This document shows positions 1 to 64,000 of a stretch of 64,000 nucleotides of DNA, one piece after another; within the stretch, counting starts at the first letter, position 1, and every line of letters begins with the position of its first letter. This stretch comes from an uncultured Porphyromonadaceae bacterium. Its GTDB lineage: Bacteria; Bacteroidota; Bacteroidia; Bacteroidales; Muribaculaceae. Below the pieces are notes generated by a model. It saw only the letters and a program-made list of their open reading frames with translations. It made no database searches and was not told the DNA's origin. The position numbers and the translations under genes were made by a program. The stretch lies in NCBI GenBank assembly GCA_947174995.1, contig CAMWLC010000003.1, forward strand, positions 22,455 through 86,454, given 5' to 3'.

Positions 1-3000
1 TGGGGTTCACGTCCACCTGTATGCCCTCGATCTCGATAGGTGTTTCGTTTATGACGTTAAACATGGCATACTCCTTCATGTCCCCCTTGTATTCAAGCAC
101 AATGTCAAGGTCGGAGTCCGGGCGTGCGTCGCCTCGGTTCCGGCTGCCGTGTATCTCCACGCCGACGATCTCAGCGTCGATGTCCGCGTCGCTGAATATC
201 TGTTCCACCTCGCGACTGACAATATCCTTCACCTCCTTATGGGTGTAGCCTTCAAGTCCGGAGATTGGCTTCTCTTTGGTCGCCTCAGCCTTCTTAGGCT
301 CTTCTACGGTGGTGGGGTGGCTGTCAATGTAAGCGGCCACTTCGCCTAGATAACTGAATGTCTTGTCGTCATACTCAAAGACCGGTCCGGTGTAGTCTCC
401 CTTCCTGTTGGGAGCGTCCACCTGTGTCACGCTGTGCTTGCCGTCGATGATGATCTCGCGCTTATAGGTCGGGGTCTTGCTGTCTCCTTCCTCCCAGTCG
501 TTTTCAGTGACCTCCACACGAGCCATAAGGGCTTCCTCATCCGGTGTCACGTCTTTTTCAGGCTCTGCCGGTGCTTCTGGTTCTACTGCGGCTGGTTCAG
601 GCTCTCCACCGCGTTCAACAGGAGGTTGAGCTTCATCGCCTGTTTCGCTTCGTCCGGCTTGCTCTGCTGCTGCCTCTTCCGCATCTCGCTTTCTTTGCTC
701 AATGGCAGCGTCCACGAGTGCTTGCTGTTCTTTTGGGGTTGCATTTCTGAAATGGTTATTTACTAATGTTAATACTTCATTCTTCGACATCGGAGGCATC
801 ATCTCTCCATCCTTCGATATGTAATATTGCCCTGACGCGGCTTTCTGAGCGTTGAAGTTGTAGACTGCAAGCACCTTCCGCACGTCGCTCGGCTTCGCGC
901 TGTTAAGTATGTCTGCGAGTAGGAGGGTAGCTGCGTCGGTTACCCTGGTATCTTCGAATAGTCCCTGCATCCTGCCGAAGGGAGACACTGGCATCCCCTC
1001 CTTGTATATTTTAGGCTGTGTAGTCTTGGCGCGATACACGAGGTCTACGGCATTGGCGAGTTCTTTGCTGAGGTCATAGCCTTTCTTTGCAAGTGTACGG
1101 TTGCTTGCGATTTCACTCAGCCCCATCACGATTGACTCTCGGAGGGTTGGCATGGAGATTATCTGACGCACTGCCTCTGGTGCGGAATCGAATGTCTTAC
1201 CTATTAGTGTGTTCTCGATAAGTTCTTTTCCTGCGGCCGATAGTGACGTGCCTGTCCTTAGTTCCGGCATCTGCTTATCGTTGATCACGCCTGCTTGCAT
1301 CAGTGCGCCCAGAGCGTTTGCAGCAGCAGCCTCGTCGCGGTAATAGTCTGTAAGCCGGTCATACTTCGCTATGCCTCCGACAATCTCTGCAAATACTTCG
1401 TCGGGGACGGTCTTACCAAGTTTCACTGCCGCCTCCTGCTTGCTCTGTGATTTCATCTCCTGAGCGTTGAAGCGTGAGAAGGTGTTGGCGTCGTATGGCA
1501 AATCCTCGTCAGGCACGAAAACGACACGAGGGTGTTTCATTCCTGCCGCCTGTTCAGGCGTGAATCCATATTTACGGCCATACTTGCTGAGGTATTCCAG
1601 ATATGCGCCGTCCGTGCCTTGTGTGGCTGCAATGTCTCCGCTCATGGTGCGGTTGTTGCCGGAAAGTACGATGCCGTCCTTGCTGACGATTACAGGGGTC
1701 TGCATTGCCCGGCTGTCGTATGCGTCGGCCATGCTCTGCACCATGCGCTGTGCGTCATGGTCTCGTTTGTAGTCGCGGTCGTTCACGCTCTGGCCGTGTT
1801 TGTCGATCGGGAAACCCTCGGTCGGCTCGAAGGCATTGTTAACGTCATGGCTCGCTGAGGCGGCTCCTGCCTCGGTCATGACGTAGTGGCCGGTCAGCGT
1901 GCTGCCGTCCGGAAGGGTGATTACGTCAGGGTGGCCGTCTACCTTCGGGGATGCGTCCCATTTCTCTTTTATCTTCGGATTGACTGCATGGGTGCCTATG
2001 CGCTCCTGCTCGGCCTGTTTCTCTGCCTTGATGCGCTGCTCTTCCTCAAAGCGTGCGACGGCCTCGTCATGGAGCTGTGCGTTTCGTGCTGCCGTCTCTG
2101 CCGCTCTTGCTGCGGCTTCCTCGGCCTTGCGACGCTTCTGTGCCTCTTCTATGGCTTGCCACTTGGCAAGTGTGTTCTTTGCGGCCTCCACTTTGGCTCG
2201 TGCTTTTTTGAGATCTTCACGGTATTTACCCATGCCTCCTGTCGGCTTCACTTTGCCGACGGCCTTTTCTGCGGTCGTGATGGCGGTCTTGGCATTGCCT
2301 ATCTCGGCCTGAACATAGGCAAGTGCGTCCTCCGGTGTGCCGAAGAACTCCGTCGCGGCCTCCCATGCCGTATCTGCATCGACGCTCTCATGTGTCAGGA
2401 TAGGGTCGCCGGTCTGCTCGTCCACCGGGATTCTCTCCAGAGCCGACGGTGCTTTCTCTTCCTCCGGGGCATTGTCAGGACCCGTCAGATGTCCAACCGA
2501 AGGGGAGGAAATATTCTCACCGGCATTGATGCCCTCTTCCGGAATATTCTCAGGAGCGGCCTGTGATCCTTCCGTTGCCCTGCGCTGCTGTTCATATTCG
2601 TATGCCTCCAACCGTCCGCGCCATTCGTCGCTGAGGAAGTCGCGGCTTCGGAGATCGTCGATGGCACTGTTGAGGATATTGTCGTCAAGCGTAGTCGCAA
2701 TCTGTGTCCCTTCCTCATAACCTCGGTCATATTCCTGCACGTTGGGAACGCTTTCAGGTGTTTCCTCTGCCGTATCAGTGGCTAATCCATCGTTTTCTCC
2801 GGAATTGAGAACGATTCCGTCACTTTCGGGAACACCCTCGGTTGCTGCGCTGATGAGTGCTTCCTGCTCCCGGTCTATGGCCTCGTATGCGGTTTGCAGT
2901 TCCGTCTGGGGGTCGATGGTCTCACCGACGGTCAATATCTGGTCCGGTGATGTAAACTTATACTCGCCGGATTCGTCGAGTATGATTACAGAGTCGGAAG

Positions 3001-6000
3001 AGCTGCGCACGTCCACGCCGCTGCCGTCCGGAAACATGGCAACGTCCCCCTTGATGATGTAGACCGGCCTGTCGTCGGCCTTCATCGTGGCCGGGACGAT
3101 AACGCCCCGCTCCTTATGTGTCCGGTGGGCAACCTCACCCTGCACCTTCTGACGCTTGTCTGCTGCGGCCTCGTTCGATGCGTCAAGCACTCCGTCAAGA
3201 GAGGCTTTGGCGTTGATGTAGTAAAGCACTGCGTCCTTCTGGTCCGGTGTAAGCTCCGGATCGTTGAGTGTTCCCCACGGATTTTCTTTGATTTGCCACA
3301 TGTACGCCTCGGCCTCGTCGCCGAAAGCGTCCTCGCAAAGCTGGTGTGCCTCGGTCATGCGAAGCGATATAGCGTCGATCTCGGCCTGCGCCTCCGGGTC
3401 TCCCTGCTCAAAGCGGCCATAAAGAAGGCGGCTGTCCTCATAGATGCGGTCGGCCTCTGCCTCTTCAGGTGTAGGCTCGTATGTCTCAGGCTCCGGAAAC
3501 AGCTCGCGGACGTAGCGGTTTACTGCGTCCTTCTCGGCCTCTGTGCGCTTGCCCGGCTCCTTGCGTATGGCTTTATCTATGTCAACGCCTGTTTCCTGAG
3601 ATATGCGCTCCCTGATTCCTACCGGGCTTACCTCCGCTCCTGCATCTGTGTTGCGCTCTATCGCCTCATCTATCATGTCGGCCATAATCCGCTGGTCCTC
3701 GGTTACGTCCTTATCACCGCGCCTTACGGCCTCATAGATGTTATAGACGGTCTGGGCGTCAGCTCCGGGCGATACTTCATTGATTGCGGCCGCCATGACG
3801 CGCTGCTGTGCCTCTGCATTTCGGCATTGCTCGCCTATGTCGATGGTATTGAGTTCTGATTGGCGGTTGATGCGCTCAATCTCTCTGTCTGCCGCTTCCT
3901 TGTTTGAGAATTTACGGGAGGTTACGATTCCTCCCTGTTGGTTGATGGAAGAGACGTATATGGTTCCGTCCTCGCCCTTATCCATTGACCAGCCGGCGAC
4001 GGTTGACATGGGGAGCATACGGCCAGTCAGGATATAATATGCTTTGGCTCTTGTAGCCTCGCTCACACTCTCGTTCTCCATTAGACGCTCCATTGCTGAA
4101 TAACCGTCGAATGTAGGGTTTCCGGTCTCGTCAAGTGTCGGCTCGTAGTCCGCAGCCCTTGAAAAGCCGGTGATGCCTGTGTAGTCTCCTTCTAACTTCT
4201 GCGCTGCTGCGGTCTTTCTTGACTTGTGTTCGGGGTCGTAAGTGAAGAGATTAGAGAGGTCACCGTAGCCTTTTCTCTTCAATTCCTCGCGCTCTTCCTT
4301 ACTCATGGCAATGTCGGAAGGCGACTGGTCCAGACGCTCACGGAGAAGTTCTACAAAGCTCTTGTTGTTGTGTATGCGCTCTTCACGCGACAATGGACGG
4401 TCGCCTGTCGGCTGTATGGGGCGAAGGCTGCGTATCATGGCCGGGGCGGTCTTGATTGCATGAGACGCGCCGAAACCCATCATCATCGCCATACTCTCGC
4501 TCCATGCGTCTCCCGACATGTCGTTTCTGGCTTCGTTTCTGGCTTCGGTTTTTTTCTTCTCATCCTCAATCGTGTCATAACCGTACTTCTTGGCATATAG
4601 CTTATCAAATTGCTCATCGGGCATAGTCTGAATTGCGTATACGTCGGGAGCTGCAAAAATAGTACCCTCAAACAGCTTTGAAACTGCCGTCTCTCCTGCG
4701 CGTAATGCTATCTTTCCGCCTGTGGAAGTTGCTGCCTTTACCCATTTGTCCGCTACATTGCCGATAAGGGGAGAGACAACGCCTGTGGCCGCTCCCATGC
4801 CTATGCCATGCACACCGCTGTTAAGGACTGAGCCGAAAGAGAAACCTTCCATTTCTCTTGTCTCCGGATTCAGGTAGCCTCCCTGATACAACTGGCGTTC
4901 CGCGTCCTTCACGGCCTCGAATGTGCCGAAGTTGGCACCTCCGGCGGCCATGCCTCCTATGATGCGTCCTGCAAGGGTTGTGGCGGCATATCGTCCGGCC
5001 ACGTCTCCCAGTGCCTTTTTCGCCATCATCTTACCTGCGGCTCTTGTGGCGTTCTTGAAGGCGATGTTTCCTGCCCAGCCTCCCAGATAGGTGGTAGGAT
5101 CTATCGCCATACCTGCTATCATACCTGCAATATCGAGGCCTCTATGCTCCGCGCCGTACCTCTCCATTGCGTCAAGCTCTGCGTATGCCTGACCGTATGG
5201 GTTAATCGTGCCTGACAAAGCGACGGATGCCGGGTTAAGCTCCAGCATCTTACGGACGAAAAATTCATTCTTGCTCTGCGGTCCGTTGCGCTTGACGTAT
5301 TCCTCATGCACCTGTCCGTACACAACGGATTTAGCTGCGTCCTTCGCGGCCTGTTCAATGGTTTTGCCGTTTGTGTCCTCCGGGTGTTTGGTGAAATAGT
5401 CTGTATATGAGGCTATGAGGTCGCGCCTGTATGCCGGGGGAAGGGAATTGTAGGCGTTCTCGGCGATAAGGTTGAGGTCACCGATTCCTGCCTGTTTCCG
5501 TGCGGCGGCATGGCCGAGTGCGGCATTGACACCTCCAACCATGTTGAGGGGGTTGCTCATGTAGGCTTCCTGCTCCTTGTCGCTCAGCTCGTCGTCTGCC
5601 TGTACTGCGGCGGCTACTGCCTTGCGTATCGGTGCCTCATAATCGAGCTGCGCCTGACGCTGCACATCCTCCTGCTTCGACGGATCGAGGCCGTTTTCTT
5701 TCATTCGGCTCACAAACTGATTCATGAGCCGGACACGACGTGCGCCGTATTCGGCTTTATCTGCCTCCATTAAGTCAGTGGTAAGACTGCCGTCGGGCAG
5801 GAGCCACTGGGTTTTACGCTGTCCGTCCACCTCAACGACACCATAAGGCACTGGACCCTGACCGGAAAGAAGAGGTTTCGCCTGTTCGCCGGTCTCTCCC
5901 TGACTATTGCCGGAAGGAGAGGCCGACACATCAGGGGTCAATCCCATTACCTGTGTGGGTGTACCGGCGAGTTGTGCCTGAAACTTGGCCGCTTTGAGTT

Positions 6001-6478
6001 TCCTTCGGCCTTCAGGTGTGTTGCGCTCTGCCATGCGTCGGGTCTGCTCAATCCTCGACCTCGATCTCGCGTTAAAATCGGACAACATGGAGTTGAGGTT
6101 ATATGCCATCCTGATTTTCTCCTGTTCCGTCGGTTGCCATGTCGGCTCTGGAGACGGTGTAGGAATGGAGACAGGAGGCTGTGCCGTCTGCTGAGGTGCT
6201 ACGGTCTCTGTGGTCGGTTCCTGTGGCTGTGGTGCTGACTGAGGCTGCACAGGCTTTTCCTGCTTAGGTTGTGGGGCAGGAGCGACAGGAGCATACAGGG
6301 CGTTGAAATCGTCCTTGCTACCTACGTCCAATCCCATGCCGACGGCCTTGTCATAATACCAATCCCTGTCAGCTTGGTTAGCGAGTGAAGAGGTAAACTC
6401 CTGTTGGCTGCCAATGTCGTAGCCTTTAGCCCTTAGTTTGTCGTACAGCCATTTAATATCTTCGGTGTTGTTAGCCAT
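1..6478 (-). CDS. Giant polyvalent phage protein with DdrB-like ParB domain and nucleotidyltransferase domain (3' end outside window)
   Basis: One open frame of 2159 codons that is still open at position 1. Seen in order: two N-terminal W-x-Y-x-K...G-x-D-[IV]-G-S-x3-F repeats (residues about 8-62); a Pro/Gln-rich linker (about 65-120); a Gly/Ala-rich hydrophobic stretch (about 450-570) that could enter a membrane; long charged regions; a coiled coil (about 1400-1500); a DdrB-like ParB region with SHD near 1543-1545 and SGNNRT near 1606-1611; an acidic Pro/Glu linker (about 1930-1980); and a nucleotidyltransferase-fold core with GS at 2111-2112 and DLD at 2123-2125. Family knowledge: polyvalent proteins join many enzymatic domains and are thought to enter the new host with phage or plasmid DNA. 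Inference: it is packaged in the virion and acts on host or phage nucleic acid soon after entry. The start is 2 nt after the stop of the upstream gene, which suggests translational coupling. The C-terminus and any further domains are unseen. Confidence 0.8.
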   Translation of the reverse strand, partial: MANNTEDIKWLYDKLRAKGYDIGSQQEFTSSLANQADRDWYYDKAVGMGLDVGSKDDFNALYAPVAPAPQPKQEKPVQPQSAPQPQEPTTETVAPQQTAQPPVSIPTPSPEPTWQPTEQEKIRMAYNLNSMLSDFNARSRSRIEQTRRMAERNTPEGRRKLKAAKFQAQLAGTPTQVMGLTPDVSASPSGNSQGETGEQAKPLLSGQGPVPYGVVEVDGQRKTQWLLPDGSLTTDLMEADKAEYGARRVRLMNQFVSRMKENGLDPSKQEDVQRQAQLDYEAPIRKAVAAAVQADDELSDKEQEAYMSNPLNMVGGVNAALGHAAARKQAGIGDLNLIAENAYNSLPPAYRRDLIASYTDYFTKHPEDTNGKTIEQAAKDAAKSVVYGQVHEEYVKRNGPQSKNEFFVRKMLELNPASVALSGTINPYGQAYAELDAMERYGAEHRGLDIAGMIAGMAIDPTTYLGGWAGNIAFKNATRAAGKMMAKKALGDVAGRYAATTLAGRIIGGMAAGGANFGTFEAVKDAERQLYQGGYLNPETREMEGFSFGSVLNSGVHGIGMGAATGVVSPLIGNVADKWVKAATSTGGKIALRAGETAVSKLFEGTIFAAPDVYAIQTMPDEQFDKLYAKKYGYDTIEDEKKKTEARNEARNDMSGDAWSESMAMMMGFGASHAIKTAPAMIRSLRPIQPTGDRPLSREERIHNNKSFVELLRERLDQSPSDIAMSKEEREELKRKGYGDLSNLFTYDPEHKSRKTAAAQKLEGDYTGITGFSRAADYEPTLDETGNPTFDGYSAMERLMENESVSEATRAKAYYILTGRMLPMSTVAGWSMDKGEDGTIYVSSINQQGGIVTSRKFSNKEAADREIERINRQSELNTIDIGEQCRNAEAQQRVMAAAINEVSPGADAQTVYNIYEAVRRGDKDVTEDQRIMADMIDEAIERNTDAGAEVSPVGIRERISQETGVDIDKAIRKEPGKRTEAEKDAVNRYVRELFPEPETYEPTPEEAEADRIYEDSRLLYGRFEQGDPEAQAEIDAISLRMTEAHQLCEDAFGDEAEAYMWQIKENPWGTLNDPELTPDQKDAVLYYINAKASLDGVLDASNEAAADKRQKVQGEVAHRTHKERGVIVPATMKADDRPVYIIKGDVAMFPDGSGVDVRSSSDSVIILDESGEYKFTSPDQILTVGETIDPQTELQTAYEAIDREQEALISAATEGVPESDGIVLNSGENDGLATDTAEETPESVPNVQEYDRGYEEGTQIATTLDDNILNSAIDDLRSRDFLSDEWRGRLEAYEYEQQRRATEGSQAAPENIPEEGINAGENISSPSVGHLTGPDNAPEEEKAPSALERIPVDEQTGDPILTHESVDADTAWEAATEFFGTPEDALAYVQAEIGNAKTAITTAEKAVGKVKPTGGMGKYREDLKKARAKVEAAKNTLAKWQAIEEAQKRRKAEEAAARAAETAARNAQLHDEAVARFEEEQRIKAEKQAEQERIGTHAVNPKIKEKWDASPKVDGHPDVITLPDGSTLTGHYVMTEAGAASASHDVNNAFEPTEGFPIDKHGQSVNDRDYKRDHDAQRMVQSMADAYDSRAMQTPVIVSKDGIVLSGNNRTMSGDIAATQGTDGAYLEYLSKYGRKYGFTPEQAAGMKHPRVVFVPDEDLPYDANTFSRFNAQEMKSQSKQEAAVKLGKTVPDEVFAEIVGGIAKYDRLTDYYRDEAAAANALGALMQAGVINDKQMPELRTGTSLSAAGKELIENTLIGKTFDSAPEAVRQIISMPTLRESIVMGLSEIASNRTLAKKGYDLSKELANAVDLVYRAKTTQPKIYKEGMPVSPFGRMQGLFEDTRVTDAATLLLADILNSAKPSDVRKVLAVYNFNAQKAASGQYYISKDGEMMPPMSKNEVLTLVNNHFRNATPKEQQALVDAAIEQRKRDAEEAAAEQAGRSETGDEAQPPVERGGEPEPAAVEPEAPAEPEKDVTPDEEALMARVEVTENDWEEGDSKTPTYKREIIIDGKHSVTQVDAPNRKGDYTGPVFEYDDKTFSYLGEVAAYIDSHPTTVEEPKKAEATKEKPISGLEGYTHKEVKDIVSREVEQIFSDADIDAEIVGVEIHGSRNRGDARPDSDLDIVLEYKGDMKEYAMFNVINETPIEIEGIQVDVNP

Positions 6479-6480
6479 GA

Positions 6481-7461
6481 TTATTTTCTTCTGCTGGGTG
6501 GTACATTATCATCGTTGCCTCGTCTGCTTGGTGGGGTATTGTCTTTTGGCTTAGGTCTTGCCGGTTGCCCTCCCTTCTTGGTCGTTGTGGCCGTCTGGGA
6601 AGAGTGTCCGTTGGTTTCATCGTCGCGGTCGGTTGTTGTCGATGATGTTATATCCTCTTCTTGCCATGTGCCGTGCTGCTTGGCAAAGCGGTCAGCGGCC
6701 TCCTTAGTCCGGAAGGAATGAGGGTTGCCGTTTTCGTCCCATGCCGTATATTCCTTAGCCTCGCTTCGATCATGCGCTCGTGCTGAGGCCATTGAGTTTG
6801 CTGCGGATGCACGGTAAGAACCTGCCCTTGCCGATTCCGTGGCATTCTTTAATTGTAGCTCCTGCGGCTTATTCTCAGCCTCGTATTGTGCCGCTATTGC
6901 ATCCTGTTCCGCTTTATCGGCCTTTCCTTTCTGTTCTCGCTGTTTGTCGGGTTGTAAGAGTGCTTGCCAACTGTGTGCCTCTGCATCACGCTCGGCCTTC
7001 TCCCTTGCAAGCTTCTGCGCCTCATGCTGCGCCCTCATGTCGCGGATCGTCTTGGCCTTTGCGTTCTGTGCGTCACCCAGACGTAGCATATAATTGTTGT
7101 AGCGGTCAGCGTCGGCCTGTCTCTCGGCCTTTAGAGCCTCGATGCGCTCGTTGACCTTCCCCAGATGGGAGGATTGGGGATTGTAGGCATTGGGGGCGTA
7201 TTGGGTCGTAAAGAAGAGATTGGAGAGGGCTGACAGGCCATCGACGGTTGCGGCGATTACCTTCTTGGACTTCTCCATTCTCTCACGCTTTTTCTTCTGC
7301 TCCGGGGTCTCCTGATTCACGGCGGCGGCTGCCGCTTTGAGGGCGGCAATCTGCTCGTCGTAGCCCATTACGGCCTCCTGTTCCGACATGGGGGAGGTGG
7401 TGGGCTCCTGAGACGTTGCAGGTGCTTCCGGGGTCTGCTCGTTGATCTCGTCGTTTGTCAT
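6481..7461 (-). CDS. Phage coiled-coil protein, probable internal virion/ejection protein
   Basis: 326 residues with a low-complexity acidic N-terminus (about 1-35), then a long Ala/Glu/Lys/Gln-rich region with strong coiled-coil character (about 35-240) and a disordered Ser/Thr/Lys/Pro-rich tail ending in two PPSRR motifs. A short segment around SALSNLFFTTQYAPNAY (about 78-95) is the only hydrophobic, conserved-looking patch; I recognise it from hypothetical proteins of Bacteroidota phages. There is no catalytic motif and no signal peptide. It lies between a small Gly-rich protein (18 nt upstream) and the giant polyvalent protein (2 nt downstream), an order resembling the three ejection genes of podoviruses. 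The role is inferred from context, not from a named family. Confidence 0.65.
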   Translation of the reverse strand: MTNDEINEQTPEAPATSQEPTTSPMSEQEAVMGYDEQIAALKAAAAAVNQETPEQKKKRERMEKSKKVIAATVDGLSALSNLFFTTQYAPNAYNPQSSHLGKVNERIEALKAERQADADRYNNYMLRLGDAQNAKAKTIRDMRAQHEAQKLAREKAERDAEAHSWQALLQPDKQREQKGKADKAEQDAIAAQYEAENKPQELQLKNATESARAGSYRASAANSMASARAHDRSEAKEYTAWDENGNPHSFRTKEAADRFAKQHGTWQEEDITSSTTTDRDDETNGHSSQTATTTKKGGQPARPKPKDNTPPSRRGNDDNVPPSRRK

Positions 7462-7479
7462 AAGCGTTATGGTATGGCG

Positions 7480-7977
7480 TTAGAATGCACCGGCGATATT
7501 CCCGGCGGCTGAGGCTACACCCTGTACGGCCTGAGAAATAGCCTGTGCCTTGTTTACCTCCATGTTGTTCAGTGCCTCGTTGAGTTGTGCGTCGCGCTGC
7601 TGATACTGCTGCTCGATTGAGTCCTTCCTACGCTCGGCATTGACGGCGATGTTAGAGGTTGCCTCGGCCTGTGCCTGTGCGTTGGCCGCTTTGGTGGCGG
7701 CGACACTCTCTTCTGTGCCTCCCATCACTGCGGCGGCTCCTGACGCTGCTCGGTTGCGTGACTTTATGGCCTCCTCGGTCTTGGCGAGTATGGCCTGTGC
7801 GTCGGCTCGCTGTGTAGCGTCCTCATTATATCTCTGGTCGTACCAGTCCTGATTGGTGCGCTTCTGGTCTTGCAGGTTATTCTTGACCTTCTTCATTGCC
7901 TTCGACGCGCTTATGCCGCCAAAGATACTACCGGCGATACCTGCTGCGCCTCCTATTATGCCTCCGATGAGTCCCAT
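7480..7977 (-). CDS. Small Gly/Ala-rich phage protein, gp7/gp14-like DNA-ejection (internal virion) protein candidate
   Basis: 165 residues. The N-terminus is a glycine-rich hydrophobic stretch (GLIGGIIGGAAGIAGSIFGG, residues 2-21) of the kind seen in pilot or ejection proteins that insert into membranes. The middle is a charged helix with RTNQDWYDQRYNED and long Ala/Gln/Glu-rich coiled coil; the C-terminus turns Gly/Ala-rich again (VASAAGNIAGAF). This architecture matches podovirus gp7/gp14-type ejection proteins and microvirus VP2 pilot proteins in general character; I cannot assign a specific family. It is the first gene of a three-gene minus-strand run, divergent from the terminase-like gene. 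Transcription probably starts in the 114-bp gap at 7978-8091. Confidence 0.65.
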   Translation of the reverse strand: MGLIGGIIGGAAGIAGSIFGGISASKAMKKVKNNLQDQKRTNQDWYDQRYNEDATQRADAQAILAKTEEAIKSRNRAASGAAAVMGGTEESVAATKAANAQAQAEATSNIAVNAERRKDSIEQQYQQRDAQLNEALNNMEVNKAQAISQAVQGVASAAGNIAGAF

Positions 7978-8033
7978 ATGTGCGTTGATTTTAGATATTG
8001 CAATACTTAAAATTCGCGCGCTAAATTAATGCC

Positions 8034-8041
8034 TATCTTTG
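8034..8041 (+). promoter_or_regulatory. Candidate Bacteroidota -7 box (TATCTTTG) for the terminase-like gene
   Basis: Matches the TAnnTTTG consensus and lies 50 bp upstream of the ATG at 8092 in the divergent gap. No good -33 TTTG element was seen at the usual 19-21 bp spacing, so it is only a candidate. Confidence 0.4.
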
Positions 8042-8091
8042 TATGTCAGTTTTAACCGTTGCGTCACGCGCACAAAATATATTTCAGGCTT

Positions 8092-8520
8092 ATGGCAAAA
8101 GGATATAAGACAGGTGGGCGGCAGAAAGGCACACCGAACAAAAACAACCCGACAAAAGGAGCGTTGCTCAATCATACGAGCGAATATCTTACACCGCGCC
8201 AACAGGTGGATGAGGAAGGGAAACCGAAGGTAATACAGAGAATCAAGTGGGCGAATGGTGATGACGGTCCGTATCGCACAGTAGTGGAGATTCCTGCGGT
8301 CGATGCGGACGGCAATCCGCTCGTCATGTCGGATTTTGAATTTGACATGAAGTTCCTGTCTCCGGCTGATCGCGTCGCGGCTGAACTTAAAATTATGGAG
8401 TTTCACACTCCGCGCATGAAGTCTCAGGATATAAACATGGAGATAAATATGGGTCCGCGCACAATAGAGGACACGTTGAAGGCTCTGTGTGGAGGTGAAG
8501 AAGAGGACGAGGAAGAATAA
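8092..8520 (+). CDS. Small phage terminase-like protein (TerS candidate)
   Basis: 142 residues. The basic N-terminus GYKTGGRQKGTPNKNN is the motif seen at the start of many small-terminase-like proteins of Bacteroidota phages. A later segment, LSPADRVAAELKIMEFHTPRM (about residues 90-110), resembles their conserved LxPxDRxxxxxKLMxYxxPxxQS block, and the C-terminus is acidic (EEEDEEE). The small terminase subunit recognises packaging DNA and regulates the large subunit. I chose the ATG at 8092 rather than an upstream frame extension (8059), because the conserved basic motif begins right after it. It is the only plus-strand gene of the element and lies beside a long non-coding tract of asymmetric repeats that could be its DNA target. 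No large terminase is visible. Confidence 0.55.
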   Translation: MAKGYKTGGRQKGTPNKNNPTKGALLNHTSEYLTPRQQVDEEGKPKVIQRIKWANGDDGPYRTVVEIPAVDADGNPLVMSDFEFDMKFLSPADRVAAELKIMEFHTPRMKSQDINMEINMGPRTIEDTLKALCGGEEEDEEE

Positions 8521-8973
8521 CCGGTTCGTCTATTTTATCTACTTTAGAACCCTGCAAGCTGATTTTATTGCTGTAATATCTGATGATAGGTGGGTGGCCG
8601 TCTGTGAGGATAGTCACCCAAACTTTAACCTTAATCAAACCTAACAAAAACCAAACGGAAACCAAAACGTAACCAAAAATAAACCTAACTTAAACCGACA
8701 ACAACAAAAATAATAACCAATCATCTACCAAACATAAAGCTTCGCGCACGCGCGTGTTAGATGTAGATTAGGATAAGGATTAGGATTAAAGATGTAGATA
8801 AGGATTATGATTGTAGATGTAGAATTAAGGCAACGACGTTGACGTGAAAAACACCGTGAAGGGAATTATCTTTGAATTTTAGAATCTCATAGGGGAAAAT
8901 GGGAAAAGAAAAGCCGACTTCGGGAAATTCCAAAGCCGGTTCAGGAAATTTTTGTCTGGATCTCGTAAATAAT
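8521..8973. other. Non-coding phage tract with strand-asymmetric repeat arms around a GC palindrome
   Basis: No gene is supported here. From about 8633 to 8736 the plus strand is almost only A, C and T, with repeated AACC/AAACC units. After a perfect 10-bp palindrome, CACGCGCGTG at 8747-8756, the plus strand from about 8757 to 8826 has almost no C and consists of degenerate GGATTA/GATGTAG units. A second short repeat lies near 8912-8952, where AAGCCG..TTC..GGAAATT occurs twice. Such iteron-like flanking arrays suggest an origin, a packaging site or a recombination control region; which one cannot be told from sequence. Confidence 0.6.
8747..8756. repeat. Perfect palindrome CACGCGCGTG
   Basis: A self-complementary 10-mer at the boundary between the A/C-rich arm on the left and the A/G/T-rich arm on the right. 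It is the only GC-rich patch in an otherwise AT-rich tract. Confidence 0.6.
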
Positions 8974-10125
8974 TCAGAAAATTTTGGGAATGTTGTCAAC
9001 GGCCTCCTGCTTCTTTGCATCGACAATCTTTGCATAGATTTGGGTCGTCTTCAGTTCGCGGTGGCCGAGAAGCTTGCTTACGGTGTAGATGTCGGTCCCT
9101 AACGTGAGCATTAAAACCGCAAAGGTATGCCGTCCCACATGAAAGGTTACGTTCTTGTCTATTTTGGCTCTCAGCGCCCAAATACGGAGGCTGTCGTTGG
9201 TCTCACCGGGGTAACGTATATCTCCAAACACTTTGTCAGTAGATTTGGCCTTTCCTCGCTCTCCAATCAGCTCAGCGGCCTGTGGGGTTATGTCGAGATA
9301 CTCCTGACCTCCGGTTTTCTTCTGTCGGAATATAAGCCGGGTGCGTCCGTTAAGCTCTGTTACCTCTCCCCACGTCAGTTTAACGATGTCAGACCGACGT
9401 AAACCGGTCAGGCATGAAAAGAGGAACGCTCGCTTGATCTCCGGGAAATCGCAGTCAGCCGCCGCCATGGCCTTGACCTCTTCGAGCGTGAGATAATCTC
9501 TTGTGCCTTCCTGTGACGGAAATCCCAGAATGCCTCTCATTGGATTCGTGCGAATGATTCCGTCCTCGTATGCCTGACGGAGACAGGCACGGAGTTTATT
9601 GAAGTACGACTGTCTTGAATTTTGCGACAACGGTTTTTTATTCTGGCGTTCTCTTCGGTCACAGCCGAAGGCCTCTGCCTTGTTCTCCAGATAATCCCTG
9701 AATCCTTCTACCCACTTTGGCGTGATGTCGGCAAAGGTAAGATTCTTTCGTGGGTCATACTTCATCAGGTGACGGAGACACGATGCCCAGTTGCTGAAAT
9801 TGCCCTTGCTCTCTTTCTTCTTGCGTTTTTCAGTCAGGGCATTGTAGTATTCGTAGAACAACGTCTGTTCCTTGAAATCTCCCTTGAAGCCATGCGCGCC
9901 GTTCTGAATGTCAACGATGCGCTGTGCCTTGATAGAGTTGGCGAGTGCCATTGTCTGCTTGTTACGCTCTTTATCGGCCTTCGTTTTCTCCGGAATGAGG
10001 TAGAGCTTCAGAAATTCATACTCCCTGTGTCCGTTGATGTAGATTGCCAGATAAAGGGAGATGTTTCCGTTGGCGAGTGTCTTGCGCCTGATCCTAACAG
10101 GCTCTTTGATTGATGCTGCTGCCAT
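8974..10125 (-). CDS. Tyrosine recombinase/phage integrase
   Basis: 383 residues. Domains: N-terminal arm-binding region (about 8-80, with the NGHREYEF type of strand seen in Bacteroidota integrases), SAM-like core-binding domain (about 90-195), and catalytic domain (about 210-375). Visible catalytic residues: R243 in GLRRSD, K269/K270 in QKKTGG, H329 and R332 in HVGRH, H355 in LLGHRE, and nucleophile Y364 in TQIYAKI. All expected residues are present, so it should be active. It cuts and rejoins DNA at att sites to insert and, with a partner, excise the element. It is the last gene before mnmE, which places the att core between 10126 and the mnmE end. An inverted-repeat cluster directly upstream (10142-10194) may control its expression or bind its arm domain. 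Confidence 0.93.
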   Translation of the reverse strand: MAAASIKEPVRIRRKTLANGNISLYLAIYINGHREYEFLKLYLIPEKTKADKERNKQTMALANSIKAQRIVDIQNGAHGFKGDFKEQTLFYEYYNALTEKRKKKESKGNFSNWASCLRHLMKYDPRKNLTFADITPKWVEGFRDYLENKAEAFGCDRRERQNKKPLSQNSRQSYFNKLRACLRQAYEDGIIRTNPMRGILGFPSQEGTRDYLTLEEVKAMAAADCDFPEIKRAFLFSCLTGLRRSDIVKLTWGEVTELNGRTRLIFRQKKTGGQEYLDITPQAAELIGERGKAKSTDKVFGDIRYPGETNDSLRIWALRAKIDKNVTFHVGRHTFAVLMLTLGTDIYTVSKLLGHRELKTTQIYAKIVDAKKQEAVDNIPKIF

Positions 10126-10141
10126 AATCTGTGATGTTTAG

Positions 10142-10194
10142 ATTTGGTACTTTTGGTACTTGATTTTTACGAGTACCAAAATAGTACCACAAAT
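10142..10194. repeat. GGTAC/GTACC inverted repeat cluster upstream of the integrase
   Basis: Two GGTAC copies (10146-10150, 10155-10159) face two GTACC copies (10173-10177, 10184-10188). The inner arms 10151-10160 and 10172-10181 are perfectly complementary over 10 bp with an 11-nt spacer. The cluster starts 16 nt upstream of the integrase start codon, so it may be an operator or a set of recombinase/excisionase arm sites. Confidence 0.6.
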
Positions 10195-10216
10195 ATAACA
10201 TATCCTTAGCATATAC

Positions 10217-10330
10217 ACAACATACTATTCAAGATTACGCCATATTTACCGCAGGTGGTAATCCATTGGCTAAATGTGCGTTTATGTGTCGTAGATATGC
10301 CATGAGTATGTTGTAATAAAAAATCTTGAA
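10217..10330. repeat. Two interlaced inverted repeats in the probable att region
   Basis: ACAACATACT at 10217-10226 is complementary to AGTATGTTGT at 10305-10314, and TTCAAGATT at 10228-10236 is complementary to AATCTTGAA at 10322-10330. The order is A-B-A'-B', so the two pairs cannot form one simple stem. This pattern fits paired protein-binding sites flanking a recombination core better than a terminator. Confidence 0.5.
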
Positions 10331-10338
10331 AATATGGC

Positions 10339-10356
10339 TTACTTTCCGATGCAGAA
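10339..10356 (-). other. Candidate attachment-site core at the 3' end of mnmE
   Basis: The last 18 bp of mnmE encode the conserved F-C-I-G-K end plus stop. It is established that integrative elements of the SGI1 type integrate into the last 18 bp of trmE/mnmE with a tyrosine recombinase, which restores the gene. Here an element with its integrase abuts the same position. The second copy that would prove it lies beyond the left window edge. Confidence 0.45.
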
Positions 10357-11694
10357 ATGGGAGAAGATGTTTTGGAGGAGGTCGTCGGGGGTGATGGCGC
10401 CGGTGAGGAGGCCGAGGTGGTGGATTGCCCGGCGGATGTGCTGCGAGACGAGGTCGGCGCTTTCCTGCGCTTTCAGGGCGCCGGAGGCGTCCGTCAATGC
10501 GGCGGATACCTGCCTGAGGGCGGCGTGGTGACGGGCGTTGGTGATTATGAGGGTCTGCGCCGGGTCATGGTCACGCAGGACGCTCTCCTTGAGGCGCCGC
10601 TTCAGTTGCTGCAGGGTGGCGGGGTCTTTGGATGAGAGGGCGAGCCATCCTTCCGGTGTCTCGCGGCCCGGGTGCAGGTCGGATTTGGTGAGTATCCGTA
10701 TGAGGGTCTGATCTCCGTTGATTTCGGGGATGTCTTCGGGTTGCGTGTCCGTGGCCGGGTCGCGGAGCCAGAGGATTATGCGGGCTTTGACAAGGGCCGC
10801 ACGGGCGCGGTCGATGCCTATGCTTTCGATGGGGTCGTCGGTGTTGCCGCGCAGTCCGGCGGTGTCGATGAAGCGGTAGAGGATACCGTCGATTTCGGCG
10901 GTGTCTTCTATGATGTCGCGGGTGGTGCCGGGGATGTCGCTGACTATTGCTTTGTCGTCGCCGACGAGGTAGTTCAGGAGGGTGGATTTGCCGGCGTTGG
11001 GGTGTCCGGCTATGACGACGGGGACACCCTCCTTGAGGACGCGTCCCGTAGCGTATGAGCCGGCCAGGGCGTCTATTTCGCGGATGGTGTCGTCACAGAG
11101 TCGGATGAGGGCTCCCCGGTCGGCAAACTCTACTTCTTCTTCGGAGAAATCGAGTTCGAGCTCGAGCATGGAGGCGAGGTGGATGAGGTCGTCGCGCAGG
11201 AGGGTGAAGCGGCGGGCGAAGTCGCCGCGTGTCTGTGAGATGGCGAGGGTGTGGGCGGCGCGTGATGAGGAGGCGATGAGGTCGGCTATTCCTTCGGCGC
11301 GGGTGAGGTCCATGCGTCCGTTGAGGAAGGAGCGCTGGGTAAACTCCCCGGGGAGGGCCACTCTTGCTCCGGCCTCCGTGAGGGCCTGCATTACGGCTGA
11401 GGCTATCCAGGGGGAGCCGTGGATGGTAAACTCCACGGAGTCCTGCCCGGTGAAGGAGCGGGGGGCACGATATGCGGTGGCCACGGCCTCGTCAAGGTCG
11501 CGGCCCTGTCCGTCATGTATCCAGCCGTGACAGGCGGTGTTGGGGCGCGTCTGATGAAGCGGCTTGCGTCCGCGCCACACTTTGTCGGCGATGGCGAGAG
11601 CGTCGGGGCCGGAGAGGCGTATGATGCTCAGGGCGCCTCCCGCGGGGGTGGCCGGAGCGGCTATGGTGTCGGAGAGGTCTATCGTCTGTTCCAT
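10339..11694 (-). CDS. mnmE: tRNA uridine-5-carboxymethylaminomethyl(34) synthesis GTPase MnmE
   Basis: 451 residues, normal for the family. The N-terminal domain (about 1-120) binds the tetrahydrofolate one-carbon donor; a helical domain follows and holds an inserted G domain (about 220-370). Seen motifs: G1 GHPNAGKST (near 228-237), G2/G3 region DIPGTTRD and DTAGLR, G4-like TKSD, and the invariant C-terminal FCIGK whose Cys is needed for catalysis. With MnmG it installs the cmnm5 group on U34 of tRNAs reading two-codon boxes. Its first 16 bp overlap the end of the upstream nuclease gene, so both are probably on one transcript. The phage-like element abuts the stop codon without disrupting the reading frame. 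Confidence 0.97.
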   Translation of the reverse strand: MEQTIDLSDTIAAPATPAGGALSIIRLSGPDALAIADKVWRGRKPLHQTRPNTACHGWIHDGQGRDLDEAVATAYRAPRSFTGQDSVEFTIHGSPWIASAVMQALTEAGARVALPGEFTQRSFLNGRMDLTRAEGIADLIASSSRAAHTLAISQTRGDFARRFTLLRDDLIHLASMLELELDFSEEEVEFADRGALIRLCDDTIREIDALAGSYATGRVLKEGVPVVIAGHPNAGKSTLLNYLVGDDKAIVSDIPGTTRDIIEDTAEIDGILYRFIDTAGLRGNTDDPIESIGIDRARAALVKARIILWLRDPATDTQPEDIPEINGDQTLIRILTKSDLHPGRETPEGWLALSSKDPATLQQLKRRLKESVLRDHDPAQTLIITNARHHAALRQVSAALTDASGALKAQESADLVSQHIRRAIHHLGLLTGAITPDDLLQNIFSHFCIGK

Positions 11695-12521
11695 GTCTTG
11701 AAAGAGTAATTGGCCTCGACTTCGTTTTCGATGTCGTCAGGGAGCGCGGAAAAGAAATCGAAGCCGGTGATGCGCTCCACCTCGTCCACGCTCATGGCGT
11801 AGTCGGCCATATTGCCGGGAGCCTGCATGTTGGGGTAGATGAATCCTATGGCGCGGGGAGAGTCGAGATACGGAGCGAGTATCACCTTGAAGAAGGAGGA
11901 GGGGACGCGCACCCGGGCCTCCCCGATACGCTTCCTGTCGGAGTCGGTGTATATTGGGCCGCCGATGATGATGAGCGCCGAATCGCGTCTGGCCCACAGC
12001 CGCTCCTTCTCTTCGAGCGTGGCCCATGCTCCGGCGTTGAGCGCGTGGTCCTGGGGGGTGATGTTGGCCATGGAGAAGCAGTCGCGCATGGCGTCGGAGT
12101 GCCATTTCTGGTCGGCGGCGGGGATGATGTGTCCGCGGTCGTAGCCGGAATTGGTGTAGTCCTTAGTGGTGGGACACCCCGGTAAGTCGGTATCCTGCCA
12201 GAACTTCTGCCCGTCGCGGCTGTGGTTTCCGTATGTCTCGGATGCAAGGAGTTCCCAGGCCACGTAGTTGGGCGTGCGGTTGTCGGGATTGAAGGAGAGC
12301 GAGAAGCCGTTGTAGTCTTTGGTTACGGAGGAGAGAGAGGGGGGAAGGGTGACGTTAAGCAGATCCGTGGCGTCCCCGGTGATCTGCGCCGAGGGGGATT
12401 CCCCGCGTTGCTCCGGAGTGCCGGATGAGCGGGAATGTGAGCGGGCTATGCACACGGCCGCAATGGCCGCCGCTGCGACTATCAGGATTACGAGTATCGG
12501 AGAGGTGGATTTCTTTCTCAT
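11679..12521 (-). CDS. Secreted or membrane-anchored DNA/RNA non-specific endonuclease (NUC1 type)
   Basis: 280 residues. An N-terminal hydrophobic segment (about 8-25, ILVILIVAAAAIAAVCIA) indicates a signal anchor or signal peptide, followed by a Ser/Gly-rich linker. The beta-beta-alpha metal nuclease core carries DRGH at 128-131 (catalytic His131) and the N-x-x-P...N-x-G-x-W...E pattern (NITPQ from N153, N162, E170) that binds the divalent ion. The family cuts single- and double-stranded DNA and RNA without sequence preference. Exported forms are thought to scavenge nucleotides or clear extracellular DNA. The gene overlaps the mnmE start by 16 bp, and a strong terminator hairpin at 12552-12582 separates it from the upstream operon. 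Confidence 0.92.
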   Translation of the reverse strand: MRKKSTSPILVILIVAAAAIAAVCIARSHSRSSGTPEQRGESPSAQITGDATDLLNVTLPPSLSSVTKDYNGFSLSFNPDNRTPNYVAWELLASETYGNHSRDGQKFWQDTDLPGCPTTKDYTNSGYDRGHIIPAADQKWHSDAMRDCFSMANITPQDHALNAGAWATLEEKERLWARRDSALIIIGGPIYTDSDRKRIGEARVRVPSSFFKVILAPYLDSPRAIGFIYPNMQAPGNMADYAMSVDEVERITGFDFFSALPDDIENEVEANYSFKTWNRR

Positions 12522-12551
12522 GGGCGCGGTCGGGTGATAGGGGAAAAGTTA

Positions 12552-12582
12552 ATACGGCAGGAGGGGCTGCCTCCTGCCGTAT
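12552..12582 (-). terminator. Intrinsic terminator after the lipoprotein gene
   Basis: A perfect 13-bp stem (12552-12564 with 12570-12582) with a 5-nt loop; the minus strand continues into a T-rich run. It lies 25 bp beyond the stop codon of the 12608-14659 gene. Confidence 0.75.
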
Positions 12583-12607
12583 CAACGTATCGGAAAGGGT
12601 TTATATT

Positions 12608-14659
12608 TTATTCAGCCGCATCCTTGGGAGGGAAGAGGGTGGAGTTGATGCGCTCATACTTGCCCGGGGCGAGCACGCGGTATACCACCTGCTGCTCGGC
12701 GCGGCCTCCGTCATACGTGCCGTAGTTGACGGTCAGCGTCACGTCGATGCCGTCGATCGGGCCGAAGTCGGGATAGTATTTGGCCAGTACGTAGGGGAGG
12801 GTGTGGTCATGGAAGTTGGTGATGATGAACTCCTGCACCTCCTCGTCGGTCATCCCCTCGAATCCGGCGGCATACTGTGCGCGTGCCGCTGCGGGACGGA
12901 TGTCAACGTTGGTCTGGTAGGCCGATGTGCCTGACCAGTACTCGTTGTTGCCGTAGGAAGTCACCCAATACTTTCCGCTCTTGATGTTGTCGTCGCCCAG
13001 TGGCACGCACTGCGTTTCGAACACGTAGTCCACGCAGGCCTGGTAGAACTCCACGCAGAAGGCGCTCTTGTCAGAGGGGAGGTTGAGCACGATTGAGGGA
13101 TTGTACTGCCACTGTCCGTTGGTGCGCGAGAACTGTTCCGTCACCTCGCCGGCATTACGCGTCCACTCGCCTCCGACGAAGTCGAAGAGCATGGCCTGAT
13201 AGCTGTTGGTCTTTGAAGCGGAGTCGTAGTAGTTGTAGCATACTGTCTTGCTGTCATCCTCGGCTGCGAAGGGGAACTGCATCGACAGATAGCGGGGGAG
13301 GAGGTCCTGCGGGCCGGTGCCGGAGAGGTTGGCGTAGCGCTGACCCATGGCGGTGTAGTCGGAGGGCTGGAGCATCCAGACGTCGGAGGCGGCCTGCCAT
13401 GCGGAGCCGTTGTAGCGGTAGAGGGCCACTTTCTGCGATGTCACGGGAGTGGCGGCCGGAGCGCGCCGGGTGCGCGTGGGGGAGGAAACCTCGGTAATCA
13501 CCAGATTGCAGTGGGTGGAGCCGGACTTGCCGATCACATACCCCTTGAGGTGCATCTTCTCGCCATCCTCCATTATGTCCTTGAAGAAATCGAGGGCGTA
13601 GTAGGCGGAGATGTCATACCCCTCGAGACCATCGACGTAGAGGTTGTAGTAATTACCCGAAATTGAGAGCGTAGCGTCCGCCTCGGCGTAGAAAGCGGTC
13701 TCGTCGGCTGTGCGTCCGCACACGGAAGTTATGAGCTCCGGCGTCAGCTTGACGGGAGCGGGATAAGTGTACTCGCCGGCGCCTGCCACCTCAATATTGG
13801 CCGAGGAGAGGGCGATTTGGAACGCCGTGCCGTAGCTCGAGACAGTGCCGCGCACGTTCACGTAGTCATACATCGCCACGGAGTTCTCGTCGAAATCCGA
13901 ACCGTAGACGAGAATCGAGCCCCCCTTGTCGGTGAGGATGAAGCCGCGTGTGCACATGGCCGTCACCACGCCCTGCACATTCACCTCCTGGTCGAGTGTC
14001 ACGGCGCCCAGCACATTGCTGAGCTTGAAGCCTTGGTCGCCGCCGGAAGTGGTGCCGAACACGGGATTCTGCTCCGACCAGTTGTAAGTGACAGCCGCGT
14101 AGGTGCCCGTCTCGGCCTCCGGGAAAGCCTCCTTGAGGTATCCGGGCAGGTAAGCCGCCGCGGGAGTGACGGGAGCGAAAGCGGAGATGAAATTGTCGTC
14201 GCTCTCCCAGGCGGCCTTGTAGTCGGCCTCCGTCACCTCGTAGGCGAGCGTGCCGTCATTGATGGCCTGCACGGTGGAATTGACATCGGCGGAGGCGTTG
14301 AAAGTCACCTTCACCGAAGAGCCGTCATTAAGCGCGTAGTAGGGGAAAGAGGTCGAGCCCAGGAACGCGGGGAGATACTTGCGGGCCTGGAGATTGTCGG
14401 TGAAAGACTTTGCCGTCCCTATGGCCTTGAGCGCGTCGGCCTCTCCGTCGGCCTCGGCCAGGGCCTTGTTTGTCGCGTTAGAGGCGATGGCGGAGTAATC
14501 GGTATCCGTGAGGGTGTAGACGGTAGCCTCCGAAGAACCGATGGTCGGGTCCTTGAAGCCGTTGAGGCCGTTGTTCCAGGAATCCTCGCTGCAGGCGGTC
14601 AGCATCAGACCCGCGCCCAGGGCGCAGGCGAGAAATCCGTTAGATAATATCTTGTTCAT
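12608..14659 (-). CDS. Surface lipoprotein with OB-fold-like modules, partner of the adjacent TonB-dependent receptor
   Basis: 683 residues. The signal peptide ends in a lipobox, LTAC, followed by SEDSW, so the protein is a lipoprotein; the acidic residues after the Cys fit surface export in Bacteroidota. The middle has two OB-fold-like stretches around VQGVVTAMCTRGFILTD / YVNVRGTVSSYGTAFQIA (about 225-275) and LKGYVIGKSG (about 370). Such modules occur in DUF5689/DUF6359-type lipoproteins; I cannot name the family firmly. It starts 19 nt after the receptor gene, so the two likely form an outer-membrane uptake or display complex. It does not show SusD-type TPR helices, so this is not a standard SusC/SusD pair. 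Ligand unknown. Confidence 0.75.
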   Translation of the reverse strand: MNKILSNGFLACALGAGLMLTACSEDSWNNGLNGFKDPTIGSSEATVYTLTDTDYSAIASNATNKALAEADGEADALKAIGTAKSFTDNLQARKYLPAFLGSTSFPYYALNDGSSVKVTFNASADVNSTVQAINDGTLAYEVTEADYKAAWESDDNFISAFAPVTPAAAYLPGYLKEAFPEAETGTYAAVTYNWSEQNPVFGTTSGGDQGFKLSNVLGAVTLDQEVNVQGVVTAMCTRGFILTDKGGSILVYGSDFDENSVAMYDYVNVRGTVSSYGTAFQIALSSANIEVAGAGEYTYPAPVKLTPELITSVCGRTADETAFYAEADATLSISGNYYNLYVDGLEGYDISAYYALDFFKDIMEDGEKMHLKGYVIGKSGSTHCNLVITEVSSPTRTRRAPAATPVTSQKVALYRYNGSAWQAASDVWMLQPSDYTAMGQRYANLSGTGPQDLLPRYLSMQFPFAAEDDSKTVCYNYYDSASKTNSYQAMLFDFVGGEWTRNAGEVTEQFSRTNGQWQYNPSIVLNLPSDKSAFCVEFYQACVDYVFETQCVPLGDDNIKSGKYWVTSYGNNEYWSGTSAYQTNVDIRPAAARAQYAAGFEGMTDEEVQEFIITNFHDHTLPYVLAKYYPDFGPIDGIDVTLTVNYGTYDGGRAEQQVVYRVLAPGKYERINSTLFPPKDAAE

Positions 14660-14678
14660 GTCTTGAAATCATTATAGG

Positions 14679-17384
14679 TTAGAACTGCAGCTTGAGGCGG
14701 AGCGAGAAAGTGCGTCCGAAGTTGTAGAACACGCGGTAGGCATTCTGCCATGTGCCGTCCTGGCCGGAATTGGTGAAGGCGTCCACCACATAGTTGTAGT
14801 TGCAGACATTGTTGACATTGCCGAACACCGTGGCGTTGAGGCCTCCGATCTTGAAGCTGTAGCTTGCGCTCAGGTCGAGCTGGTTGCCCCAGGGTATTCT
14901 CCAGGGATCGGCCACCTTGATGTCGGCATTGGGGATGATGTCGTTGCTCGAGATCTGGTAATCGGAATAGTTGCGGGCCGAGAAAGTCCAGTCAGCGCCG
15001 ATGCGCCAGCCCTTGAGGGGCTTGATGTTGACGCCGAGCGCTCCGGTGGTCTGTGCCGAGCCGCCCACCTTGCGTCCTTTCTGGTTGAGGGTAGCCTTCA
15101 GGTGGTCGGGAGCCATGATGCCGGAAGCTATCTCGCCGGTCTTGATGTCGGCCAGGGGCTGTCCCTGACGGTTGTAGAAATAGCCTGTGGCATTGGAATC
15201 CCACACCCAGTCTCCCAGCGAGATCATGCCGCTGAACTCTATCCAGCGCGTGGGCTTGAACACCATGGCCAGCTCCACGCCCATGTGGCGTGCGTCCACG
15301 CCCTGCATGTTGAAGGCGTAGAAATCGCCGTTGTCCATATAGTTGCCCTTGGTCGTGGTCTTATCCATCCACTTCGTGTAGTATCCGTTGAGCTGCGCGG
15401 TGAAGATGGGGGAGTGAAACTCGTAGCCGATCTCGAAAGAGCCGCACTTCTCGTTGACGGCGTCGGGATTGGTCGCGTTGCTCGTAGTGGACTGCAGGAA
15501 GGCACCGCCTGAAAAGAAGGGAGCACGAGTGAGGTATCCGCCGTTGATAAAGACATTGTTATGGCGGTCGATGTTGTAGTTCACACCACCCTTGATGTTA
15601 CCGGCCCAGAAGTTCACGGTCTCCGACTTGGCGTGCTCCTTGTCATAATAGAAGCGGTCGTAGCGCCATTCCGCGGTATTGTTGACCGACCCTGCCACGA
15701 AAGCCGTCAGGGCGTCGTCCAGACCGGTGTACTCGAGCTGGCCGTAGATACCCTCCTGGGCGATGTGGCCCGTGTAGTCGCGATACACCACGTCGCCTAC
15801 GGTCAGCTTCTCGTAGGCCCAGTTGGGATCGGCGGCCGCGATATTGTTGGCCGCGCTCACCTTGGAGCGGGAATCGGAGTCGATGAAGTAAGCGCCGTCA
15901 TAGAGATCGGAGATCACCGTCTTGTGGATACCGGCGTAGTATCTCGCGTCGAGACCCACGAGGAGGTTGAGGCCCTGCATCAGCTCGTTCTTGTAGGTGG
16001 AGACCAGACCTACCCAGTTGTGATTGTTGACCGAATGAGCCATCACCATCTCGGAGCCGGTGAGGGATGCCTCGTTGAGCTCCTGGATCGCGCCGTAATC
16101 GAAAGTGCCGTCCGCATTGCGGAAATCCATGTTGAGCACGCCGCTCGAAGCGCCATACCACTTGTTGCGCCATGAGGATGTGCGTCCCTGGCCCGAAGAG
16201 CCGTAGCCGTTGGCTATCGAGAGATAGACGGCTGTGGAGAGAGACGACTTGTGGTTGATCTGCCAGATGTGGTTGAGTGAGATCTGGGGCTTGTGATATA
16301 CGTTGAAATTGGAATTGCGCACCTGTCCGTAGCGGTCATAACCGTAGGTGGGGTTGTAGCGGTAGTTGGAATTGCCGCCGGTCATGTATTTCCCCACTTC
16401 CTGCCATCCCTCGATGGTGAGACCGTTGTTCTTGTCGCGCTTCCAGTGGTTCTGTGGGGAGCCGAAAGCCGTCAGCGAGATCTGGTGGGCGTCATTGATG
16501 CGCTTGGAGATGTTGATAAACCATGTGTAGGCATCGAACTTCGTGCCCTGCACATATCCGTCACCCCATTTACGGGAGCCGAGCAACGTCACGGCCCAAC
16601 CGTTCTCCATCAGGCCGGTGGAAGCGGAGAAGCCGATATGGTTCATGCCGTCATTGCCCATGCCGTAATAGATATTGCCTCCGCGCTTGGCGTCGATGGT
16701 GCGGGTCGTGATGTTGATAGTACCTCCGACGGAGGGTGAGGAGAGGATCGCCGCACCCAGACCGCGCTGGGTCTGCATCGAGGAAGTCACGTCAGAGAGT
16801 CCGGCCCAGTTAGACCAATAGAGGCCGCCCCATTCCATATCGTTGACGGGGATACCGTTCACGAGGGCTGCGAGGTTCTCGGTCTTGAAGCCTCGGATAT
16901 TGATCTTGGCGTCGCCGTATCCGCCGCCGTCCTTGGTGGCCCATACGCCCGGAGTGGTCTTGAGCACCTCGGGAAACTCCTGGTTGGAGAGCTTCGCCTC
17001 GATTGTAGGGGCATCGATGGTGGACACCGCCACGGGAGTCTTGCGGGTGCGTGCGATAGACTGCGTCACCACCACGTCCTGGAGCATCTGCTCCGAGATG
17101 TCGAGCACCACGCGCAGGTCCATGTTGCCTTTGGCCACTCGCACCGTGCGGGGCTCGTAGCCCACGTAGTCGATGCGTATTTCCTTGGTTCGGTCGGGGA
17201 CATTGAGGGTGAACTCGCCGTCAAGTCCGGCGGCAGCCGCGATCGAAGTGTCGGGCACTCTGACCGTAGCGCCGATCAGGGGTTCGCCCTGGGCGTCGAC
17301 CACCACGCCCTTCACCTGGTAGTCGGCCAGGGCCGACACCGTGGTCACGGAAGCGAGGAGAGCCGGAAGAACAAGTCTCTTCAT
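14679..17384 (-). CDS. TonB-dependent outer-membrane receptor with carboxypeptidase-regulatory-like N-terminal domain
   Basis: 901 residues. Signal peptide (about 1-20), then a CarboxypepD_reg-like beta domain (about 22-95, VKGVVVDAQGEPLIGATV), a plug domain (about 115-225, with NIRGFKTENLAALVNGIPVND and GGTINITTR) and a 22-strand-type barrel ending in the aromatic RLKLQF. It imports a ligand across the outer membrane with energy from TonB-ExbBD. The length and the lack of an SusC-type signature favour an ordinary TonB receptor. It sits between a YitT-type membrane protein gene (13 nt upstream) and a surface lipoprotein gene (19 nt downstream), all on one strand, so a three-gene operon is likely. 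Substrate cannot be read from sequence. Confidence 0.92.
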   Translation of the reverse strand: MKRLVLPALLASVTTVSALADYQVKGVVVDAQGEPLIGATVRVPDTSIAAAAGLDGEFTLNVPDRTKEIRIDYVGYEPRTVRVAKGNMDLRVVLDISEQMLQDVVVTQSIARTRKTPVAVSTIDAPTIEAKLSNQEFPEVLKTTPGVWATKDGGGYGDAKINIRGFKTENLAALVNGIPVNDMEWGGLYWSNWAGLSDVTSSMQTQRGLGAAILSSPSVGGTINITTRTIDAKRGGNIYYGMGNDGMNHIGFSASTGLMENGWAVTLLGSRKWGDGYVQGTKFDAYTWFINISKRINDAHQISLTAFGSPQNHWKRDKNNGLTIEGWQEVGKYMTGGNSNYRYNPTYGYDRYGQVRNSNFNVYHKPQISLNHIWQINHKSSLSTAVYLSIANGYGSSGQGRTSSWRNKWYGASSGVLNMDFRNADGTFDYGAIQELNEASLTGSEMVMAHSVNNHNWVGLVSTYKNELMQGLNLLVGLDARYYAGIHKTVISDLYDGAYFIDSDSRSKVSAANNIAAADPNWAYEKLTVGDVVYRDYTGHIAQEGIYGQLEYTGLDDALTAFVAGSVNNTAEWRYDRFYYDKEHAKSETVNFWAGNIKGGVNYNIDRHNNVFINGGYLTRAPFFSGGAFLQSTTSNATNPDAVNEKCGSFEIGYEFHSPIFTAQLNGYYTKWMDKTTTKGNYMDNGDFYAFNMQGVDARHMGVELAMVFKPTRWIEFSGMISLGDWVWDSNATGYFYNRQGQPLADIKTGEIASGIMAPDHLKATLNQKGRKVGGSAQTTGALGVNIKPLKGWRIGADWTFSARNYSDYQISSNDIIPNADIKVADPWRIPWGNQLDLSASYSFKIGGLNATVFGNVNNVCNYNYVVDAFTNSGQDGTWQNAYRVFYNFGRTFSLRLKLQF

Positions 17385-17397
17385 AAGATTGGATATG

Positions 17398-18372
17398 TTA
17401 GTTAGTGGAATTGTCAGTGGAATTGTCGGAAGCGCTCGCGGCCGGCTTCTTCTTCATCTTGACGCGCATAGTATCGAAGCCCTTGCCGAAGACGCCGTTG
17501 ACCGCCCCCTGCGTGATGAAGGCATTGTCGTCGATGGCCTTCACGATTCGGAAGATGGTCACCGACTCCATGCGGCGACACCACACCATGAGGATCTTCA
17601 TCTCCTTCTTGGAATACCATCCCATGCCGTCAAGCACCGTCACGCCCCTGTGGGCCTCGGAATTGATGACGTCCGCTATCTCGCGCCATTTCGTGGAGAA
17701 GATCATGAACTGCGTGGCCTGGCGGTTGGTGTTGATCACCAGGTCGGTGCAGAAGGCGATCACGTAAGTCACCACCAGACCGTAGACGATGATGGGCACC
17801 CTGGCCTCGAGTCTTTCGGCCACCGTGCCGTCGAAGGGGAGGAAAATCGAACTCGCCACGATGGTCATGTCCACGAAGACCATCGTGCGCCCTATGCTGA
17901 CGTTGCTCACCTTCGACACCATGGCCGCTATGATGTCCGTGCCCCCCGAGGAGCCGTTGTGGATGAAGATGGTGCCCACGCCTATGCCGGAGAGCACCGC
18001 TCCGAGGATTGCCGACATCGTTATGTCGGCTATGAGGGGATGGCCGAGATTCATGAAGAAATTCTCGAAGAAACCGATACTCAGCGCCACGACCGTGGTG
18101 CCGAAGATGGTGCGCATCACGAACTGCTTGCCGACCACGCGGAAGGCGATCGCCAGCAGCAGGAGATTGCCCACATAGAGCGTCACCGCCACGGGAATGG
18201 CCTTGTTTGTAGCGAAATAGATGAGCGTACCGAAACCGGTCATGCCCCCCATTACTATCTCGTGAGGGAGGATGAAAGCTGAGAAACCCACGGCATACAG
18301 CAGGATGCCGAATACTATCATGATGTAGTCCTTGATGGACGTAAGCGAAGATAATTTCAAGTGTCGGGTCAT
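17398..18372 (-). CDS. YitT/DUF2179-family integral membrane protein
   Basis: 324 residues from the ATG at 18372; a GTG 33 bp further upstream would add 11 polar residues and seems less likely. About five hydrophobic helices lie in the first 200 residues (for example IMIVFGILLYAVGFSAFILP and GGMTGFGTLIYF), then a soluble C-terminal DUF2179 domain (about 235-305, MGWYSKKEMKILMVWCRRME) and a Lys/Ser/Asn-rich tail. Family function is not established; members are inner-membrane proteins proposed to be transporters or sensors. It is first in an operon with the TonB receptor and surface lipoprotein, which suggests, as inference only, handling the same imported compound at the inner membrane. Confidence 0.9.
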   Translation of the reverse strand: MTRHLKLSSLTSIKDYIMIVFGILLYAVGFSAFILPHEIVMGGMTGFGTLIYFATNKAIPVAVTLYVGNLLLLAIAFRVVGKQFVMRTIFGTTVVALSIGFFENFFMNLGHPLIADITMSAILGAVLSGIGVGTIFIHNGSSGGTDIIAAMVSKVSNVSIGRTMVFVDMTIVASSIFLPFDGTVAERLEARVPIIVYGLVVTYVIAFCTDLVINTNRQATQFMIFSTKWREIADVINSEAHRGVTVLDGMGWYSKKEMKILMVWCRRMESVTIFRIVKAIDDNAFITQGAVNGVFGKGFDTMRVKMKKKPAASASDNSTDNSTN

Positions 18373-18444
18373 AGACTTTGGTTGAATGGTTGGGAAATCC
18401 GCCACAAAATTACTGAATAAATTTCAAATCACAATTATTTTGGC

Positions 18445-18452
18445 TAAATTTG
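18445..18452 (+). promoter_or_regulatory. Candidate -7 box (TAAATTTG) for the barrel protein
   Basis: Matches TAnnTTTG; a TTTC at 18422-18425 lies 19 bp upstream as a one-mismatch -33 element. It is 31 bp before the ATG at 18484, in the divergent gap with the YitT gene. Confidence 0.5.
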
Positions 18453-18483
18453 CCTCATCAAACCCATATCTTTAACTCCCTGT

Positions 18484-19185
18484 ATGAAAATCAATGCAAA
18501 GGGCCTTGTCTGCGCAGCGGCGTCGGTTTCCGTCGCCGCGCTTCCCGCGGGCGCCTCGGCCCAGGACTTCTTTTCCACCGACGCCCCGGAGAAGATGCTC
18601 ACCATAGGTGTGCGTGCCGGACTCAACAACAGCAACGTCACCATCAACAAGAACACCTTCGATCTCTGGAACGTCAATTCCTGGGGCCTGGGCACGAATT
18701 TCGGCGCCGAAGTCGGGATTCATTTCCGCGACTACCTGTCGATTCGCCCCTCCTTCTGGTTTGAGTCGCGCTCCGGCAGCTACGCATACGCCTCCCTCGT
18801 TGCCGACGCGGCCAATCCCGAGACCCTCGGCGAGCTGGTGCAGCTCGGCCATTACCGCACGTATCACTTCACCATCCCCGTTATGGCCGTGGTCAGCTTC
18901 AACATCACGGAGAATCTCCGCTGGAACGTCATGGCCGGCCCCTACATCTCCTGGCGTCTCGGCACGACGGGCAACGGCATCGTGGAGATACCCCGCGGCG
19001 AGGACACCTATACCGCCGACCGCAAGAGCTTCGACGCCGGACTGCGCATCGGCACCGGTCTGGAGCTGCGGCGCCACTGGGTGCTGGAGGCAGCCTACGA
19101 GGCCGGAGGATGTCACGCCTGGAAGGATGGCAGCCTCGGGGGGCGCAACAAGGCCTGGCTGTTCTCCGTCGGCTATAACTTCTAA
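18484..19185 (+). CDS. Small outer-membrane beta-barrel protein (PorT-like fold)
   Basis: 233 residues. Signal peptide (about 1-26, cut after ASA or SAQ), then alternating hydrophobic strands typical of the 8-stranded outer-membrane barrel family of Bacteroidota: LTIGVRAGLNNSN, GAEVGIHFRDYLSIRPSFWFE, HFTIPVMAVVSFN, FDAGLRIGTGLEL, and an aromatic terminal strand WLFSVGYNF. The barrel family has no general known function; some members are porins and others aid protein export. It is transcribed alone and convergent with miaA, whose stop codon overlaps its end by 4 bp. No terminator hairpin is seen between them, so read-through is possible. Confidence 0.85.
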   Translation: MKINAKGLVCAAASVSVAALPAGASAQDFFSTDAPEKMLTIGVRAGLNNSNVTINKNTFDLWNVNSWGLGTNFGAEVGIHFRDYLSIRPSFWFESRSGSYAYASLVADAANPETLGELVQLGHYRTYHFTIPVMAVVSFNITENLRWNVMAGPYISWRLGTTGNGIVEIPRGEDTYTADRKSFDAGLRIGTGLELRRHWVLEAAYEAGGCHAWKDGSLGGRNKAWLFSVGYNF

Positions 19186-20087
19186 CCCTTCCCGGCTATA
19201 GCTTTCAATTTCGCGAGGGCCTCCCCGAGGGAGAGGCGCAGGATGTCGGGGTCGCGCTTGAGCCATGTCAGCTGTTTCTTGGCGTAGACGCGCGTGTTTT
19301 TGGCTATACGGGCCACGGCCTCATCCCTGCTCATCGTGCCGTCAAACCATGCGAACATCTCCCGCAGACCCACGGTGTCGAGCGAGTTGAGTCCGCGCAA
19401 CGGATAGAGGCGCCGCGCCTCCTCCTCGAGTCCGGCCTCCATCATGCGCTCCACGCGCCCGTTGATGCGCCTGAAGAGCTGCTCCCTGGGATGATCGATC
19501 ATCATTCGTGTGACCGCGAAATCCCGGGGAGCCGTGCGTTTGCCCGAGAGGAGCGAAGAGTAGGGTCTCCCGGAGAGGAGCGAGATCTCCACGGCGTGAA
19601 ACACCCTGCGGAGGTTCGCGCGGTCCACGCGTGCATGATACTCAGGGTCGAGCATCCGCAGCCTCTCCAGCAGCCATGCGTCTCCCTTCTCCCCCCATTC
19701 CCCCTTCAGCTCCTCGCGAAACGCGGGGGGCACATCGGGAAGATTGTCAAGGCCGAAGCAGAGGGCATCTACATATAGCATCGAGCCTCCGCACACCACC
19801 ACTTGCCCGTGGCCCTCATCCCCGAGCCGTCCGATTATCTCCCTCGCCTCCGAGGCGAAACGGGCCGCACTGTATTCCTCCGTGAGGTCGAGACACTCCA
19901 TGAGGTGATGCCTCACTCCGCCGCGCTCCTCCTCGCCTGGCACGGCCGTGACTATGGGCATCCCGCGGTAGATCTGGCGCGAATCGGCCGAAATGATTTC
20001 CGTGTCGAGCAGCCGCGCCGCCTCCACAGCAAGGGCCGACTTCCCGGAGGCAGTCGGCCCTGTGATGACGATCACGTGAGGTATCAT
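19182..20087 (-). CDS. miaA: tRNA dimethylallyltransferase MiaA
   Basis: 301 residues, usual length. The P-loop [11 protein letters not shown] is at about 8-18; [12 protein letters not shown] (about 34-45) is the conserved substrate-binding block; [18 protein letters not shown] and the C-terminal [15 protein letters not shown] complete the family pattern. It transfers dimethylallyl to N6 of A37 in tRNAs that read codons starting with U. The start overlaps the pepT stop by 4 bp (ATGA), which indicates coupled translation in a pepT-miaA operon. Confidence 0.97.
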
Positions 20088-21304
20088 CTTTCGGCTACGA
20101 GGCGGCAGATGTTGACGATGACGTCGGTGGCCTTCTCCATCGACTGTATGGCCACGAACTCATACCTGCCGTGGAAATTCTCTCCGCCGGCGAAGATGTT
20201 GGGGCAGGGGAGACCCTTGAAGGAGAGCTGGGCGCCGTCCGTGCCGCCGCGGATGGGCTGCACGCGGGGCGTCACGCCGCTGTTGCGCATGGCCTGTTCG
20301 GCTATCTCGATGATGTGCATCACCGGCTCGATTTTCTCGCGCATATTGTAATACTGGTCGTTCAGCTCCACGGTGCAGCATCCGGGATACTCTTCGTTGA
20401 TCTTGCGGCCCAGATGTTCCATCTCGCGCTTGCGGCTCTCGAAGCGGGCGCGGTCATGATCGCGTATGATGTAGGAGAGGGTGGTCTCCTCCACGGTGCC
20501 GTTGATGCCCACGAGGTGGTAGAAACCCTCATACCCTTCGGTGTGTTCGGGGGTCTCCCAGCTGGGGAGCATGGAGATGAAGCGGTTTGCCACGCGGATG
20601 GAATTGACCATCTTGTGTTTCGCCGTGCCGGGATGCACATTGCGTCCCTTGATGACCACGCGGCAGCCGGCCGCATTGAAATTCTCATATTCGAGTTCGC
20701 CCACGGCTCCGCCGTCCATCGTGTAGGCCCAGTCGGCGGCGAAGAGCTCCACATCAAACTTGTGCGCCCCCTTGCCGATCTCCTCGTCGGGATTGAAGGC
20801 TATGCGCACCTTGCCGTGCTTGATCTCGGGATGAGCCTGGAGATAGGCCACGGCGGAGAGGATCTCGGCGATGCCGGCCTTGTCGTCGGCCCCGAGGAGG
20901 GTCGTCCCGTCGGTAACGATGAGATCCTGGCCCACATAATTCAGGAGTTCGGGAAACTCCGAGGGGCTGAGCACTATACCCTGCTCGGCGTTGAGGGTGA
21001 TGTCCTTGCCGTCATAATTTCTCACGATGCGGGGATTCACGTGGCGGCCTGACATATCGGGAGCCGTGTCCATATGGGCTATGAAGCCTACCGTGGGAAC
21101 CATCTCGTCCGTATTGGATGGGAGAGTGGCCATCAGATAGCCGTTGTCGTCAAGGGTAATTTCTTCGAGGCCCATCTTCTCCACCACATCGCGGAGATAA
21201 CGGGCGAACTCCATCTGGCCCGGAGTGGAGGGGGTGAGGTTGGTCTCATCGTCGCTCTGCGTGTCGAAGCGCACGAAATCGAGGAAGCGCTCTGTAACTG
21301 TCAT
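20084..21304 (-). CDS. pepT: Peptidase T (tripeptide aminopeptidase)
   Basis: 406 residues, as expected for M20B. Metal site motifs: [11 protein letters not shown] (about 71-81), [13 protein letters not shown] (about 137-150), NPDEEIGKG with the catalytic Glu (about 171-179), and the C-terminal [26 protein letters not shown] is the hallmark substrate block of PepT. It is a cytoplasmic zinc enzyme that removes the N-terminal residue of tripeptides. It is first in an operon with miaA and divergent from the SGNH hydrolase gene. Confidence 0.96.
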
Positions 21305-21357
21305 GGTATATACAGGTGTTTATAGACGGTTTTATTATTGTTGTCGGAATCGCGTTG

Positions 21358-21365
21358 CAAACTTA
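21358..21365 (-). promoter_or_regulatory. Candidate -7 box for pepT-miaA
   Basis: Plus-strand CAAACTTA is TAAGTTTG on the minus strand, matching TAnnTTTG. CAAG at 21386-21389, 20 bp away, is a one-mismatch -33 element. It lies 53 bp before the pepT start. Confidence 0.5.
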
Positions 21366-21432
21366 ATAAAATTTTTTCAGACCTGCAAGCGCAGGGCCTT
21401 AACAAACGGCGTTGCCCCGGCGTTATATCAAC

Positions 21433-22191
21433 ATGGAAAAGAAAGGAACGTTTTACAACGTCTGGCGCGGGTCGCTCGTGGTGCTCGCGCTGACGCTTCC
21501 TGCCATCGCGGTGGAGTTGGGCGATATGAAGGCGGATGACGCCGGAATCCCCGTGGCCGCTGCCGCCCCCGTGTCTGCACGCACACCGGAGGTGGAGAAG
21601 CACGCCGTGAAAAAGGTGCTTCTTATCGGCGACAGCATGACCGGATGGATGGGGGAGCGTCTCGAGGCATACGGCCGTGAGAACGGTTTTGAGGTCGCCA
21701 CCGTGGTGTGGGACGGAAGCACCATCCGCAAGTGGGGCGACTCGGCGTCGCGCATCAGTGATTTCGTGGCTAAGGAGCATCCCGACGCCGTGATGGTGTC
21801 GTTGGGGCTCAACGAGCTGCTGGAAAAGAATCCCTCGGCCCGTTACGCCTCGAGCATGGCGGCCATCAAAGGGGCCGTGGGCAATCTTCCGATGCTTTGG
21901 GTCGGGCCTCCGAGCTGGCCCGGCAAACCCGGTGGCGAAGCCCTCAACGCATGGCTTGAGGAGGAGATGGGAGAGGGGAACTTCTTCCGCAGTTCCTCGC
22001 TCACCTTAGGACGCCAGAGCAAGACCAATCCCCACCCCACGCGCGAGGGTATGAGCAAATGGGTGGACGCCATAGTGGAATGGCTTCCCGAGCATGGCAA
22101 TCTCTCCTTCCCGGGGCTGCGCAAGCCCTCGGGACAGCAGATGGTGAGGGGAAAAAGTTTCACCTACCGCAAGATGAAGGAGCGGCTTTGA
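21433..22191 (+). CDS. Secreted SGNH/GDSL-type hydrolase
   Basis: 252 residues from the ATG at 21433; a TTG 21 bp upstream is less likely. An N-terminal hydrophobic segment (about 11-28) suggests a signal peptide or anchor, followed by an Ala/Pro-rich linker. Block I is LIGDSMTG with nucleophile Ser68; block III reads SLGLNEL in place of the usual GxND; block V is NPHPTREGMSKW, with the His but no Asp at the usual DxxH place. The family covers esterases and acyl-polysaccharide deacetylases in the periplasm or on the surface. The altered block III and V residues make the exact substrate and even activity uncertain. It is monocistronic between divergent pepT and a bidirectional terminator. Confidence 0.8.
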   Translation: MEKKGTFYNVWRGSLVVLALTLPAIAVELGDMKADDAGIPVAAAAPVSARTPEVEKHAVKKVLLIGDSMTGWMGERLEAYGRENGFEVATVVWDGSTIRKWGDSASRISDFVAKEHPDAVMVSLGLNELLEKNPSARYASSMAAIKGAVGNLPMLWVGPPSWPGKPGGEALNAWLEEEMGEGNFFRSSSLTLGRQSKTNPHPTREGMSKWVDAIVEWLPEHGNLSFPGLRKPSGQQMVRGKSFTYRKMKERL

Positions 22192-22232
22192 CCGGGAACT
22201 CCCCGAGAGATGTAATCGTGTAATGTACAAAT

Positions 22233-22269
22233 AAAATGGGCGAAGCTCGATTCGAGCTTCGCCCATTTT
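22233..22269. terminator. Bidirectional intrinsic terminator
   Basis: Perfect 18-bp arms (22233-22250 and 22252-22269) around a single centre base, starting AAAA and ending TTTT, placed between the convergent SGNH hydrolase and Ig-like repeat genes; it serves both strands. Confidence 0.85.
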
Positions 22270-22286
22270 GCTTATATTCGGGATAG

Positions 22287-25145
22287 TTACTTCACGATCA
22301 CCTTGGAGGTCTTTCCATTGATGACGCGGATGTAGAGGCCCTGTGCGGGCTTGTCGGCGATGCGGCGGCCGTTGAGGTCGTAGTAAACGGCTACGCCGTT
22401 TTCGCTTTCGATCGCTTCCACGCCTACCATGATGTCAAGGTTGGCGGTCTTGATGTCTGAACGCTCGCCGGTGGTCTTATTTTCAGCGTAGTATGTGAGG
22501 TCGCCGAGAGTGTCGAGTTCGAGCGGATCGGTGTAGAGCTGGTAGCCCTCGAGTGGTTCGGCGTCGGCGGCACGCATCACGCGTGCACCCTCGGGTTCGG
22601 AGGTGGGGTAGGGAGCCCATTTGTAGTAGAAAGCGATACCCTCCACTTCGGGGAATGTTATCACGCCCACATTGTAGGTGCCACGGTTCTCGGTTGTCAC
22701 CTCAGGCTCCGGGAGCGTGCTCCAGTCGTAAGTGGCCATCTTGGAGATGGAGATTACGATTTCGTTGAAGCGGCTCTGGTCGGGATTGGTGAATGTAACG
22801 CTGTTGATGCCTCTTTGGCCATCGGATGTCCATACACCCTGAGTGCTGGAATTCGTATTGTAAGTTCCTACCGAAGGCTCGGAGCTAAACTGACGGCTGG
22901 AAGTAAAATCAAAGTCAATCTGATCCAGTTGATAACCGGCGGGAACGGAGATGGTCATTATATCACTTTGATACAGTCTCAGCTGACCTTGTGTGACCTG
23001 AGATTCGTTGCTGTTATGCTTCTCAAATGAGAGAGTGGCAAGACCTTCGGTGAGGTCACCGTCGGAAATCTTCCAACCGTCGTGTTCACCATTTTTGAAG
23101 TCTAATGTTACAGCACTGGGGTTGAACACGGTGACGGTGAAGGAAGCGGTGGCGGCTGCATAGTCGTCATTGCCGGCGAATACAGCGGAGATGGTGGCCA
23201 CGCCCAGACCGATTATTGTAACGGCGCCGGTCTCGTCAACGGTAGCGACGTTCTCATCGGAGGTGGTGTAGGTCACGGGGAGGTCGTGGGGGTTGTGGAG
23301 GGTGGGAGCGGTGAAGTTTTCAGCTTTGCCGTCAACAAATTCCACGTTGATATTCTCGATGCCTGTGCCGTCGTATGCCAAGTCGGGAGAGGGGAGAGTC
23401 ACGGTCAGTGTGTACTCTGCTGTTCCGGCAGCATAATCTCCGGTCTCCTCGCTGGAGGCGGAGATGATTGTTGTGCCGAAGCCGAGAAGGGTGACCTTAC
23501 CCTCGGCGTCCACGGTTGCTACAGCGGTGTTGGAAGAGGTGTAGGTAACGGTCAGGTTGTGGGGATTGTCAAGCTTGGGGAAGGTGTTCTCCTCACCCTT
23601 GACCACGCTAACCTCGGATGCTACGATGTCATCAGCATCGACAAAGGAGAGCTCTGCGTTTGCAAGAACCGAGGAAGGCTTGAAGAAGATCATTAAGCTT
23701 ATTATACGTAGCTGAGTGCTGTCTTCATTTGTGATTACAAGGGATGTAACCGGATGCTGGCCGCAGGGAGTCCAGATGTTTCCGGTAAGCGTGCCATGAT
23801 CGTCTTTATCCGATTCGGAAGCGTCGAAGTAATTGCCTTTTGCTGTATAACTACCTTCGGTATTGAGTTCCATATAATCGATTTCCCAACCAGCTTCCAT
23901 CGTTATGGTAGCGGTGTTATGTATATACATACGGATGTCGTTAGAGGAATCATAATATGCGGGGGCAGTTTGACCGGAACCTTTTGCAAACTCCACCGTC
24001 GCGATTTTGACACCTTTGGTATTAATGAGGTCGTAAGTGCCGACAACGGATTGTCCATTCGTGAATCCCATTTTGGTTGAATCGAAAGTTACCGAATTGG
24101 GGTTATTGACCAAGATGTTGTACTTGGCTTGGCCGGCCTCGTATTCGTCGGTTGCTTCGGTGGCGGCGGTGATGGTGGCGGTGCCGTAGCCGACGATGGT
24201 CACGTTGCCTTCGCCGTCGACGGTTGCCACAGCGTCATTGCTGGAGCTCCAGGTGACAGCGAGGTTATTGGGGTTGGAAAGTTCGGGAGCGGTGAAGGTC
24301 TCACCGAGTTCCGCCGAGTAGTCCACGACGCCCTCACCCGGGAAAGCGATTCCGGCAGGCTTGAGGATGACGGTAAGGGTGTATTCCGCCTTGCCGGCAG
24401 CAAATTCGTCTGTCTCGGCGCTCTCTGCCGTGATTACTGTTTCTCCGGCACCCACGATGGTGACAGTGCCCTCATCATTTACCGTGGCTACATTCTCGTT
24501 GGAAGAGGAGTAGGTCACTTCGAGATTGTTGTCGTTAGTGAGAGTGGGAGCTGTGAAGGACTCGCCCATCTGAACCGTGTACTCCTGCTCTCCCTCGAAT
24601 ATGAGACCGGCGGGCTTTAGACCCGGAGTAGACGAACTGTAGTTTTCCCATGTCAGGTTCCAGATGGATACACGGTCCTTATTGCTTGTGTAATGTGACG
24701 GGGAAAGGTTGGTGATTTCTATTACAAAGTCTCCTGTGACATTGAACTCCTCGGAAGTGAAGGAATATACCTGCTTTTGGGTTACGCTTGTCTCCGTCAG
24801 TGTCTGTGACTTTACTACGGCACCATTCTGCAGAATGTCTATTTGGAGACTTACACCTTTGGTTTCACTGAAAGTGTTGGCATAGTTGAAAGAGAGGGTC
24901 GATATACCCCCTGTGAGTGTCGGTGAGGTGATTGAACCAACTGCAGTTGTTTTGCCGTTGAGCGTGGGAGCATTGACGCCATCGATAGATACGAAAGCAG
25001 CATTTTTAATCACCCATCCATCCGCAGTAGTGGTGCTGGTATAGCTGGAGTTAGAGCCTGCGGCTTCAATGTCAGCCTTGTTTTCTGCCCACAAGGTTAC
25101 ACCTGCTACCAGCAATACCGCGAGAGAAAGTAAAAACTTTTTCAT
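22287..25145 (-). CDS. Large secreted protein with four bacterial Ig-like (Big2-type) domains and a C-terminal sorting domain
   Basis: 952 residues. Signal peptide (about 1-20, ends LWAEN). A first beta-rich module (about 30-175) is followed by four Ig-like repeats, each with the T-Y-[ST]-S-S-[ND]...VATV...G.VTI.G.G...I.A pattern, at about 180-262, 263-347, 500-585 and 587-672. Non-Ig beta modules lie between (350-490) and after (675-900). The last about 46 residues (VEAIESENGVAVYYDLNGRRI...GLYIRVINGK) form the sorting-type C-terminal domain found in exported Bacteroidota proteins, probably type IX secretion. It is expected on the cell surface or outside; binding partner unknown. Promoter candidate at 25225. 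Confidence 0.85.
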   Translation of the reverse strand: MKKFLLSLAVLLVAGVTLWAENKADIEAAGSNSSYTSTTTADGWVIKNAAFVSIDGVNAPTLNGKTTAVGSITSPTLTGGISTLSFNYANTFSETKGVSLQIDILQNGAVVKSQTLTETSVTQKQVYSFTSEEFNVTGDFVIEITNLSPSHYTSNKDRVSIWNLTWENYSSSTPGLKPAGLIFEGEQEYTVQMGESFTAPTLTNDNNLEVTYSSSNENVATVNDEGTVTIVGAGETVITAESAETDEFAAGKAEYTLTVILKPAGIAFPGEGVVDYSAELGETFTAPELSNPNNLAVTWSSSNDAVATVDGEGNVTIVGYGTATITAATEATDEYEAGQAKYNILVNNPNSVTFDSTKMGFTNGQSVVGTYDLINTKGVKIATVEFAKGSGQTAPAYYDSSNDIRMYIHNTATITMEAGWEIDYMELNTEGSYTAKGNYFDASESDKDDHGTLTGNIWTPCGQHPVTSLVITNEDSTQLRIISLMIFFKPSSVLANAELSFVDADDIVASEVSVVKGEENTFPKLDNPHNLTVTYTSSNTAVATVDAEGKVTLLGFGTTIISASSEETGDYAAGTAEYTLTVTLPSPDLAYDGTGIENINVEFVDGKAENFTAPTLHNPHDLPVTYTTSDENVATVDETGAVTIIGLGVATISAVFAGNDDYAAATASFTVTVFNPSAVTLDFKNGEHDGWKISDGDLTEGLATLSFEKHNSNESQVTQGQLRLYQSDIMTISVPAGYQLDQIDFDFTSSRQFSSEPSVGTYNTNSSTQGVWTSDGQRGINSVTFTNPDQSRFNEIVISISKMATYDWSTLPEPEVTTENRGTYNVGVITFPEVEGIAFYYKWAPYPTSEPEGARVMRAADAEPLEGYQLYTDPLELDTLGDLTYYAENKTTGERSDIKTANLDIMVGVEAIESENGVAVYYDLNGRRIADKPAQGLYIRVINGKTSKVIVK

Positions 25146-25224
25146 GCTTTGGTAATTAATTGAAAAGAAGTTAGTTAGTAAGGTAGGATCAAGTTTATGC
25201 TTCTTCCTTCCCTTATTTTGGGTG

Positions 25225-25232
25225 CAAAGTTA
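25225..25232 (-). promoter_or_regulatory. Candidate -7 box for the Ig-like repeat protein
   Basis: Plus-strand CAAAGTTA is TAACTTTG on the minus strand, a match to TAnnTTTG, 80 bp before the start codon at 25145. A -33 element at normal spacing is not clear. Confidence 0.45.
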
Positions 25233-25307
25233 TATATAATTTTCCGAAAAGAGCATGATAATCAGGTGATTTTTTGGCCATGGCCCTAAAAATTAGGGTT
25301 TAGGGTT

Positions 25308-25331
25308 TGTAGGGACGTGGCGTGCCACGTC
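25308..25331. repeat. Dispersed REP-like palindrome, copy 1
   Basis: GACGTGGC (25314-25321) and GCCACGTC (25324-25331) form an 8-bp stem with a 2-nt loop, preceded by GTAGG. A near-identical element in inverted orientation lies at 34177-34200 upstream of valS. Confidence 0.6.
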
Positions 25332-25411
25332 TGCTTTGAACAAAGATTATAGCCCACCGCTATTTCGGATTTTTTGCTTTTAATGCGGAGATGGCATTGG
25401 TTGATGTGGTT

Positions 25412-25445
25412 ATAATGCGGACATCGCACGCGATGTCCGCATTAT
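25412..25445 (-). terminator. Intrinsic terminator of the trpS-znuA-znuC-spmAB unit
   Basis: Perfect 16-bp stem (25412-25427 with 25430-25445) and a 2-nt loop, 6 bp past the spmAB stop codon. The minus-strand tail is only weakly T-rich. Confidence 0.7.
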
Positions 25446-25451
25446 ATTTGA

Positions 25452-26687
25452 TTACGGGTCAACGAAGAAGAGGTAGGCGAAGAGGATGGCGGCGATGGCG
25501 CCGGTGATGTCGGCGAGCAGGGCGTAGCCGGCGGCGTAGCGCGTTTTGCTGACCCCCACGGAGCCGAAATAGACGGCCAGTATATAGAAGGTGGTGTCGG
25601 TGCTCCCCCTCACCACACCTGCCAGCCGGCTCACAAACGCGTCAGGGCCCTCCGCTTTCATCACGTCAAGCATCATGGCGCAGCTCCCGCTCCCGCTCAA
25701 CGGTTTCATGAGCATCGTCGGCAACGCGCCAACCCACTGCGTATCCACCCCCGCTTTTGCCACGAGCCATGCTACTCCGTCCGTCAGCGCGTCAAGCGCC
25801 CCTGATGCCCTGAACATACCGATGGCTACGAGGATAGCCACCAGATAGGGTATTATCATCACAGCCGTCTTAAACCCCTCCTTCGCCCCCTCAATAAACA
25901 CGTCATACACCCTGAGCCTCTTCCTCATCCCCATAGTGATAAAGGTGATTATCACCGAGAAGAGGATGAAATTCGCCGCGAAAGCCGAATATTCCTGTAC
26001 CCTGTCAGCGGGAAGGGTCGAGAAAAACCAGGCGATTCCGCCGACAACAGCGGCTATCCCCCCGAGCCAGCTCCAGAGCACGGCGTCCATGCGTATGCGC
26101 TGCCGCAGGCAAAGCGCGATCAGCCCCACGAGAGTGGCCACAGCCGTGGCAAGCAGGATTGGGAGAAAGACATCGGTGGGGTTGGAGGCTCCCCCCTGGG
26201 CGCGATACATCATTATGCTCACGGGTATCAGACACAGCCCCGAACTGTTGAGCACAAGAAACATTATCATCGCGTCGGTGGCCGTGTCCTTGCGGTCGTT
26301 GAGGGTCTGCATCTCCTGCATGGCACGAAGTCCCATCGGCGTGGCCGCATTGTCGAGGCCCAGCATATTGGCCGACACATTCATGAAAATGGCCCCCATC
26401 GCCGGGTGGCCTTTCGGTATGCCGGGAAAGAGACGCGAGAAGAGAGGAGACACCAGCCTCCCCATAGCCTCTATCACTCCGGCCCGCTCTCCTATTTTCA
26501 TCAGCCCCATCCAGAGGGAGAGCACTCCCGTGAGGCCGAGGGAAATCTCGAAGGCGAAAGCGGCCTGGGAGAAGGAGGCGTTCATGATGTCAGACCAGAT
26601 GGCGGTGCCCCCCCCGGTGAGAGAGACGCCGGCGGCCATCAGAAAGGAGATTACGAAAAAGGCAATCCAGATATAGTTGAGAATCAT
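25452..26687 (-). CDS. Fused SpmA-SpmB (nucleoside-recognition/Gate domain) membrane protein
   Basis: 411 residues, many hydrophobic helices. The N-terminal half (about 1-200) matches SpmA with MNVSANMLGLDNAATPMGLRA (read about residues 105-125) and the first Gate motif; the C-terminal half (about 210-411) matches SpmB with LMKPLSGSGSCAMMLDV and GSTDTTFYILAVYFGSVG. In Bacillus these are two separate genes for spore dehydration; in non-sporing Bacteroidota the fused form is common and its function is unknown, possibly transport. It starts 10 nt after the znuC-like gene, in the slot where a metal-transporter permease would usually be. Confidence 0.92.
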   Translation of the reverse strand: MILNYIWIAFFVISFLMAAGVSLTGGGTAIWSDIMNASFSQAAFAFEISLGLTGVLSLWMGLMKIGERAGVIEAMGRLVSPLFSRLFPGIPKGHPAMGAIFMNVSANMLGLDNAATPMGLRAMQEMQTLNDRKDTATDAMIMFLVLNSSGLCLIPVSIMMYRAQGGASNPTDVFLPILLATAVATLVGLIALCLRQRIRMDAVLWSWLGGIAAVVGGIAWFFSTLPADRVQEYSAFAANFILFSVIITFITMGMRKRLRVYDVFIEGAKEGFKTAVMIIPYLVAILVAIGMFRASGALDALTDGVAWLVAKAGVDTQWVGALPTMLMKPLSGSGSCAMMLDVMKAEGPDAFVSRLAGVVRGSTDTTFYILAVYFGSVGVSKTRYAAGYALLADITGAIAAILFAYLFFVDP

Positions 26688-26697
26688 GCTGAGTGCG

Positions 26698-27348
26698 TTA
26701 CGTGAAAATCCGGACCTTGCGGTCGACTTGCAGACGGAGAGTGGCCAGGCGGTCGAACGCGGTCATTTCATGGGAGATGAGTATGACGGTGGTGTGGCGC
26801 GACACCAGCTCCATCAGGGAGTAAATGCGGTGTTCAAACTCCTTGTCCACATAGCTCAGGGGTTCGTCAAGCGCCAGCAGTTCGGGACGGCAGACGAGGG
26901 CGCGGGCCAGCAGGGTGCGCTGTAACTGGCCGCCGCTGAGCGCCCCGACAGGATGGTCGAGATAGGAGCCGATGCCCGTCATCTCCACCACCTCCTCAAA
27001 CCTCTCGCGGGCATCCGAGGGGAGGCGTCCGAATATGCCGGTCATCATGCCGGAGCGTACCGCCTCGGCAGCCGTGATAGGAAACCGCGTGTCGATGCCC
27101 GACTTCTGCGGAAGATAGCCGGTCAGGAGGCGGCGAACCCGCTCACCGTCGGCGGAGAAGTATTCCACTTTTCCCGAGATGGGCCTCAGGAGCCCGAGCA
27201 TGACGCGCATCAGGGTGGTCTTTCCGCCTCCGTTGGGTCCGGTGACGGTGACGAAAGCACCACGCTCTATGGTCAGATCGGTGTGTCTCAGTATCGGGTG
27301 GCGCTCGTATCCCGCCGTGACGTCGGATAACTTGAGGATCGGTGGCAT
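26698..27348 (-). CDS. Zinc/manganese-type ABC transporter ATP-binding protein (ZnuC-like)
   Basis: 216 residues. Walker A GPNGGGKTT (about 36-44), Q-loop in GYLPQKSG (about 77-84), signature LSGGQLQR (about 133-140), Walker B ELLALDEPL (about 152-160), and the switch His in ILISHEMT (about 190). The sequence resembles metal-type ATPases of the ZnuC/MntB group. Its 5' end overlaps the znuA-like gene by 61 bp. No ABC-3 permease gene is present next to it; the next gene is spmAB. The ATPase therefore needs a permease encoded elsewhere. Confidence 0.88.
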   Translation of the reverse strand: MPPILKLSDVTAGYERHPILRHTDLTIERGAFVTVTGPNGGGKTTLMRVMLGLLRPISGKVEYFSADGERVRRLLTGYLPQKSGIDTRFPITAAEAVRSGMMTGIFGRLPSDARERFEEVVEMTGIGSYLDHPVGALSGGQLQRTLLARALVCRPELLALDEPLSYVDKEFEHRIYSLMELVSRHTTVILISHEMTAFDRLATLRLQVDRKVRIFT

Positions 27349-28244
27349 TGGTTGATGAAAGATGATATTTGCAAAAGGGCGTCCTGCCAGTGCTCGGAGT
27401 TGAGTGGAACGGTCACGAGGGGCACGCCGAGGGTGCGTGCCGTCTCGCGTGCCCGCATCGGATCCTGCGAGGTCTCGGCCACCATGACGGCGGCTCCACG
27501 GGCCTCGCCGACCCTTCGGGCATATTCGGCGGGCGACTCCTCGGCCCCCTTGCGGCCAAGGGTGAGCTGACGCAACCCGTAGCGGCGTGCGAAATAGCTC
27601 AGCGAGGGGTGCATCATCACGAAAGCCCTCCCCCGCGAGGGGGCCAACTCGCGCATGAGCCGCGCGTCGAGCGAATCGAGGTGCTCGAGCACGGAGTCGG
27701 CGCGGTGGCGATAGAGCGCCGCGTTGGCCGGGTCTATCTCCGCCATTGCCCTCCCGATGTTGGCGACCGCTATCCGCATATTGAAAGGCGTCGTGGCCAG
27801 GTGGGGATCATAATCGTCGTGATCATGATTTCCATGCTCATCCTCTGCGTCGTGGCCATGGTGATGGTCATGATGATGCGTGTCCTCAAGGCGCGGAATC
27901 CCCTCGCCCACATTCACCAGCCGGAGCGAGGCGAAATTATGGCCGGCGGTTTCGGAGAGGTTCTCCTCGAAGCCGGGGGTGTCAAACGTGAAGAGGGCGC
28001 GGGAGGAGGCGAGGTCGCGCATTGTGGCCAGGGTCGGCTCATACGTCTCGGGATCGGCCCCGTCGGGGAGCATGGTCACCACCTCCCAACCCGGTCCGGC
28101 CACAGCCTTTGCCGCCCAGCTCAAGGGGGGCGACGTGGTCGCGAGCACCCTCCCTCCTTCACCCTCCCCGCTATTCCCGCAGGAGAGAAGGGTAAGGAGG
28201 GAGAGGGAGAGAAGGGGCGCTGTCAGGGCGCGAGTGAAAATCAT
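27288..28244 (-). CDS. Zinc-binding periplasmic lipoprotein of an ABC transporter (ZnuA-like)
   Basis: 318 residues. Signal peptide with lipobox, LLSC (Cys22). The His/Asp-rich loop typical of zinc-binding ZnuA is at about 123-142, followed by DPHLATTP (His148) as a metal ligand; further ligand regions are VMMHPSLSYFARRYGL (about 210-225) and the C-terminal part near VPLNSEHW. The usual first ligand His in the GAxPHxYEP motif is replaced: here it reads GADPETYEP (about 62-70). The C-terminal about 20 residues lie in the overlap with the ATPase gene and may be poorly constrained. It is coupled to trpS by a 4-bp overlap. Confidence 0.88.
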   Translation of the reverse strand: MIFTRALTAPLLSLSLLTLLSCGNSGEGEGGRVLATTSPPLSWAAKAVAGPGWEVVTMLPDGADPETYEPTLATMRDLASSRALFTFDTPGFEENLSETAGHNFASLRLVNVGEGIPRLEDTHHHDHHHGHDAEDEHGNHDHDDYDPHLATTPFNMRIAVANIGRAMAEIDPANAALYRHRADSVLEHLDSLDARLMRELAPSRGRAFVMMHPSLSYFARRYGLRQLTLGRKGAEESPAEYARRVGEARGAAVMVAETSQDPMRARETARTLGVPLVTVPLNSEHWQDALLQISSFINQCHRSSSYPTSRRDTSATRY

Positions 28245-29302
28245 ATCTTTCGGATGCCCATGATCTCGCGGACATCGCGCAAGGTGTCGGCTGCATACGC
28301 GCGGGCTCTTTCGGCACCCTGCGCCACAACCTTCGAGAGATACTCGTCATTGTCGCGGATGTCGAGTATGCGCTGACGGATGGGCGCCACGATGGTCTCC
28401 AGGTCGGCGGCGAGCTGCTTCTTCATATCGCCGTATCTGATGGAGCAGTCGGCGTAAGCATCGCGGTAGTGGGCCACGACCTCGGGCTTGCTTGCCAGTT
28501 CCATGAGGGTGAAGAGATTCTCCACAGGTTGCGACACGGGCTGGTTGGGTTCCTTGGGTCCCTCGTCGGTCACGGCTCTCATCACCTTCTTGCGCAGCGT
28601 CTTCTCGTCATCGGCCAGATAGAGGCAATTGCCCTCGCTCTTGCCCATCTTGCCGGAGCCGTCGAGTCCGGGCACCTTGATGGCCGCGGAGCCGAAATTG
28701 AAATTGACCGGTTCGCCGAAATAGTCCACGCCGTAGAAAGAATTGAAGCGGCGTGCGAAGCGGCGTGTCAGCTCGAGGTGCTGCTCCTGGTCCTTGCCCA
28801 CGGGTACGAAATCGGCCTTGTGGATGAGAATATCCACGGCCATGAGGGTAGGATAGGTGAGCAGGCCCGCATTGACGCGGCCGTTGTTGGAGGAATTGCC
28901 GATGATATCCTTCTCTATCTCCTCGCCGTCGCCGGAGAGGCCGAGGGCCTTGCGTGCCTTGTCCTTGAAGGAGGCGGTGCGCATCAGTTCGCCGATGCCC
29001 ACGTGCATATTGAGCAGCAGATACATCTCGGAGATCTCGGGCACGTCGCTCTGCACGTAGATGGTGTTCTTCTCCGGGTCGAGACCGGCGGCGATATACT
29101 CCGCAAGCACTGCCTTCACGCTCTCGTGGAGGGCCTTGGGATCGGGATTTGTGGTCAGCGCGTGAAGGTCGGCGATGAAATATCGGGTGTCGTAGTCATC
29201 CTGCATCCTCACGAAGTTGCGTAGCGCTCCGAAATAATTACCGAGGTGGAGGTTGCCGGTGGAGCGAATGCCGGAGACCACTATCTTTTTCTTTTCTTCC
29301 AT
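28241..29302 (-). CDS. trpS: Tryptophan-tRNA ligase
   Basis: 353 residues, class I. The HIGH-type motif appears as STGNLHLGNY (about 14-23) and the KMSKS-type motif as GKMGKSEGN (about 215-223). Charges tRNA-Trp. First gene of an operon in which znuA starts inside its stop codon (4-bp overlap), followed by znuC and spmAB. A candidate -7 box lies at 29316-29323, only 14 bp before the start codon, so the leader would be very short. Confidence 0.97.
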   Translation of the reverse strand: MEEKKKIVVSGIRSTGNLHLGNYFGALRNFVRMQDDYDTRYFIADLHALTTNPDPKALHESVKAVLAEYIAAGLDPEKNTIYVQSDVPEISEMYLLLNMHVGIGELMRTASFKDKARKALGLSGDGEEIEKDIIGNSSNNGRVNAGLLTYPTLMAVDILIHKADFVPVGKDQEQHLELTRRFARRFNSFYGVDYFGEPVNFNFGSAAIKVPGLDGSGKMGKSEGNCLYLADDEKTLRKKVMRAVTDEGPKEPNQPVSQPVENLFTLMELASKPEVVAHYRDAYADCSIRYGDMKKQLAADLETIVAPIRQRILDIRDNDEYLSKVVAQGAERARAYAADTLRDVREIMGIRKI

Positions 29303-29307
29303 ATCTT

Positions 29308-29336
29308 TAAGTATTCAAATTTAAGCTATACTATCA
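29308..29336 (-). repeat. Dispersed AT-rich repeat upstream of trpS, with a candidate -7 box
   Basis: On the minus strand TAAATTTG (29316-29323) matches the Bacteroidota -7 consensus. The 28 bp from about 29314 share 24 positions with a sequence at 63959-63986, so this may be a recurring promoter module rather than chance. Confidence 0.4.
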
Positions 29337-29382
29337 AAAGTTTGAATTTTCTTTGAGGTAATTGAGGCCGGGCGCAATGCGG

Positions 29383-29892
29383 TCACCATCGGTAGGGGTA
29401 GAGCGCGGCCGCATGATCCCGCGCCCGGGAGAGGCGGAGCGCCAGGCCCTCCCCCTCAGGGTCGGGGGTGCCGTCGGGATTGTCCGGAAACGCCTGTTCG
29501 AGATAGAGCGCGGCGGTGTCGATATGCTTATGCAGCGAGGTGCGGTAGGAGAGGCGGCGCCATCGCGTGTCGAGCCAATCGGCCTGTGTCTCGGCCACAT
29601 GGATGAGGAGATCCGCCACGGGGACGCGGTCAAACACCATGGTCGTGAAATCCTTGACAATCTTGTTGAGATCCGTGAGGGAGGGGCGTCGGCGCGGGCG
29701 GTCGGGGGAGGTGAAAAACACCTTCTCAACCCCCTTGCGGGCCTTCTCCAGCGCCTTTTGTGCATCCGGCTCCTGCCAGAACTCGAGATACTCGCGGGCA
29801 TCCTTGCGGGCGTCATACAGCTCGAGCACCATCTCGGCCATCTGTTCCGCCGGCATCTCCGCCAGAATCTTCTTCAACCGCGCCCTGCTCAT
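29383..29892 (-). CDS. DUF6155-family cytoplasmic protein
   Basis: 169 residues from the ATG at 29892, which overlaps the stop of the preceding gene as ATGA. A much longer frame upstream is the shadow of that gene. The protein begins with MSRARLKKILAEMPAEQM and is largely helical and charged (DARKDAREYLEFWQEPD, LNKIVKDFTTMVFDRVPVADLLIHV), ending in ALYPYRW. I recognise it as the DUF6155 type, widespread in Bacteroidales with no known function. No signal peptide or catalytic motif. It is third in a valS - GHL10 glycosidase - DUF6155 run. Confidence 0.75.
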   Translation of the reverse strand: MSRARLKKILAEMPAEQMAEMVLELYDARKDAREYLEFWQEPDAQKALEKARKGVEKVFFTSPDRPRRRPSLTDLNKIVKDFTTMVFDRVPVADLLIHVAETQADWLDTRWRRLSYRTSLHKHIDTAALYLEQAFPDNPDGTPDPEGEGLALRLSRARDHAAALYPYRW

Positions 29893-31448
29893 TTGTGGAT
29901 GGATATTGTCGCGGGCGCGGACTCGCGGTTCATGCGGTCGAGGGCCGTCACAGCAAAGCGCAGACGAGTCGCCTCCTCCGCGCTGTCGGCCACCTTCACC
30001 CGCGAGTGGGGAGTGAGGAGGGTGAGGGTGCCGGGGGTGTCGATGTCTGCCTCCTCGTCGGGGAAGAAGATATAGATGCCATATCTCACCACATCCTCCC
30101 CCTTGGCCGGCACGCTGACCTTCGCCCCGGGCTTCACACCGGCGGGGAGCGCCCCGGGCTGACCGGGGACGGTGCGTGCCGGAGACCAGGAGAGCCACAC
30201 TCCGTCGGATGTGGTCTCGAGCTTAAGGCCGGAGGGGGCGGCGGGGCGGCGCGAGGCGTCTCCCCATGCCGGGGGAAGGGCAGGATCGGCCTGATAGTTT
30301 ACCGCGAGGGAATCGAGCACACCCTTGTAATTGTCCGTCACCCAGTATCCGTGCCACCACACGTTACCCTTCACATTGGGCAGCGAGCGCGACAGCCCGA
30401 TCTTAGTGCCGAGTTCATTGGGGCGCTTCGCCTTGGGGTCGGGTGTGTCCATGGTGCGCTTGGTGTCCTGGCCAATGTAGAGCTGCACCTTGGGATTCAC
30501 GTGGTCGTTCCACCAGTGTGCCAGATGGCGGCTCGGGGCTGCCTTCATGTCGAGGGTCCAGTAGAGCTGCGGGGCGAGATAATCCACCCATCCCTTGTCT
30601 GCCCAGAGGAGCACGTCGGCGTAAAGGTCGTCGTAATTCTGAAGGCCGCTGGAATTGGAGCCCCTCGGATCGGAGGCCTTGTTGCGCCAGATGCCGAATG
30701 GCGAGACTCCAAAACGCACCCAGGGCTTCGTGGCGCGTATCGTCTTGTGGAGCTGCTCGATGAGAAGATCCACATTGTGGCGGCGCCAGTCGTTGCGGGG
30801 CATAGTGCCTCCGAAGCGGTCGTAGCTCATCTTGTCGTTCTGAAACTTCTGTCCGTTGGCGGGGTAGGGGTAGAAATAATCGTCGATATGGATGGCATCC
30901 ACGTCATAACGGCGCGTGATGTCGGCCACGACGTCGCAGATGTAGTCGCGATTTTCGGGATATGCGGGGTCGAAAAAGGTCTGCCCGTTGAATTTCACGA
31001 ATCTCTCGGGGTGGCGGTGAGATATATGGTCGATGGGGAGCACCTCCTTGGGATTGGATGTCACGCGGTAGGGATTGAGCCATGCATGAAACTCCATGCC
31101 CCTCTCGTGGGCCTCGCGGATGGTGAACTCCATGGGGTCCCAGGGAGTGGCGGGAGCCTTGCCGCGCCGTCCGGCCAGCCATGCGGTCCAGGGTTCGATG
31201 TCCGACTCATACATGGCATCGGCCGTGGGGCGCACCTGGAATATAACCGCATTGCATCCGGCCTCCTTGAGCCTGTCGAGCTGCCGGCGGATATACTCCT
31301 TGTTCTGCTCGGTGTTCTTACCCTGGTATTGCGACTGCCCGATGATATGGAGCCATGCGCCCCGGAACTCCCTTTTAGGGGAGTCCGAGGCGAATGAGGA
31401 GACTATCGCTCCGGCTATGAGGGAGATGATGATGAGAAGTCTTTTCAT
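29889..31448 (-). CDS. Secreted GHL10/DUF187-family glycoside hydrolase-like protein
   Basis: 519 residues. Signal peptide (about 1-20, SSFAS). The TIM-barrel domain (about 28-330) has the family blocks FRGAWLHIIGQSQ, AGCNAVIFQVRPTADAMYES, MEFHAWLNPYRV and DAIHIDDYFYPYP, the last holding likely catalytic acids. A C-terminal fibronectin-III-like region (about 400-515) follows. Family members such as E. coli DigH cleave denuded peptidoglycan glycan strands; by analogy this protein acts on cell-wall glycan in the periplasm. It starts 10 nt after valS and is coupled to the DUF6155 gene. Confidence 0.9.
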   Translation of the reverse strand: MKRLLIIISLIAGAIVSSFASDSPKREFRGAWLHIIGQSQYQGKNTEQNKEYIRRQLDRLKEAGCNAVIFQVRPTADAMYESDIEPWTAWLAGRRGKAPATPWDPMEFTIREAHERGMEFHAWLNPYRVTSNPKEVLPIDHISHRHPERFVKFNGQTFFDPAYPENRDYICDVVADITRRYDVDAIHIDDYFYPYPANGQKFQNDKMSYDRFGGTMPRNDWRRHNVDLLIEQLHKTIRATKPWVRFGVSPFGIWRNKASDPRGSNSSGLQNYDDLYADVLLWADKGWVDYLAPQLYWTLDMKAAPSRHLAHWWNDHVNPKVQLYIGQDTKRTMDTPDPKAKRPNELGTKIGLSRSLPNVKGNVWWHGYWVTDNYKGVLDSLAVNYQADPALPPAWGDASRRPAAPSGLKLETTSDGVWLSWSPARTVPGQPGALPAGVKPGAKVSVPAKGEDVVRYGIYIFFPDEEADIDTPGTLTLLTPHSRVKVADSAEEATRLRFAVTALDRMNRESAPATISIHK

Positions 31449-31458
31449 TCAGTGTCCA

Positions 31459-34158
31459 TTACTTGGAAGAGGGGGACTTCAAGGCCTTCAGCGCGGACTC
31501 GATGGCCGCGATTTTCTCCTTGGCGTCAGACTGTTTCTTTCGCTCGAGAGCCACTACGGCCTCGGGGGCGTTGGCCACGAAGCGCTCGTTGGAGAGCTTC
31601 TTCTCCACGCCGGCGAGGAATCCGGTGTAGCGCTTCAGGTCGGCCTCGAGTTTTGCGATCTCGGCCTCGACATCGATGTTGCCCTCCAGGGGGATGGAGT
31701 ATTCCACGGCTCCGGCGATAAACGCGGCGGCAGTCGGCGACTTCTCCTCCACGGCGCGGATCACGTCGATATTTCCCATCTTGCTGATCACGGCGTCGAG
31801 AGTGGCGTCATGCGCCCCCTTGACGTTGAGTTCGAGTGTGTCCTTGTTGGGAATCTGACGCTGTTTGCGGATGGTGCGTATGCCGGCCACCACCTCCTTG
31901 AGGTGCTCGAAGCGGGAGAGCACGGCGGGGTCGAAACTGCCCGGTTCGGGGAGACGCGCGTACATGATGCTCTCACCCTCGCGGCGCTCGTAGAGATGCT
32001 GCCAGAGCTCTTCGGTGATGAAGGGCATGAAGGGGTGGAGCATCTTGAGGAGGGTGTCGAAGAAGGAGAGCGTCGCGTCATACGTGGCGCGGTCCATCGG
32101 GGAGCCGAATGCGGGCTTCACGACCTCGAGATACCACGACGAGAACTCGTCCCAGAAGAGGCGGTAGAGGGCCATCAGGGCTTCGGATATGCGGTATTTC
32201 CCCATGAGGTCCTCCATCTCGGCGAGGGTGTCGGAGAGGCGGGCCTCAAACCACTCCACAGCGAGGCGCGAGGCCTCGGGGGCCGGGGTGTCGGCCACCT
32301 CCCAACCCTTTACGAGGCGGAAAGCGTTCCAGATCTTGTTGCAGAAATTGCGTCCCTGCTCCACGAGGGCGTCGTCATACATGATATCGTGTCCGGCGGG
32401 GGCGGCGAGCATCAGGCCCATGCGCACGCCGTCGGCGCCGAAGCGCTCGATGAGGTCAAGGGGATCAGGGGAGTTACCGAGCGACTTTGACATCTTGCGG
32501 CCTATCTTGTCGCGCACGATGCCGGTGAAATACACGTTGTCGAAGGGCTGCTTGCCGACATACTCGTATCCGGCCATGATCATGCGGGCCACCCAGAAGA
32601 AGATGATGTCCGGGCCGGTGACGAGCGTGGCGGTCGGGTAATAATAGTCAATCTCGGGATTGCCGGGATTGTTGATGCCGTCGAAGAGGGTGATGGGCCA
32701 GAGCCAGGAGGAGAACCAGGTGTCGAGCGCTCCGGGGTCCTGGGTCAGATCCTCCATTTTCATGTCGGGATTTCCCGTGGCCTCGCGGGCCTTTTCGAGA
32801 GCTTCCTCGGGAGTGGGAGCCACGACGAAGGCCTCCTCATCCGTGCCGTTGTCGTAGAAGTAGGCCGGGATGCGGTGTCCCCACCAGAGCTGACGGCTGA
32901 TACACCAGTCCTTGATGTTCTCGAGCCACACGCGATATGTGTTCTTGTATTTCTCCGGCACGAAGCGGATGATGTCGTCCATGACGGGAGCAAGGGAGAT
33001 TTTTGCGAAGTGCTCCATTTTGACGAACCACTGCAGCGAGAGTCTCGGCTCGATAGGCACCTTGGTGCGCTCCGAGAGGCCCACGTTGTTGACGTAATCC
33101 TCCACCTTCTCGAGCAGGCCGGCCTTCGCGAGGTCTTCGGATATTGCCTTGCGGCAGTCAAAACGGTCCATGCCGACATATAGGCCGGCCGCTTCCGCTA
33201 TGGTGCCGTCCTCGTTGAGCATGTCGATAGTGTCGAGGTTGTGGGTCTTGCCCAGCTCGTAGTCGTTTTTGTCATGTGCGGGAGTCACCTTGAGGCATCC
33301 GGTGCCGAAGTCGATCTCCACATACCGGTCTTCGATGACAGGAATTTCGCGCCCCACGAGAGGCACGATGACGCGGCGTCCCTTGAGCCATGCGTTCTTG
33401 GGATCCTTGGGGTTGATGCACATGGCGGTGTCGCCCATGATGGTCTCGGGGCGCGTGGTGGCCACCACGGCATAGTGGCGCCCCTCGGCGTCGGTGTGGA
33501 CCACGCTCCCCACCGGCGCGTCGAGAGTGTCAGGCTCCTGCGCGAGATAATACTTTAGATAGTAGAGTTTGGACTGCTCCTCCTCGAAGAAGACCTCGTC
33601 GTCGGAGAGGGCGGTGCGGTTCTGGGGATCCCAGTTCACCATTCTCAGTCCGCGGTAGATGAGTCCCTTGTCATAGAGGTCGCAGAACACCTTCGTCACG
33701 GCCTCGCTCCGGGAGGGGTCCATGGTGAAGGCTGTGCGCTCCCAGTCGCAGGAGGCACCGAGTTTGCGGAGCTGCTGAAGGATTATCCCCCCATGCTTTT
33801 CCGTCCACTCCCAGGCGTGCTTGAGAAACTCCTCGCGCGTGAGGTCAGTCTTCTTGATACCCTCGGAGGCGAGTTTGGCTATCACCTTCGTTTCGGTGGA
33901 GATTGAGGCGTGGTCGGTGCCGGGCACCCAGAGGGCGTTTTTGCCCTGCATGCGGGCGCGTCTGACGAGGATGTCCTGGATGGTGTTGTTGAGCATGTGG
34001 CCCATGTGGAGCACACCGGTCACGTTCGGTGGCGGGATGACGATGCAGTAGGGTTCGCGGCCGTCCGGCTCGGAATGGAAGAGCTTGTGTTCCATCCAGT
34101 AGGAATACCATTTGTCCTCCACCTCGGAGGGGTTGTATTTGGGGGCTAAATCTAACAT
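31459..34158 (-). CDS. valS: Valine-tRNA ligase
   Basis: 899 residues, class I. HIGH-type motif [14 protein letters not shown] (about 41-54), editing domain (about 190-340), KMSKS motif in [14 protein letters not shown] (about 535-548), anticodon domain, and a C-terminal coiled coil (about 830-895, [14 protein letters not shown]..). All expected parts present. Charges tRNA-Val and hydrolyses mischarged Thr. Followed after 10 nt by the GHL10 gene. The short 53-bp upstream gap contains a REP-like palindrome. Confidence 0.97.
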
Positions 34159-34176
34159 ACTGTTTATTTTCTTTGT

Positions 34177-34200
34177 GGACGTGGCGATCCACGTCCCTAC
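34177..34200. repeat. Dispersed REP-like palindrome, copy 2
   Basis: GGACGTGG (34177-34184) pairs with CCACGTCC (34189-34196) around a 4-nt loop, followed by CTAC. In reverse complement it reads GTAGGGACGTGG.., nearly the same as 25308-25331. Confidence 0.6.
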
Positions 34201-34211
34201 GTTATTGTCGA

Positions 34212-34979
34212 TTATTTTGTTTTTTCGATGCCGAGGCCGAAGAGGGCGTAGTCGTAAAAGACCGGGTCATCGGGGCGGAATTTCCTCAGGGCATCGGTGA
34301 TGATTTCCGTGGAGCGACGGTCGGCTGCCTTGCGGTCGAGTAGGCCGAGTTCGCGCGCGGTGTTGCCGACATGGACGTCGAGGGGGATGTAGAGTCTGCT
34401 TTTCGGTATGGATTTCCACACCCCCATGTCCACTATACCGTCATCCCTGACGAGCCATCGGAGCGCCATGTTGACGCGTTTCAGGGCGGTGGTCTTCATG
34501 TTGCCCGGGAGGGTGCGCGTGCAGGAGATGCCGCCGTTGGCGTCGGCGCAGAGGGCGTTGAGCCTCTCCACGAGGAGCCAGGCCGGGGCCTTGGAGTCGC
34601 CGCATCCCATGGCGGCGGCGAAGGCGTCGAGCGAGCCGTAGCGTGTGTAGACCTCCCTGAGTCCGCGCAACAGATGACGCAGATGCTGCGAGAAGAGGGT
34701 GCGGTGGATGTTCAGTCCGTCGGGGAGATCCTCGTAGCCCCGGTCGAGCACGTAGTCGAGGGGCCGGTTGTCCATCAGGGAGAGGAGACGGTCGGCGTCA
34801 CGGCATATCATCTTGCGGTTGCCCCAGGCTATGATGGCCGAAAGGAGAGCCGCTATCTCGATGTCGGGCAACGACTCGAAGCGGCGGGGAAACTGCACCG
34901 GGTCATCGGCTATGAAGGCCGGAGAATTGATGCGCGTCGCCTCGCTGTCAAGAAGATCTTTCAGGTCGTTCTGCGTCAT
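34212..34979 (-). CDS. TIGR02757-family protein (DUF2400)
   Basis: 255 residues. Characteristic blocks are [20 protein letters not shown] and [11 protein letters not shown] at the N-terminus, [18 protein letters not shown] in the middle, [16 protein letters not shown], and [10 protein letters not shown] at the C-terminus. The fold is predicted to be related to helix-hairpin-helix DNA glycosylases, but no activity is established for the family. Cytoplasmic. It is last in the run starting with glyS, 24 nt after a small lipoprotein gene. Confidence 0.9.
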
Positions 34980-35003
34980 ATATCCTGCGTTATATATCCT
35001 GCG

Positions 35004-35342
35004 TCATTTCGAGTCCCCGGCTTCGGTTTTGCGGCGTTTCAGCACCGTCCTGACGGTGCTGTCGAAAGCGGCGTCGTAGGTCTTGGAGAGCTCGGGATGT
35101 CCCCGGGCAGCGAATATCGCCTCGGCGGAATCCTTGAGGACCCCGGCCGCTTCGGCCAAGGAGAGGGTGTCAGGCCATTCGCGGTTGATTATCGCCCTTG
35201 CATCGTTACGCGCACTCATCCTCGCCCTCTCCTCAGGGGAGGTTTCCTCTCCAGCCCCCGTGCAGGAGCAGAGGGGGAGGAGAGCAAGGAGGAGAGTAAG
35301 GAGAGGGAGATGGGTGAAGATGCGTGCGTGATTGAGTTTCAT
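35004..35342 (-). CDS. Small lipoprotein of unknown function
   Basis: 112 residues from the ATG at 35342, which gives a proper signal peptide (HLPLLTLLLALLPLCSC) with a lipobox ending in Cys; a longer frame start at 35420 would put the signal inside the protein. The mature part is a short, charged, helical region (ERARMSARNDARAIINREWPD, ending LKRRKTEAGDSK). No family recognised. It starts 2 nt after the S9 peptidase stop codon and is presumably coupled to it. Confidence 0.7.
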   Translation of the reverse strand: MKLNHARIFTHLPLLTLLLALLPLCSCTGAGEETSPEERARMSARNDARAIINREWPDTLSLAEAAGVLKDSAEAIFAARGHPELSKTYDAAFDSTVRTVLKRRKTEAGDSK

Positions 35343-35344
35343 TT

Positions 35345-37900
35345 TCAGTACATTTCGTTCCACCAGCGGGGATCGTCCTGGAGATATTTGGCAAACCAGG
35401 CCATGATGGTGGCCTGCCACAACTTGCGCTTGTCATATTCCGTCACCACATGGTTGGCGCCCTCCACGGTGACAAGTTCTACATCGCGCCCCAGAATCCT
35501 CAGGGCATTGAAAATCTGTATGCTCTCGCCGATGGGTACGTTGGTATCCACCGTGCCATGCAGCAGCAGGAGCGGGGTGTGGATCTTGTCGGCGTTGAAG
35601 AGTGAGCCGTGCTTGGTGAAGAGCTCAGGGTCGGTCCAGGGATATGACTCGGCGGCGGCCACGGCATTGTAGCTGTAACCCCAGAAGCCTTCGCCCCAGT
35701 AGGATGTCACGTCGGAGATTCCGGCGTGGGAGACTGCTGCGGCGAAGAGGTCGGTCTTCGTCTGGAGAAGCTGTGTCATGAATCCGCCGTAGGAGGCACC
35801 CAGACACCCTATCTTCTTGCTGTCCACGAAGGGATGGGCCTCGCAGAACTTCTTCACGCCCTCGATGATGTCGTCGGCCGTGTAGTCGCCCCAGGCGTTA
35901 ACGTGACGAGCGGAGAACTCCTGGCCGTAGCCGGTGGTGCCGGAGGGGTTGATGGTGTACACCACATAGTCGCGCGATGCGAACATCTGCGGCGTGTATG
36001 GATGATACATGCTTGCTTCCGATGGGGAAGTGCCGCCGTAGTAGTATACGATCAGCGGATATTTTTTTGAGCTGTCGAAGTCCGGGGGGAGAGTGATGAC
36101 GCCATCTATTTCCGAGCCGTCGCGTGCGGTGAATCTCCAATGCTCCCATGCGCCGAAATCCAGGTCGGAGGTGAGTTCCTCGATGGGATCGTCAATGGTC
36201 TGCGCCTTGCCGCTCTTAAGGTCGAGGAGCGACACGCGCCCGGCATATTTATAGCTCTGGCCCGTGGCAGATAGCCAGCGCGATTCGTCCCGTCCGATGG
36301 AGAAGTTGCGCACATTGTCCACCGTGAGGTTCAGACGGGTGATCCTGTCCGATTTCGGGTCGAGGGCGAACACCTTGTTGTAGAATCCCTCCTCGCCGAT
36401 GAAGTAGATGCGATTGTCGGCGGCGTTCCAGACGGGAGTGCCCTTGATCGAGGGGTCGAAATCGAGAGTCGCGGGGCGCGGGGCGCGCGTGGCGATGTCG
36501 AAGAGGTATCCCTGGATGTCGTAGTCGTTGGCTATGGGGTGGTCGCCGCAGTTCTTGCCAAGGTTGTCGAAGCAGGAGGGGCCTCCGGTGATGAAGAGGG
36601 TCTTGCCGTCGGGAGAATAGACGGCGTCAGCTAAGGCGGTGATGTCTCGCGCGAGGGTGTCCGTGCGCAGGGTGTTGACGTCCATCTCCATCAGGTCGCT
36701 TAAATAGAAGGGATAGAGCGAGGGAGTGTGGCGCGTGGAGGAGTAGAGTATGCGGCGGGAGTCGGGGGAAATATCCCGGATGATGGTGGACGCTCCGCCG
36801 TAGGTGAGGGGACGGGCTACACCCTCCTTCAGATCATACTTCGTTATATAATACCTATCGCGGTTGCCGGGCTGACGGTCATCGGGATTGTCGACACGGC
36901 GCATGATGCCGTCGGGCTTCTCACCCCCGACCTCCTTGTAGTATAGCACATACTTTCCGTCCGGGGAGATCATCACTTCGCTCTCGGGGAGACGGCGGGC
37001 CATGACGGTGCGCCGCAGGGTCTGCGGATCGAGCTGCCAGAGGGTGAAGGTGTCGTCGGTCTTCTCCGTGAAGATCACCTTCGCCCCTTTCTGCATCCAT
37101 TGCGCGGAGGAGGGGAGGTCTGCCACGAGGAGTTTCTGTGTGGCGGTCTCGCGGAGCTCGGACCATGAGCGGCGCTGTTCGCTGTCATACATTTCCGTAA
37201 ACGACACGATGATGTATTTCCCGTCGGGAGAGATGGCAGAGGAGGAGGCGCGGGTGCCGAGAGACACTGTCTCGACCCTCATGCGGTCGAGAAGCGTGGG
37301 GCCTTCCCAGAGCAAGACGTCGTGGCTGCCGTCATCCGTCACGAAACTGAGGCGGATTTTCGGAGCCTCCTTGTCTTCGGCAAGGGAGAGGATGTTGACC
37401 TGGATGTCGGCTGTCTGCTCGGGCTTGAGGGAGAGGGAGGCCTCGGAGGGTGACATCACGGAGTCGGAGGTCTCATGGGTGATGATCTCCTTGCCGTCGA
37501 GGAGCACGTTGGCGCGGGCGTTTGATTCGAGCTTGAACTTACCCTTGGCGAAGCGCTCGGGCCTCATGCGGGTGAAGAGGGTGTGTAGCCTGGCCCCCTG
37601 CTCGGGGCGGGTGAGGGTGAGGGTGCTGTCCGCGGAGGGGAGGATGGTGGTCCAGTCCTGCGACAGGGCCTCCGTGCGGCGAGCCGCGCGGCGCGCGCCG
37701 AGGAGGTCGGTGATTTTAAATTCATTGGCGGGGCCGACGGCTGAATCAGCCGTAGCCGGGATGGGAAAATCTGCTTTCGGGGCGGCCTTCCAGGCGCTGA
37801 AGCCGAGCACCTGCGGAGTGTCGGCCTGACCGGCTGTCATCGCAGCCGTACCGGCCAGCGAGGTTGCCGTGAGAATCGTAAAAATGGCGGAGGTTTTCAT
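35345..37900 (-). CDS. Exported S9-family prolyl oligopeptidase-type peptidase
   Basis: 851 residues. Signal peptide (about 1-24). N-terminal beta-propeller (about 200-570, repeated SPDGKYI/SPDGKTL motifs of PD40 type) gates a C-terminal alpha/beta-hydrolase domain. Catalytic triad: Ser in GASYGG (about 701), Asp in HGTVDTN (about 785), His in GANHVV (about 819). Family enzymes remove dipeptides or cut short peptides after proline or alanine in the periplasm, feeding peptide metabolism in asaccharolytic or gut Bacteroidota. It starts 9 nt after the FKBP gene and is followed by the small lipoprotein gene. Confidence 0.94.
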   Translation of the reverse strand: MKTSAIFTILTATSLAGTAAMTAGQADTPQVLGFSAWKAAPKADFPIPATADSAVGPANEFKITDLLGARRAARRTEALSQDWTTILPSADSTLTLTRPEQGARLHTLFTRMRPERFAKGKFKLESNARANVLLDGKEIITHETSDSVMSPSEASLSLKPEQTADIQVNILSLAEDKEAPKIRLSFVTDDGSHDVLLWEGPTLLDRMRVETVSLGTRASSSAISPDGKYIIVSFTEMYDSEQRRSWSELRETATQKLLVADLPSSAQWMQKGAKVIFTEKTDDTFTLWQLDPQTLRRTVMARRLPESEVMISPDGKYVLYYKEVGGEKPDGIMRRVDNPDDRQPGNRDRYYITKYDLKEGVARPLTYGGASTIIRDISPDSRRILYSSTRHTPSLYPFYLSDLMEMDVNTLRTDTLARDITALADAVYSPDGKTLFITGGPSCFDNLGKNCGDHPIANDYDIQGYLFDIATRAPRPATLDFDPSIKGTPVWNAADNRIYFIGEEGFYNKVFALDPKSDRITRLNLTVDNVRNFSIGRDESRWLSATGQSYKYAGRVSLLDLKSGKAQTIDDPIEELTSDLDFGAWEHWRFTARDGSEIDGVITLPPDFDSSKKYPLIVYYYGGTSPSEASMYHPYTPQMFASRDYVVYTINPSGTTGYGQEFSARHVNAWGDYTADDIIEGVKKFCEAHPFVDSKKIGCLGASYGGFMTQLLQTKTDLFAAAVSHAGISDVTSYWGEGFWGYSYNAVAAAESYPWTDPELFTKHGSLFNADKIHTPLLLLHGTVDTNVPIGESIQIFNALRILGRDVELVTVEGANHVVTEYDKRKLWQATIMAWFAKYLQDDPRWWNEMY

Positions 37901-37909
37901 GGGCCGTGG

Positions 37910-38449
37910 TCAATATGGGGTCTCGAAGCCCTCGATGGCTTTGAGGCGGATGTCAAATACGAGTGTGGTGTATGGGGAAATCGAGCCTGATCCGAAGGCG
38001 CCGTAGCCTGCGGTCCAGGGTACTACGGCGGTCACATGGTCGCCAACGTGCATCTCCGTGAGCGCGCGCCAGAAGCCCACTACGTTGTTACAGGGGCGGC
38101 AGCGGTAGATGCTGTCCCGGCGGGCCCATGATGAATCAATAAGGGTGCCGTTGATATTGCGCAGGGAATAGATGACGTCTACAGTGGAGTTGTCGCGGGG
38201 GGAGAGAGCGGATGCCGTCAGGGCACGGTCGTTGTGCCATTTCATCATGATCCACGCCGTAGGGGCCCAGTCGGGTGTGACCTTCGTATAGAGGGGTGTG
38301 CCTTGGGGTGACACGGAGTCCTGCACGGTGGTTACGTAAGCCTCGTTGGTCTTGCGCCACTCTGTGTAGTCGGTGGAGTCGTTCTTTCCCAGGCATCCGG
38401 AGAGGGCGAGGATGGTCAGGAGCGATGCTGCTGCGTATTGCGGTTTCAT
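37910..38449 (-). CDS. FKBP-type peptidyl-prolyl isomerase lipoprotein
   Basis: 179 residues from the ATG at 38449, which begins a lipoprotein signal ending LSGC; a longer frame start (38554) lies in the preceding gene. The C-terminal FKBP domain (about 85-175) has the family pattern: NSTVDVIYSLRNINGTLIDSS, GFWRALTEMHVGDHVTAVVPWTAGYG, and the final TLVFDIRLKAI. It should catalyse cis-trans proline isomerisation to help fold exported proteins. An extra Cys pair (CRPC, about 127-130) is unusual for FKBPs. Located between lemA and the S9 peptidase gene, the latter 9 nt away. Confidence 0.88.
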   Translation of the reverse strand: MKPQYAAASLLTILALSGCLGKNDSTDYTEWRKTNEAYVTTVQDSVSPQGTPLYTKVTPDWAPTAWIMMKWHNDRALTASALSPRDNSTVDVIYSLRNINGTLIDSSWARRDSIYRCRPCNNVVGFWRALTEMHVGDHVTAVVPWTAGYGAFGSGSISPYTTLVFDIRLKAIEGFETPY

Positions 38450-38471
38450 TATGCGTAATGGAGTCAGGGAG

Positions 38472-39059
38472 TCAGAATTCCACTTTCGGGGCTTTCTCAG
38501 CGCCGGCCTCGGCCTTGAACTGCTGCTTCTCCGAGAACCCGAACCATCCGGCATAGATGTTGGTGGGGAATTTCTTGATGGCCGTGTTGTAGGACTGCAC
38601 GGCCTCGGTGTATCTGCGGCGTTCCGTGGCGATACGGTTCTCGGTGCCCTCGAGCTGGGTCTGGAGGTTCATGAAGTTGGTGTTGGCCTTGAGGTCGGGG
38701 TAGGCCTCGCGCACGGCGTTGACATAGATGTCAAGCGCCCCCTTGAGCTTCTGCTGGGCGTCGAGATACTGCTGCACGTTTGCGGCGGGATCCTCCACGG
38801 CGTTAGCCTCGTTGTAGGCTTTGCTCAGGCCGGCGCGTGCGTTGGTGACGGCCTCGAGAGTGGAGCTCTCGTGGGCCGCATACCCCTTGACCGTATTGAC
38901 GAGGTTGGGGATGAGGTCGGCGCGACGCTGATATTGGTTTTCCACCTGCGCCCAGGCCTGTTCCACTCCCTGTTGCTTCTCCACCAGGGAGTTGTAGTTG
39001 CAGCTTGTCATGGAGCAGAGCATCATCAGGGCGGCGATGAATGTGAGAATCTTATTCAT
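38472..39059 (-). CDS. LemA-family lipoprotein
   Basis: 195 residues. Signal peptide with lipobox (CSMTSC, Cys20). Core LemA motifs: YNSLVEKQQGVEQAWAQVEN, RRADLIPNLVNTVKGYA, and ETVQSYNTAIKKFPTNIYA-like ending (seen as AVQSYNTAIKKFPTNIYAG), then GFSEKQQFKAEAGAEKAPKVEF. Membrane-associated helical bundle family with no defined function, often linked to envelope stress proteins. It starts 12 nt after glyS and precedes the FKBP gene by 22 nt. Confidence 0.93.
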   Translation of the reverse strand: MNKILTFIAALMMLCSMTSCNYNSLVEKQQGVEQAWAQVENQYQRRADLIPNLVNTVKGYAAHESSTLEAVTNARAGLSKAYNEANAVEDPAANVQQYLDAQQKLKGALDIYVNAVREAYPDLKANTNFMNLQTQLEGTENRIATERRRYTEAVQSYNTAIKKFPTNIYAGWFGFSEKQQFKAEAGAEKAPKVEF

Positions 39060-39071
39060 ATCAATTTCTTA

Positions 39072-40616
39072 TCAAAGCAGTTTTTTAAGGAGGGAATTGA
39101 GCGATACCTTCTCGGCGAGAATCTTCTCGAGGTCGTCTACGGCCACGCGCTCCTGCTCCATGGTGTCGCGATGGCGGAGCGTGACGGTATTGTCCTCGAG
39201 GGTCTGATGGTCTATCGTGATGCAGTAGGGGGTACCGATGGCATCCTGGCGGCGGTAACGCTTGCCGATGGAGTCCTTCTCGTCTACCTGGCAGGTGAAA
39301 TCGAAGCGCAGACGGTGCTGTATCTCGCGAGCCTTTTCGGGGAGACCATCCTTTTTGACCAGGGGAAGCACGGCGCACTTCACCGGAGCGAGGGGTGCGG
39401 GGAAGTGGAGCACGACGCGGCGGTCGCCGTTGCCGAGGTCCTGGTCCTCATAGCAGGAGCAGAAGACGCTCAAGAACATGCGGTCCACGCCGATGGAGGT
39501 CTCGATGACGTAGGGGACATAGCTCTCGTTTAGCTCGGGGTCGAAATACTGTATCTTCTTTCCGGAGAACTTCTCATGCTGGGAGAGGTCGAAGTTGGTG
39601 CGGGAATGGATACCCTCCACCTCCTTGAAGCCGAAGGGCATGAGAAACTCGATGTCAGTGGCGGCGTTGGCGTAGTGGGCGAGCTTCTCGTGGTCATGGA
39701 AGCGGTATTTCTGATCTCCGAGGCCGAGGTTCCTGTGCCAGCGCAGACGGGTCTGGCGCCAGAATTCAAACCATTTCAGTTCTTCACCGGGGCGCACGAA
39801 AAACTGCATCTCCATCTGCTCGAACTCGCGCATACGGAAGATGAACTGACGGGCCACGATCTCGTTGCGGAAGGCCTTACCTATCTGGGCGATGCCGAAG
39901 GGGAGGCGCATACGTCCGGTCTTCTGAACGTTGAGATAGTTGACGAAGATGCCCTGCGCCGTCTCGGGGCGGAGATAGACGTCCATGGCACCGTCGGCCG
40001 TGGAGCCCATTTCGGTCTTGAACATGAGGTTGAACTGGCGCACATCGGTCCAGTTGCGCGTGCCGCTTATGGGGTCTGCGATTTCATAATCGAGGATGAT
40101 CTGCTTGAGCTCGGCAAGGTCGTTGGCGTTCATTGCCTCGGAGAAGCGGGTGTGCAGTGCGTCGCGCTTGGCCTGGTGTTCGAGCACGCGAGCGTTGGTG
40201 GAGCGGAACTGCGCCTCGTCGAAGGCCTCGCCGAAACGCTTGGCGGCTTTGGCCACCTCCTTGTTGATTTTTTCATCAAACTTGGCGATCTCATCCTCGA
40301 TGAGTACATCGGCGCGGTAGCGCTTCTTGGAATCGCGGTTGTCGATAAGGGGGTCGTTAAATGCGTCCACATGGCCGGATGCCTTCCAGATGGTGGGGTG
40401 CATGAAGATTGCGGAATCTATGCCCACGATGTTGTCATGAAGCATGGTCATCGCCTCCCACCAGTAGCGCTTGATGTTGTTCTTGAGTTCCACGCCGTTC
40501 TGGCCGTAGTCGTAGACGGCTGAGAGGCCGTCGTAGATTTCGCTTGACTGGAACACGAATCCATACTCCTTGGCATGGGCTATTATGGTCTTGAAGACAT
40601 CTTCTTGTTTTGCCAT
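39072..40616 (-). CDS. glyS: Glycine-tRNA ligase (single-chain class II type)
   Basis: 514 residues, the alpha2 type related to the eukaryotic and Thermus enzyme rather than the alpha2beta2 type. Motifs: YDYGQNGVELKNNIKRYWW at the N-terminus, motif 2 around GKAFRNEIVARQFIFRMREFEQME, motif 3 around ETSIGVDRMFLSV, and an anticodon-binding domain at the C-terminus. Charges tRNA-Gly. Head of a long run of envelope genes (lemA, FKBP, S9, lipoprotein, TIGR02757) with gaps of 2-24 nt. Its promoter candidate at 40651-40658 sits just downstream of the mdh terminator. Confidence 0.96.
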   Translation of the reverse strand: MAKQEDVFKTIIAHAKEYGFVFQSSEIYDGLSAVYDYGQNGVELKNNIKRYWWEAMTMLHDNIVGIDSAIFMHPTIWKASGHVDAFNDPLIDNRDSKKRYRADVLIEDEIAKFDEKINKEVAKAAKRFGEAFDEAQFRSTNARVLEHQAKRDALHTRFSEAMNANDLAELKQIILDYEIADPISGTRNWTDVRQFNLMFKTEMGSTADGAMDVYLRPETAQGIFVNYLNVQKTGRMRLPFGIAQIGKAFRNEIVARQFIFRMREFEQMEMQFFVRPGEELKWFEFWRQTRLRWHRNLGLGDQKYRFHDHEKLAHYANAATDIEFLMPFGFKEVEGIHSRTNFDLSQHEKFSGKKIQYFDPELNESYVPYVIETSIGVDRMFLSVFCSCYEDQDLGNGDRRVVLHFPAPLAPVKCAVLPLVKKDGLPEKAREIQHRLRFDFTCQVDEKDSIGKRYRRQDAIGTPYCITIDHQTLEDNTVTLRHRDTMEQERVAVDDLEKILAEKVSLNSLLKKLL

Positions 40617-40650
40617 TGTAGTCGATTTTGCTGATTTTTTCTTTAATCTG

Positions 40651-40658
40651 CAAATTTA
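40651..40658 (-). promoter_or_regulatory. Candidate -7 box for the glyS operon
   Basis: Plus-strand CAAATTTA is TAAATTTG on the minus strand, 34 bp before the glyS start. Any -33 element would lie inside the neighbouring terminator stem. Confidence 0.45.
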
Positions 40659-40660
40659 TA

Positions 40661-40699
40661 AAAAAATCCTCAGATAAAGGGAGTATCTGAGGATTTTTT
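40661..40699 (-). terminator. Intrinsic terminator of mdh
   Basis: Perfect 16-bp stem (40661-40676 with 40684-40699) and 7-nt loop, with six-base A and T runs at its ends, between the mdh stop (40757) and the glyS promoter. Confidence 0.85.
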
Positions 40700-40709
40700 G
40701 CTTCAACGG

Positions 40710-40728
40710 TAAGTAAGTGTTCAAATTT
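40710..40728. repeat. 19-bp dispersed repeat in the mdh-glyS gap
   Basis: The 19 bases are identical to 63948-63966. The 3' half, TTCAAATTT, is shared with the repeat upstream of trpS at 29308-29336. Confidence 0.55.
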
Positions 40729-40756
40729 GAAGGCTTTCTTATGATTTCGATAATGT

Positions 40757-41782
40757 TCAGCAGGCGTCGGGGGCCGTAGGCTGCATGAGGTTGGGGTTCA
40801 GTTCGCCCCACTGGTCCACGGGGGGCATGACTCCCATGGCTATGACCTCGTCACGCAGCTCGCATAGGTGGCGGTAGCTCTTGTCAAGCTCGGCCTCTTC
40901 CTCGGGGGTGCCGGAGAAGGGTTGCACGGTCACGCCGTTCTTGTCGACGGTGGTCTCCATGGCCATCATGATGTGCCGGAAGCGGGAATTGTTGACGTAA
41001 GTGCCGACAGGCCAGCGGAACATCCTGCCTCCCATAGTTGCCGCGATCATCTCTATGGAGAGATAGGCAGGGCTCTGGAAGGAGCTGCGGCCGCGCAGGT
41101 CGATGATGGCCTTGCCACCCTGCACCACACGCTGACGGAGCTTGTCCCACTCGTCGGCGGGAAGTTCTTCTGTTCCGATGAAGTCCACAAGGGGGCGTCC
41201 GTTGACCTTCGTGGTGGAGGAGAACACGGCCATCTGCTCGCCGTGGCCGCCATAGGTGCGGCAATTGACGATATTGTCGGCGGGTTGCTTGAACCACTTG
41301 GCCAGTTCGTTGCGCAGACGCGTGCTGTCAAGCGCGGCGAGAGTGGACACCTGCGAGGGCTTCAAGCCGGAGTAGAGCAGGGTGATGAGGCCCGTGATGT
41401 CGGCGGGGTTAAATATCACCACGATGTGCTTCACGTCGGGGCAGTACTGACGCACGTTCTTGCCGAACTCCTCGGCAATGGCGGCGTTACCCTTGAGAAG
41501 GTCCTCACGCGTCATGCCGGCCTTACGGGCCGCGCCTCCGGAGTTGACGATATATTTGGCATCCTTGAGAGCCTCGGCGATGTCGGAGGTATAGGTGAGG
41601 TTCAGCCCCTCGAAGCCGCACTGGTTGAGCTCTTCGGCCACACCCTTCAGACCCGGCTCGTATGGGTCGTAAAGGCAGATGTGGGGGGTGAGCCCCATCA
41701 TAATCGCGGTCTGAGCCATGTTGGAGCCGATCATTCCGGCGGCTCCCACGATGACGAGTTTGTCTTGAGTGAGATAATTCAT
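40757..41782 (-). CDS. mdh: Malate dehydrogenase (Bacteroidales type)
   Basis: 341 residues from the ATG at 41782 (MNYLTQDKLVIVGAAGMIGS); a longer frame adds 16 residues with no conserved start. Rossmann motif GAAGMIG (about 13-19), the malate-specific RKAGMTR loop (about 87-93), NPADI, DSTRLRNELA and the catalytic His in GGHGEQMAVFSS. Interconverts malate and oxaloacetate with NAD; in this group it runs in the reductive branch toward fumarate and succinate. Monocistronic, with its own terminator. Confidence 0.9.
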   Translation of the reverse strand: MNYLTQDKLVIVGAAGMIGSNMAQTAIMMGLTPHICLYDPYEPGLKGVAEELNQCGFEGLNLTYTSDIAEALKDAKYIVNSGGAARKAGMTREDLLKGNAAIAEEFGKNVRQYCPDVKHIVVIFNPADITGLITLLYSGLKPSQVSTLAALDSTRLRNELAKWFKQPADNIVNCRTYGGHGEQMAVFSSTTKVNGRPLVDFIGTEELPADEWDKLRQRVVQGGKAIIDLRGRSSFQSPAYLSIEMIAATMGGRMFRWPVGTYVNNSRFRHIMMAMETTVDKNGVTVQPFSGTPEEEAELDKSYRHLCELRDEVIAMGVMPPVDQWGELNPNLMQPTAPDAC

Positions 41783-41824
41783 AATCCTGTGATTTCGATA
41801 TATTTTTAAATTCGATATACACGG

Positions 41825-41854
41825 TAACAAACCGCCGGGGGGTGCGGTTTGTTA
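41825..41854 (+). promoter_or_regulatory. Strong hairpin in the leader of the glycine-rich protein gene
   Basis: An 11-bp perfect stem (41825-41835 with 41844-41854) with a C/G-rich 8-nt loop, in the divergent mdh/41911 gap. It is followed on the plus strand by TTTTAACAAAAAA. If transcribed, it would form 56 nt upstream of the start codon and could act as an attenuator or stabiliser; it could also end transcription entering the gap. Confidence 0.4.
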
Positions 41855-41910
41855 TTTTAACAAAAAATAGTGCGGAGCCCTCGCGGCCCGCGCACCAAAT
41901 GCTTAAGATT

Positions 41911-42492
41911 ATGAAAAAGGGAAATCAGAGAATATCGGATAAGAGGGGATTCGCAAGAGCAGCTTTCGCGATCTTGACGGCTATATGCTTCTGCGGGGGG
42001 GGCCTCGCGCAGAACAGTCTTCCGGCACCCGGTTCCGGAAGCGGCCCCGGCGGGGGCGGTTTCGGAGGAGGGGGGTTCGGAGGCAATAGCCTTCCCGCTC
42101 CGGGGAGCGGGGGTGGCTACTATCCCTCGGATGGTCCCGGCGGACCCGGTATGCCTCCGCCCTCCAACTGGGGAGGTCCCTGGAACAACGGATCGAGCGT
42201 GAATTTCAATATCAGCGTGGGGAGTCCGGGGTGGCAGAACCAGGGGACCGTCACCGTGATGGCCTGCGGGTATGACTCGTACGGGGTGTGGCGCACCATT
42301 CCCCTGAGGGTGGGCTACACGTGGAACGGCATGCAGTATAACGTCACGGTGCTCAACGCCTACAATCCCTGGACGGATATGTGGGTGCGCGGCATCGATG
42401 CCAACGCCTACAACACGAGCTATTACCTGCGGGGAAATACCTATAATTTCTACACGGTACTCCCCACAGGCACTTACTACTTCAACCTTTAG
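41911..42492 (+). CDS. Secreted glycine/proline-rich protein
   Basis: 193 residues if it starts at ATG 41911; an ATG at 41899 in the same frame is also possible. Basic N-terminus and hydrophobic stretch (ARAAFAILTAICFCGGGLAQ) form a signal peptide. Then a low-complexity Gly/Pro region with two copies of NSLPAPGSG, and a C-terminal beta-rich domain with many Tyr, Asn and Trp residues (YTWNGMQYNVTVLNAYNPW, ending TGTYYFNL). No family recognised. Its stop overlaps the convergent barrel gene end by 4 bp. Likely a surface or periplasmic structural protein. Confidence 0.7.
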   Translation: MKKGNQRISDKRGFARAAFAILTAICFCGGGLAQNSLPAPGSGSGPGGGGFGGGGFGGNSLPAPGSGGGYYPSDGPGGPGMPPPSNWGGPWNNGSSVNFNISVGSPGWQNQGTVTVMACGYDSYGVWRTIPLRVGYTWNGMQYNVTVLNAYNPWTDMWVRGIDANAYNTSYYLRGNTYNFYTVLPTGTYYFNL

Positions 42493-44978
42493 AAATCGGT
42501 CTCGCCATATCCGGAGCCGTCCATGGGTTCGGCGGAGGTGTTCTGACGGTTCTTTGACTTCATGTTGCCGAAGGCATACTTGACGGTGAACTGGAAGGTG
42601 CGTCCGCCGCGCCAGCGTTCGCTGTACTGGGTATAGTTCACGCCTTCGGTGGTGTTCTTGAACTTGCGGGAGTCGAAGATGTCGCGGCAGTTGACCGACA
42701 CGCTCCAGTTGCCGAAATTGCGGCGCAGTCCCGCGTCCACGCTCCAGCCACCCTGACGCGAGCCCTGTGCGGTGAGCATCTTGGAGGCGTAGCGTCCCGT
42801 GGCCTGGAACGAGAGTGACCAGGGGAGACGCACGTTGGCCATGCACCTGACATCCCACGCGAAGGAGTCGTTGCCCTTGCCGGAGACGGGGTAGAGGTTA
42901 CCCTCGAAGGGGAAGCTGTATTCCCAGGCGTCAATGTGGTTGTTGTAGAGGTTGAAGGTGGTGGTGAGATCCACTACCTTGAAGTTGTTCTTAACCACGA
43001 TCTCGGCTCCGGTGTTGGTCTCGTTGGCTACGTTGGCCCATGTGGTGTAGAGGATGTTGTCGGCCATGTAGGAGATGCGGTTCATCACGTTGTCGGAGGT
43101 ACGCAGATATGCCGAGAGGGAGATGAGATGCATGGTCCAGGACTTGATGTAGTTCAGCTCGAAGGAGTTGGAATACTGCGGTTCGAGTTCCGGATTACCG
43201 AAGGAGATGTCGGTGGGATCCTGCATGTCGCGGAAGGAGTTCAACATTCCTCCCCAGGGGCGGCGTATGCGGCGGGTGTAGTTTATCTGGAGCTCGTTGT
43301 CATGGGGGAGGGAGTAGGAGAGGAACACCGAGGGGAAGAGGGAGAAGAAGTTCTTGCGGTAGAGGGGCACATCCTCTTTGGTCTCGCCCCATTCGAGGGA
43401 ACGGGTGCGCACCTGCCAGGCCTCGGCGCGGAGTCCGGCCGAATAGGAGAATTTCTCCACGTTTCCACCCAGGGTCAGATATAGGGCCGACACGTTGTTC
43501 TGATAAATGAAGCGGTTGTAAAGTTCGGGTGCGACGGTCGCATCGGCCTGCACCGTACCGGTGAGGGTGTTGACCGGAGTGTTCTCGTGGCTGTAATTGC
43601 CCTGAAATCCCGCTTCAAGTTTCAGCCATGAGGTGAAATGATTGGCATAGTCCACCTTGGCCTCATACGAGTTGAGGTTGATACTGGTGGTCTGCTCGCG
43701 GTATTCATCCTCCTGCGGGGGGAGTGTCCCGGTACCGGAGGTGTCCTCGGGCCAGCCGTAGTTTTCATAATACTCGTTATACTGCGGGCCTCCCCAGTGG
43801 TTGTAGGCGACGTTGAGGTCGAGGGTGTGGTTGTCGCTCCATTCATGCTTGTAGCCTAACTCGGCGTGAACTCCACGGTTGTCGGAGCGGAAATAGCGTC
43901 TTTGCGAATCGGAGAGCCAGTGGTCCGTGAGGTTGGAGGTGTAGAGGGAGGAGCTGGAGCCCCAGCGATGGCCGAACATTCCGAAAGCCGAAGCGGAGAT
44001 GGCATCCTTTTCCGTGGCGTGCCAGGTGGTACCGAGGCGCACGAAGACATTGTTGCCGTGGTTGCGCTGCTTTCCGTCGGAATTGAGGAAGGCCTCCTTG
44101 CCATCGACGGAGGGGGTGTCGTCGGTGTATGTGCGACGGGAGGTGGAGCCACCGTCGGTGTTGTGGCGCATACGCCACCCTATGGAGGCATAAGACTCCC
44201 ATTTCGAGCTGTTGTAGTTGATGTTGAAACCGGCATTGGCCCCTCCGCGGGTGTTGGCCCCGATTTCGGCCGAGCCGAAATATCCACCCTTGCGGTCTTT
44301 CTTGAGGATAATGTTGATGATACCGGCGGTGCCTTCGGGCGAGTATTTGGCCGAGGGGTTGGTGATGACCTCGATGCGGTCGATGGTCTCGCCCGGTATC
44401 TGCTCGAGAATCTGGGCGCGGTTGTCGGCGGTGAGGCCCGACTCCTTGCCGTTGATCCAGACGGTCACGGAGGAGTTGCCGCGCAGCGACACCTCACCGT
44501 CCTGATCCACCTCCACGGAGGGAATCGACTCAAGCAGCTCGCTGGCGGACTGTCCGGAAGCCACTATGTTGGCATCTACCTGAAACACTTTCTTGTCAAG
44601 CTCGAAGCGCATCTGGGAGCGGACTCCCTCCACGACGACTTCCTGCAGCAGCTTGGCGTCATCGGCGAGTCTGATGACCCCGATATTGACATCATTACCT
44701 GCGATAACGACGGGGCGTTCCTGATCGACGGAGCCGATATTCGAGATTTTGACGGAATATTTGCCGTCGGCGGTTTTGGGCAGGGTGAACGTGCCGTCCT
44801 CGGCGGTGTTGGTGCCGATGGGGAGGGGTTTACCGCTGGAGTCGATGAGCTGGACCGAGACGTAGTCCATGGGCTGGCCCGTGGCTTTATTGACCACACG
44901 GCCTGACACGGAGCCGTCGGCAAGGAGCGCGAGAGGGGAGGCCAATGTCAGCAGGAGCGGAAGACAGATATGTTTCAT
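42489..44978 (-). CDS. TonB-dependent-type outer-membrane beta-barrel protein
   Basis: 829 residues. Signal peptide (about 1-20), CarboxypepD_reg-like domain (about 23-105, GSVSGRVVNKATGQPMDYVSV), plug domain (about 120-225, LLESIPSVEVDQDGEVSLRG and GTAGIINIILKKDRKGG), then a long barrel. This is the outer-membrane beta-barrel family type (PF14905-like). The barrel does not end in the usual aromatic residue pattern alone: the last residues run YAFGNMKSKNRQNTSAEPMDGSGYGETDF, a polar tail after the final strand. Probably imports or exports an unknown compound. Monocistronic, facing the secreted thioredoxin-like pair across a terminator. Confidence 0.87.
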   Translation of the reverse strand: MKHICLPLLLTLASPLALLADGSVSGRVVNKATGQPMDYVSVQLIDSSGKPLPIGTNTAEDGTFTLPKTADGKYSVKISNIGSVDQERPVVIAGNDVNIGVIRLADDAKLLQEVVVEGVRSQMRFELDKKVFQVDANIVASGQSASELLESIPSVEVDQDGEVSLRGNSSVTVWINGKESGLTADNRAQILEQIPGETIDRIEVITNPSAKYSPEGTAGIINIILKKDRKGGYFGSAEIGANTRGGANAGFNINYNSSKWESYASIGWRMRHNTDGGSTSRRTYTDDTPSVDGKEAFLNSDGKQRNHGNNVFVRLGTTWHATEKDAISASAFGMFGHRWGSSSSLYTSNLTDHWLSDSQRRYFRSDNRGVHAELGYKHEWSDNHTLDLNVAYNHWGGPQYNEYYENYGWPEDTSGTGTLPPQEDEYREQTTSINLNSYEAKVDYANHFTSWLKLEAGFQGNYSHENTPVNTLTGTVQADATVAPELYNRFIYQNNVSALYLTLGGNVEKFSYSAGLRAEAWQVRTRSLEWGETKEDVPLYRKNFFSLFPSVFLSYSLPHDNELQINYTRRIRRPWGGMLNSFRDMQDPTDISFGNPELEPQYSNSFELNYIKSWTMHLISLSAYLRTSDNVMNRISYMADNILYTTWANVANETNTGAEIVVKNNFKVVDLTTTFNLYNNHIDAWEYSFPFEGNLYPVSGKGNDSFAWDVRCMANVRLPWSLSFQATGRYASKMLTAQGSRQGGWSVDAGLRRNFGNWSVSVNCRDIFDSRKFKNTTEGVNYTQYSERWRGGRTFQFTVKYAFGNMKSKNRQNTSAEPMDGSGYGETDF

Positions 44979-45030
44979 TGATACGGAATTGTGGATATTT
45001 TTTATACTAATTCCATTTTTAGATAAAAAA

Positions 45031-45076
45031 ACCGGGCGAAAGTTTATTCCTGAGCAGGAATAAACTTTCGCCCGGT
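45031..45076 (-). terminator. Intrinsic terminator of the secreted thioredoxin-like operon
   Basis: Perfect 21-bp stem (45031-45051 with 45056-45076), 4-nt loop GAGC, followed on the minus strand by a T-rich run (TTTTTTATC), 28 bp past the stop codon at 45105. Confidence 0.9.
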
Positions 45077-45104
45077 CTGTATATTACGCTACGTGAGCGG
45101 GTCT

Positions 45105-47075
45105 TTACCTTGCAATGAACTTGCGTACGGAGGATCCGCGACGCTCGATGACAGGCTCTCCGGCCACGGGAGCATCAAGACGGATGCCCTGAAGGTTATA
45201 GTAGACGGGTTCAGCGTCCATATCATCGATTTCGATACCATCGACGGAGCTCTGATTCTCCTTGATGAGGTCTTCCACAGTGAAGCGCTGCTCGGCTTTC
45301 TCGGTAAGGGGTACGGAGGCGGCGTTGATCACACGGTTGGTCTCCGTGTCGATGAGATATGCCACCATGACGACGTTCTCGCGGTTGATAGCGGGGGAGA
45401 TCACGGTAGCGTTCTCGTCATATCCGCTTTCGAGAAGCGTGTCGGGGATGTCGATGGGAGTCTCGAACACCTGATCCACCCCCATGGGGAGCAGCTCGGG
45501 GAGCGAGCCTGCACCACCGCGGTATCCCCATACTCCGCGTGCCACATCCTGGAAACGGTAGTTGACCACACGCTTGGGAAGATTCGTCCACCCTCCGAGT
45601 CCGCTTTCAAGGTCGACTCCGGAGAAATAGTTCTCCTGCATCCATGCCGGATTCCTGGGGAGGAAGACGTTGTTTTCGGTCATCACCAGTCCGATGGCGT
45701 AGTTGCTGCCGAGAGTGACAGCGGGAGTGACAGTTACTTTGACATTCATCCGATCGGCCTCGTTGAGCGCGATGCCATCGGGATACCATGCCTCGATGGA
45801 GATGTCAGCGAGTGTGGCCTTCTCCGAAAGTTCGCGCACGGCGTATGCCATAGTGAGCGGATTCGAGGGGTCATAGAGCATATCGGCGTTTGCGAACCCG
45901 ATGGGACGCACGTCGCGCTCAAGACGCACCATGGGAGCGGAGTTAACGGCGAACATGGAGGCGTAATACTCGTTGATCATGTAGTCGTTGCCGTTGCCGG
46001 GAATGTGGATGGATACGGGCACGACGCGGTCACGCATGTCCTCATCCTTCATCATGCTCTCCACGGTGTAGGCGCCCAGGGGGCAGTTGCCACACCATGT
46101 GCCCGTGGCCTCCTCGAAGAGGACGCGATGTTTGGGCATGAAGGCCATACCGGTGACGGCACCCTCGGCAGTGATGGAAATCATGCCGGGAGCATCGAGT
46201 GTGGAGGTGAATACCGCAGTCCGGTCAGCCTCGACGGTACCGGTGAAATCGAATGTCACGGATTCGCCGTTCTTGAGGGGGGTGCCCTCTTTCACGACGG
46301 GATTGCCCGTGCCGTCATCGAAGGTGAGGGTCCATTCGGGAAGGCCCTCGGCGTCGGTCGCCTTCACGGTCACGGAGACGGGATATGCGCCGTTGAGCAC
46401 GTAGGGGGGAGGAGGGGTCTGGGTGATCTCGGCTTTGTCAAGACGCTGCACGAGCACATTGTCGATAGCCAGGATGTCCTGACCGTAGTTGAGATTGGCG
46501 AAACTGATGTAGATGGTCTTGCCGGCCCACTTGTCAAGGTTGATTTCAAATGGGATGAAGTCACCCTCGAGGACATCGGCGGACTTGCCTTCGCCCACCT
46601 GCTCGACGAAAAGCACAGGCTCCGTCGGCAGGTTGTCGGCGGAAATAGGCTCCTCGGTGATGAAAACGCGCAGGTCCGAAAGGGCGCCGCCAACACGGAA
46701 GATAAGGGACTGTGCGCCGAAGGTCAGGTTGAATCCCTCAGAGGGAATCGTGATCGGACGCGAGGACACCCAATCGTTTGACGCGCCGTCATACTGGTAG
46801 AGGGAGTGAGAGCAGAGGAAGCGGTCGGTAGAGGTCTGGGCGTCGCGCAGGTGCCACCAGGGCATCGACACGCCGTCGGAATTCATGAACAGCGGGTTGA
46901 CGTTGCTATACGGGGGCAGATCGTCCAGATCCAGCAGTGTGGGGAAGTCCTCCGTCCAGTCACCGTCAAAGTTCTGGTCAAACAGCGTGGTGTGGGCGGA
47001 GAGCGTCAGCGTTGTTCCGAGGAACGCGGCTATTGGAATGATGATGTGTTTCATTGATCTGAAAAATAGGTTCAA
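45105..47075 (-). CDS. Secreted thioredoxin-like/Omp28-type protein with sorting C-terminal domain (paralogue 1)
   Basis: 656 residues. Signal peptide after a short basic start (MNLFFRSMKHIIIPIAAFLG). A jellyroll-like domain (about 40-215) precedes an Omp28/thioredoxin-like part with EEATGTWCGNCPLGAYTVE (Cys-Gly-Asn-Cys near 330). The C-terminus (VEAPVAGEP type, read as YYNLQGIRLDAPVAGEPV then IERRGSSVRKFIAR) is a surface-sorting domain. The CxxC suggests redox or thiol-exchange activity outside the cell. It starts 22 nt after its paralogue and is the last gene of that operon. A ligand or partner is unknown. Confidence 0.82.
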   Translation of the reverse strand: MNLFFRSMKHIIIPIAAFLGTTLTLSAHTTLFDQNFDGDWTEDFPTLLDLDDLPPYSNVNPLFMNSDGVSMPWWHLRDAQTSTDRFLCSHSLYQYDGASNDWVSSRPITIPSEGFNLTFGAQSLIFRVGGALSDLRVFITEEPISADNLPTEPVLFVEQVGEGKSADVLEGDFIPFEINLDKWAGKTIYISFANLNYGQDILAIDNVLVQRLDKAEITQTPPPPYVLNGAYPVSVTVKATDAEGLPEWTLTFDDGTGNPVVKEGTPLKNGESVTFDFTGTVEADRTAVFTSTLDAPGMISITAEGAVTGMAFMPKHRVLFEEATGTWCGNCPLGAYTVESMMKDEDMRDRVVPVSIHIPGNGNDYMINEYYASMFAVNSAPMVRLERDVRPIGFANADMLYDPSNPLTMAYAVRELSEKATLADISIEAWYPDGIALNEADRMNVKVTVTPAVTLGSNYAIGLVMTENNVFLPRNPAWMQENYFSGVDLESGLGGWTNLPKRVVNYRFQDVARGVWGYRGGAGSLPELLPMGVDQVFETPIDIPDTLLESGYDENATVISPAINRENVVMVAYLIDTETNRVINAASVPLTEKAEQRFTVEDLIKENQSSVDGIEIDDMDAEPVYYNLQGIRLDAPVAGEPVIERRGSSVRKFIAR

Positions 47076-47097
47076 GTGATTGATGCAGTGTTTCCGT

Positions 47098-48861
47098 TCA
47101 GCGAGCTATGAACTTGCGTACGGATGAGCCTCTGCGTTCTATCACCATCTGTCCTGCCTGGGGATTCGCGACGCGGATGCCCTGGAGGGTGTAATACTCG
47201 GGAGCACCCTGGGTAACTTCCTCCCCGAGGGTCACCATGCCGGTGCCGACGTTTTCATCGATTTCATCACCGATTTTGTAAGACACGGCGTTGAGGATGC
47301 TTCCATCGGTCGTGTCAAGCACGAAAGCCACGAGAGTGGCCTCGTCTATCGTGGGCACCATATCGGGACAATTCAGTTGCAGTTCCGTCGTCACAGCGTC
47401 ATACGCCTTCACGCTCTCCGGAAGAGATCCGGGCACCGGAGTGAAAGCATAGCCGGAAGTCAGTGAAACGTGGCGATAGAATGATAGGCTTGATGGTATA
47501 ACGTTGGGAAGGAAATAATATTGTCTTGCCTTGGCCGAAGAACTCATATTCTGCTGCATGAAGGACTTGTCGCCGTCAGGCACGTAGAAGGGGGCGGTCA
47601 TCACATATCCCACTCCGTAGCGGCCGGAAGCGTTGTTGAGGTCTTCTGATACGGTGATGTAAATCTCGACAGTGGCCTGCTGGCGGTTACGCGAGATTTC
47701 GCATTTCTTCATGGTCAGCCCGGCGATGGTGGGGACGTTGAGGTGACCGTCAAACTTGCGGGTGTCGCTGAATGCAGTGGAGTGATTGCGGTTGAGCATG
47801 AAATAGGGCACTGCGTAAAAATCCAGATTGGGCCAGTAGCCTACATTGGCGAATACATCGTTGACGTGCGTGCAGACGGGTATGATCTGATCGGGAAATT
47901 CCTCTTCGAGGTCATCGATTTCAAGCGCACCCTGCGGACAGTTGTTACACCATACGCCGGTACCCTCGTCAATGAAATGGTTGCGCACGAAGTAAGAGCG
48001 TGTCACGTCGGACTCGAAGAGGGTCTCGGGCGTCCCTTCGGGAGTTACGAGCTGCACCTCGTAGGCACTGGTGGCATTGTCTCGGGCATCAGCCGGGAAG
48101 CTGAAGCTAAGGGTGGCTGCCGATGCGAGGTCTTCGTCGAGAGTCATGGAGCCTATGATGTCATTTCCGAACATGGCCCGGAGCTCGGTGCCTCTCGGAA
48201 GCGCGAGATTGCCGGTGTTGAGGAGCTCGCCCGTCACCATGAACAGGCTCCCCTGCGGCACGGCGTTCTGGGCGTAGCGCATGGAGGTGTTGCGGGCATT
48301 GACGCAGTACGAGGAGGAGTTTCCGACCATCATCTCCTTGACGGCGAGCATATACTTGTTGGAACTGGTGCAGCGCATTATCACGCTGACATTCTTGCCG
48401 GCAAATTCCTCGAGCGATACGGATCGGGTGACGAATCTACGGGATGATTCGGCCTCGACCGTGGCTACGACAGTCTCCGTGCCATCGGGTTCGGCAATCA
48501 CCACTTCGTATGACTCCTCCATGCCCGGGAGTACGGAGCGTGCGGACCACGTGAGCACTGCGCCCTCGGCGGGTATGGTGAAAGAAGGAGTGCGCATAGC
48601 GGCGTTAATGGGAGTCTCGACGTTTGTCGAGGTGGGGCATAACGCGCACATATCGGAGCCGAACTGATCCACAGTCCATCCCTGCTCCGTGAAACCATGC
48701 TTGTAATATCCCTTGACGGGTGTGGTCTGACCCTTGCTTGCCACGATGCCGGAAAGTGATCCTCCGGAGAACTTCGCCTGCCATATATTTGACGGCGCCG
48801 ATGTGGAAGCCCACATCGGCGTCGTGAGGGTCAGCAATGACAGTAATGCCAAATGCTTCAT
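47098..48861 (-). CDS. Secreted thioredoxin-like/Omp28-type protein with sorting C-terminal domain (paralogue 2)
   Basis: 587 residues. Signal peptide (about 1-18, MWAST). The thioredoxin-like block reads IDEGTGVWCNNCPQGALEIDD (CNNC near 308-311), an unusual dipeptide between the cysteines compared with CGNC in the neighbour. The C-terminal about 14 residues, IERRGSSVRKFIAR, are identical to paralogue 1 and preceded by the same YYTLQGIR frame, which indicates a common export route. Expected on the surface or in the medium. It sits 49 nt after the 48911-50293 gene and shares its transcript with paralogue 1. Confidence 0.82.
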   Translation of the reverse strand: MKHLALLSLLTLTTPMWASTSAPSNIWQAKFSGGSLSGIVASKGQTTPVKGYYKHGFTEQGWTVDQFGSDMCALCPTSTNVETPINAAMRTPSFTIPAEGAVLTWSARSVLPGMEESYEVVIAEPDGTETVVATVEAESSRRFVTRSVSLEEFAGKNVSVIMRCTSSNKYMLAVKEMMVGNSSSYCVNARNTSMRYAQNAVPQGSLFMVTGELLNTGNLALPRGTELRAMFGNDIIGSMTLDEDLASAATLSFSFPADARDNATSAYEVQLVTPEGTPETLFESDVTRSYFVRNHFIDEGTGVWCNNCPQGALEIDDLEEEFPDQIIPVCTHVNDVFANVGYWPNLDFYAVPYFMLNRNHSTAFSDTRKFDGHLNVPTIAGLTMKKCEISRNRQQATVEIYITVSEDLNNASGRYGVGYVMTAPFYVPDGDKSFMQQNMSSSAKARQYYFLPNVIPSSLSFYRHVSLTSGYAFTPVPGSLPESVKAYDAVTTELQLNCPDMVPTIDEATLVAFVLDTTDGSILNAVSYKIGDEIDENVGTGMVTLGEEVTQGAPEYYTLQGIRVANPQAGQMVIERRGSSVRKFIAR

Positions 48862-48910
48862 TTTGTTAGAGTCTTGATATTGGAAACAGGAAATTTTAAT
48901 CCCGGCCGGA

Positions 48911-50293
48911 TTACTTCACCATCACCTTGCGTGTGGCTTCGCCGACCTTGACTACGTATGCTCCGGGGGCTACATGGATGGTGGAGCCGATGCCTGCGAG
49001 GCGACCGTTGAGATCATACACATATCCTTCGCCACCTATGATGTCGATGCGGCCGGTGGAGAGAAGGAGAGTCATGTCATTTCCCTTCACAATCTCGATT
49101 CCGCTACCGGGATCTTCGACGAGAGGCTCGTCAAGCACGATTAGCATGGGGAAGTACTGGTATTCGCCTGTAGCAGGGTTGCTGAGCTCGGTGTTGGCGC
49201 CGAGTACCTTGCCATCTTTGGAGCAGCGTATAACGCCGGTGATGGACATCGGGGCGCTGAAGCCGAACTCCGAGGTGAGGCTCTTCACCTCGTCCACATC
49301 CTCGCCGGCAACGACCATGCGGTTGCCTCGGGTGAACATATACTCGCGGTTGAGACCGCAGGAGAATCCCTGTACGCCGCCGGTGTTGGGCATATCCCAC
49401 CATTCGTCGTCGTTGTAGTTGTAGATGCAGGAGGTCATCACGAGTTTGCCCTCGCCGGTCTCTTCGTTGAGGTCTTCCACGTGAGTGCGGTATCCATATA
49501 CGTTGCCCCAGGCATCCATGTCGCTGAACTGACCGCTGAAGTACTCTGCGTTTGCACCGTCATGGAAGCCGTCGATATAGTATTCCTCGTAGTAGTCGAG
49601 GATCTGTCCTTTGTAGATGAAGGGCTCTATGCGGGTCTCGAGCTTGTTCCAGTATTTGAGTTCGCCGTCCACTACAAGAGCGGGAATTTCGGATCCTGCG
49701 GCGCAGTACAGGCGTCCTGCGATCACACGGCCATCCTCGCTGGCTGCGGTGGTGATGAAGCCCTGATGGGGGGGCAGGTCAAGGTCGTTGTAGATCACGA
49801 CGTCATACTCTCCGTCCTCGTTGCGGAACCACTGGGCCGGGGTGTACTTGCCCGGTATGTCGGGATCGGGGTCGTTGAAGTGCATATAGCCGGTGATAAC
49901 CGAGGCATCGGAGTTCACGCATGTGGCGTAGTTCGTGTAGAGTGTGTGGGGTACGCGGGGGAGATCATGCACCGTACCGTCGGGAGTGACGTAGCAGGGA
50001 TAGTAATAATAGGTGCCCTTTACGCTGTAAGCACCTACGGCGATTCCGTTGTCGCTGACGGCATAGAGCTCCACTTTGCCGGACTCAACACCGTCGATGA
50101 GCTTGAACTCTTCGGGATTCTCGGCGTCCCAGATATAGCCGAGATTGTTCTCGTCGTCGTAGATAGCCGCATAGCGACCGTTGCTGGAGACTCCCCCGAT
50201 GATGCCGAGTTCATCGGAAGTGTAAATTTTTGTCTCGGCGTTTGCAGCCAGGATAGCCATGGCGGCGGCGGACAGAAGTAAGGATTTTTTCAT
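48911..50293 (-). CDS. Secreted repeat protein with sorting-type C-terminal domain
   Basis: 460 residues. Signal peptide (about 1-19, AANAETK). Mature part has repeated GYIWDAEN/GGVSSNGRYAAIYDD-type segments reminiscent of HAF or propeller blades (EDGRVIAGRL, KDGKVLGANT), so a beta-propeller is likely. The C-terminal about 45 residues (GEGYVYDLNGRLAGIGSTIHVAPGAYVVKVG) form the sorting domain also seen in neighbouring exported proteins. Function unknown. It heads a probable operon with the two thioredoxin-like paralogues. Confidence 0.75.
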   Translation of the reverse strand: MKKSLLLSAAAMAILAANAETKIYTSDELGIIGGVSSNGRYAAIYDDENNLGYIWDAENPEEFKLIDGVESGKVELYAVSDNGIAVGAYSVKGTYYYYPCYVTPDGTVHDLPRVPHTLYTNYATCVNSDASVITGYMHFNDPDPDIPGKYTPAQWFRNEDGEYDVVIYNDLDLPPHQGFITTAASEDGRVIAGRLYCAAGSEIPALVVDGELKYWNKLETRIEPFIYKGQILDYYEEYYIDGFHDGANAEYFSGQFSDMDAWGNVYGYRTHVEDLNEETGEGKLVMTSCIYNYNDDEWWDMPNTGGVQGFSCGLNREYMFTRGNRMVVAGEDVDEVKSLTSEFGFSAPMSITGVIRCSKDGKVLGANTELSNPATGEYQYFPMLIVLDEPLVEDPGSGIEIVKGNDMTLLLSTGRIDIIGGEGYVYDLNGRLAGIGSTIHVAPGAYVVKVGEATRKVMVK

Positions 50294-50369
50294 CTTTTAG
50301 AGTTTTGAAAAGTTAGGTTGGTTGAAAAAGGAGTCCGGTATGTCGCACACCGGAATTGTTTTTCCGCCG

Positions 50370-50377
50370 CAAATATA
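50370..50377 (-). promoter_or_regulatory. Candidate -7 box for the 48911-50293 operon
   Basis: Plus-strand CAAATATA is TATATTTG on the minus strand, a match to TAnnTTTG, 76 bp before the start. The -33 element is not clear. Confidence 0.45.
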
Positions 50378-50459
50378 GATAAAATTTTTAAAGTAATTTC
50401 ATAAAACAGTAAAAAATGATTAAATTCGCGAAAAATTTGTTCAATTAGCTAACCTAATC

Positions 50460-52433
50460 ATGAGTAACAGTCAAGAACCACTGACTCCGACGGGTCTCCC
50501 GGAGAATGCGTTCAGGGAGCTTGCTGCCGACGAGCAGTATTCTCCGGTGATGCATCCGGCCCATGACCAGCAGGAAGTCACCCCCTATTCGGTCATCACC
50601 GGTCTGGTGATGGCGATCGTGTTCAGTGCGGCAGCCGCTTACCTCGGCCTGAAGGTGGGCCAGGTGTTCGAGGCCGCAATCCCCATCGCCATCATCGCCG
50701 TGGGTCTTTCCAATGCCCTGGGCAAGAAGAATTCCCTTGGCCAGAATGTCATAATCCAGTCTATCGGCGCATGTTCGGGCGTGATCGTGGCGGGTGCCAT
50801 CTTCACCCTGCCTGCCCTCTTTATCCTCCAGGCCAAGTATCCGGACATCACGGTGCAGTTTTACCAGATTTTCCTGAGTTCGTTGCTCGGAGGTATACTT
50901 GGTATTCTTTTCTTCATTCCCTTCCGTCGCTATTTCGTGAAGGATATGCACGGCAAGTATCCCTTCCCGGAGGCTACCGCCACGACACAGGTGCTCATCT
51001 CCGGAGCCGGCTCGGGAGCCTCTAAGGAGGGTGGCCAGGCCAAGACTCTGATTTCGGCCATGCTCGTGGGAGGTATATATGACTACTGTGTGGCCACATT
51101 CGGATGGTGGGCTGAGACCGTCACTTCCACCGCCTCCGCATGGGGTACGGCTATCATGGACAAGACACGCCTCGTGCTCAGCTGCAACACCGGGGCCGCC
51201 CTTCTCGGCCTCGGATATATCGTGGGTCTGAAGTATGCCTTCGTGATTTTCGCCGGTTCGATATTCGTATGGTGGATTGTCATTCCTCTGCTCGGCACCT
51301 ACGGGTCGCCCGAGTTTCAGGCCATGACCACGGATGCGCTCTTCTCCGATTTCGCGCGCAAGATGGGTATCGGCGGCATAGCCATGGCCGGTGTGATAGG
51401 CATCATCAAGTCCTGGCCCATCATCATGCAGGCCGTGGGCCTGGCGGCCCGCGAGCTCAAGGGCAAGCAGACCGGCGCCAAGGAGGTACGCTGGCAGACT
51501 GACATCTCAATGAAACACGTGGTGTTCTTCTCGGCTCTTGCCCTCATCGCGGTGCTCCTTTTCTTTTGGTTCGGTGTTATCAGCACGCTCTGGCAGGCAG
51601 TAGTGGCCTGGCTCGTTGTGGCCGTGATTGCCTTCCTTTTCACTACCGTAGCTGCAAATGCAATTGCCATCGTGGGCTCGAACCCTGTGTCGGGCATGAC
51701 GCTTATGACGCTTATCATCGCCTCCGCCATCTTCGTTGGTATCGGTCTGAGCGGCACGAGCGGTATTGTAGCCTCAATGGTGATCGGCGGTGTGGTCTGC
51801 ACGGCTCTCTCGATGGCGGGCGGATTCGTCACCGACCTCAAAATCGGCTATTGGCTCGGCTCGACACCCAAGAAGCAGGAGAGCTGGAAATTCCTGGGCA
51901 CACTTGTCTCGGCAGCTACAGTCGGCGGCGTGATCATGGTGCTCAACCAGGTGTATGGCTTCGAGGGTGAGAACGCACTTGTAGCTCCCCAGGCCAATGC
52001 TATGGCCAGTGTGATAGAGCCTTTGATGATGGGCGGCGATACCCCCTGGATTCTATACATGACCGGTGCCATCCTCGCGCTTATCCTCAACTGGCTGGGC
52101 GTGCCCGCGCTCGCATTCTGCCTGGGCATGTTCATTCCCCTTTCACTCAACACTCCCATGCTTGTGGGAGGTGCAGTAGCATATTTCGTCAGCAACTCCT
52201 CTAAGAATCAGAAGGTCAATGACGCCCGCCGTGACCGCGGCACTCTGATTTCCTCGGGTCTCATCGCCGGAGGTGCGCTCTTCGGCGTTTTTGCCGCTAT
52301 CACACGCTTTGCCGGCTTTGAATACACCAGCCCGCTCAGCTTCGAGCTGACGCAGATCCTCGGCTGTGTAGCCTACGCCCTGCTTATCATCTACCTGCTG
52401 ACCTCCAGCAAGAAAGTGAAGCCCCTGCGCTGA
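50460..52433 (+). CDS. OPT-family oligopeptide transporter
   Basis: 657 residues with about 15 hydrophobic helices. Family motifs: YSVITGLVMAIVFSAAAAYLGLKVGQVFEAAIP near the N-terminus (residues about 42-75), KYPFPEATATTQVL (about 165-178), and NPVSGMTLMTLI (about 412-423). The inner-membrane transporter takes up small peptides, driven by a proton gradient; some OPT proteins move metal-siderophore complexes. It is monocistronic, divergent from the 48911-50293 gene, with a long inverted repeat downstream that also ends the convergent RAYT gene. Confidence 0.95.
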   Translation: MSNSQEPLTPTGLPENAFRELAADEQYSPVMHPAHDQQEVTPYSVITGLVMAIVFSAAAAYLGLKVGQVFEAAIPIAIIAVGLSNALGKKNSLGQNVIIQSIGACSGVIVAGAIFTLPALFILQAKYPDITVQFYQIFLSSLLGGILGILFFIPFRRYFVKDMHGKYPFPEATATTQVLISGAGSGASKEGGQAKTLISAMLVGGIYDYCVATFGWWAETVTSTASAWGTAIMDKTRLVLSCNTGAALLGLGYIVGLKYAFVIFAGSIFVWWIVIPLLGTYGSPEFQAMTTDALFSDFARKMGIGGIAMAGVIGIIKSWPIIMQAVGLAARELKGKQTGAKEVRWQTDISMKHVVFFSALALIAVLLFFWFGVISTLWQAVVAWLVVAVIAFLFTTVAANAIAIVGSNPVSGMTLMTLIIASAIFVGIGLSGTSGIVASMVIGGVVCTALSMAGGFVTDLKIGYWLGSTPKKQESWKFLGTLVSAATVGGVIMVLNQVYGFEGENALVAPQANAMASVIEPLMMGGDTPWILYMTGAILALILNWLGVPALAFCLGMFIPLSLNTPMLVGGAVAYFVSNSSKNQKVNDARRDRGTLISSGLIAGGALFGVFAAITRFAGFEYTSPLSFELTQILGCVAYALLIIYLLTSSKKVKPLR

Positions 52434-52460
52434 TAGCCCTACGGCCGGTGCCCCCGAGCA

Positions 52461-52531
52461 GCCCCTCCCCTCCGCAGTCCTGCTTTCGACCCCTGCGCTC
52501 CGCAGTCCTGCTTTCGGCCCCTCCCCTCCGC
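52461..52531. repeat. 28-bp tandem repeat, two full units and a partial third
   Basis: Units at 52461-52488 and 52489-52516 differ at only three positions; a third unit begins at 52517 and breaks off after about 15 bp. Each unit carries CCGCAGTCCTGCTTTCG. Confidence 0.8.
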
Positions 52532-52541
52532 GCCCCAAGCA

Positions 52542-52578
52542 GGAGGCGGGGCCTCCCGGCGATACCCAAAGGCTTCGC
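52542..52578 (+). repeat. REP-like element, copy 1 (3' side of RAYT)
   Basis: GGAGGC pairs with GCCTCC around GGG (52542-52556), followed by a 21-nt tail at 52558-52578 (ending AAAGGCTTCGC). The 31 nt at 52548-52578 are identical to 53851-53881 on the other side of the transposase gene, in the same orientation. Confidence 0.8.
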
Positions 52579-52729
52579 GCGCAACTGCGAGCATTGGCCC
52601 GGGCTCCTTGCCCCGCGGCGAAGTGAACCTCCCCGGTGGCGAGGGGAGCCTCCCCCTCTTTCATTTTGATCCCGCATATTTTCATATCATAAGCAGGCTC
52701 TTCATATAACAAGGAGCATCTGCACACAA

Positions 52730-52800
52730 GAGCATCTGCACACAATAAGGAGAGTGCCATCCGGCTCGGATGGCACTCTCCTTATTGTGTGCAGATGCTC
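52730..52800. terminator. 34-bp perfect inverted repeat, bidirectional terminator or mobile hairpin
   Basis: Arms at 52730-52763 and 52767-52800 are fully complementary with a 3-nt loop. A partial copy of the left-arm start, GAGCATCTGCACACA, also lies at 52713-52727. It lies 22 bp past the RAYT stop and between two convergent genes. No T-rich tail follows on either strand, so it may not be a normal terminator. Confidence 0.75.
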
Positions 52801-52822
52801 CTTTATGTGCGGATGCTCTCTT

Positions 52823-53782
52823 TTATAGGCCGGCGGCGATGGCTTCGGCCAGGGCATTCATGCTTTTACATTCGCCACGGGTTACTTTCTCACTCGGAAT
52901 TATGCCCGAAGGAAGAAAAGGGCTGTACTGAGCTTTTATCGAGGAGATGGGGCTATTCTGATTGCCATTGTGCGGGAAGGGTGCTATCAGGAGCAGTTGG
53001 CCGCGGACGCAGAGGTCAAACTCACGGCCCGATGGCTTGAAACGGTCGGAGGGAAAGGGTGTGTTCTGGATGCGGATCACTCGCCCTCCTGTCTCGAGTG
53101 CCTCCTGAAGGATGGCTTTTTCCATTTTGGAAATGAAAGGCGAGACGAGCACGCCACCGTTTTCGGCGGTGTGCAACCATTTTTCACGGTGGGCGGCCCG
53201 TTCCGCTTCAGAGTAGCGGCTGTGGACTATGACAGCTGATTTGAAGGGATTGCGCAATAGGAAGGGATTGCCGTAGAGCTGATAGTCATGGCCTGAGATG
53301 TTGTAGCTTCGGATGCGGCGGAAGTAGTCGGGAGTGGCGTGGCGTACGGCCAGACGGTAGGGGTTTTTGCGGATATACTCCAAGATGGTGCCCAGGTCTT
53401 GATCGGGAAATATGATGCGGTCATGGAAGTTTTCGGAAAAGAGGGGTGGAGAGGATAGCAGCACGGCTGCCTCTTTGTTGAGGCGATTCTTCCAATGTCC
53501 GATGTAGTTGCCGAGATGGGAGTCCAGTCTTGCCGTCACGAAGATGAGCAGATGGATATGGTCCGGCATGATCTGGTATTGCGTGAGTCGGATGTGCGGG
53601 CTCAGGGTGGGTAGATAGTGAAGATGGCGGAAGATTGTGAGTCCGGCGGCTGAGTATTTGATTTTAGGGGAAGTGACGCCGCCGGTGAGGTGGCCGAAGA
53701 TGGGTGCTTCGGGGGCTTTTGTCATAGTGATGTGGTAGATGCATTTGGCCCGGTAGTCATGGCCGGGCAGTCTTCTTCCCAT
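52823..53782 (-). CDS. REP-associated tyrosine transposase (RAYT, Y1/HUH family) with C-terminal extension
   Basis: 319 residues from the ATG at 53782; a longer in-frame start lies in repeat DNA. The catalytic domain (about 1-180) has the HUH motif as MPDHIHLLI and a Tyr in EYIRKNPYRL. Such enzymes cut single-stranded DNA at REP hairpins and are usually not movable themselves. Beyond about 195 residues comes an extra region, GGVLVSPFISKMEKAILQEALE.., then RVIRIQNTPF and FDLCVRGQLLLIAPF, that looks like a small alpha/beta (Rossmann-like) fold, recalling DprA- or LOG-type proteins; this comparison is my recollection, not a search. REP-like repeats with a conserved tail flank the gene in direct and inverted orientation, as expected for a RAYT domesticated to spread its repeats. 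Confidence 0.85.
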   Translation of the reverse strand: MGRRLPGHDYRAKCIYHITMTKAPEAPIFGHLTGGVTSPKIKYSAAGLTIFRHLHYLPTLSPHIRLTQYQIMPDHIHLLIFVTARLDSHLGNYIGHWKNRLNKEAAVLLSSPPLFSENFHDRIIFPDQDLGTILEYIRKNPYRLAVRHATPDYFRRIRSYNISGHDYQLYGNPFLLRNPFKSAVIVHSRYSEAERAAHREKWLHTAENGGVLVSPFISKMEKAILQEALETGGRVIRIQNTPFPSDRFKPSGREFDLCVRGQLLLIAPFPHNGNQNSPISSIKAQYSPFLPSGIIPSEKVTRGECKSMNALAEAIAAGL

Positions 53783-53812
53783 TTTGGCTTGGATTTTGGA
53801 GGGTAAATATTG

Positions 53813-53881
53813 AGGAGGCCCCGGCCTCCTGTGGCTTGGAGCGGGAGGCCGGGGCCTCCCGGCGATACCCAAAGGCTTCGC
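53813..53881 (+). repeat. REP-like element, copy 2 (5' side of RAYT), with a second hairpin
   Basis: Hairpin AGGAGGCC/GGCCTCCT (53813-53830) precedes hairpin GGGAGGCC/GGCCTCCC (53843-53860), each with a 2-nt loop. The tail 53861-53881 is identical to that of copy 1. Confidence 0.8.
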
Positions 53882-53889
53882 ACTTTTTT

Positions 53890-53989
53890 GCCGGCTTTTG
53901 GTTTTGCCGGCTTTGCCGGCTTTTGGTTTTGCCGGGCTTGTGCTTTTGCCGGCTTTTGGTTTTGCCGGCTTTGCCGGGCTTGTGCTTTT
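53890..53989. repeat. Modular tandem repeat with units A-B-A-C-A-B-C
   Basis: Unit A is GCCGGCTTTTGGTTTT (53890-53905, 53915-53930, 53948-53963), B is GCCGGCTTT (53906-53914, 53964-53972) and C is GCCGGGCTTGTGCTTTT (53931-53947, 53973-53989). Units are identical within each class, which implies recent expansion. Confidence 0.85.
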
Positions 53990-53997
53990 GGATTGTG

Positions 53998-54020
53998 GCG
54001 CGGAGCCTTTGGGGATCGCT
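53998..54020 (-). repeat. REP-like tail, degenerate inverted copy
   Basis: In reverse complement it reads AGCGATCCCCAAAGGCTCCG.., which matches the tail of the two direct copies at all but about three positions. Confidence 0.6.
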
Positions 54021-54102
54021 GAAAGGCTTGCCTTTCGGATCCTATTTGCTTTTTAGGGGAGGAGAGAGGAGAGGGGAGAGGAGGGAGGAGAGGGGGGAAG
54101 GG

Positions 54103-55122
54103 TCAGCGGGCGAGGCGGGAGTCGTTGGCGAGGAGCCATTGGGCGATCTGGACGGCGTTGAGGGCGGCGCCTTTCTTGATCTGGTCGCCTACTACCCAGA
54201 AGGTGAGGCCGCGGTCGTCCGATATGTCGGCACGGATCCTGCCTACGTAGACGGGGTCTTTCCCGGTGAGGTCAAGGGGCATGGGATAGAGGCCGTTTTC
54301 TTGGTCGTCCATCACGACAAGGCCCGGGGCTTTTTCAAAGGCCGCTTTTGCCTGGGCGGGGGTGACGGGGGATTCGGTCTCCACCCAGATGGCTTCGCTG
54401 TGGGCGCGAAGCACAGGCACCCTCACGCACGTGGCCGATACGCTCAACTCGGGGGCGTGCATTATCTTGCGCGTCTCATGATACATTTTCATCTCCTCTT
54501 TGGTGTAGTCGTTGTCAAGGAATACATCCACCTGCGGGATGAGGTTGTAGGCGAGCTGGTGGGCGAATTTATTCACGACGGGTGTTTCGCCGCGCTCAAT
54601 CTGACCATACTGGGCACGGAGTTCCTCCATGGCGGCGGCTCCGGCTCCTGAGGCGGCCTGGTAGGTGGCCACGTGCACGCGCTTCACCGGGGAGAGGTCA
54701 TGAATGGGCTTGAGGGCCACTACCATCTGGATGGTGGTGCAGTTGGGATTGCCGATGATGTTGCGCGGACGGTCAAGGGCATCCGCGGCGTTGACTTCGG
54801 GCACGACCAGGGGCACATCGGCGTCCATGCGGAAGGCCGAGGAGTTGTCGATCATGACAGCACCGTGGCGGGTGATGACGTCGGCAAATTCCTTTGACGT
54901 GGCGGCACCGGCGGAGGTGAAAGCGATGTCTACGCCCGAGAAATCGGAGTCATGGGTGAGCTCCTCCACGGTGATGGGTGTACCTTTGAATTCGATTACC
55001 GAGCCCGCGCTCCTTTTAGAACCGAAGAGGCGGAGGGAGGTGACGGGAAACTGCTGTTCTGCAAGAACGCGGAGGAACTCCTGTCCCACCGCGCCGCTTG
55101 CACCTACGATAGCTATGTTCAT
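54103..55122 (-). CDS. asd: Aspartate-semialdehyde dehydrogenase
   Basis: 339 residues. N-terminal NADP motif [16 protein letters not shown] (about 5-20). The active-site Cys is C128 in GNPNCTT, and the substrate-binding SAFRMD and [11 protein letters not shown] blocks are present. Converts aspartyl phosphate to the semialdehyde for lysine, methionine, threonine and diaminopimelate synthesis. It follows fabD after 91 nt with an AT-rich spacer, so it may have its own promoter. Cytoplasmic. Confidence 0.96.
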
Positions 55123-55213
55123 TTTTCATATCCGGAGGCGTGGAAGCCGGTCCGGAGATTAAAATTAAAAATTTAAAATTAAAAATTAATCCTGATGATT
55201 AGAGGCGAGGGGC

Positions 55214-56095
55214 TCACTGCTTGCCGGAAGTGGCCACGCCGCGGGCTATCTTCTTCACGAGGCCCTGGAGCACGTTGCCTGGTCCAAGCTCTATAAACTC
55301 ATCGGCGCCGTCGGCCACCATGGCCTCCACGCCGTGTGTCCAGCGCACGGGGGCAGTGAGCTGTGCTATGAGATTTGCCTTGATTTCCTCGGGGTCGGTG
55401 TGGGGTTTGCCGTCGACGTTCTGGTAGACGGGGCAGACGGGGATCCGGAACTTGGCTGCGGCGATGGCCTCGGCGAGTTCCTCCTGTGCGGGCTGCATGA
55501 GGGGAGAGTGGAACGCGCCGCCCACCTTTAGCTTCATGGCGCGTTTCGCGCCGGCCTCAAGCATCTTGGCGCATGCGGCGTCGATGCCGGCCACGGAACC
55601 GGAGATGACGACCTGTCCGGGGCAGTTGTAGTTGGCGGGGGCCACTACCTCTCCCTCGATAGTGGAGCAGATCTCCTCCACCTTCTCATCGGGAAGGGCG
55701 AGCACCGCGGCCATGGTCGAGGGGGTGGCCTCGCAGGCCTTCTGCATGGCGTGGGCGCGGGCGGAGACGAGCTTGAGTCCCTCCTCGAAGGAGAGCGCTC
55801 CGGCGGCAACGAGGGCGGAGAATTCGCCGAGGCTGTGTCCGGCCACCATGTCGGGCTTGAAGTCATCGCCGAGGCTCTTTGCGAGCACCACGCTGTGAAG
55901 GAAGATGGCGGGCTGGGTGACCTTGGTCTGCTTGAGGTCTTCTTCGGTGCCCTCGAACATGAGGTCGGTGATGCGGAAGCCGAGGATTTCGTTGGCCTTC
56001 TCCATCATCTCGCGGGCCTGGGGATTATTGTCGTAGAGGTCTTTGCCCATACCGGTGAACTGGGCGCCCTGACCGGGGAAAACGTATGCTTTCAT
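55214..56095 (-). CDS. fabD: Malonyl-CoA:ACP transacylase FabD
   Basis: 293 residues. PGQGAQ (about 7-12) and nucleophile Ser88 in GHSLGE, with the catalytic His in GGAFHSPLM (about 197). The C-terminal block ELGPGNVLQGLVKKI is also standard. Loads malonyl onto acyl carrier protein to start fatty-acid synthesis. Located between eno and asd; a weak hairpin near 56113-56147 separates it from eno. Confidence 0.96.
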   Translation of the reverse strand: MKAYVFPGQGAQFTGMGKDLYDNNPQAREMMEKANEILGFRITDLMFEGTEEDLKQTKVTQPAIFLHSVVLAKSLGDDFKPDMVAGHSLGEFSALVAAGALSFEEGLKLVSARAHAMQKACEATPSTMAAVLALPDEKVEEICSTIEGEVVAPANYNCPGQVVISGSVAGIDAACAKMLEAGAKRAMKLKVGGAFHSPLMQPAQEELAEAIAAAKFRIPVCPVYQNVDGKPHTDPEEIKANLIAQLTAPVRWTHGVEAMVADGADEFIELGPGNVLQGLVKKIARGVATSGKQ

Positions 56096-56112
56096 TGTGG
56101 AATAATCATTGA

Positions 56113-56147
56113 GAGGAGGCGCGTCTGCTTTCCAGGCACGCCTCCTC
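56113..56147 (-). terminator. Weak hairpin after eno
   Basis: 9-bp perfect arms (56113-56121 and 56139-56147) with a 17-nt loop, 34 bp past the eno stop. The minus-strand tail TCTCAATGATTATT is only weakly T-rich, so termination may be partial. Confidence 0.4.
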
Positions 56148-56180
56148 GTGAGATATTGTCTTTTCTTCTACGCGGCGCAA

Positions 56181-57557
<1,377 letters not shown>

Positions 57558-57601
57558 ACAAAAAATCCCGACATATTTACTATCGGTTTAACTTTAATTA
57601 G

Positions 57602-57609
57602 TAACTTTG
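57602..57609 (+). promoter_or_regulatory. Candidate -7 box for the RecD-like helicase
   Basis: TAACTTTG matches TAnnTTTG, 48 bp before the ATG at 57658. A weak -33 TTTA lies 22 bp upstream. Confidence 0.45.
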
Positions 57610-57657
57610 GGAAAATTTTGATACATAACCCCGTTTCGAGGGGGCAAACATGGCCGG

Positions 57658-59163
57658 ATGAAAAAGAATGAGACAGACATAGCGGGGAGGCTCCGGGATT
57701 TTCTCCCCTTCGCCCCCCTCCCGATACAGGAGGGGCTGATCATGGCCTTGGGCTGCTTCGCGGAGGATGCCGATCCGAGGGGAGTCTTCATCCTCAACGG
57801 CTATGCCGGCACGGGCAAGACCTCCATCGTCGGGGCTTTCGTGAAGGCCCTGGAATCGTTGGGGCGCAAGACGGTGGTGCTTGCTCCGACGGGGCGTGCC
57901 GCCAAAGTGGCGGGGGGTATGTCGGGGGGTAAATCCTCCACCATCCACCGTCGCATCTATCATCCTCAGGCGGGGGCCGCTCCGGGAAGCGAGACCATTT
58001 GTCTCTCTCCCAACCGCGACAAGGACACCCTCTTCATCGTGGACGAGGCCTCGCTCGTCACCGGCGGGAGCGGTCGCGGCCTGCTCGAGAATCTGGTGAG
58101 GCACGTCTATTCCGCCCCGGGATGCAGGATGCTTCTCGTAGGCGACACGGCCCAGCTTCCACCCGTGGGCCAGGAGGATTCCCCTGCAATGAAGGAGGAG
58201 ACGCTCAGGCGTCTCGGTCTTGCTCCCGTCACCTACACCCTCGACATCCCGGTGAGACAGGAGGGGGGTAGCGGCATACTCTACAACGCCACGACGGTGC
58301 GCCATGCGCTCTTCAAGGCCATGGAGAAACCGGCTGCATCCCCTCTTCCATCCATATTCACGAGCGGCGTCTTCGTCAATGCCCCGGTGCTTCCCAAGTT
58401 GCCGGGACTCACGGCGCAGGGGGTGGCCAAGCCGGAGGTTCCGCCGCTGAAGGTGAGCGGCTTCGATGACATACGCGCCGTCAACGGATATGAGCTTCCC
58501 GACAGGCTCTCGACCTCATGGAGCGAAGTGGGGCCCGAGGAGACAATCATCATCACCCGCAGCAACAAGCGTGCCAACGACTACAACATGGCCATACGCA
58601 ACCAGGTGATGTATGCCGAGGAGCCGCTTCAGCAGGGAGACCGCATCGTGATAGCCAAGAATGATTATTACTGGAGCGCGGCCAACAAACTCAGGACCTT
58701 CATAGCCAACGGCGACGTGGCGAGGGTGGAATGGGTAGGAAGGGTCGAGAAAATGTACGGACGCTACTTCGTGGATGTGGAGCTCCGGCTCATCCAGGGG
58801 GGAGAGAGGGTGAGCGCCAAGCTGATGCTTCGCTCGCTGACAACTGAAGGCCCCTCCATTCCCAAAGCGGAGATGGACCGTTTCTTCACGCACGTGATGG
58901 CCGAGCAGGGGGGGGGAGAGCACGAGCGTATCATGGCAGCCTCGCAAGATCCCTATTACAATGCCCTTCAGGCCAAATATGCCTATTGCGTCACCTGTCA
59001 TAAGGCGCAGGGTGGACAGTGGCGCCATGTATATATCGACATGGCCGGACTCCGTAAGGAGAACCTTGACATATCCTACTTGCGCTGGCTATACACCGCA
59101 CTGACCCGTGGAGTGGAGAGGGTGTGGCTCATCAATCCTCCCGCCGACATGCTGGAAGACTAA
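57658..59163 (+). CDS. RecD-like superfamily 1 ATP-dependent DNA helicase
   Basis: 501 residues. Walker A GYAGTGKTS (about 44-52), motif Ia LAPTGRAAKV, Walker B LFIVDEASLV (about 124-133), motif III LLVGDTAQLPPVGQ (about 160-173), and motif V/VI in TCHKAQGGQWRHVYIDMAG and YTALTRGVERV at the C-terminus. This fits SF1B helicases related to RecD2, without an N-terminal SH3 or extra domains. Likely processes DNA ends or forks during repair. Promoter candidate at 57602; a terminator hairpin follows the stop codon. Confidence 0.93.
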   Translation: MKKNETDIAGRLRDFLPFAPLPIQEGLIMALGCFAEDADPRGVFILNGYAGTGKTSIVGAFVKALESLGRKTVVLAPTGRAAKVAGGMSGGKSSTIHRRIYHPQAGAAPGSETICLSPNRDKDTLFIVDEASLVTGGSGRGLLENLVRHVYSAPGCRMLLVGDTAQLPPVGQEDSPAMKEETLRRLGLAPVTYTLDIPVRQEGGSGILYNATTVRHALFKAMEKPAASPLPSIFTSGVFVNAPVLPKLPGLTAQGVAKPEVPPLKVSGFDDIRAVNGYELPDRLSTSWSEVGPEETIIITRSNKRANDYNMAIRNQVMYAEEPLQQGDRIVIAKNDYYWSAANKLRTFIANGDVARVEWVGRVEKMYGRYFVDVELRLIQGGERVSAKLMLRSLTTEGPSIPKAEMDRFFTHVMAEQGGGEHERIMAASQDPYYNALQAKYAYCVTCHKAQGGQWRHVYIDMAGLRKENLDISYLRWLYTALTRGVERVWLINPPADMLED

Positions 59164-59217
59164 GGCCCCATCTCACAAAAAATGAGGGTCACCAGGGCGA
59201 CTTTGTGAGATGGGGCC
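59164..59217 (+). terminator. Terminator hairpin of the helicase gene
   Basis: A perfect 16-bp stem (59164-59179 with 59202-59217) and a long 22-nt loop, starting right after the stop codon. The T-run after it is weak; it may act as a processing or termination signal. Confidence 0.6.
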
Positions 59218-59317
59218 TAAGAACTACTTATAATTAAAATAATGGTCAAAATTACTTAAATTTGGAACATTTGTAATATATCGAATAGCCTAATGTGAAT
59301 TTTACCAAAAGAATAAC

Positions 59318-59325
59318 TAAATTTG
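59318..59325 (+). promoter_or_regulatory. Candidate -7 box for the large repeat protein
   Basis: TAAATTTG matches TAnnTTTG; TGTG at 59294-59297 lies 20 bp upstream as a one-mismatch -33 element. The start codon is 73 bp further. Another TAAATTTG lies at 59257-59264. Confidence 0.5.
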
Positions 59326-59398
59326 TGGAGACGTGTCGTATCTCGCGGCAAATCAACTTTTTTAATTAACTCATCTTTATTAACTAACCCTAATCCTA

Positions 59399-62300
59399 AT
59401 GAAGAAATCCATTTACTTATCTATGGCTTTCGCACTGGCAGGAGCATCAGCCCTGACGGCAGCCATAGCCGGATCGCTTCCTGTGGCAATGGAGACTGTT
59501 GCGGAAACGGGCGACATCGCATGGACGATGGATCCCGCGGATGGCTCAACAGTAGCGGATGCATCCACTGTCACCATCAGCTTCCCCGGTGCCACCGAGG
59601 TCAAGTTGGGTGATGAACCGATGCTGACAGCCAGCTGGAATGGTGCGGATGTAGCCGCCGACTTCATCACACGAGTAATCAACAATGAGGTAGTGATCTC
59701 CAAGTATCCGACCTCCATGACGGATTTCACCGGCGAAGCTACCTTCGTGGCCACGCTTCGTGCCGGCTCCGTAATTGTGGATGGCGTTGCCTCGCCCGCC
59801 ATCTCCTTTACCCTGCATCAGGGAGACGTCCAGGGGGGAGAAACTGGAGAGAGCGTATCCTTCATGAGCATCCTGGATGACTCCTATCCCGTAGTCAATT
59901 CATTTATCGAGACCGATGACGTCATGTCCGTGGTCTATTTCAACATGACCCGGAGCGTGACGCTCAATAAGGAGTGCACTTCACCCGCGGTGCTCAAACT
60001 CCAAAACAAGGAGATAGCAAGCATCTCCGCCGCCTCTTCGGAGGGTGACAGCTCATGGGCAACCGTGGCCGGCACTCGCGTGGAGCTTGACTTCACCAAG
60101 GCTGACCTTGAGGAAAACGGCGTATATAAGGTAGAGATTCCCGCCGGATTCCTGAAGTGCGGTGGTGATGACGTAGCTGCCGCCACCCTTTACTATATCA
60201 AGGGCGTGGGCACCTTCACTCCGGCCGCCGGCAGCGTGATCGACGTGACCGACAAGCCTTGGTCAAGTCTTTCCTTCACCCCGTACAGCGTTGTGGAACT
60301 GTATGAAATCACCGGCGAGAGCGAGTCTAAGTTCGGCACGGACGAGCCGATGACCATCACACTCGACGGCAAGGTGATAGAATCATTCCCCATCGAGCAG
60401 CAGATGATCTTCCGCAGCAAGATGTCCCTGAGCTTCGTCAATAAGATCACCGAGCCCGGCGAGTATAAGCTGAACATCCCGGCTAATTACTTCATGGCTA
60501 CTCTTGACGGAGTTACCGTAGGCAACCCCGCCATGACCGAGATCTTCACCATCGAAGGCTCCGCAGCTCCCGAGATGACCTATACGCTTTCTCCCGCTCC
60601 GGGTCAGTATAAGGTTTACCCGACCGTGAAGCTGACTTACGACAACTACGACAGCATCGAGGTTACGGAGGGCGCAAAGGCCAAGCTGAAGGTTGTGAAC
60701 ACCGATTACATCACGTTCACCATCACAGCCGAGGGTAACACCGTTATCTTCACTCCCGATGCCGAGTTCTCACAGTATATCGGCAATGTATATACGGATT
60801 ACGAGCTTATCGTACCCGCCGACAGCTACAAGTTGATCGCCGGCGGCAAGTCGTGGCCCAACGAGGCGCTCAACATCATTGACTACAAGATCGCTCCTCC
60901 TGCAGCTCCTGCGTTCGAGATTGATCCCGAGGATGGCGCTACAGTGGAGTCCCTCGACGAGATCATACTCGCTCCCGCCCAGCCTTACAACAACACCCAA
61001 ATCACGACATTCAAGAAGGCCAAGCTCTTTGAGGTGGAAGATGGAGTACGTGGTGCTCAGATTTGCACGATGAGCGCTACTGCCGCTCCCGGCAATACCA
61101 AGGAATATGTCACTCTGACTCTCCCAAATACAGTAGAAAGCCTCGAAGATGGCGACTACGAATTAGTGGTGCCCGCCGGAGCATTTACCTTCAATGTAAA
61201 TGGTGTTCCCGGTATCCAGTCCCCCGAGATGGTATTCCACTATCACGTAGGCGCACCTGCTCCCAAGGAGCTGACCTGGACGCTTGATCCCGAAAATGGC
61301 GCTACCGTAGAGGATGTCACAACGATGACCATCACTTTCACGGACGCAACTGAGGTTGTGATGGGTAATGCCCCGATGCTGACAGCCGACTGGAACGGCA
61401 CTGACGTGGCCGGTGAGTTCTACACCCGCATTGTTGACAACAAGGTCGTGATCTCCAAGTCACCGACCTCAATGGTGTTCTTTACCGGCAACGGCACTCT
61501 GACCGCCGCCCTGGGCGCCGGTTCAGTGATTGTGGATGGCATCCCCTCTCCCGAAATCGCCTACATTCTCCATCAGGAGGCAAAAACCGCAGGTGACTTT
61601 GAATGGACCGCCGAGCCTGCTGACGGCTCTTCCGTTCAGAATATCGGAGATTTCACAATCCTCTTCGGAAGCAACTTCCTCGGAATCGAGGATGAAGAGG
61701 CCGTGAAGTTCTATTGGAACGATGAGGAATACGACGGCTATGAGTGGTTTGGTTACACCGACAATAACGACGGAGTGATCTTCCAGCTCAAGTCAGGCGT
61801 TAAGGCTCCCGAAGGCAAGGGCACTCTGAAGGTAGTCATTGGCTCCGGCTTCGCAATGCTGATGGGCGCAAACGGCGAGGAGCCGAACCCCGAGTTCGTT
61901 TATACTCTCAATCAGACCAATTTCGCCTGGACGGCCGATCCTGCAAACGGCGCTACTGTTTCCGAACTTGGAGACATTACCTTCCGTTTCGACAGCAACT
62001 TCCTCGGTCAGGATGACGAAGAGGCAGTGAAGTACTTCTGGAATGGTGAACCTTACGACGGCTACGAGTGGTATGGATACACGGACGAGAACGATGGTGT
62101 CATCTTCATGCTCAAGAGCGGTGTTACAGCTCCCGAAGGTGAAGGCACACTGACAATCGTCTTTGAAGAGGGCTTCCTCATGTTCATGGGCGAGAATGGT
62201 GTCGAGCCGAACCCCGAGTTCGTCTACACTCTCAACCAGAAGCCTGTGGTTGGTCCCCAGCCCGGTGAGCCCGTTGCGTTCCTTAGCATCGTGGAGGATT

Positions 62301-63826
62301 CCTATCCCGTGCTCAACTCCATCATCAATTCAGAGGATGTCATGTCCGTGGTTTATTTCAATATGAACCGGGAAGTGACTCTCAATACCGAATGTGCAGA
62401 CCCCGCCGTCCTGAAGTTCAAGGGTAAAGAGGTGGCAAGCATCTCCGCCGGCTCCGTAGAGGGCGACGATTCATGGGCAACCGTGAGCGGCACCCGCGTC
62501 GAGCTCGACTTCACCAAGGCCGAACTTACTGACGATGGCAAGTATACCGTTGAAATTCCCGCCGGCTTCCTGAAGTGTGGCGAAAGTGATGTAGAGGCGG
62601 TCACCCTGACTTACGTCAAGGGCCTCGGCACCTTCACTCCCGCCCCCGGTGATATCGATGTATCTGAAAAGCCCTGGACCAGCCTCTCCTTCGTTCCCAA
62701 TGCCGGAATCGAACTCTATGAGATCACCGGCGAGAGCGAGTCCACATTCGGCACAGATCAGCCGATGACCATCACGCTTGACGGCAAGGTGATAGAATCC
62801 TTCCCCATCGAGCAGCAGATGATTTTCCGCGGCAAGATGTCTCTGAGCTTCTCCAACAGAATCACCGAGCCCGGTGAGTATCATCTCAACATCCCGGCCA
62901 ACTACTTCATGACCACCATCGATGGCGCTACGGTAGGTAACCCGGATATGGTTCTCAACTACTCCGTCAAGGGTGCTGCCGCTCCCGCGATGACTTACAC
63001 ACTCTCTCCCGCTCCCGGTGAGTACAAGGTATACCCGACTGTCAAGCTGACTTACATCAACTATGAGACAATCGAGGTTGTGGATGGCGCCAAGGCTACC
63101 CTGCACGTGATGAATGATGACTATATCACATTCACCATCACCGCCGAGGGTAACACCGTAACCTTCACGCCGGATGCTGAATTCTCCCAGTATCTCGGCA
63201 ATATCTACACTCCGTACGAGCTCATCGTGCCGGAAGGAAGCTACAACCTGTGCGTTGGTGGCAGATCTTGGCCCAACGAGGCTCTCAACATCATGGACTA
63301 CAGAATCGCAGCTCCCGCAGCACCCGAGTTCGAGACCGATCCCGAGGATGGTGCTACAGTAGAGTCTCTCACGGAAATTATCCTTGCTCCCGCCCAGCCG
63401 TATTACAATACCGGAATCAGGGCGCTCAAGAAGGCCAAGCTGTATAAGGTAGAGGATGGTGTGCGCGGTGATCTGATATGCTCGCTGAACGCTACTGAGG
63501 CTCCCGGCAACACCAAGGAGTACGTGATCCTGACTCTCCCGGCTGCAAGCCAGGCTCTGGAAGATGGTGATTACGAAATGGTAGTTCCCGCGGGTGCCTT
63601 CAGCTTCGTGGTAAATGGCGTGCCCGGCATCCAGAACCCCGAGCTGGTATTCCACTGGACCGTGAAGAGCAAGAATGTCGGTGTAGCCGGTATCTTTGCC
63701 GATGAGACCGTGACGGTATACACCATGACGGGTGTATGCGTGCTCCGCAATGCAAATGCAGAGGAACTCGGCAACCTCGCCAAGGGCCTGTATATCATCA
63801 ACGGACGCAAGGTCATGGTAAAATGA
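59399..63826 (+). CDS. Giant secreted Ig-like/beta-repeat protein with internal duplications and sorting C-terminal domain
   Basis: 1475 residues. Signal peptide (about 1-22). Three repeat classes are visible: A (about 39-140 and 622-727; WT.DP..G.TV...T.TI.F..ATEV), B (about 150-618 and 958-1425; contains SYPV.NS...DVMSVVYFNM, ELDFTKA, AGFLKCG, and FPIEQQMIFR) and C, a tandem pair (about 734-839 and 841-947; NFLG..DEEAVK, DGYEW.GYTD). The order is A-B-A-C-C-B. Codons of the two B blocks are highly similar over about 1.4 kb. The C-terminal 50 residues (VYTMTGVCVL...GLYIINGRKVMVK) are a sorting-type domain. Likely a long surface fibre or adhesin; partner unknown. It is monocistronic with its own promoter and terminator. 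Confidence 0.85.
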   Translation: MKKSIYLSMAFALAGASALTAAIAGSLPVAMETVAETGDIAWTMDPADGSTVADASTVTISFPGATEVKLGDEPMLTASWNGADVAADFITRVINNEVVISKYPTSMTDFTGEATFVATLRAGSVIVDGVASPAISFTLHQGDVQGGETGESVSFMSILDDSYPVVNSFIETDDVMSVVYFNMTRSVTLNKECTSPAVLKLQNKEIASISAASSEGDSSWATVAGTRVELDFTKADLEENGVYKVEIPAGFLKCGGDDVAAATLYYIKGVGTFTPAAGSVIDVTDKPWSSLSFTPYSVVELYEITGESESKFGTDEPMTITLDGKVIESFPIEQQMIFRSKMSLSFVNKITEPGEYKLNIPANYFMATLDGVTVGNPAMTEIFTIEGSAAPEMTYTLSPAPGQYKVYPTVKLTYDNYDSIEVTEGAKAKLKVVNTDYITFTITAEGNTVIFTPDAEFSQYIGNVYTDYELIVPADSYKLIAGGKSWPNEALNIIDYKIAPPAAPAFEIDPEDGATVESLDEIILAPAQPYNNTQITTFKKAKLFEVEDGVRGAQICTMSATAAPGNTKEYVTLTLPNTVESLEDGDYELVVPAGAFTFNVNGVPGIQSPEMVFHYHVGAPAPKELTWTLDPENGATVEDVTTMTITFTDATEVVMGNAPMLTADWNGTDVAGEFYTRIVDNKVVISKSPTSMVFFTGNGTLTAALGAGSVIVDGIPSPEIAYILHQEAKTAGDFEWTAEPADGSSVQNIGDFTILFGSNFLGIEDEEAVKFYWNDEEYDGYEWFGYTDNNDGVIFQLKSGVKAPEGKGTLKVVIGSGFAMLMGANGEEPNPEFVYTLNQTNFAWTADPANGATVSELGDITFRFDSNFLGQDDEEAVKYFWNGEPYDGYEWYGYTDENDGVIFMLKSGVTAPEGEGTLTIVFEEGFLMFMGENGVEPNPEFVYTLNQKPVVGPQPGEPVAFLSIVEDSYPVLNSIINSEDVMSVVYFNMNREVTLNTECADPAVLKFKGKEVASISAGSVEGDDSWATVSGTRVELDFTKAELTDDGKYTVEIPAGFLKCGESDVEAVTLTYVKGLGTFTPAPGDIDVSEKPWTSLSFVPNAGIELYEITGESESTFGTDQPMTITLDGKVIESFPIEQQMIFRGKMSLSFSNRITEPGEYHLNIPANYFMTTIDGATVGNPDMVLNYSVKGAAAPAMTYTLSPAPGEYKVYPTVKLTYINYETIEVVDGAKATLHVMNDDYITFTITAEGNTVTFTPDAEFSQYLGNIYTPYELIVPEGSYNLCVGGRSWPNEALNIMDYRIAAPAAPEFETDPEDGATVESLTEIILAPAQPYYNTGIRALKKAKLYKVEDGVRGDLICSLNATEAPGNTKEYVILTLPAASQALEDGDYEMVVPAGAFSFVVNGVPGIQNPELVFHWTVKSKNVGVAGIFADETVTVYTMTGVCVLRNANAEELGNLAKGLYIINGRKVMVK

Positions 63827-63887
63827 ATCAGATCGCAGTTAGCGAAGTAAAGTATACATAGATACTTTCAAACTGACTGACCAAGAG

Positions 63888-63918
63888 CCGGGGCGGGTGC
63901 GCGATGCACCCGCCCCGG
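63888..63918 (+). terminator. Intrinsic terminator of the large repeat protein gene
   Basis: Perfect 13-bp GC-rich stem (63888-63900 with 63906-63918), loop GCGAT, followed by TAGTTTTT. Confidence 0.9.
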
Positions 63919-63947
63919 TAGTTTTTCGGACACGAGCGTTAATATTA

Positions 63948-64000
63948 TAAGTAAGTGTTCAAATTTAAACGATATAATCAAAAGTAAGTGCTCACTTGAT
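63948..64000. repeat. Dispersed AT-rich repeat at the window end
   Basis: Positions 63948-63966 are identical to 40710-40728; 63959-63986 share 24 of 28 positions with the sequence upstream of trpS. The minus strand carries TAAATTTG at 63960-63967, a possible -7 box. The rest of this gap (63827-64000) holds only the terminator. Confidence 0.55.

What the first reader, a model, noticed from the sequence alone, without database searches (positions are those of the whole stretch)
1..6478. Giant phage protein joins ejection-type context, DdrB-like ParB domain and a nucleotidyltransferase
Seen: one frame of over 2150 codons with the SHD/SGNNRT pattern of DdrB-like ParB domains and a GS-x10-SDLD nucleotidyltransferase core, after two ejection-like genes and with a Gly/Ala-rich, possibly membrane-entering stretch near 450-570. 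Known: polyvalent proteins of phages and plasmids combine such domains and are thought to be delivered with DNA. Inference: a virion-carried effector that nucleotidylates a host or phage target, or modifies DNA, early in infection. The substrate of the nucleotidyltransferase, if any, appears undescribed.
Basis: partly seen in the sequence, partly recalled or inferred. Interest (0 to 1): 0.78.

Follow-up and report, generated by a model that had tools for sequence, protein, structure and literature searches.

The report
Giant phage protein with swappable enzymes
A virus sleeping in the chromosome of a gut bacterium encodes one protein of 6,993 amino acids that joins many enzyme-like parts, is predicted to be packed in the virus particle and injected with its DNA, and includes a likely nucleotide-attaching enzyme whose target is still unknown.

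Summary
The 2,159-codon frame is the first third of one unbroken 6,993-codon frame (contig C3 7951-28932) in a prophage with portal, terminase and capsid genes, beside integrase and host mnmE. ParB (PF18763) and nucleotidyltransferase (PF18765, PF01909) pass Pfam cut-offs in isolation. The class is known: DarB-like polyvalent proteins (Iyer 2017, PMC5512222). A homologue of 4,515 aa is in purified JC1 virions (PMC9144972; homology).

New relative to that description: Iyer et al. placed the Pol-beta NTase only in conjugative-element polyvalent proteins; here it sits in a prophage protein, directly before an InPase domain. Of 120 listed large NTase proteins, 88 also carry InPase, often within 30 residues, in either order. 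The NTase stretch is an exchangeable cassette: near relatives lack it at sharp junctions or hold MuF_C instead.

Inferred: virion delivery, PPi-driven nucleotidylation of a protein, perhaps a HEPN RNase. Weak points: the 'ejection' genes (T7 gp14 comparison fails) and the membrane stretch; InPase mostly occurs without NTase.

The parts
2..6478 (-). N-terminal 2,159 residues of the 6,993-residue polyvalent protein; it runs on to the left of the window (contig C3 7951-28932)
   Evidence: identical protein P0124
6299..6478 (-). N-terminal header (residues 1-60), shared by many giants and different in an otherwise close relative; likely capsid-targeting signal by analogy with P1 DarB
   Evidence: profile in 73 of 120 NTase-set and 101 of 120 MTase-set proteins (two proteins are in both sets); G001 relative differs; DarB precedent PMC9024508
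4679..5161 (-). Gly/Ala-rich stretch (residues 440-600); hydropathy gives no transmembrane segment
1199..1975 (-). DdrB-like ParB domain and flank (residues 1502-1760)
   Evidence: PF18763 above cut-off; local profile
2..259 (-). first 86 residues of the Pol-beta nucleotidyltransferase domain (residues 2074-2182); GSX10DXD and the third acidic site lie inside the window, the end of the domain outside
   Evidence: PF01909 and PF18765 above cut-off; motif positions; pattern kept in 129 of 129; AlphaFold model of the L080 copy pLDDT 89
6481..7461 (-). 326-aa gene of unknown family, between the 165-aa gene and the giant in the 15 loci where a match was found
7480..7977 (-). 165-aa gene, marginal T7_gp14 family match; likely minor virion protein
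   Evidence: PF24072 24.1 bits, cut-off 27; relatives upstream of the giant in 16 of 33 long frames with room; T7 gp14 comparison negative
8974..10125 (-). prophage tyrosine integrase, next to host mnmE (10339-11694)
   Evidence: PF00589, PF13102, phrog_1

Best explanation
This prophage encodes a 6,993-residue DarB-like polyvalent protein that is predicted to be packed in the virion and injected with the DNA, and whose exchangeable nucleotidyltransferase domain, set beside a pyrophosphatase domain, likely attaches a nucleotide to a host protein. Shown by sequence: one unbroken frame with, in order, a header, ParB, NTase, InPase, a PBECR3 RNase-like domain, a DNA methylase-SNF2 helicase pair, a HExxH peptidase-like region and a conserved C-terminal region, lying between integrase and portal. 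Inferred: the header likely steers the protein into the capsid, as the first 30 residues of P1 DarB do; the methylase-helicase likely protects the entering DNA from restriction; the peptidase-like region may cut the chain into parts. Inferred too: the NTase likely transfers an AMP-like group to a protein, and the adjoining InPase would remove the released pyrophosphate and so make the step one-way. A host HEPN-type RNase is my preferred target, with low confidence (about 0.15); it is a guess from kinship.
For: Single 6,993-codon frame. Domains; phrog_10089 'DarB-like antirestriction' 1,510 bits over residues 387-3113 of the C-terminal piece P0003. Phage context: P22-like portal, TerL, SU10-like capsid, integrase. 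Virion: JC1 gp69, 4,515 aa, found in CsCl-purified virions with 51 unique peptides (PMC9144972, passages) and homologous to the core here (28.5% over 91% of 1,541 aa, E 4e-134); an InPase-bearing Cellulophaga phi13:1 protein whose record says part of the virion by MS/MS; the InPase domain matches the end of a solved phage portal, 9b41, E 2.8e-27. Header: P1 DarB N-terminal 30 residues suffice for capsid targeting (PMC9024508, passages); the header profile also fits a 102-aa Cellulophaga phi19:3 protein called structural (E 3e-16), though that name rests on similarity. NTase-InPase: 88 of 120; 11 of 11 NTase proteins of the methylase-drawn set have InPase 22-23 residues on. At 80% NTase identity 18 clusters, 11 with InPase, 8 of these within 30 residues, both orders seen. 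Exchange. NTase kin of host MntA-like proteins: hhalign probability 97.8%. HepT in 46 of 61 sampled genomes of the genus, 44 over cut-off; control 7 of 14 named genomes.
Confidence: 0.5

Rival explanations
1. The NTase acts on nucleic acid or on free nucleotides (tailing or repairing tRNA ends, or making a signal nucleotide), and the InPase clears pyrophosphate for that or for early phage synthesis.
For: Structure matches include Tailor, TUT7, poly(A) polymerase and CD-NTases at the same Z as MNT antitoxin. Iyer et al. propose that InPase may clear PPi for NTases and polymerases, or may act on nucleotide signals (PMC5512222 section 23). A PBECR3 RNase-like domain lies next to the pair.
Against: A minimal NTase whose closest sequence families are PF18765 and PF01909 and host MntA-like proteins; no RNA-binding Pfam match beside it.
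Confidence: 0.27
2. NTase and the neighbouring PBECR3 RNase-like domain form a built-in antitoxin-toxin pair, the NTase holding the RNase silent until injection.
For: In this protein and in P0129 PBECR3 follows NTase and InPase; MntA silences the RNase HepT by AMP transfer (PMC7641770, passages).
Against: Only 4 of 120 NTase proteins have PBECR3, and 2 of 11 in the methylase-drawn set, while PBECR3 also occurs without NTase (P0219, P0130; L038).
Confidence: 0.06
3. The protein is not carried by the virion; it is made and acts inside the cell late in infection, or serves lysogeny.
For: No proteomics for this phage; the header-capsid link and the ejection genes are inferred or weak.
Against: Portal follows in 10 of 10 long frames with room; homologue found in JC1 virions (PMC9144972); DarB and DdrB found in P1 virions (PMC9024508).
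Confidence: 0.15
4. The NTase is a passenger module with no fixed partner; the next-door InPase reflects shared descent of a few module joins.
For: NTase with methylase-helicase but no InPase in a Prevotella plasmid protein and no InPase in 32 of 120; InPase usually without NTase; many proteins of the set are near copies.
Against: Two orders in several NTase clusters, sites kept in 129 of 129, purifying selection.
Confidence: 0.2

Closest known systems
Polyvalent proteins of phages (Iyer et al. 2017, PMC5512222)
   Same: One chain with ParB, InPase, PBECR, methylase-SNF2 and a HExxH region, encoded beside virion genes
   Different: Iyer et al. list the Pol-beta NTase only for polyvalent proteins of conjugative elements (section 33; 'primarily' firmicute mobile elements in section 12); here it is in a prophage protein with two domains they list as phage-only; 6,993 residues
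DarB-like antirestriction proteins (P1 DarB; JC1 gp69; Bacteroides phage BKO1-TP3 gp55)
   Same: Methylase-helicase core; BKO1-TP3 has the same order of 165-aa-type gene, middle gene, giant, portal
   Different: BKO1-TP3 gp55 has ParB and InPase but no NTase match in the scan; JC1 gp69 is 4,515 aa
MntA antitoxin of HepT/MntA (PMC7641770)
   Same: GSX10DXD minimal nucleotidyltransferase, distant profile kin
   Different: Part of a giant chain, no HepT in the genome, under the MntA cut-off, followed by InPase
DdrB of phage P1
   Same: DdrB-like ParB domain (PF18763)
   Different: Separate, smaller protein in P1 (109 kDa)

Membership tests
Polyvalent protein, phage type | several domains of unlike activity in one polypeptide | tested here: met
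Polyvalent protein, phage type | encoded beside late virion genes | tested here: met
   portal, TerL, capsid gene
Polyvalent protein, phage type | zincin-like metallopeptidase | tested here: inconclusive
   HEAVGH at residue 5576, region matched in 112 of 120 of the methylase-drawn set; no Pfam match
Polyvalent protein, phage type | injected with the DNA | not testable with these tools
   precedents only
DarB-like antirestriction protein | methylase and SNF2 helicase in one chain | tested here: met
   phrog_10089 1,510 bits; PF00271, PF00176, PF04851 over cut-off
DarB-like antirestriction protein | protects DNA from type I restriction | not testable with these tools
   no assay
Pol-beta NTase of polyvalent proteins (PF18765) | score over the curated cut-off | tested here: met
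   29.8 vs 26.9 on the isolated stretch; 23.8 in the long scan
MntA antitoxin (NF047752) | equivalog score over 60 | tested here: not met
   21.4
MntA antitoxin (NF047752) | HepT partner gene next to it | tested here: not met
   no PF01934 match in the held genome, 92% complete
MntA antitoxin (NF047752) | GSX10DXD motif | tested here: met
DdrB-like ParB (PF18763) | score over the curated cut-off | tested here: met
   30.1 vs 27.6
T7 gp14 ejection protein (165-aa gene) | PF24072 score over cut-off and kinship with T7 gp14 | tested here: not met
   24.1 vs 27; hhalign probability 0.1%

The most novel reading that the evidence does not exclude
Phages of gut Bacteroidales inject an adenylyltransferase related to MntA, fused to its own pyrophosphatase motor, that disarms HEPN RNase toxins and other defences at the moment of entry; it rides in a plug-in slot of a giant carrier protein in which effectors (NTase, MuF_C, none) are exchanged between otherwise closely related phages, a phage counterpart of polymorphic toxins.
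Probability: 0.15. Interest if true: 0.82.

Novelty: new variant of a known kind. Interest (0 to 1): 0.5.

Why it matters
If right, one early-acting protein delivers several counter-defences at once, and its cargo slot changes quickly while the carrier stays. The NTase-InPase pair is a concrete, testable hypothesis for two domains whose roles in phages are open, and the HepT toxins common in the host genus (46 of 61 sampled genomes) give a natural first target to try. A header that differs between otherwise similar carriers may also be of use for loading proteins into phage heads, as shown for P1.

Tried and rejected
NTase with PBECR3 as a pair: an early reading of the block matches suggested it; profiles showed that the matches in G134, G058 and G140 were InPase, and PBECR3 is in only 4 of 120. 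T7 gp14 kinship of the 165-aa gene: no solved structure matched (best E 7.1, unrelated) and the direct comparison failed. Sequence search of the C-terminal region in solved structures: nothing (best E 0.23, a designed peptide). Header in solved structures: nothing. tRNA at the integrase: none in 7900-12000. A structure of the C-terminal region could not be had (below).

Literature: 'polyvalent protein' + 'nucleotidyltransferase' + 'phage' gave 7 papers. Of these I read sections 12, 23, 29, 31, 33 and passages of PMC5512222 and passages of PMC7824862; the other five I saw only in the listing. 'Not in print' means only not found in the listings, in an open-licence library.

In VIA-align no inorganic pyrophosphatase is among the 50 rows shown, which mostly span model residues 5-118; that tells nothing about the InPase part.

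Limits of the counts: no tree-aware test of NTase-InPase adjacency was made; the database lists are the best 120 of 128 and the best 120 of 1,315 scored candidates, hold near copies, and the first is bounded in length by the 3,311-aa query piece. Two of the 18 clusters (L021, L027) came from a query that contained InPase; without them 9 of 16 clusters have InPase and 7 are adjacent. L072 is cut by its contig end, so its lack of InPase tells nothing. In one search the frames L027/L071 and L021/L074 are the same contigs counted twice. The window pieces P0001-P0003 are outside the counts.
Full report
What is there. The window lies at G000:C3:22455-86454. The frame at 2-6478 (-) runs off the window; on the contig it continues without a stop to position 7951, 20,982 bases with the stop, 6,993 codons. 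The same protein, letter for letter, is in the protein database (P0124).

Setting. On the right: a 326-aa gene, a 165-aa gene, a tyrosine integrase and the host gene mnmE. On the left, off the window: P22-like portal, a terminase large subunit on the other strand, and an SU10-like capsid protein; the contig then ends. This is a prophage; no conjugation gene was matched among the neighbours scanned. The host genus is one of the Muribaculaceae: two named relatives with 95% and 93% identical NTase are Muribaculaceae, and the same contig places turn up in genomes marked as own genus.

How common. A search with the NTase found 128 large proteins, 120 listed; 88 of 120 have InPase, 31 ParB, 33 the methylase, 4 PBECR3. 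99 of 120 have InPase or ParB, domains that Iyer et al. found only in phage-type proteins (PMC5512222 section 33), whereas they found the Pol-beta NTase only in conjugative ones. A separate search with the methylase scored 1,315 candidates, all with E up to 0.001, the best 120 listed: 109 of 120 have InPase, 11 NTase, and in all 11 the InPase begins 22-23 residues after the NTase. The other way round the link is loose: of 55 viral loci found with the NTase-InPase query, 2 have an NTase match. Among 297 genomes of the family the NTase is strong in 5, each in a frame of 2,675 to 7,002 aa; the other 19 genomes have weak matches in frames of 65 to 260 aa. In annotated phage records the NTase itself was found in 4 (two unannotated faecal fragments and two records of Bacillus phage G), in plasmids in 2; one of these, a 3,234-aa protein of a Prevotella plasmid typed as non-mobilizable, has methylase-helicase and NTase but no InPase.

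Adjacency. Over 137 NTase-bearing sequences (129 database proteins and 8 loci), 64 have InPase within 30 residues (45 before the NTase, 19 after), 38 within 200, 1 further, 34 have none; at 80% NTase identity these are 18 clusters, 11 with InPase, 8 of them adjacent. Two orders in distinct clusters argue for more than one joining. This supports, but does not show, that the InPase serves the NTase. Iyer et al. already suggested in general that InPase may clear PPi for NTases (section 23).

Exchange. Against database relatives whose methylase is 93-98% identical, aligned blocks of this protein drop to little or nothing around 1500-2200, 2400-2550, 3100-3300 and 5250-5500, not all in one relative. 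P0131 lacks residues 1555-2206 at a sharp joint, P0130 lacks 1970-2206, P0125 and P0126 hold other sequence there; in P0125 it comprises a divergent ParB and MuF_C (33.0 bits, cut-off 27.6), in P0126, which keeps the ParB, no Pfam match. PBECR3 is absent from the close relatives G001 and L080. The header of G001 is different while the whole is 83% identical over the aligned part, and the InPase of L080 is only 71% identical although its NTase is 95%. I read this as a fixed carrier with cargo slots.

Delivery. Inferred from four lines: the homologous 4,515-aa protein of podovirus JC1 was found in CsCl-purified virions with 51 unique peptides (PMC9144972, passages), and its record aligns with the core here; DarB and DdrB are in P1 virions, and 30 N-terminal residues of DarB suffice for capsid targeting (PMC9024508, passages); an InPase-bearing protein of Cellulophaga phi13:1 is listed as part of the virion by MS/MS, and a solved portal matches the InPase domain at its end; portal follows the giant within 1.5 kb in 10 of 10 long frames with room, and a relative of the 165-aa gene precedes it within 2.5 kb in 16 of 33. 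Against: no data for this phage, and the T7 gp14 link is weak. The short header (profile of 55 positions) starts 73 of 120 and 101 of 120 proteins and also occurs in a 102-aa Cellulophaga protein named structural by similarity. That it is a capsid signal is an analogy.

Target. MntA transfers AMP to the RNase HepT through GSX10DXD (PMC7641770, passages). The giant's NTase has that motif and is profile kin of small host NTases (probability 97.8%), of which 6 of 10 loci looked at have an RX4HXY frame next to the NTase. HepT is in 46 of 61 sampled genomes of the genus, 44 over cut-off (control: 7 of 14 named genomes), but not in this host. This makes a HEPN toxin a fair first target and no more; protein nucleotidylation of some kind I hold at about 0.5, HEPN at 0.15.

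Verdict. Real, phage-borne, and a member of a known class that is richly present in public data. New in degree and in combination: the NTase inside a phage-type protein, its pairing with InPase, and the slot-like exchange. Interest 0.5.

Noticed in passing
G000:C20:34829-46987 (L005 6830-18988): A second, related giant frame (4,053 aa, runs off the contig) with ParB and the same two upstream genes in the same genome: probably a second prophage of the kind.
   Followed up: partly
G134:C38:49616-57562 and G058:C3:3312-11333: 2,648- and 2,673-aa NTase plus InPase proteins lie among genes that look chromosomal by eye (for G134 a GyrB/ParE-like protein and polysaccharide-type genes; names recalled, not searched); no match to this phage's structural genes in the stretches read.
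   Followed up: partly
window 8059-8520 (+): 153-aa frame kept at 67% in the G001 prophage at the same place; no PHROGs match.
   Followed up: partly
L112 5974-11909 (Cellulophaga phage phi19:3): The header occurs as a separate 102-aa gene directly before an 1,871-aa protein, where the Bacteroidales phages have one chain.
   Followed up: partly
L073 (IMG/VR contig), frame 1124-17446: Same modules with the order InPase then NTase, followed by the methylase-helicase.
   Followed up: partly
window 59399-63826 (+): 1,475-aa frame, not examined.
   Followed up: no
window 11679-12521 (-): DNA/RNA non-specific endonuclease (PF01223) next to mnmE, on the far side of mnmE from the prophage.
   Followed up: no
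G000 whole genome: No HepT (PF01934) match in this lysogen although 46 of 61 sampled genomes of its genus have one.
   Followed up: partly
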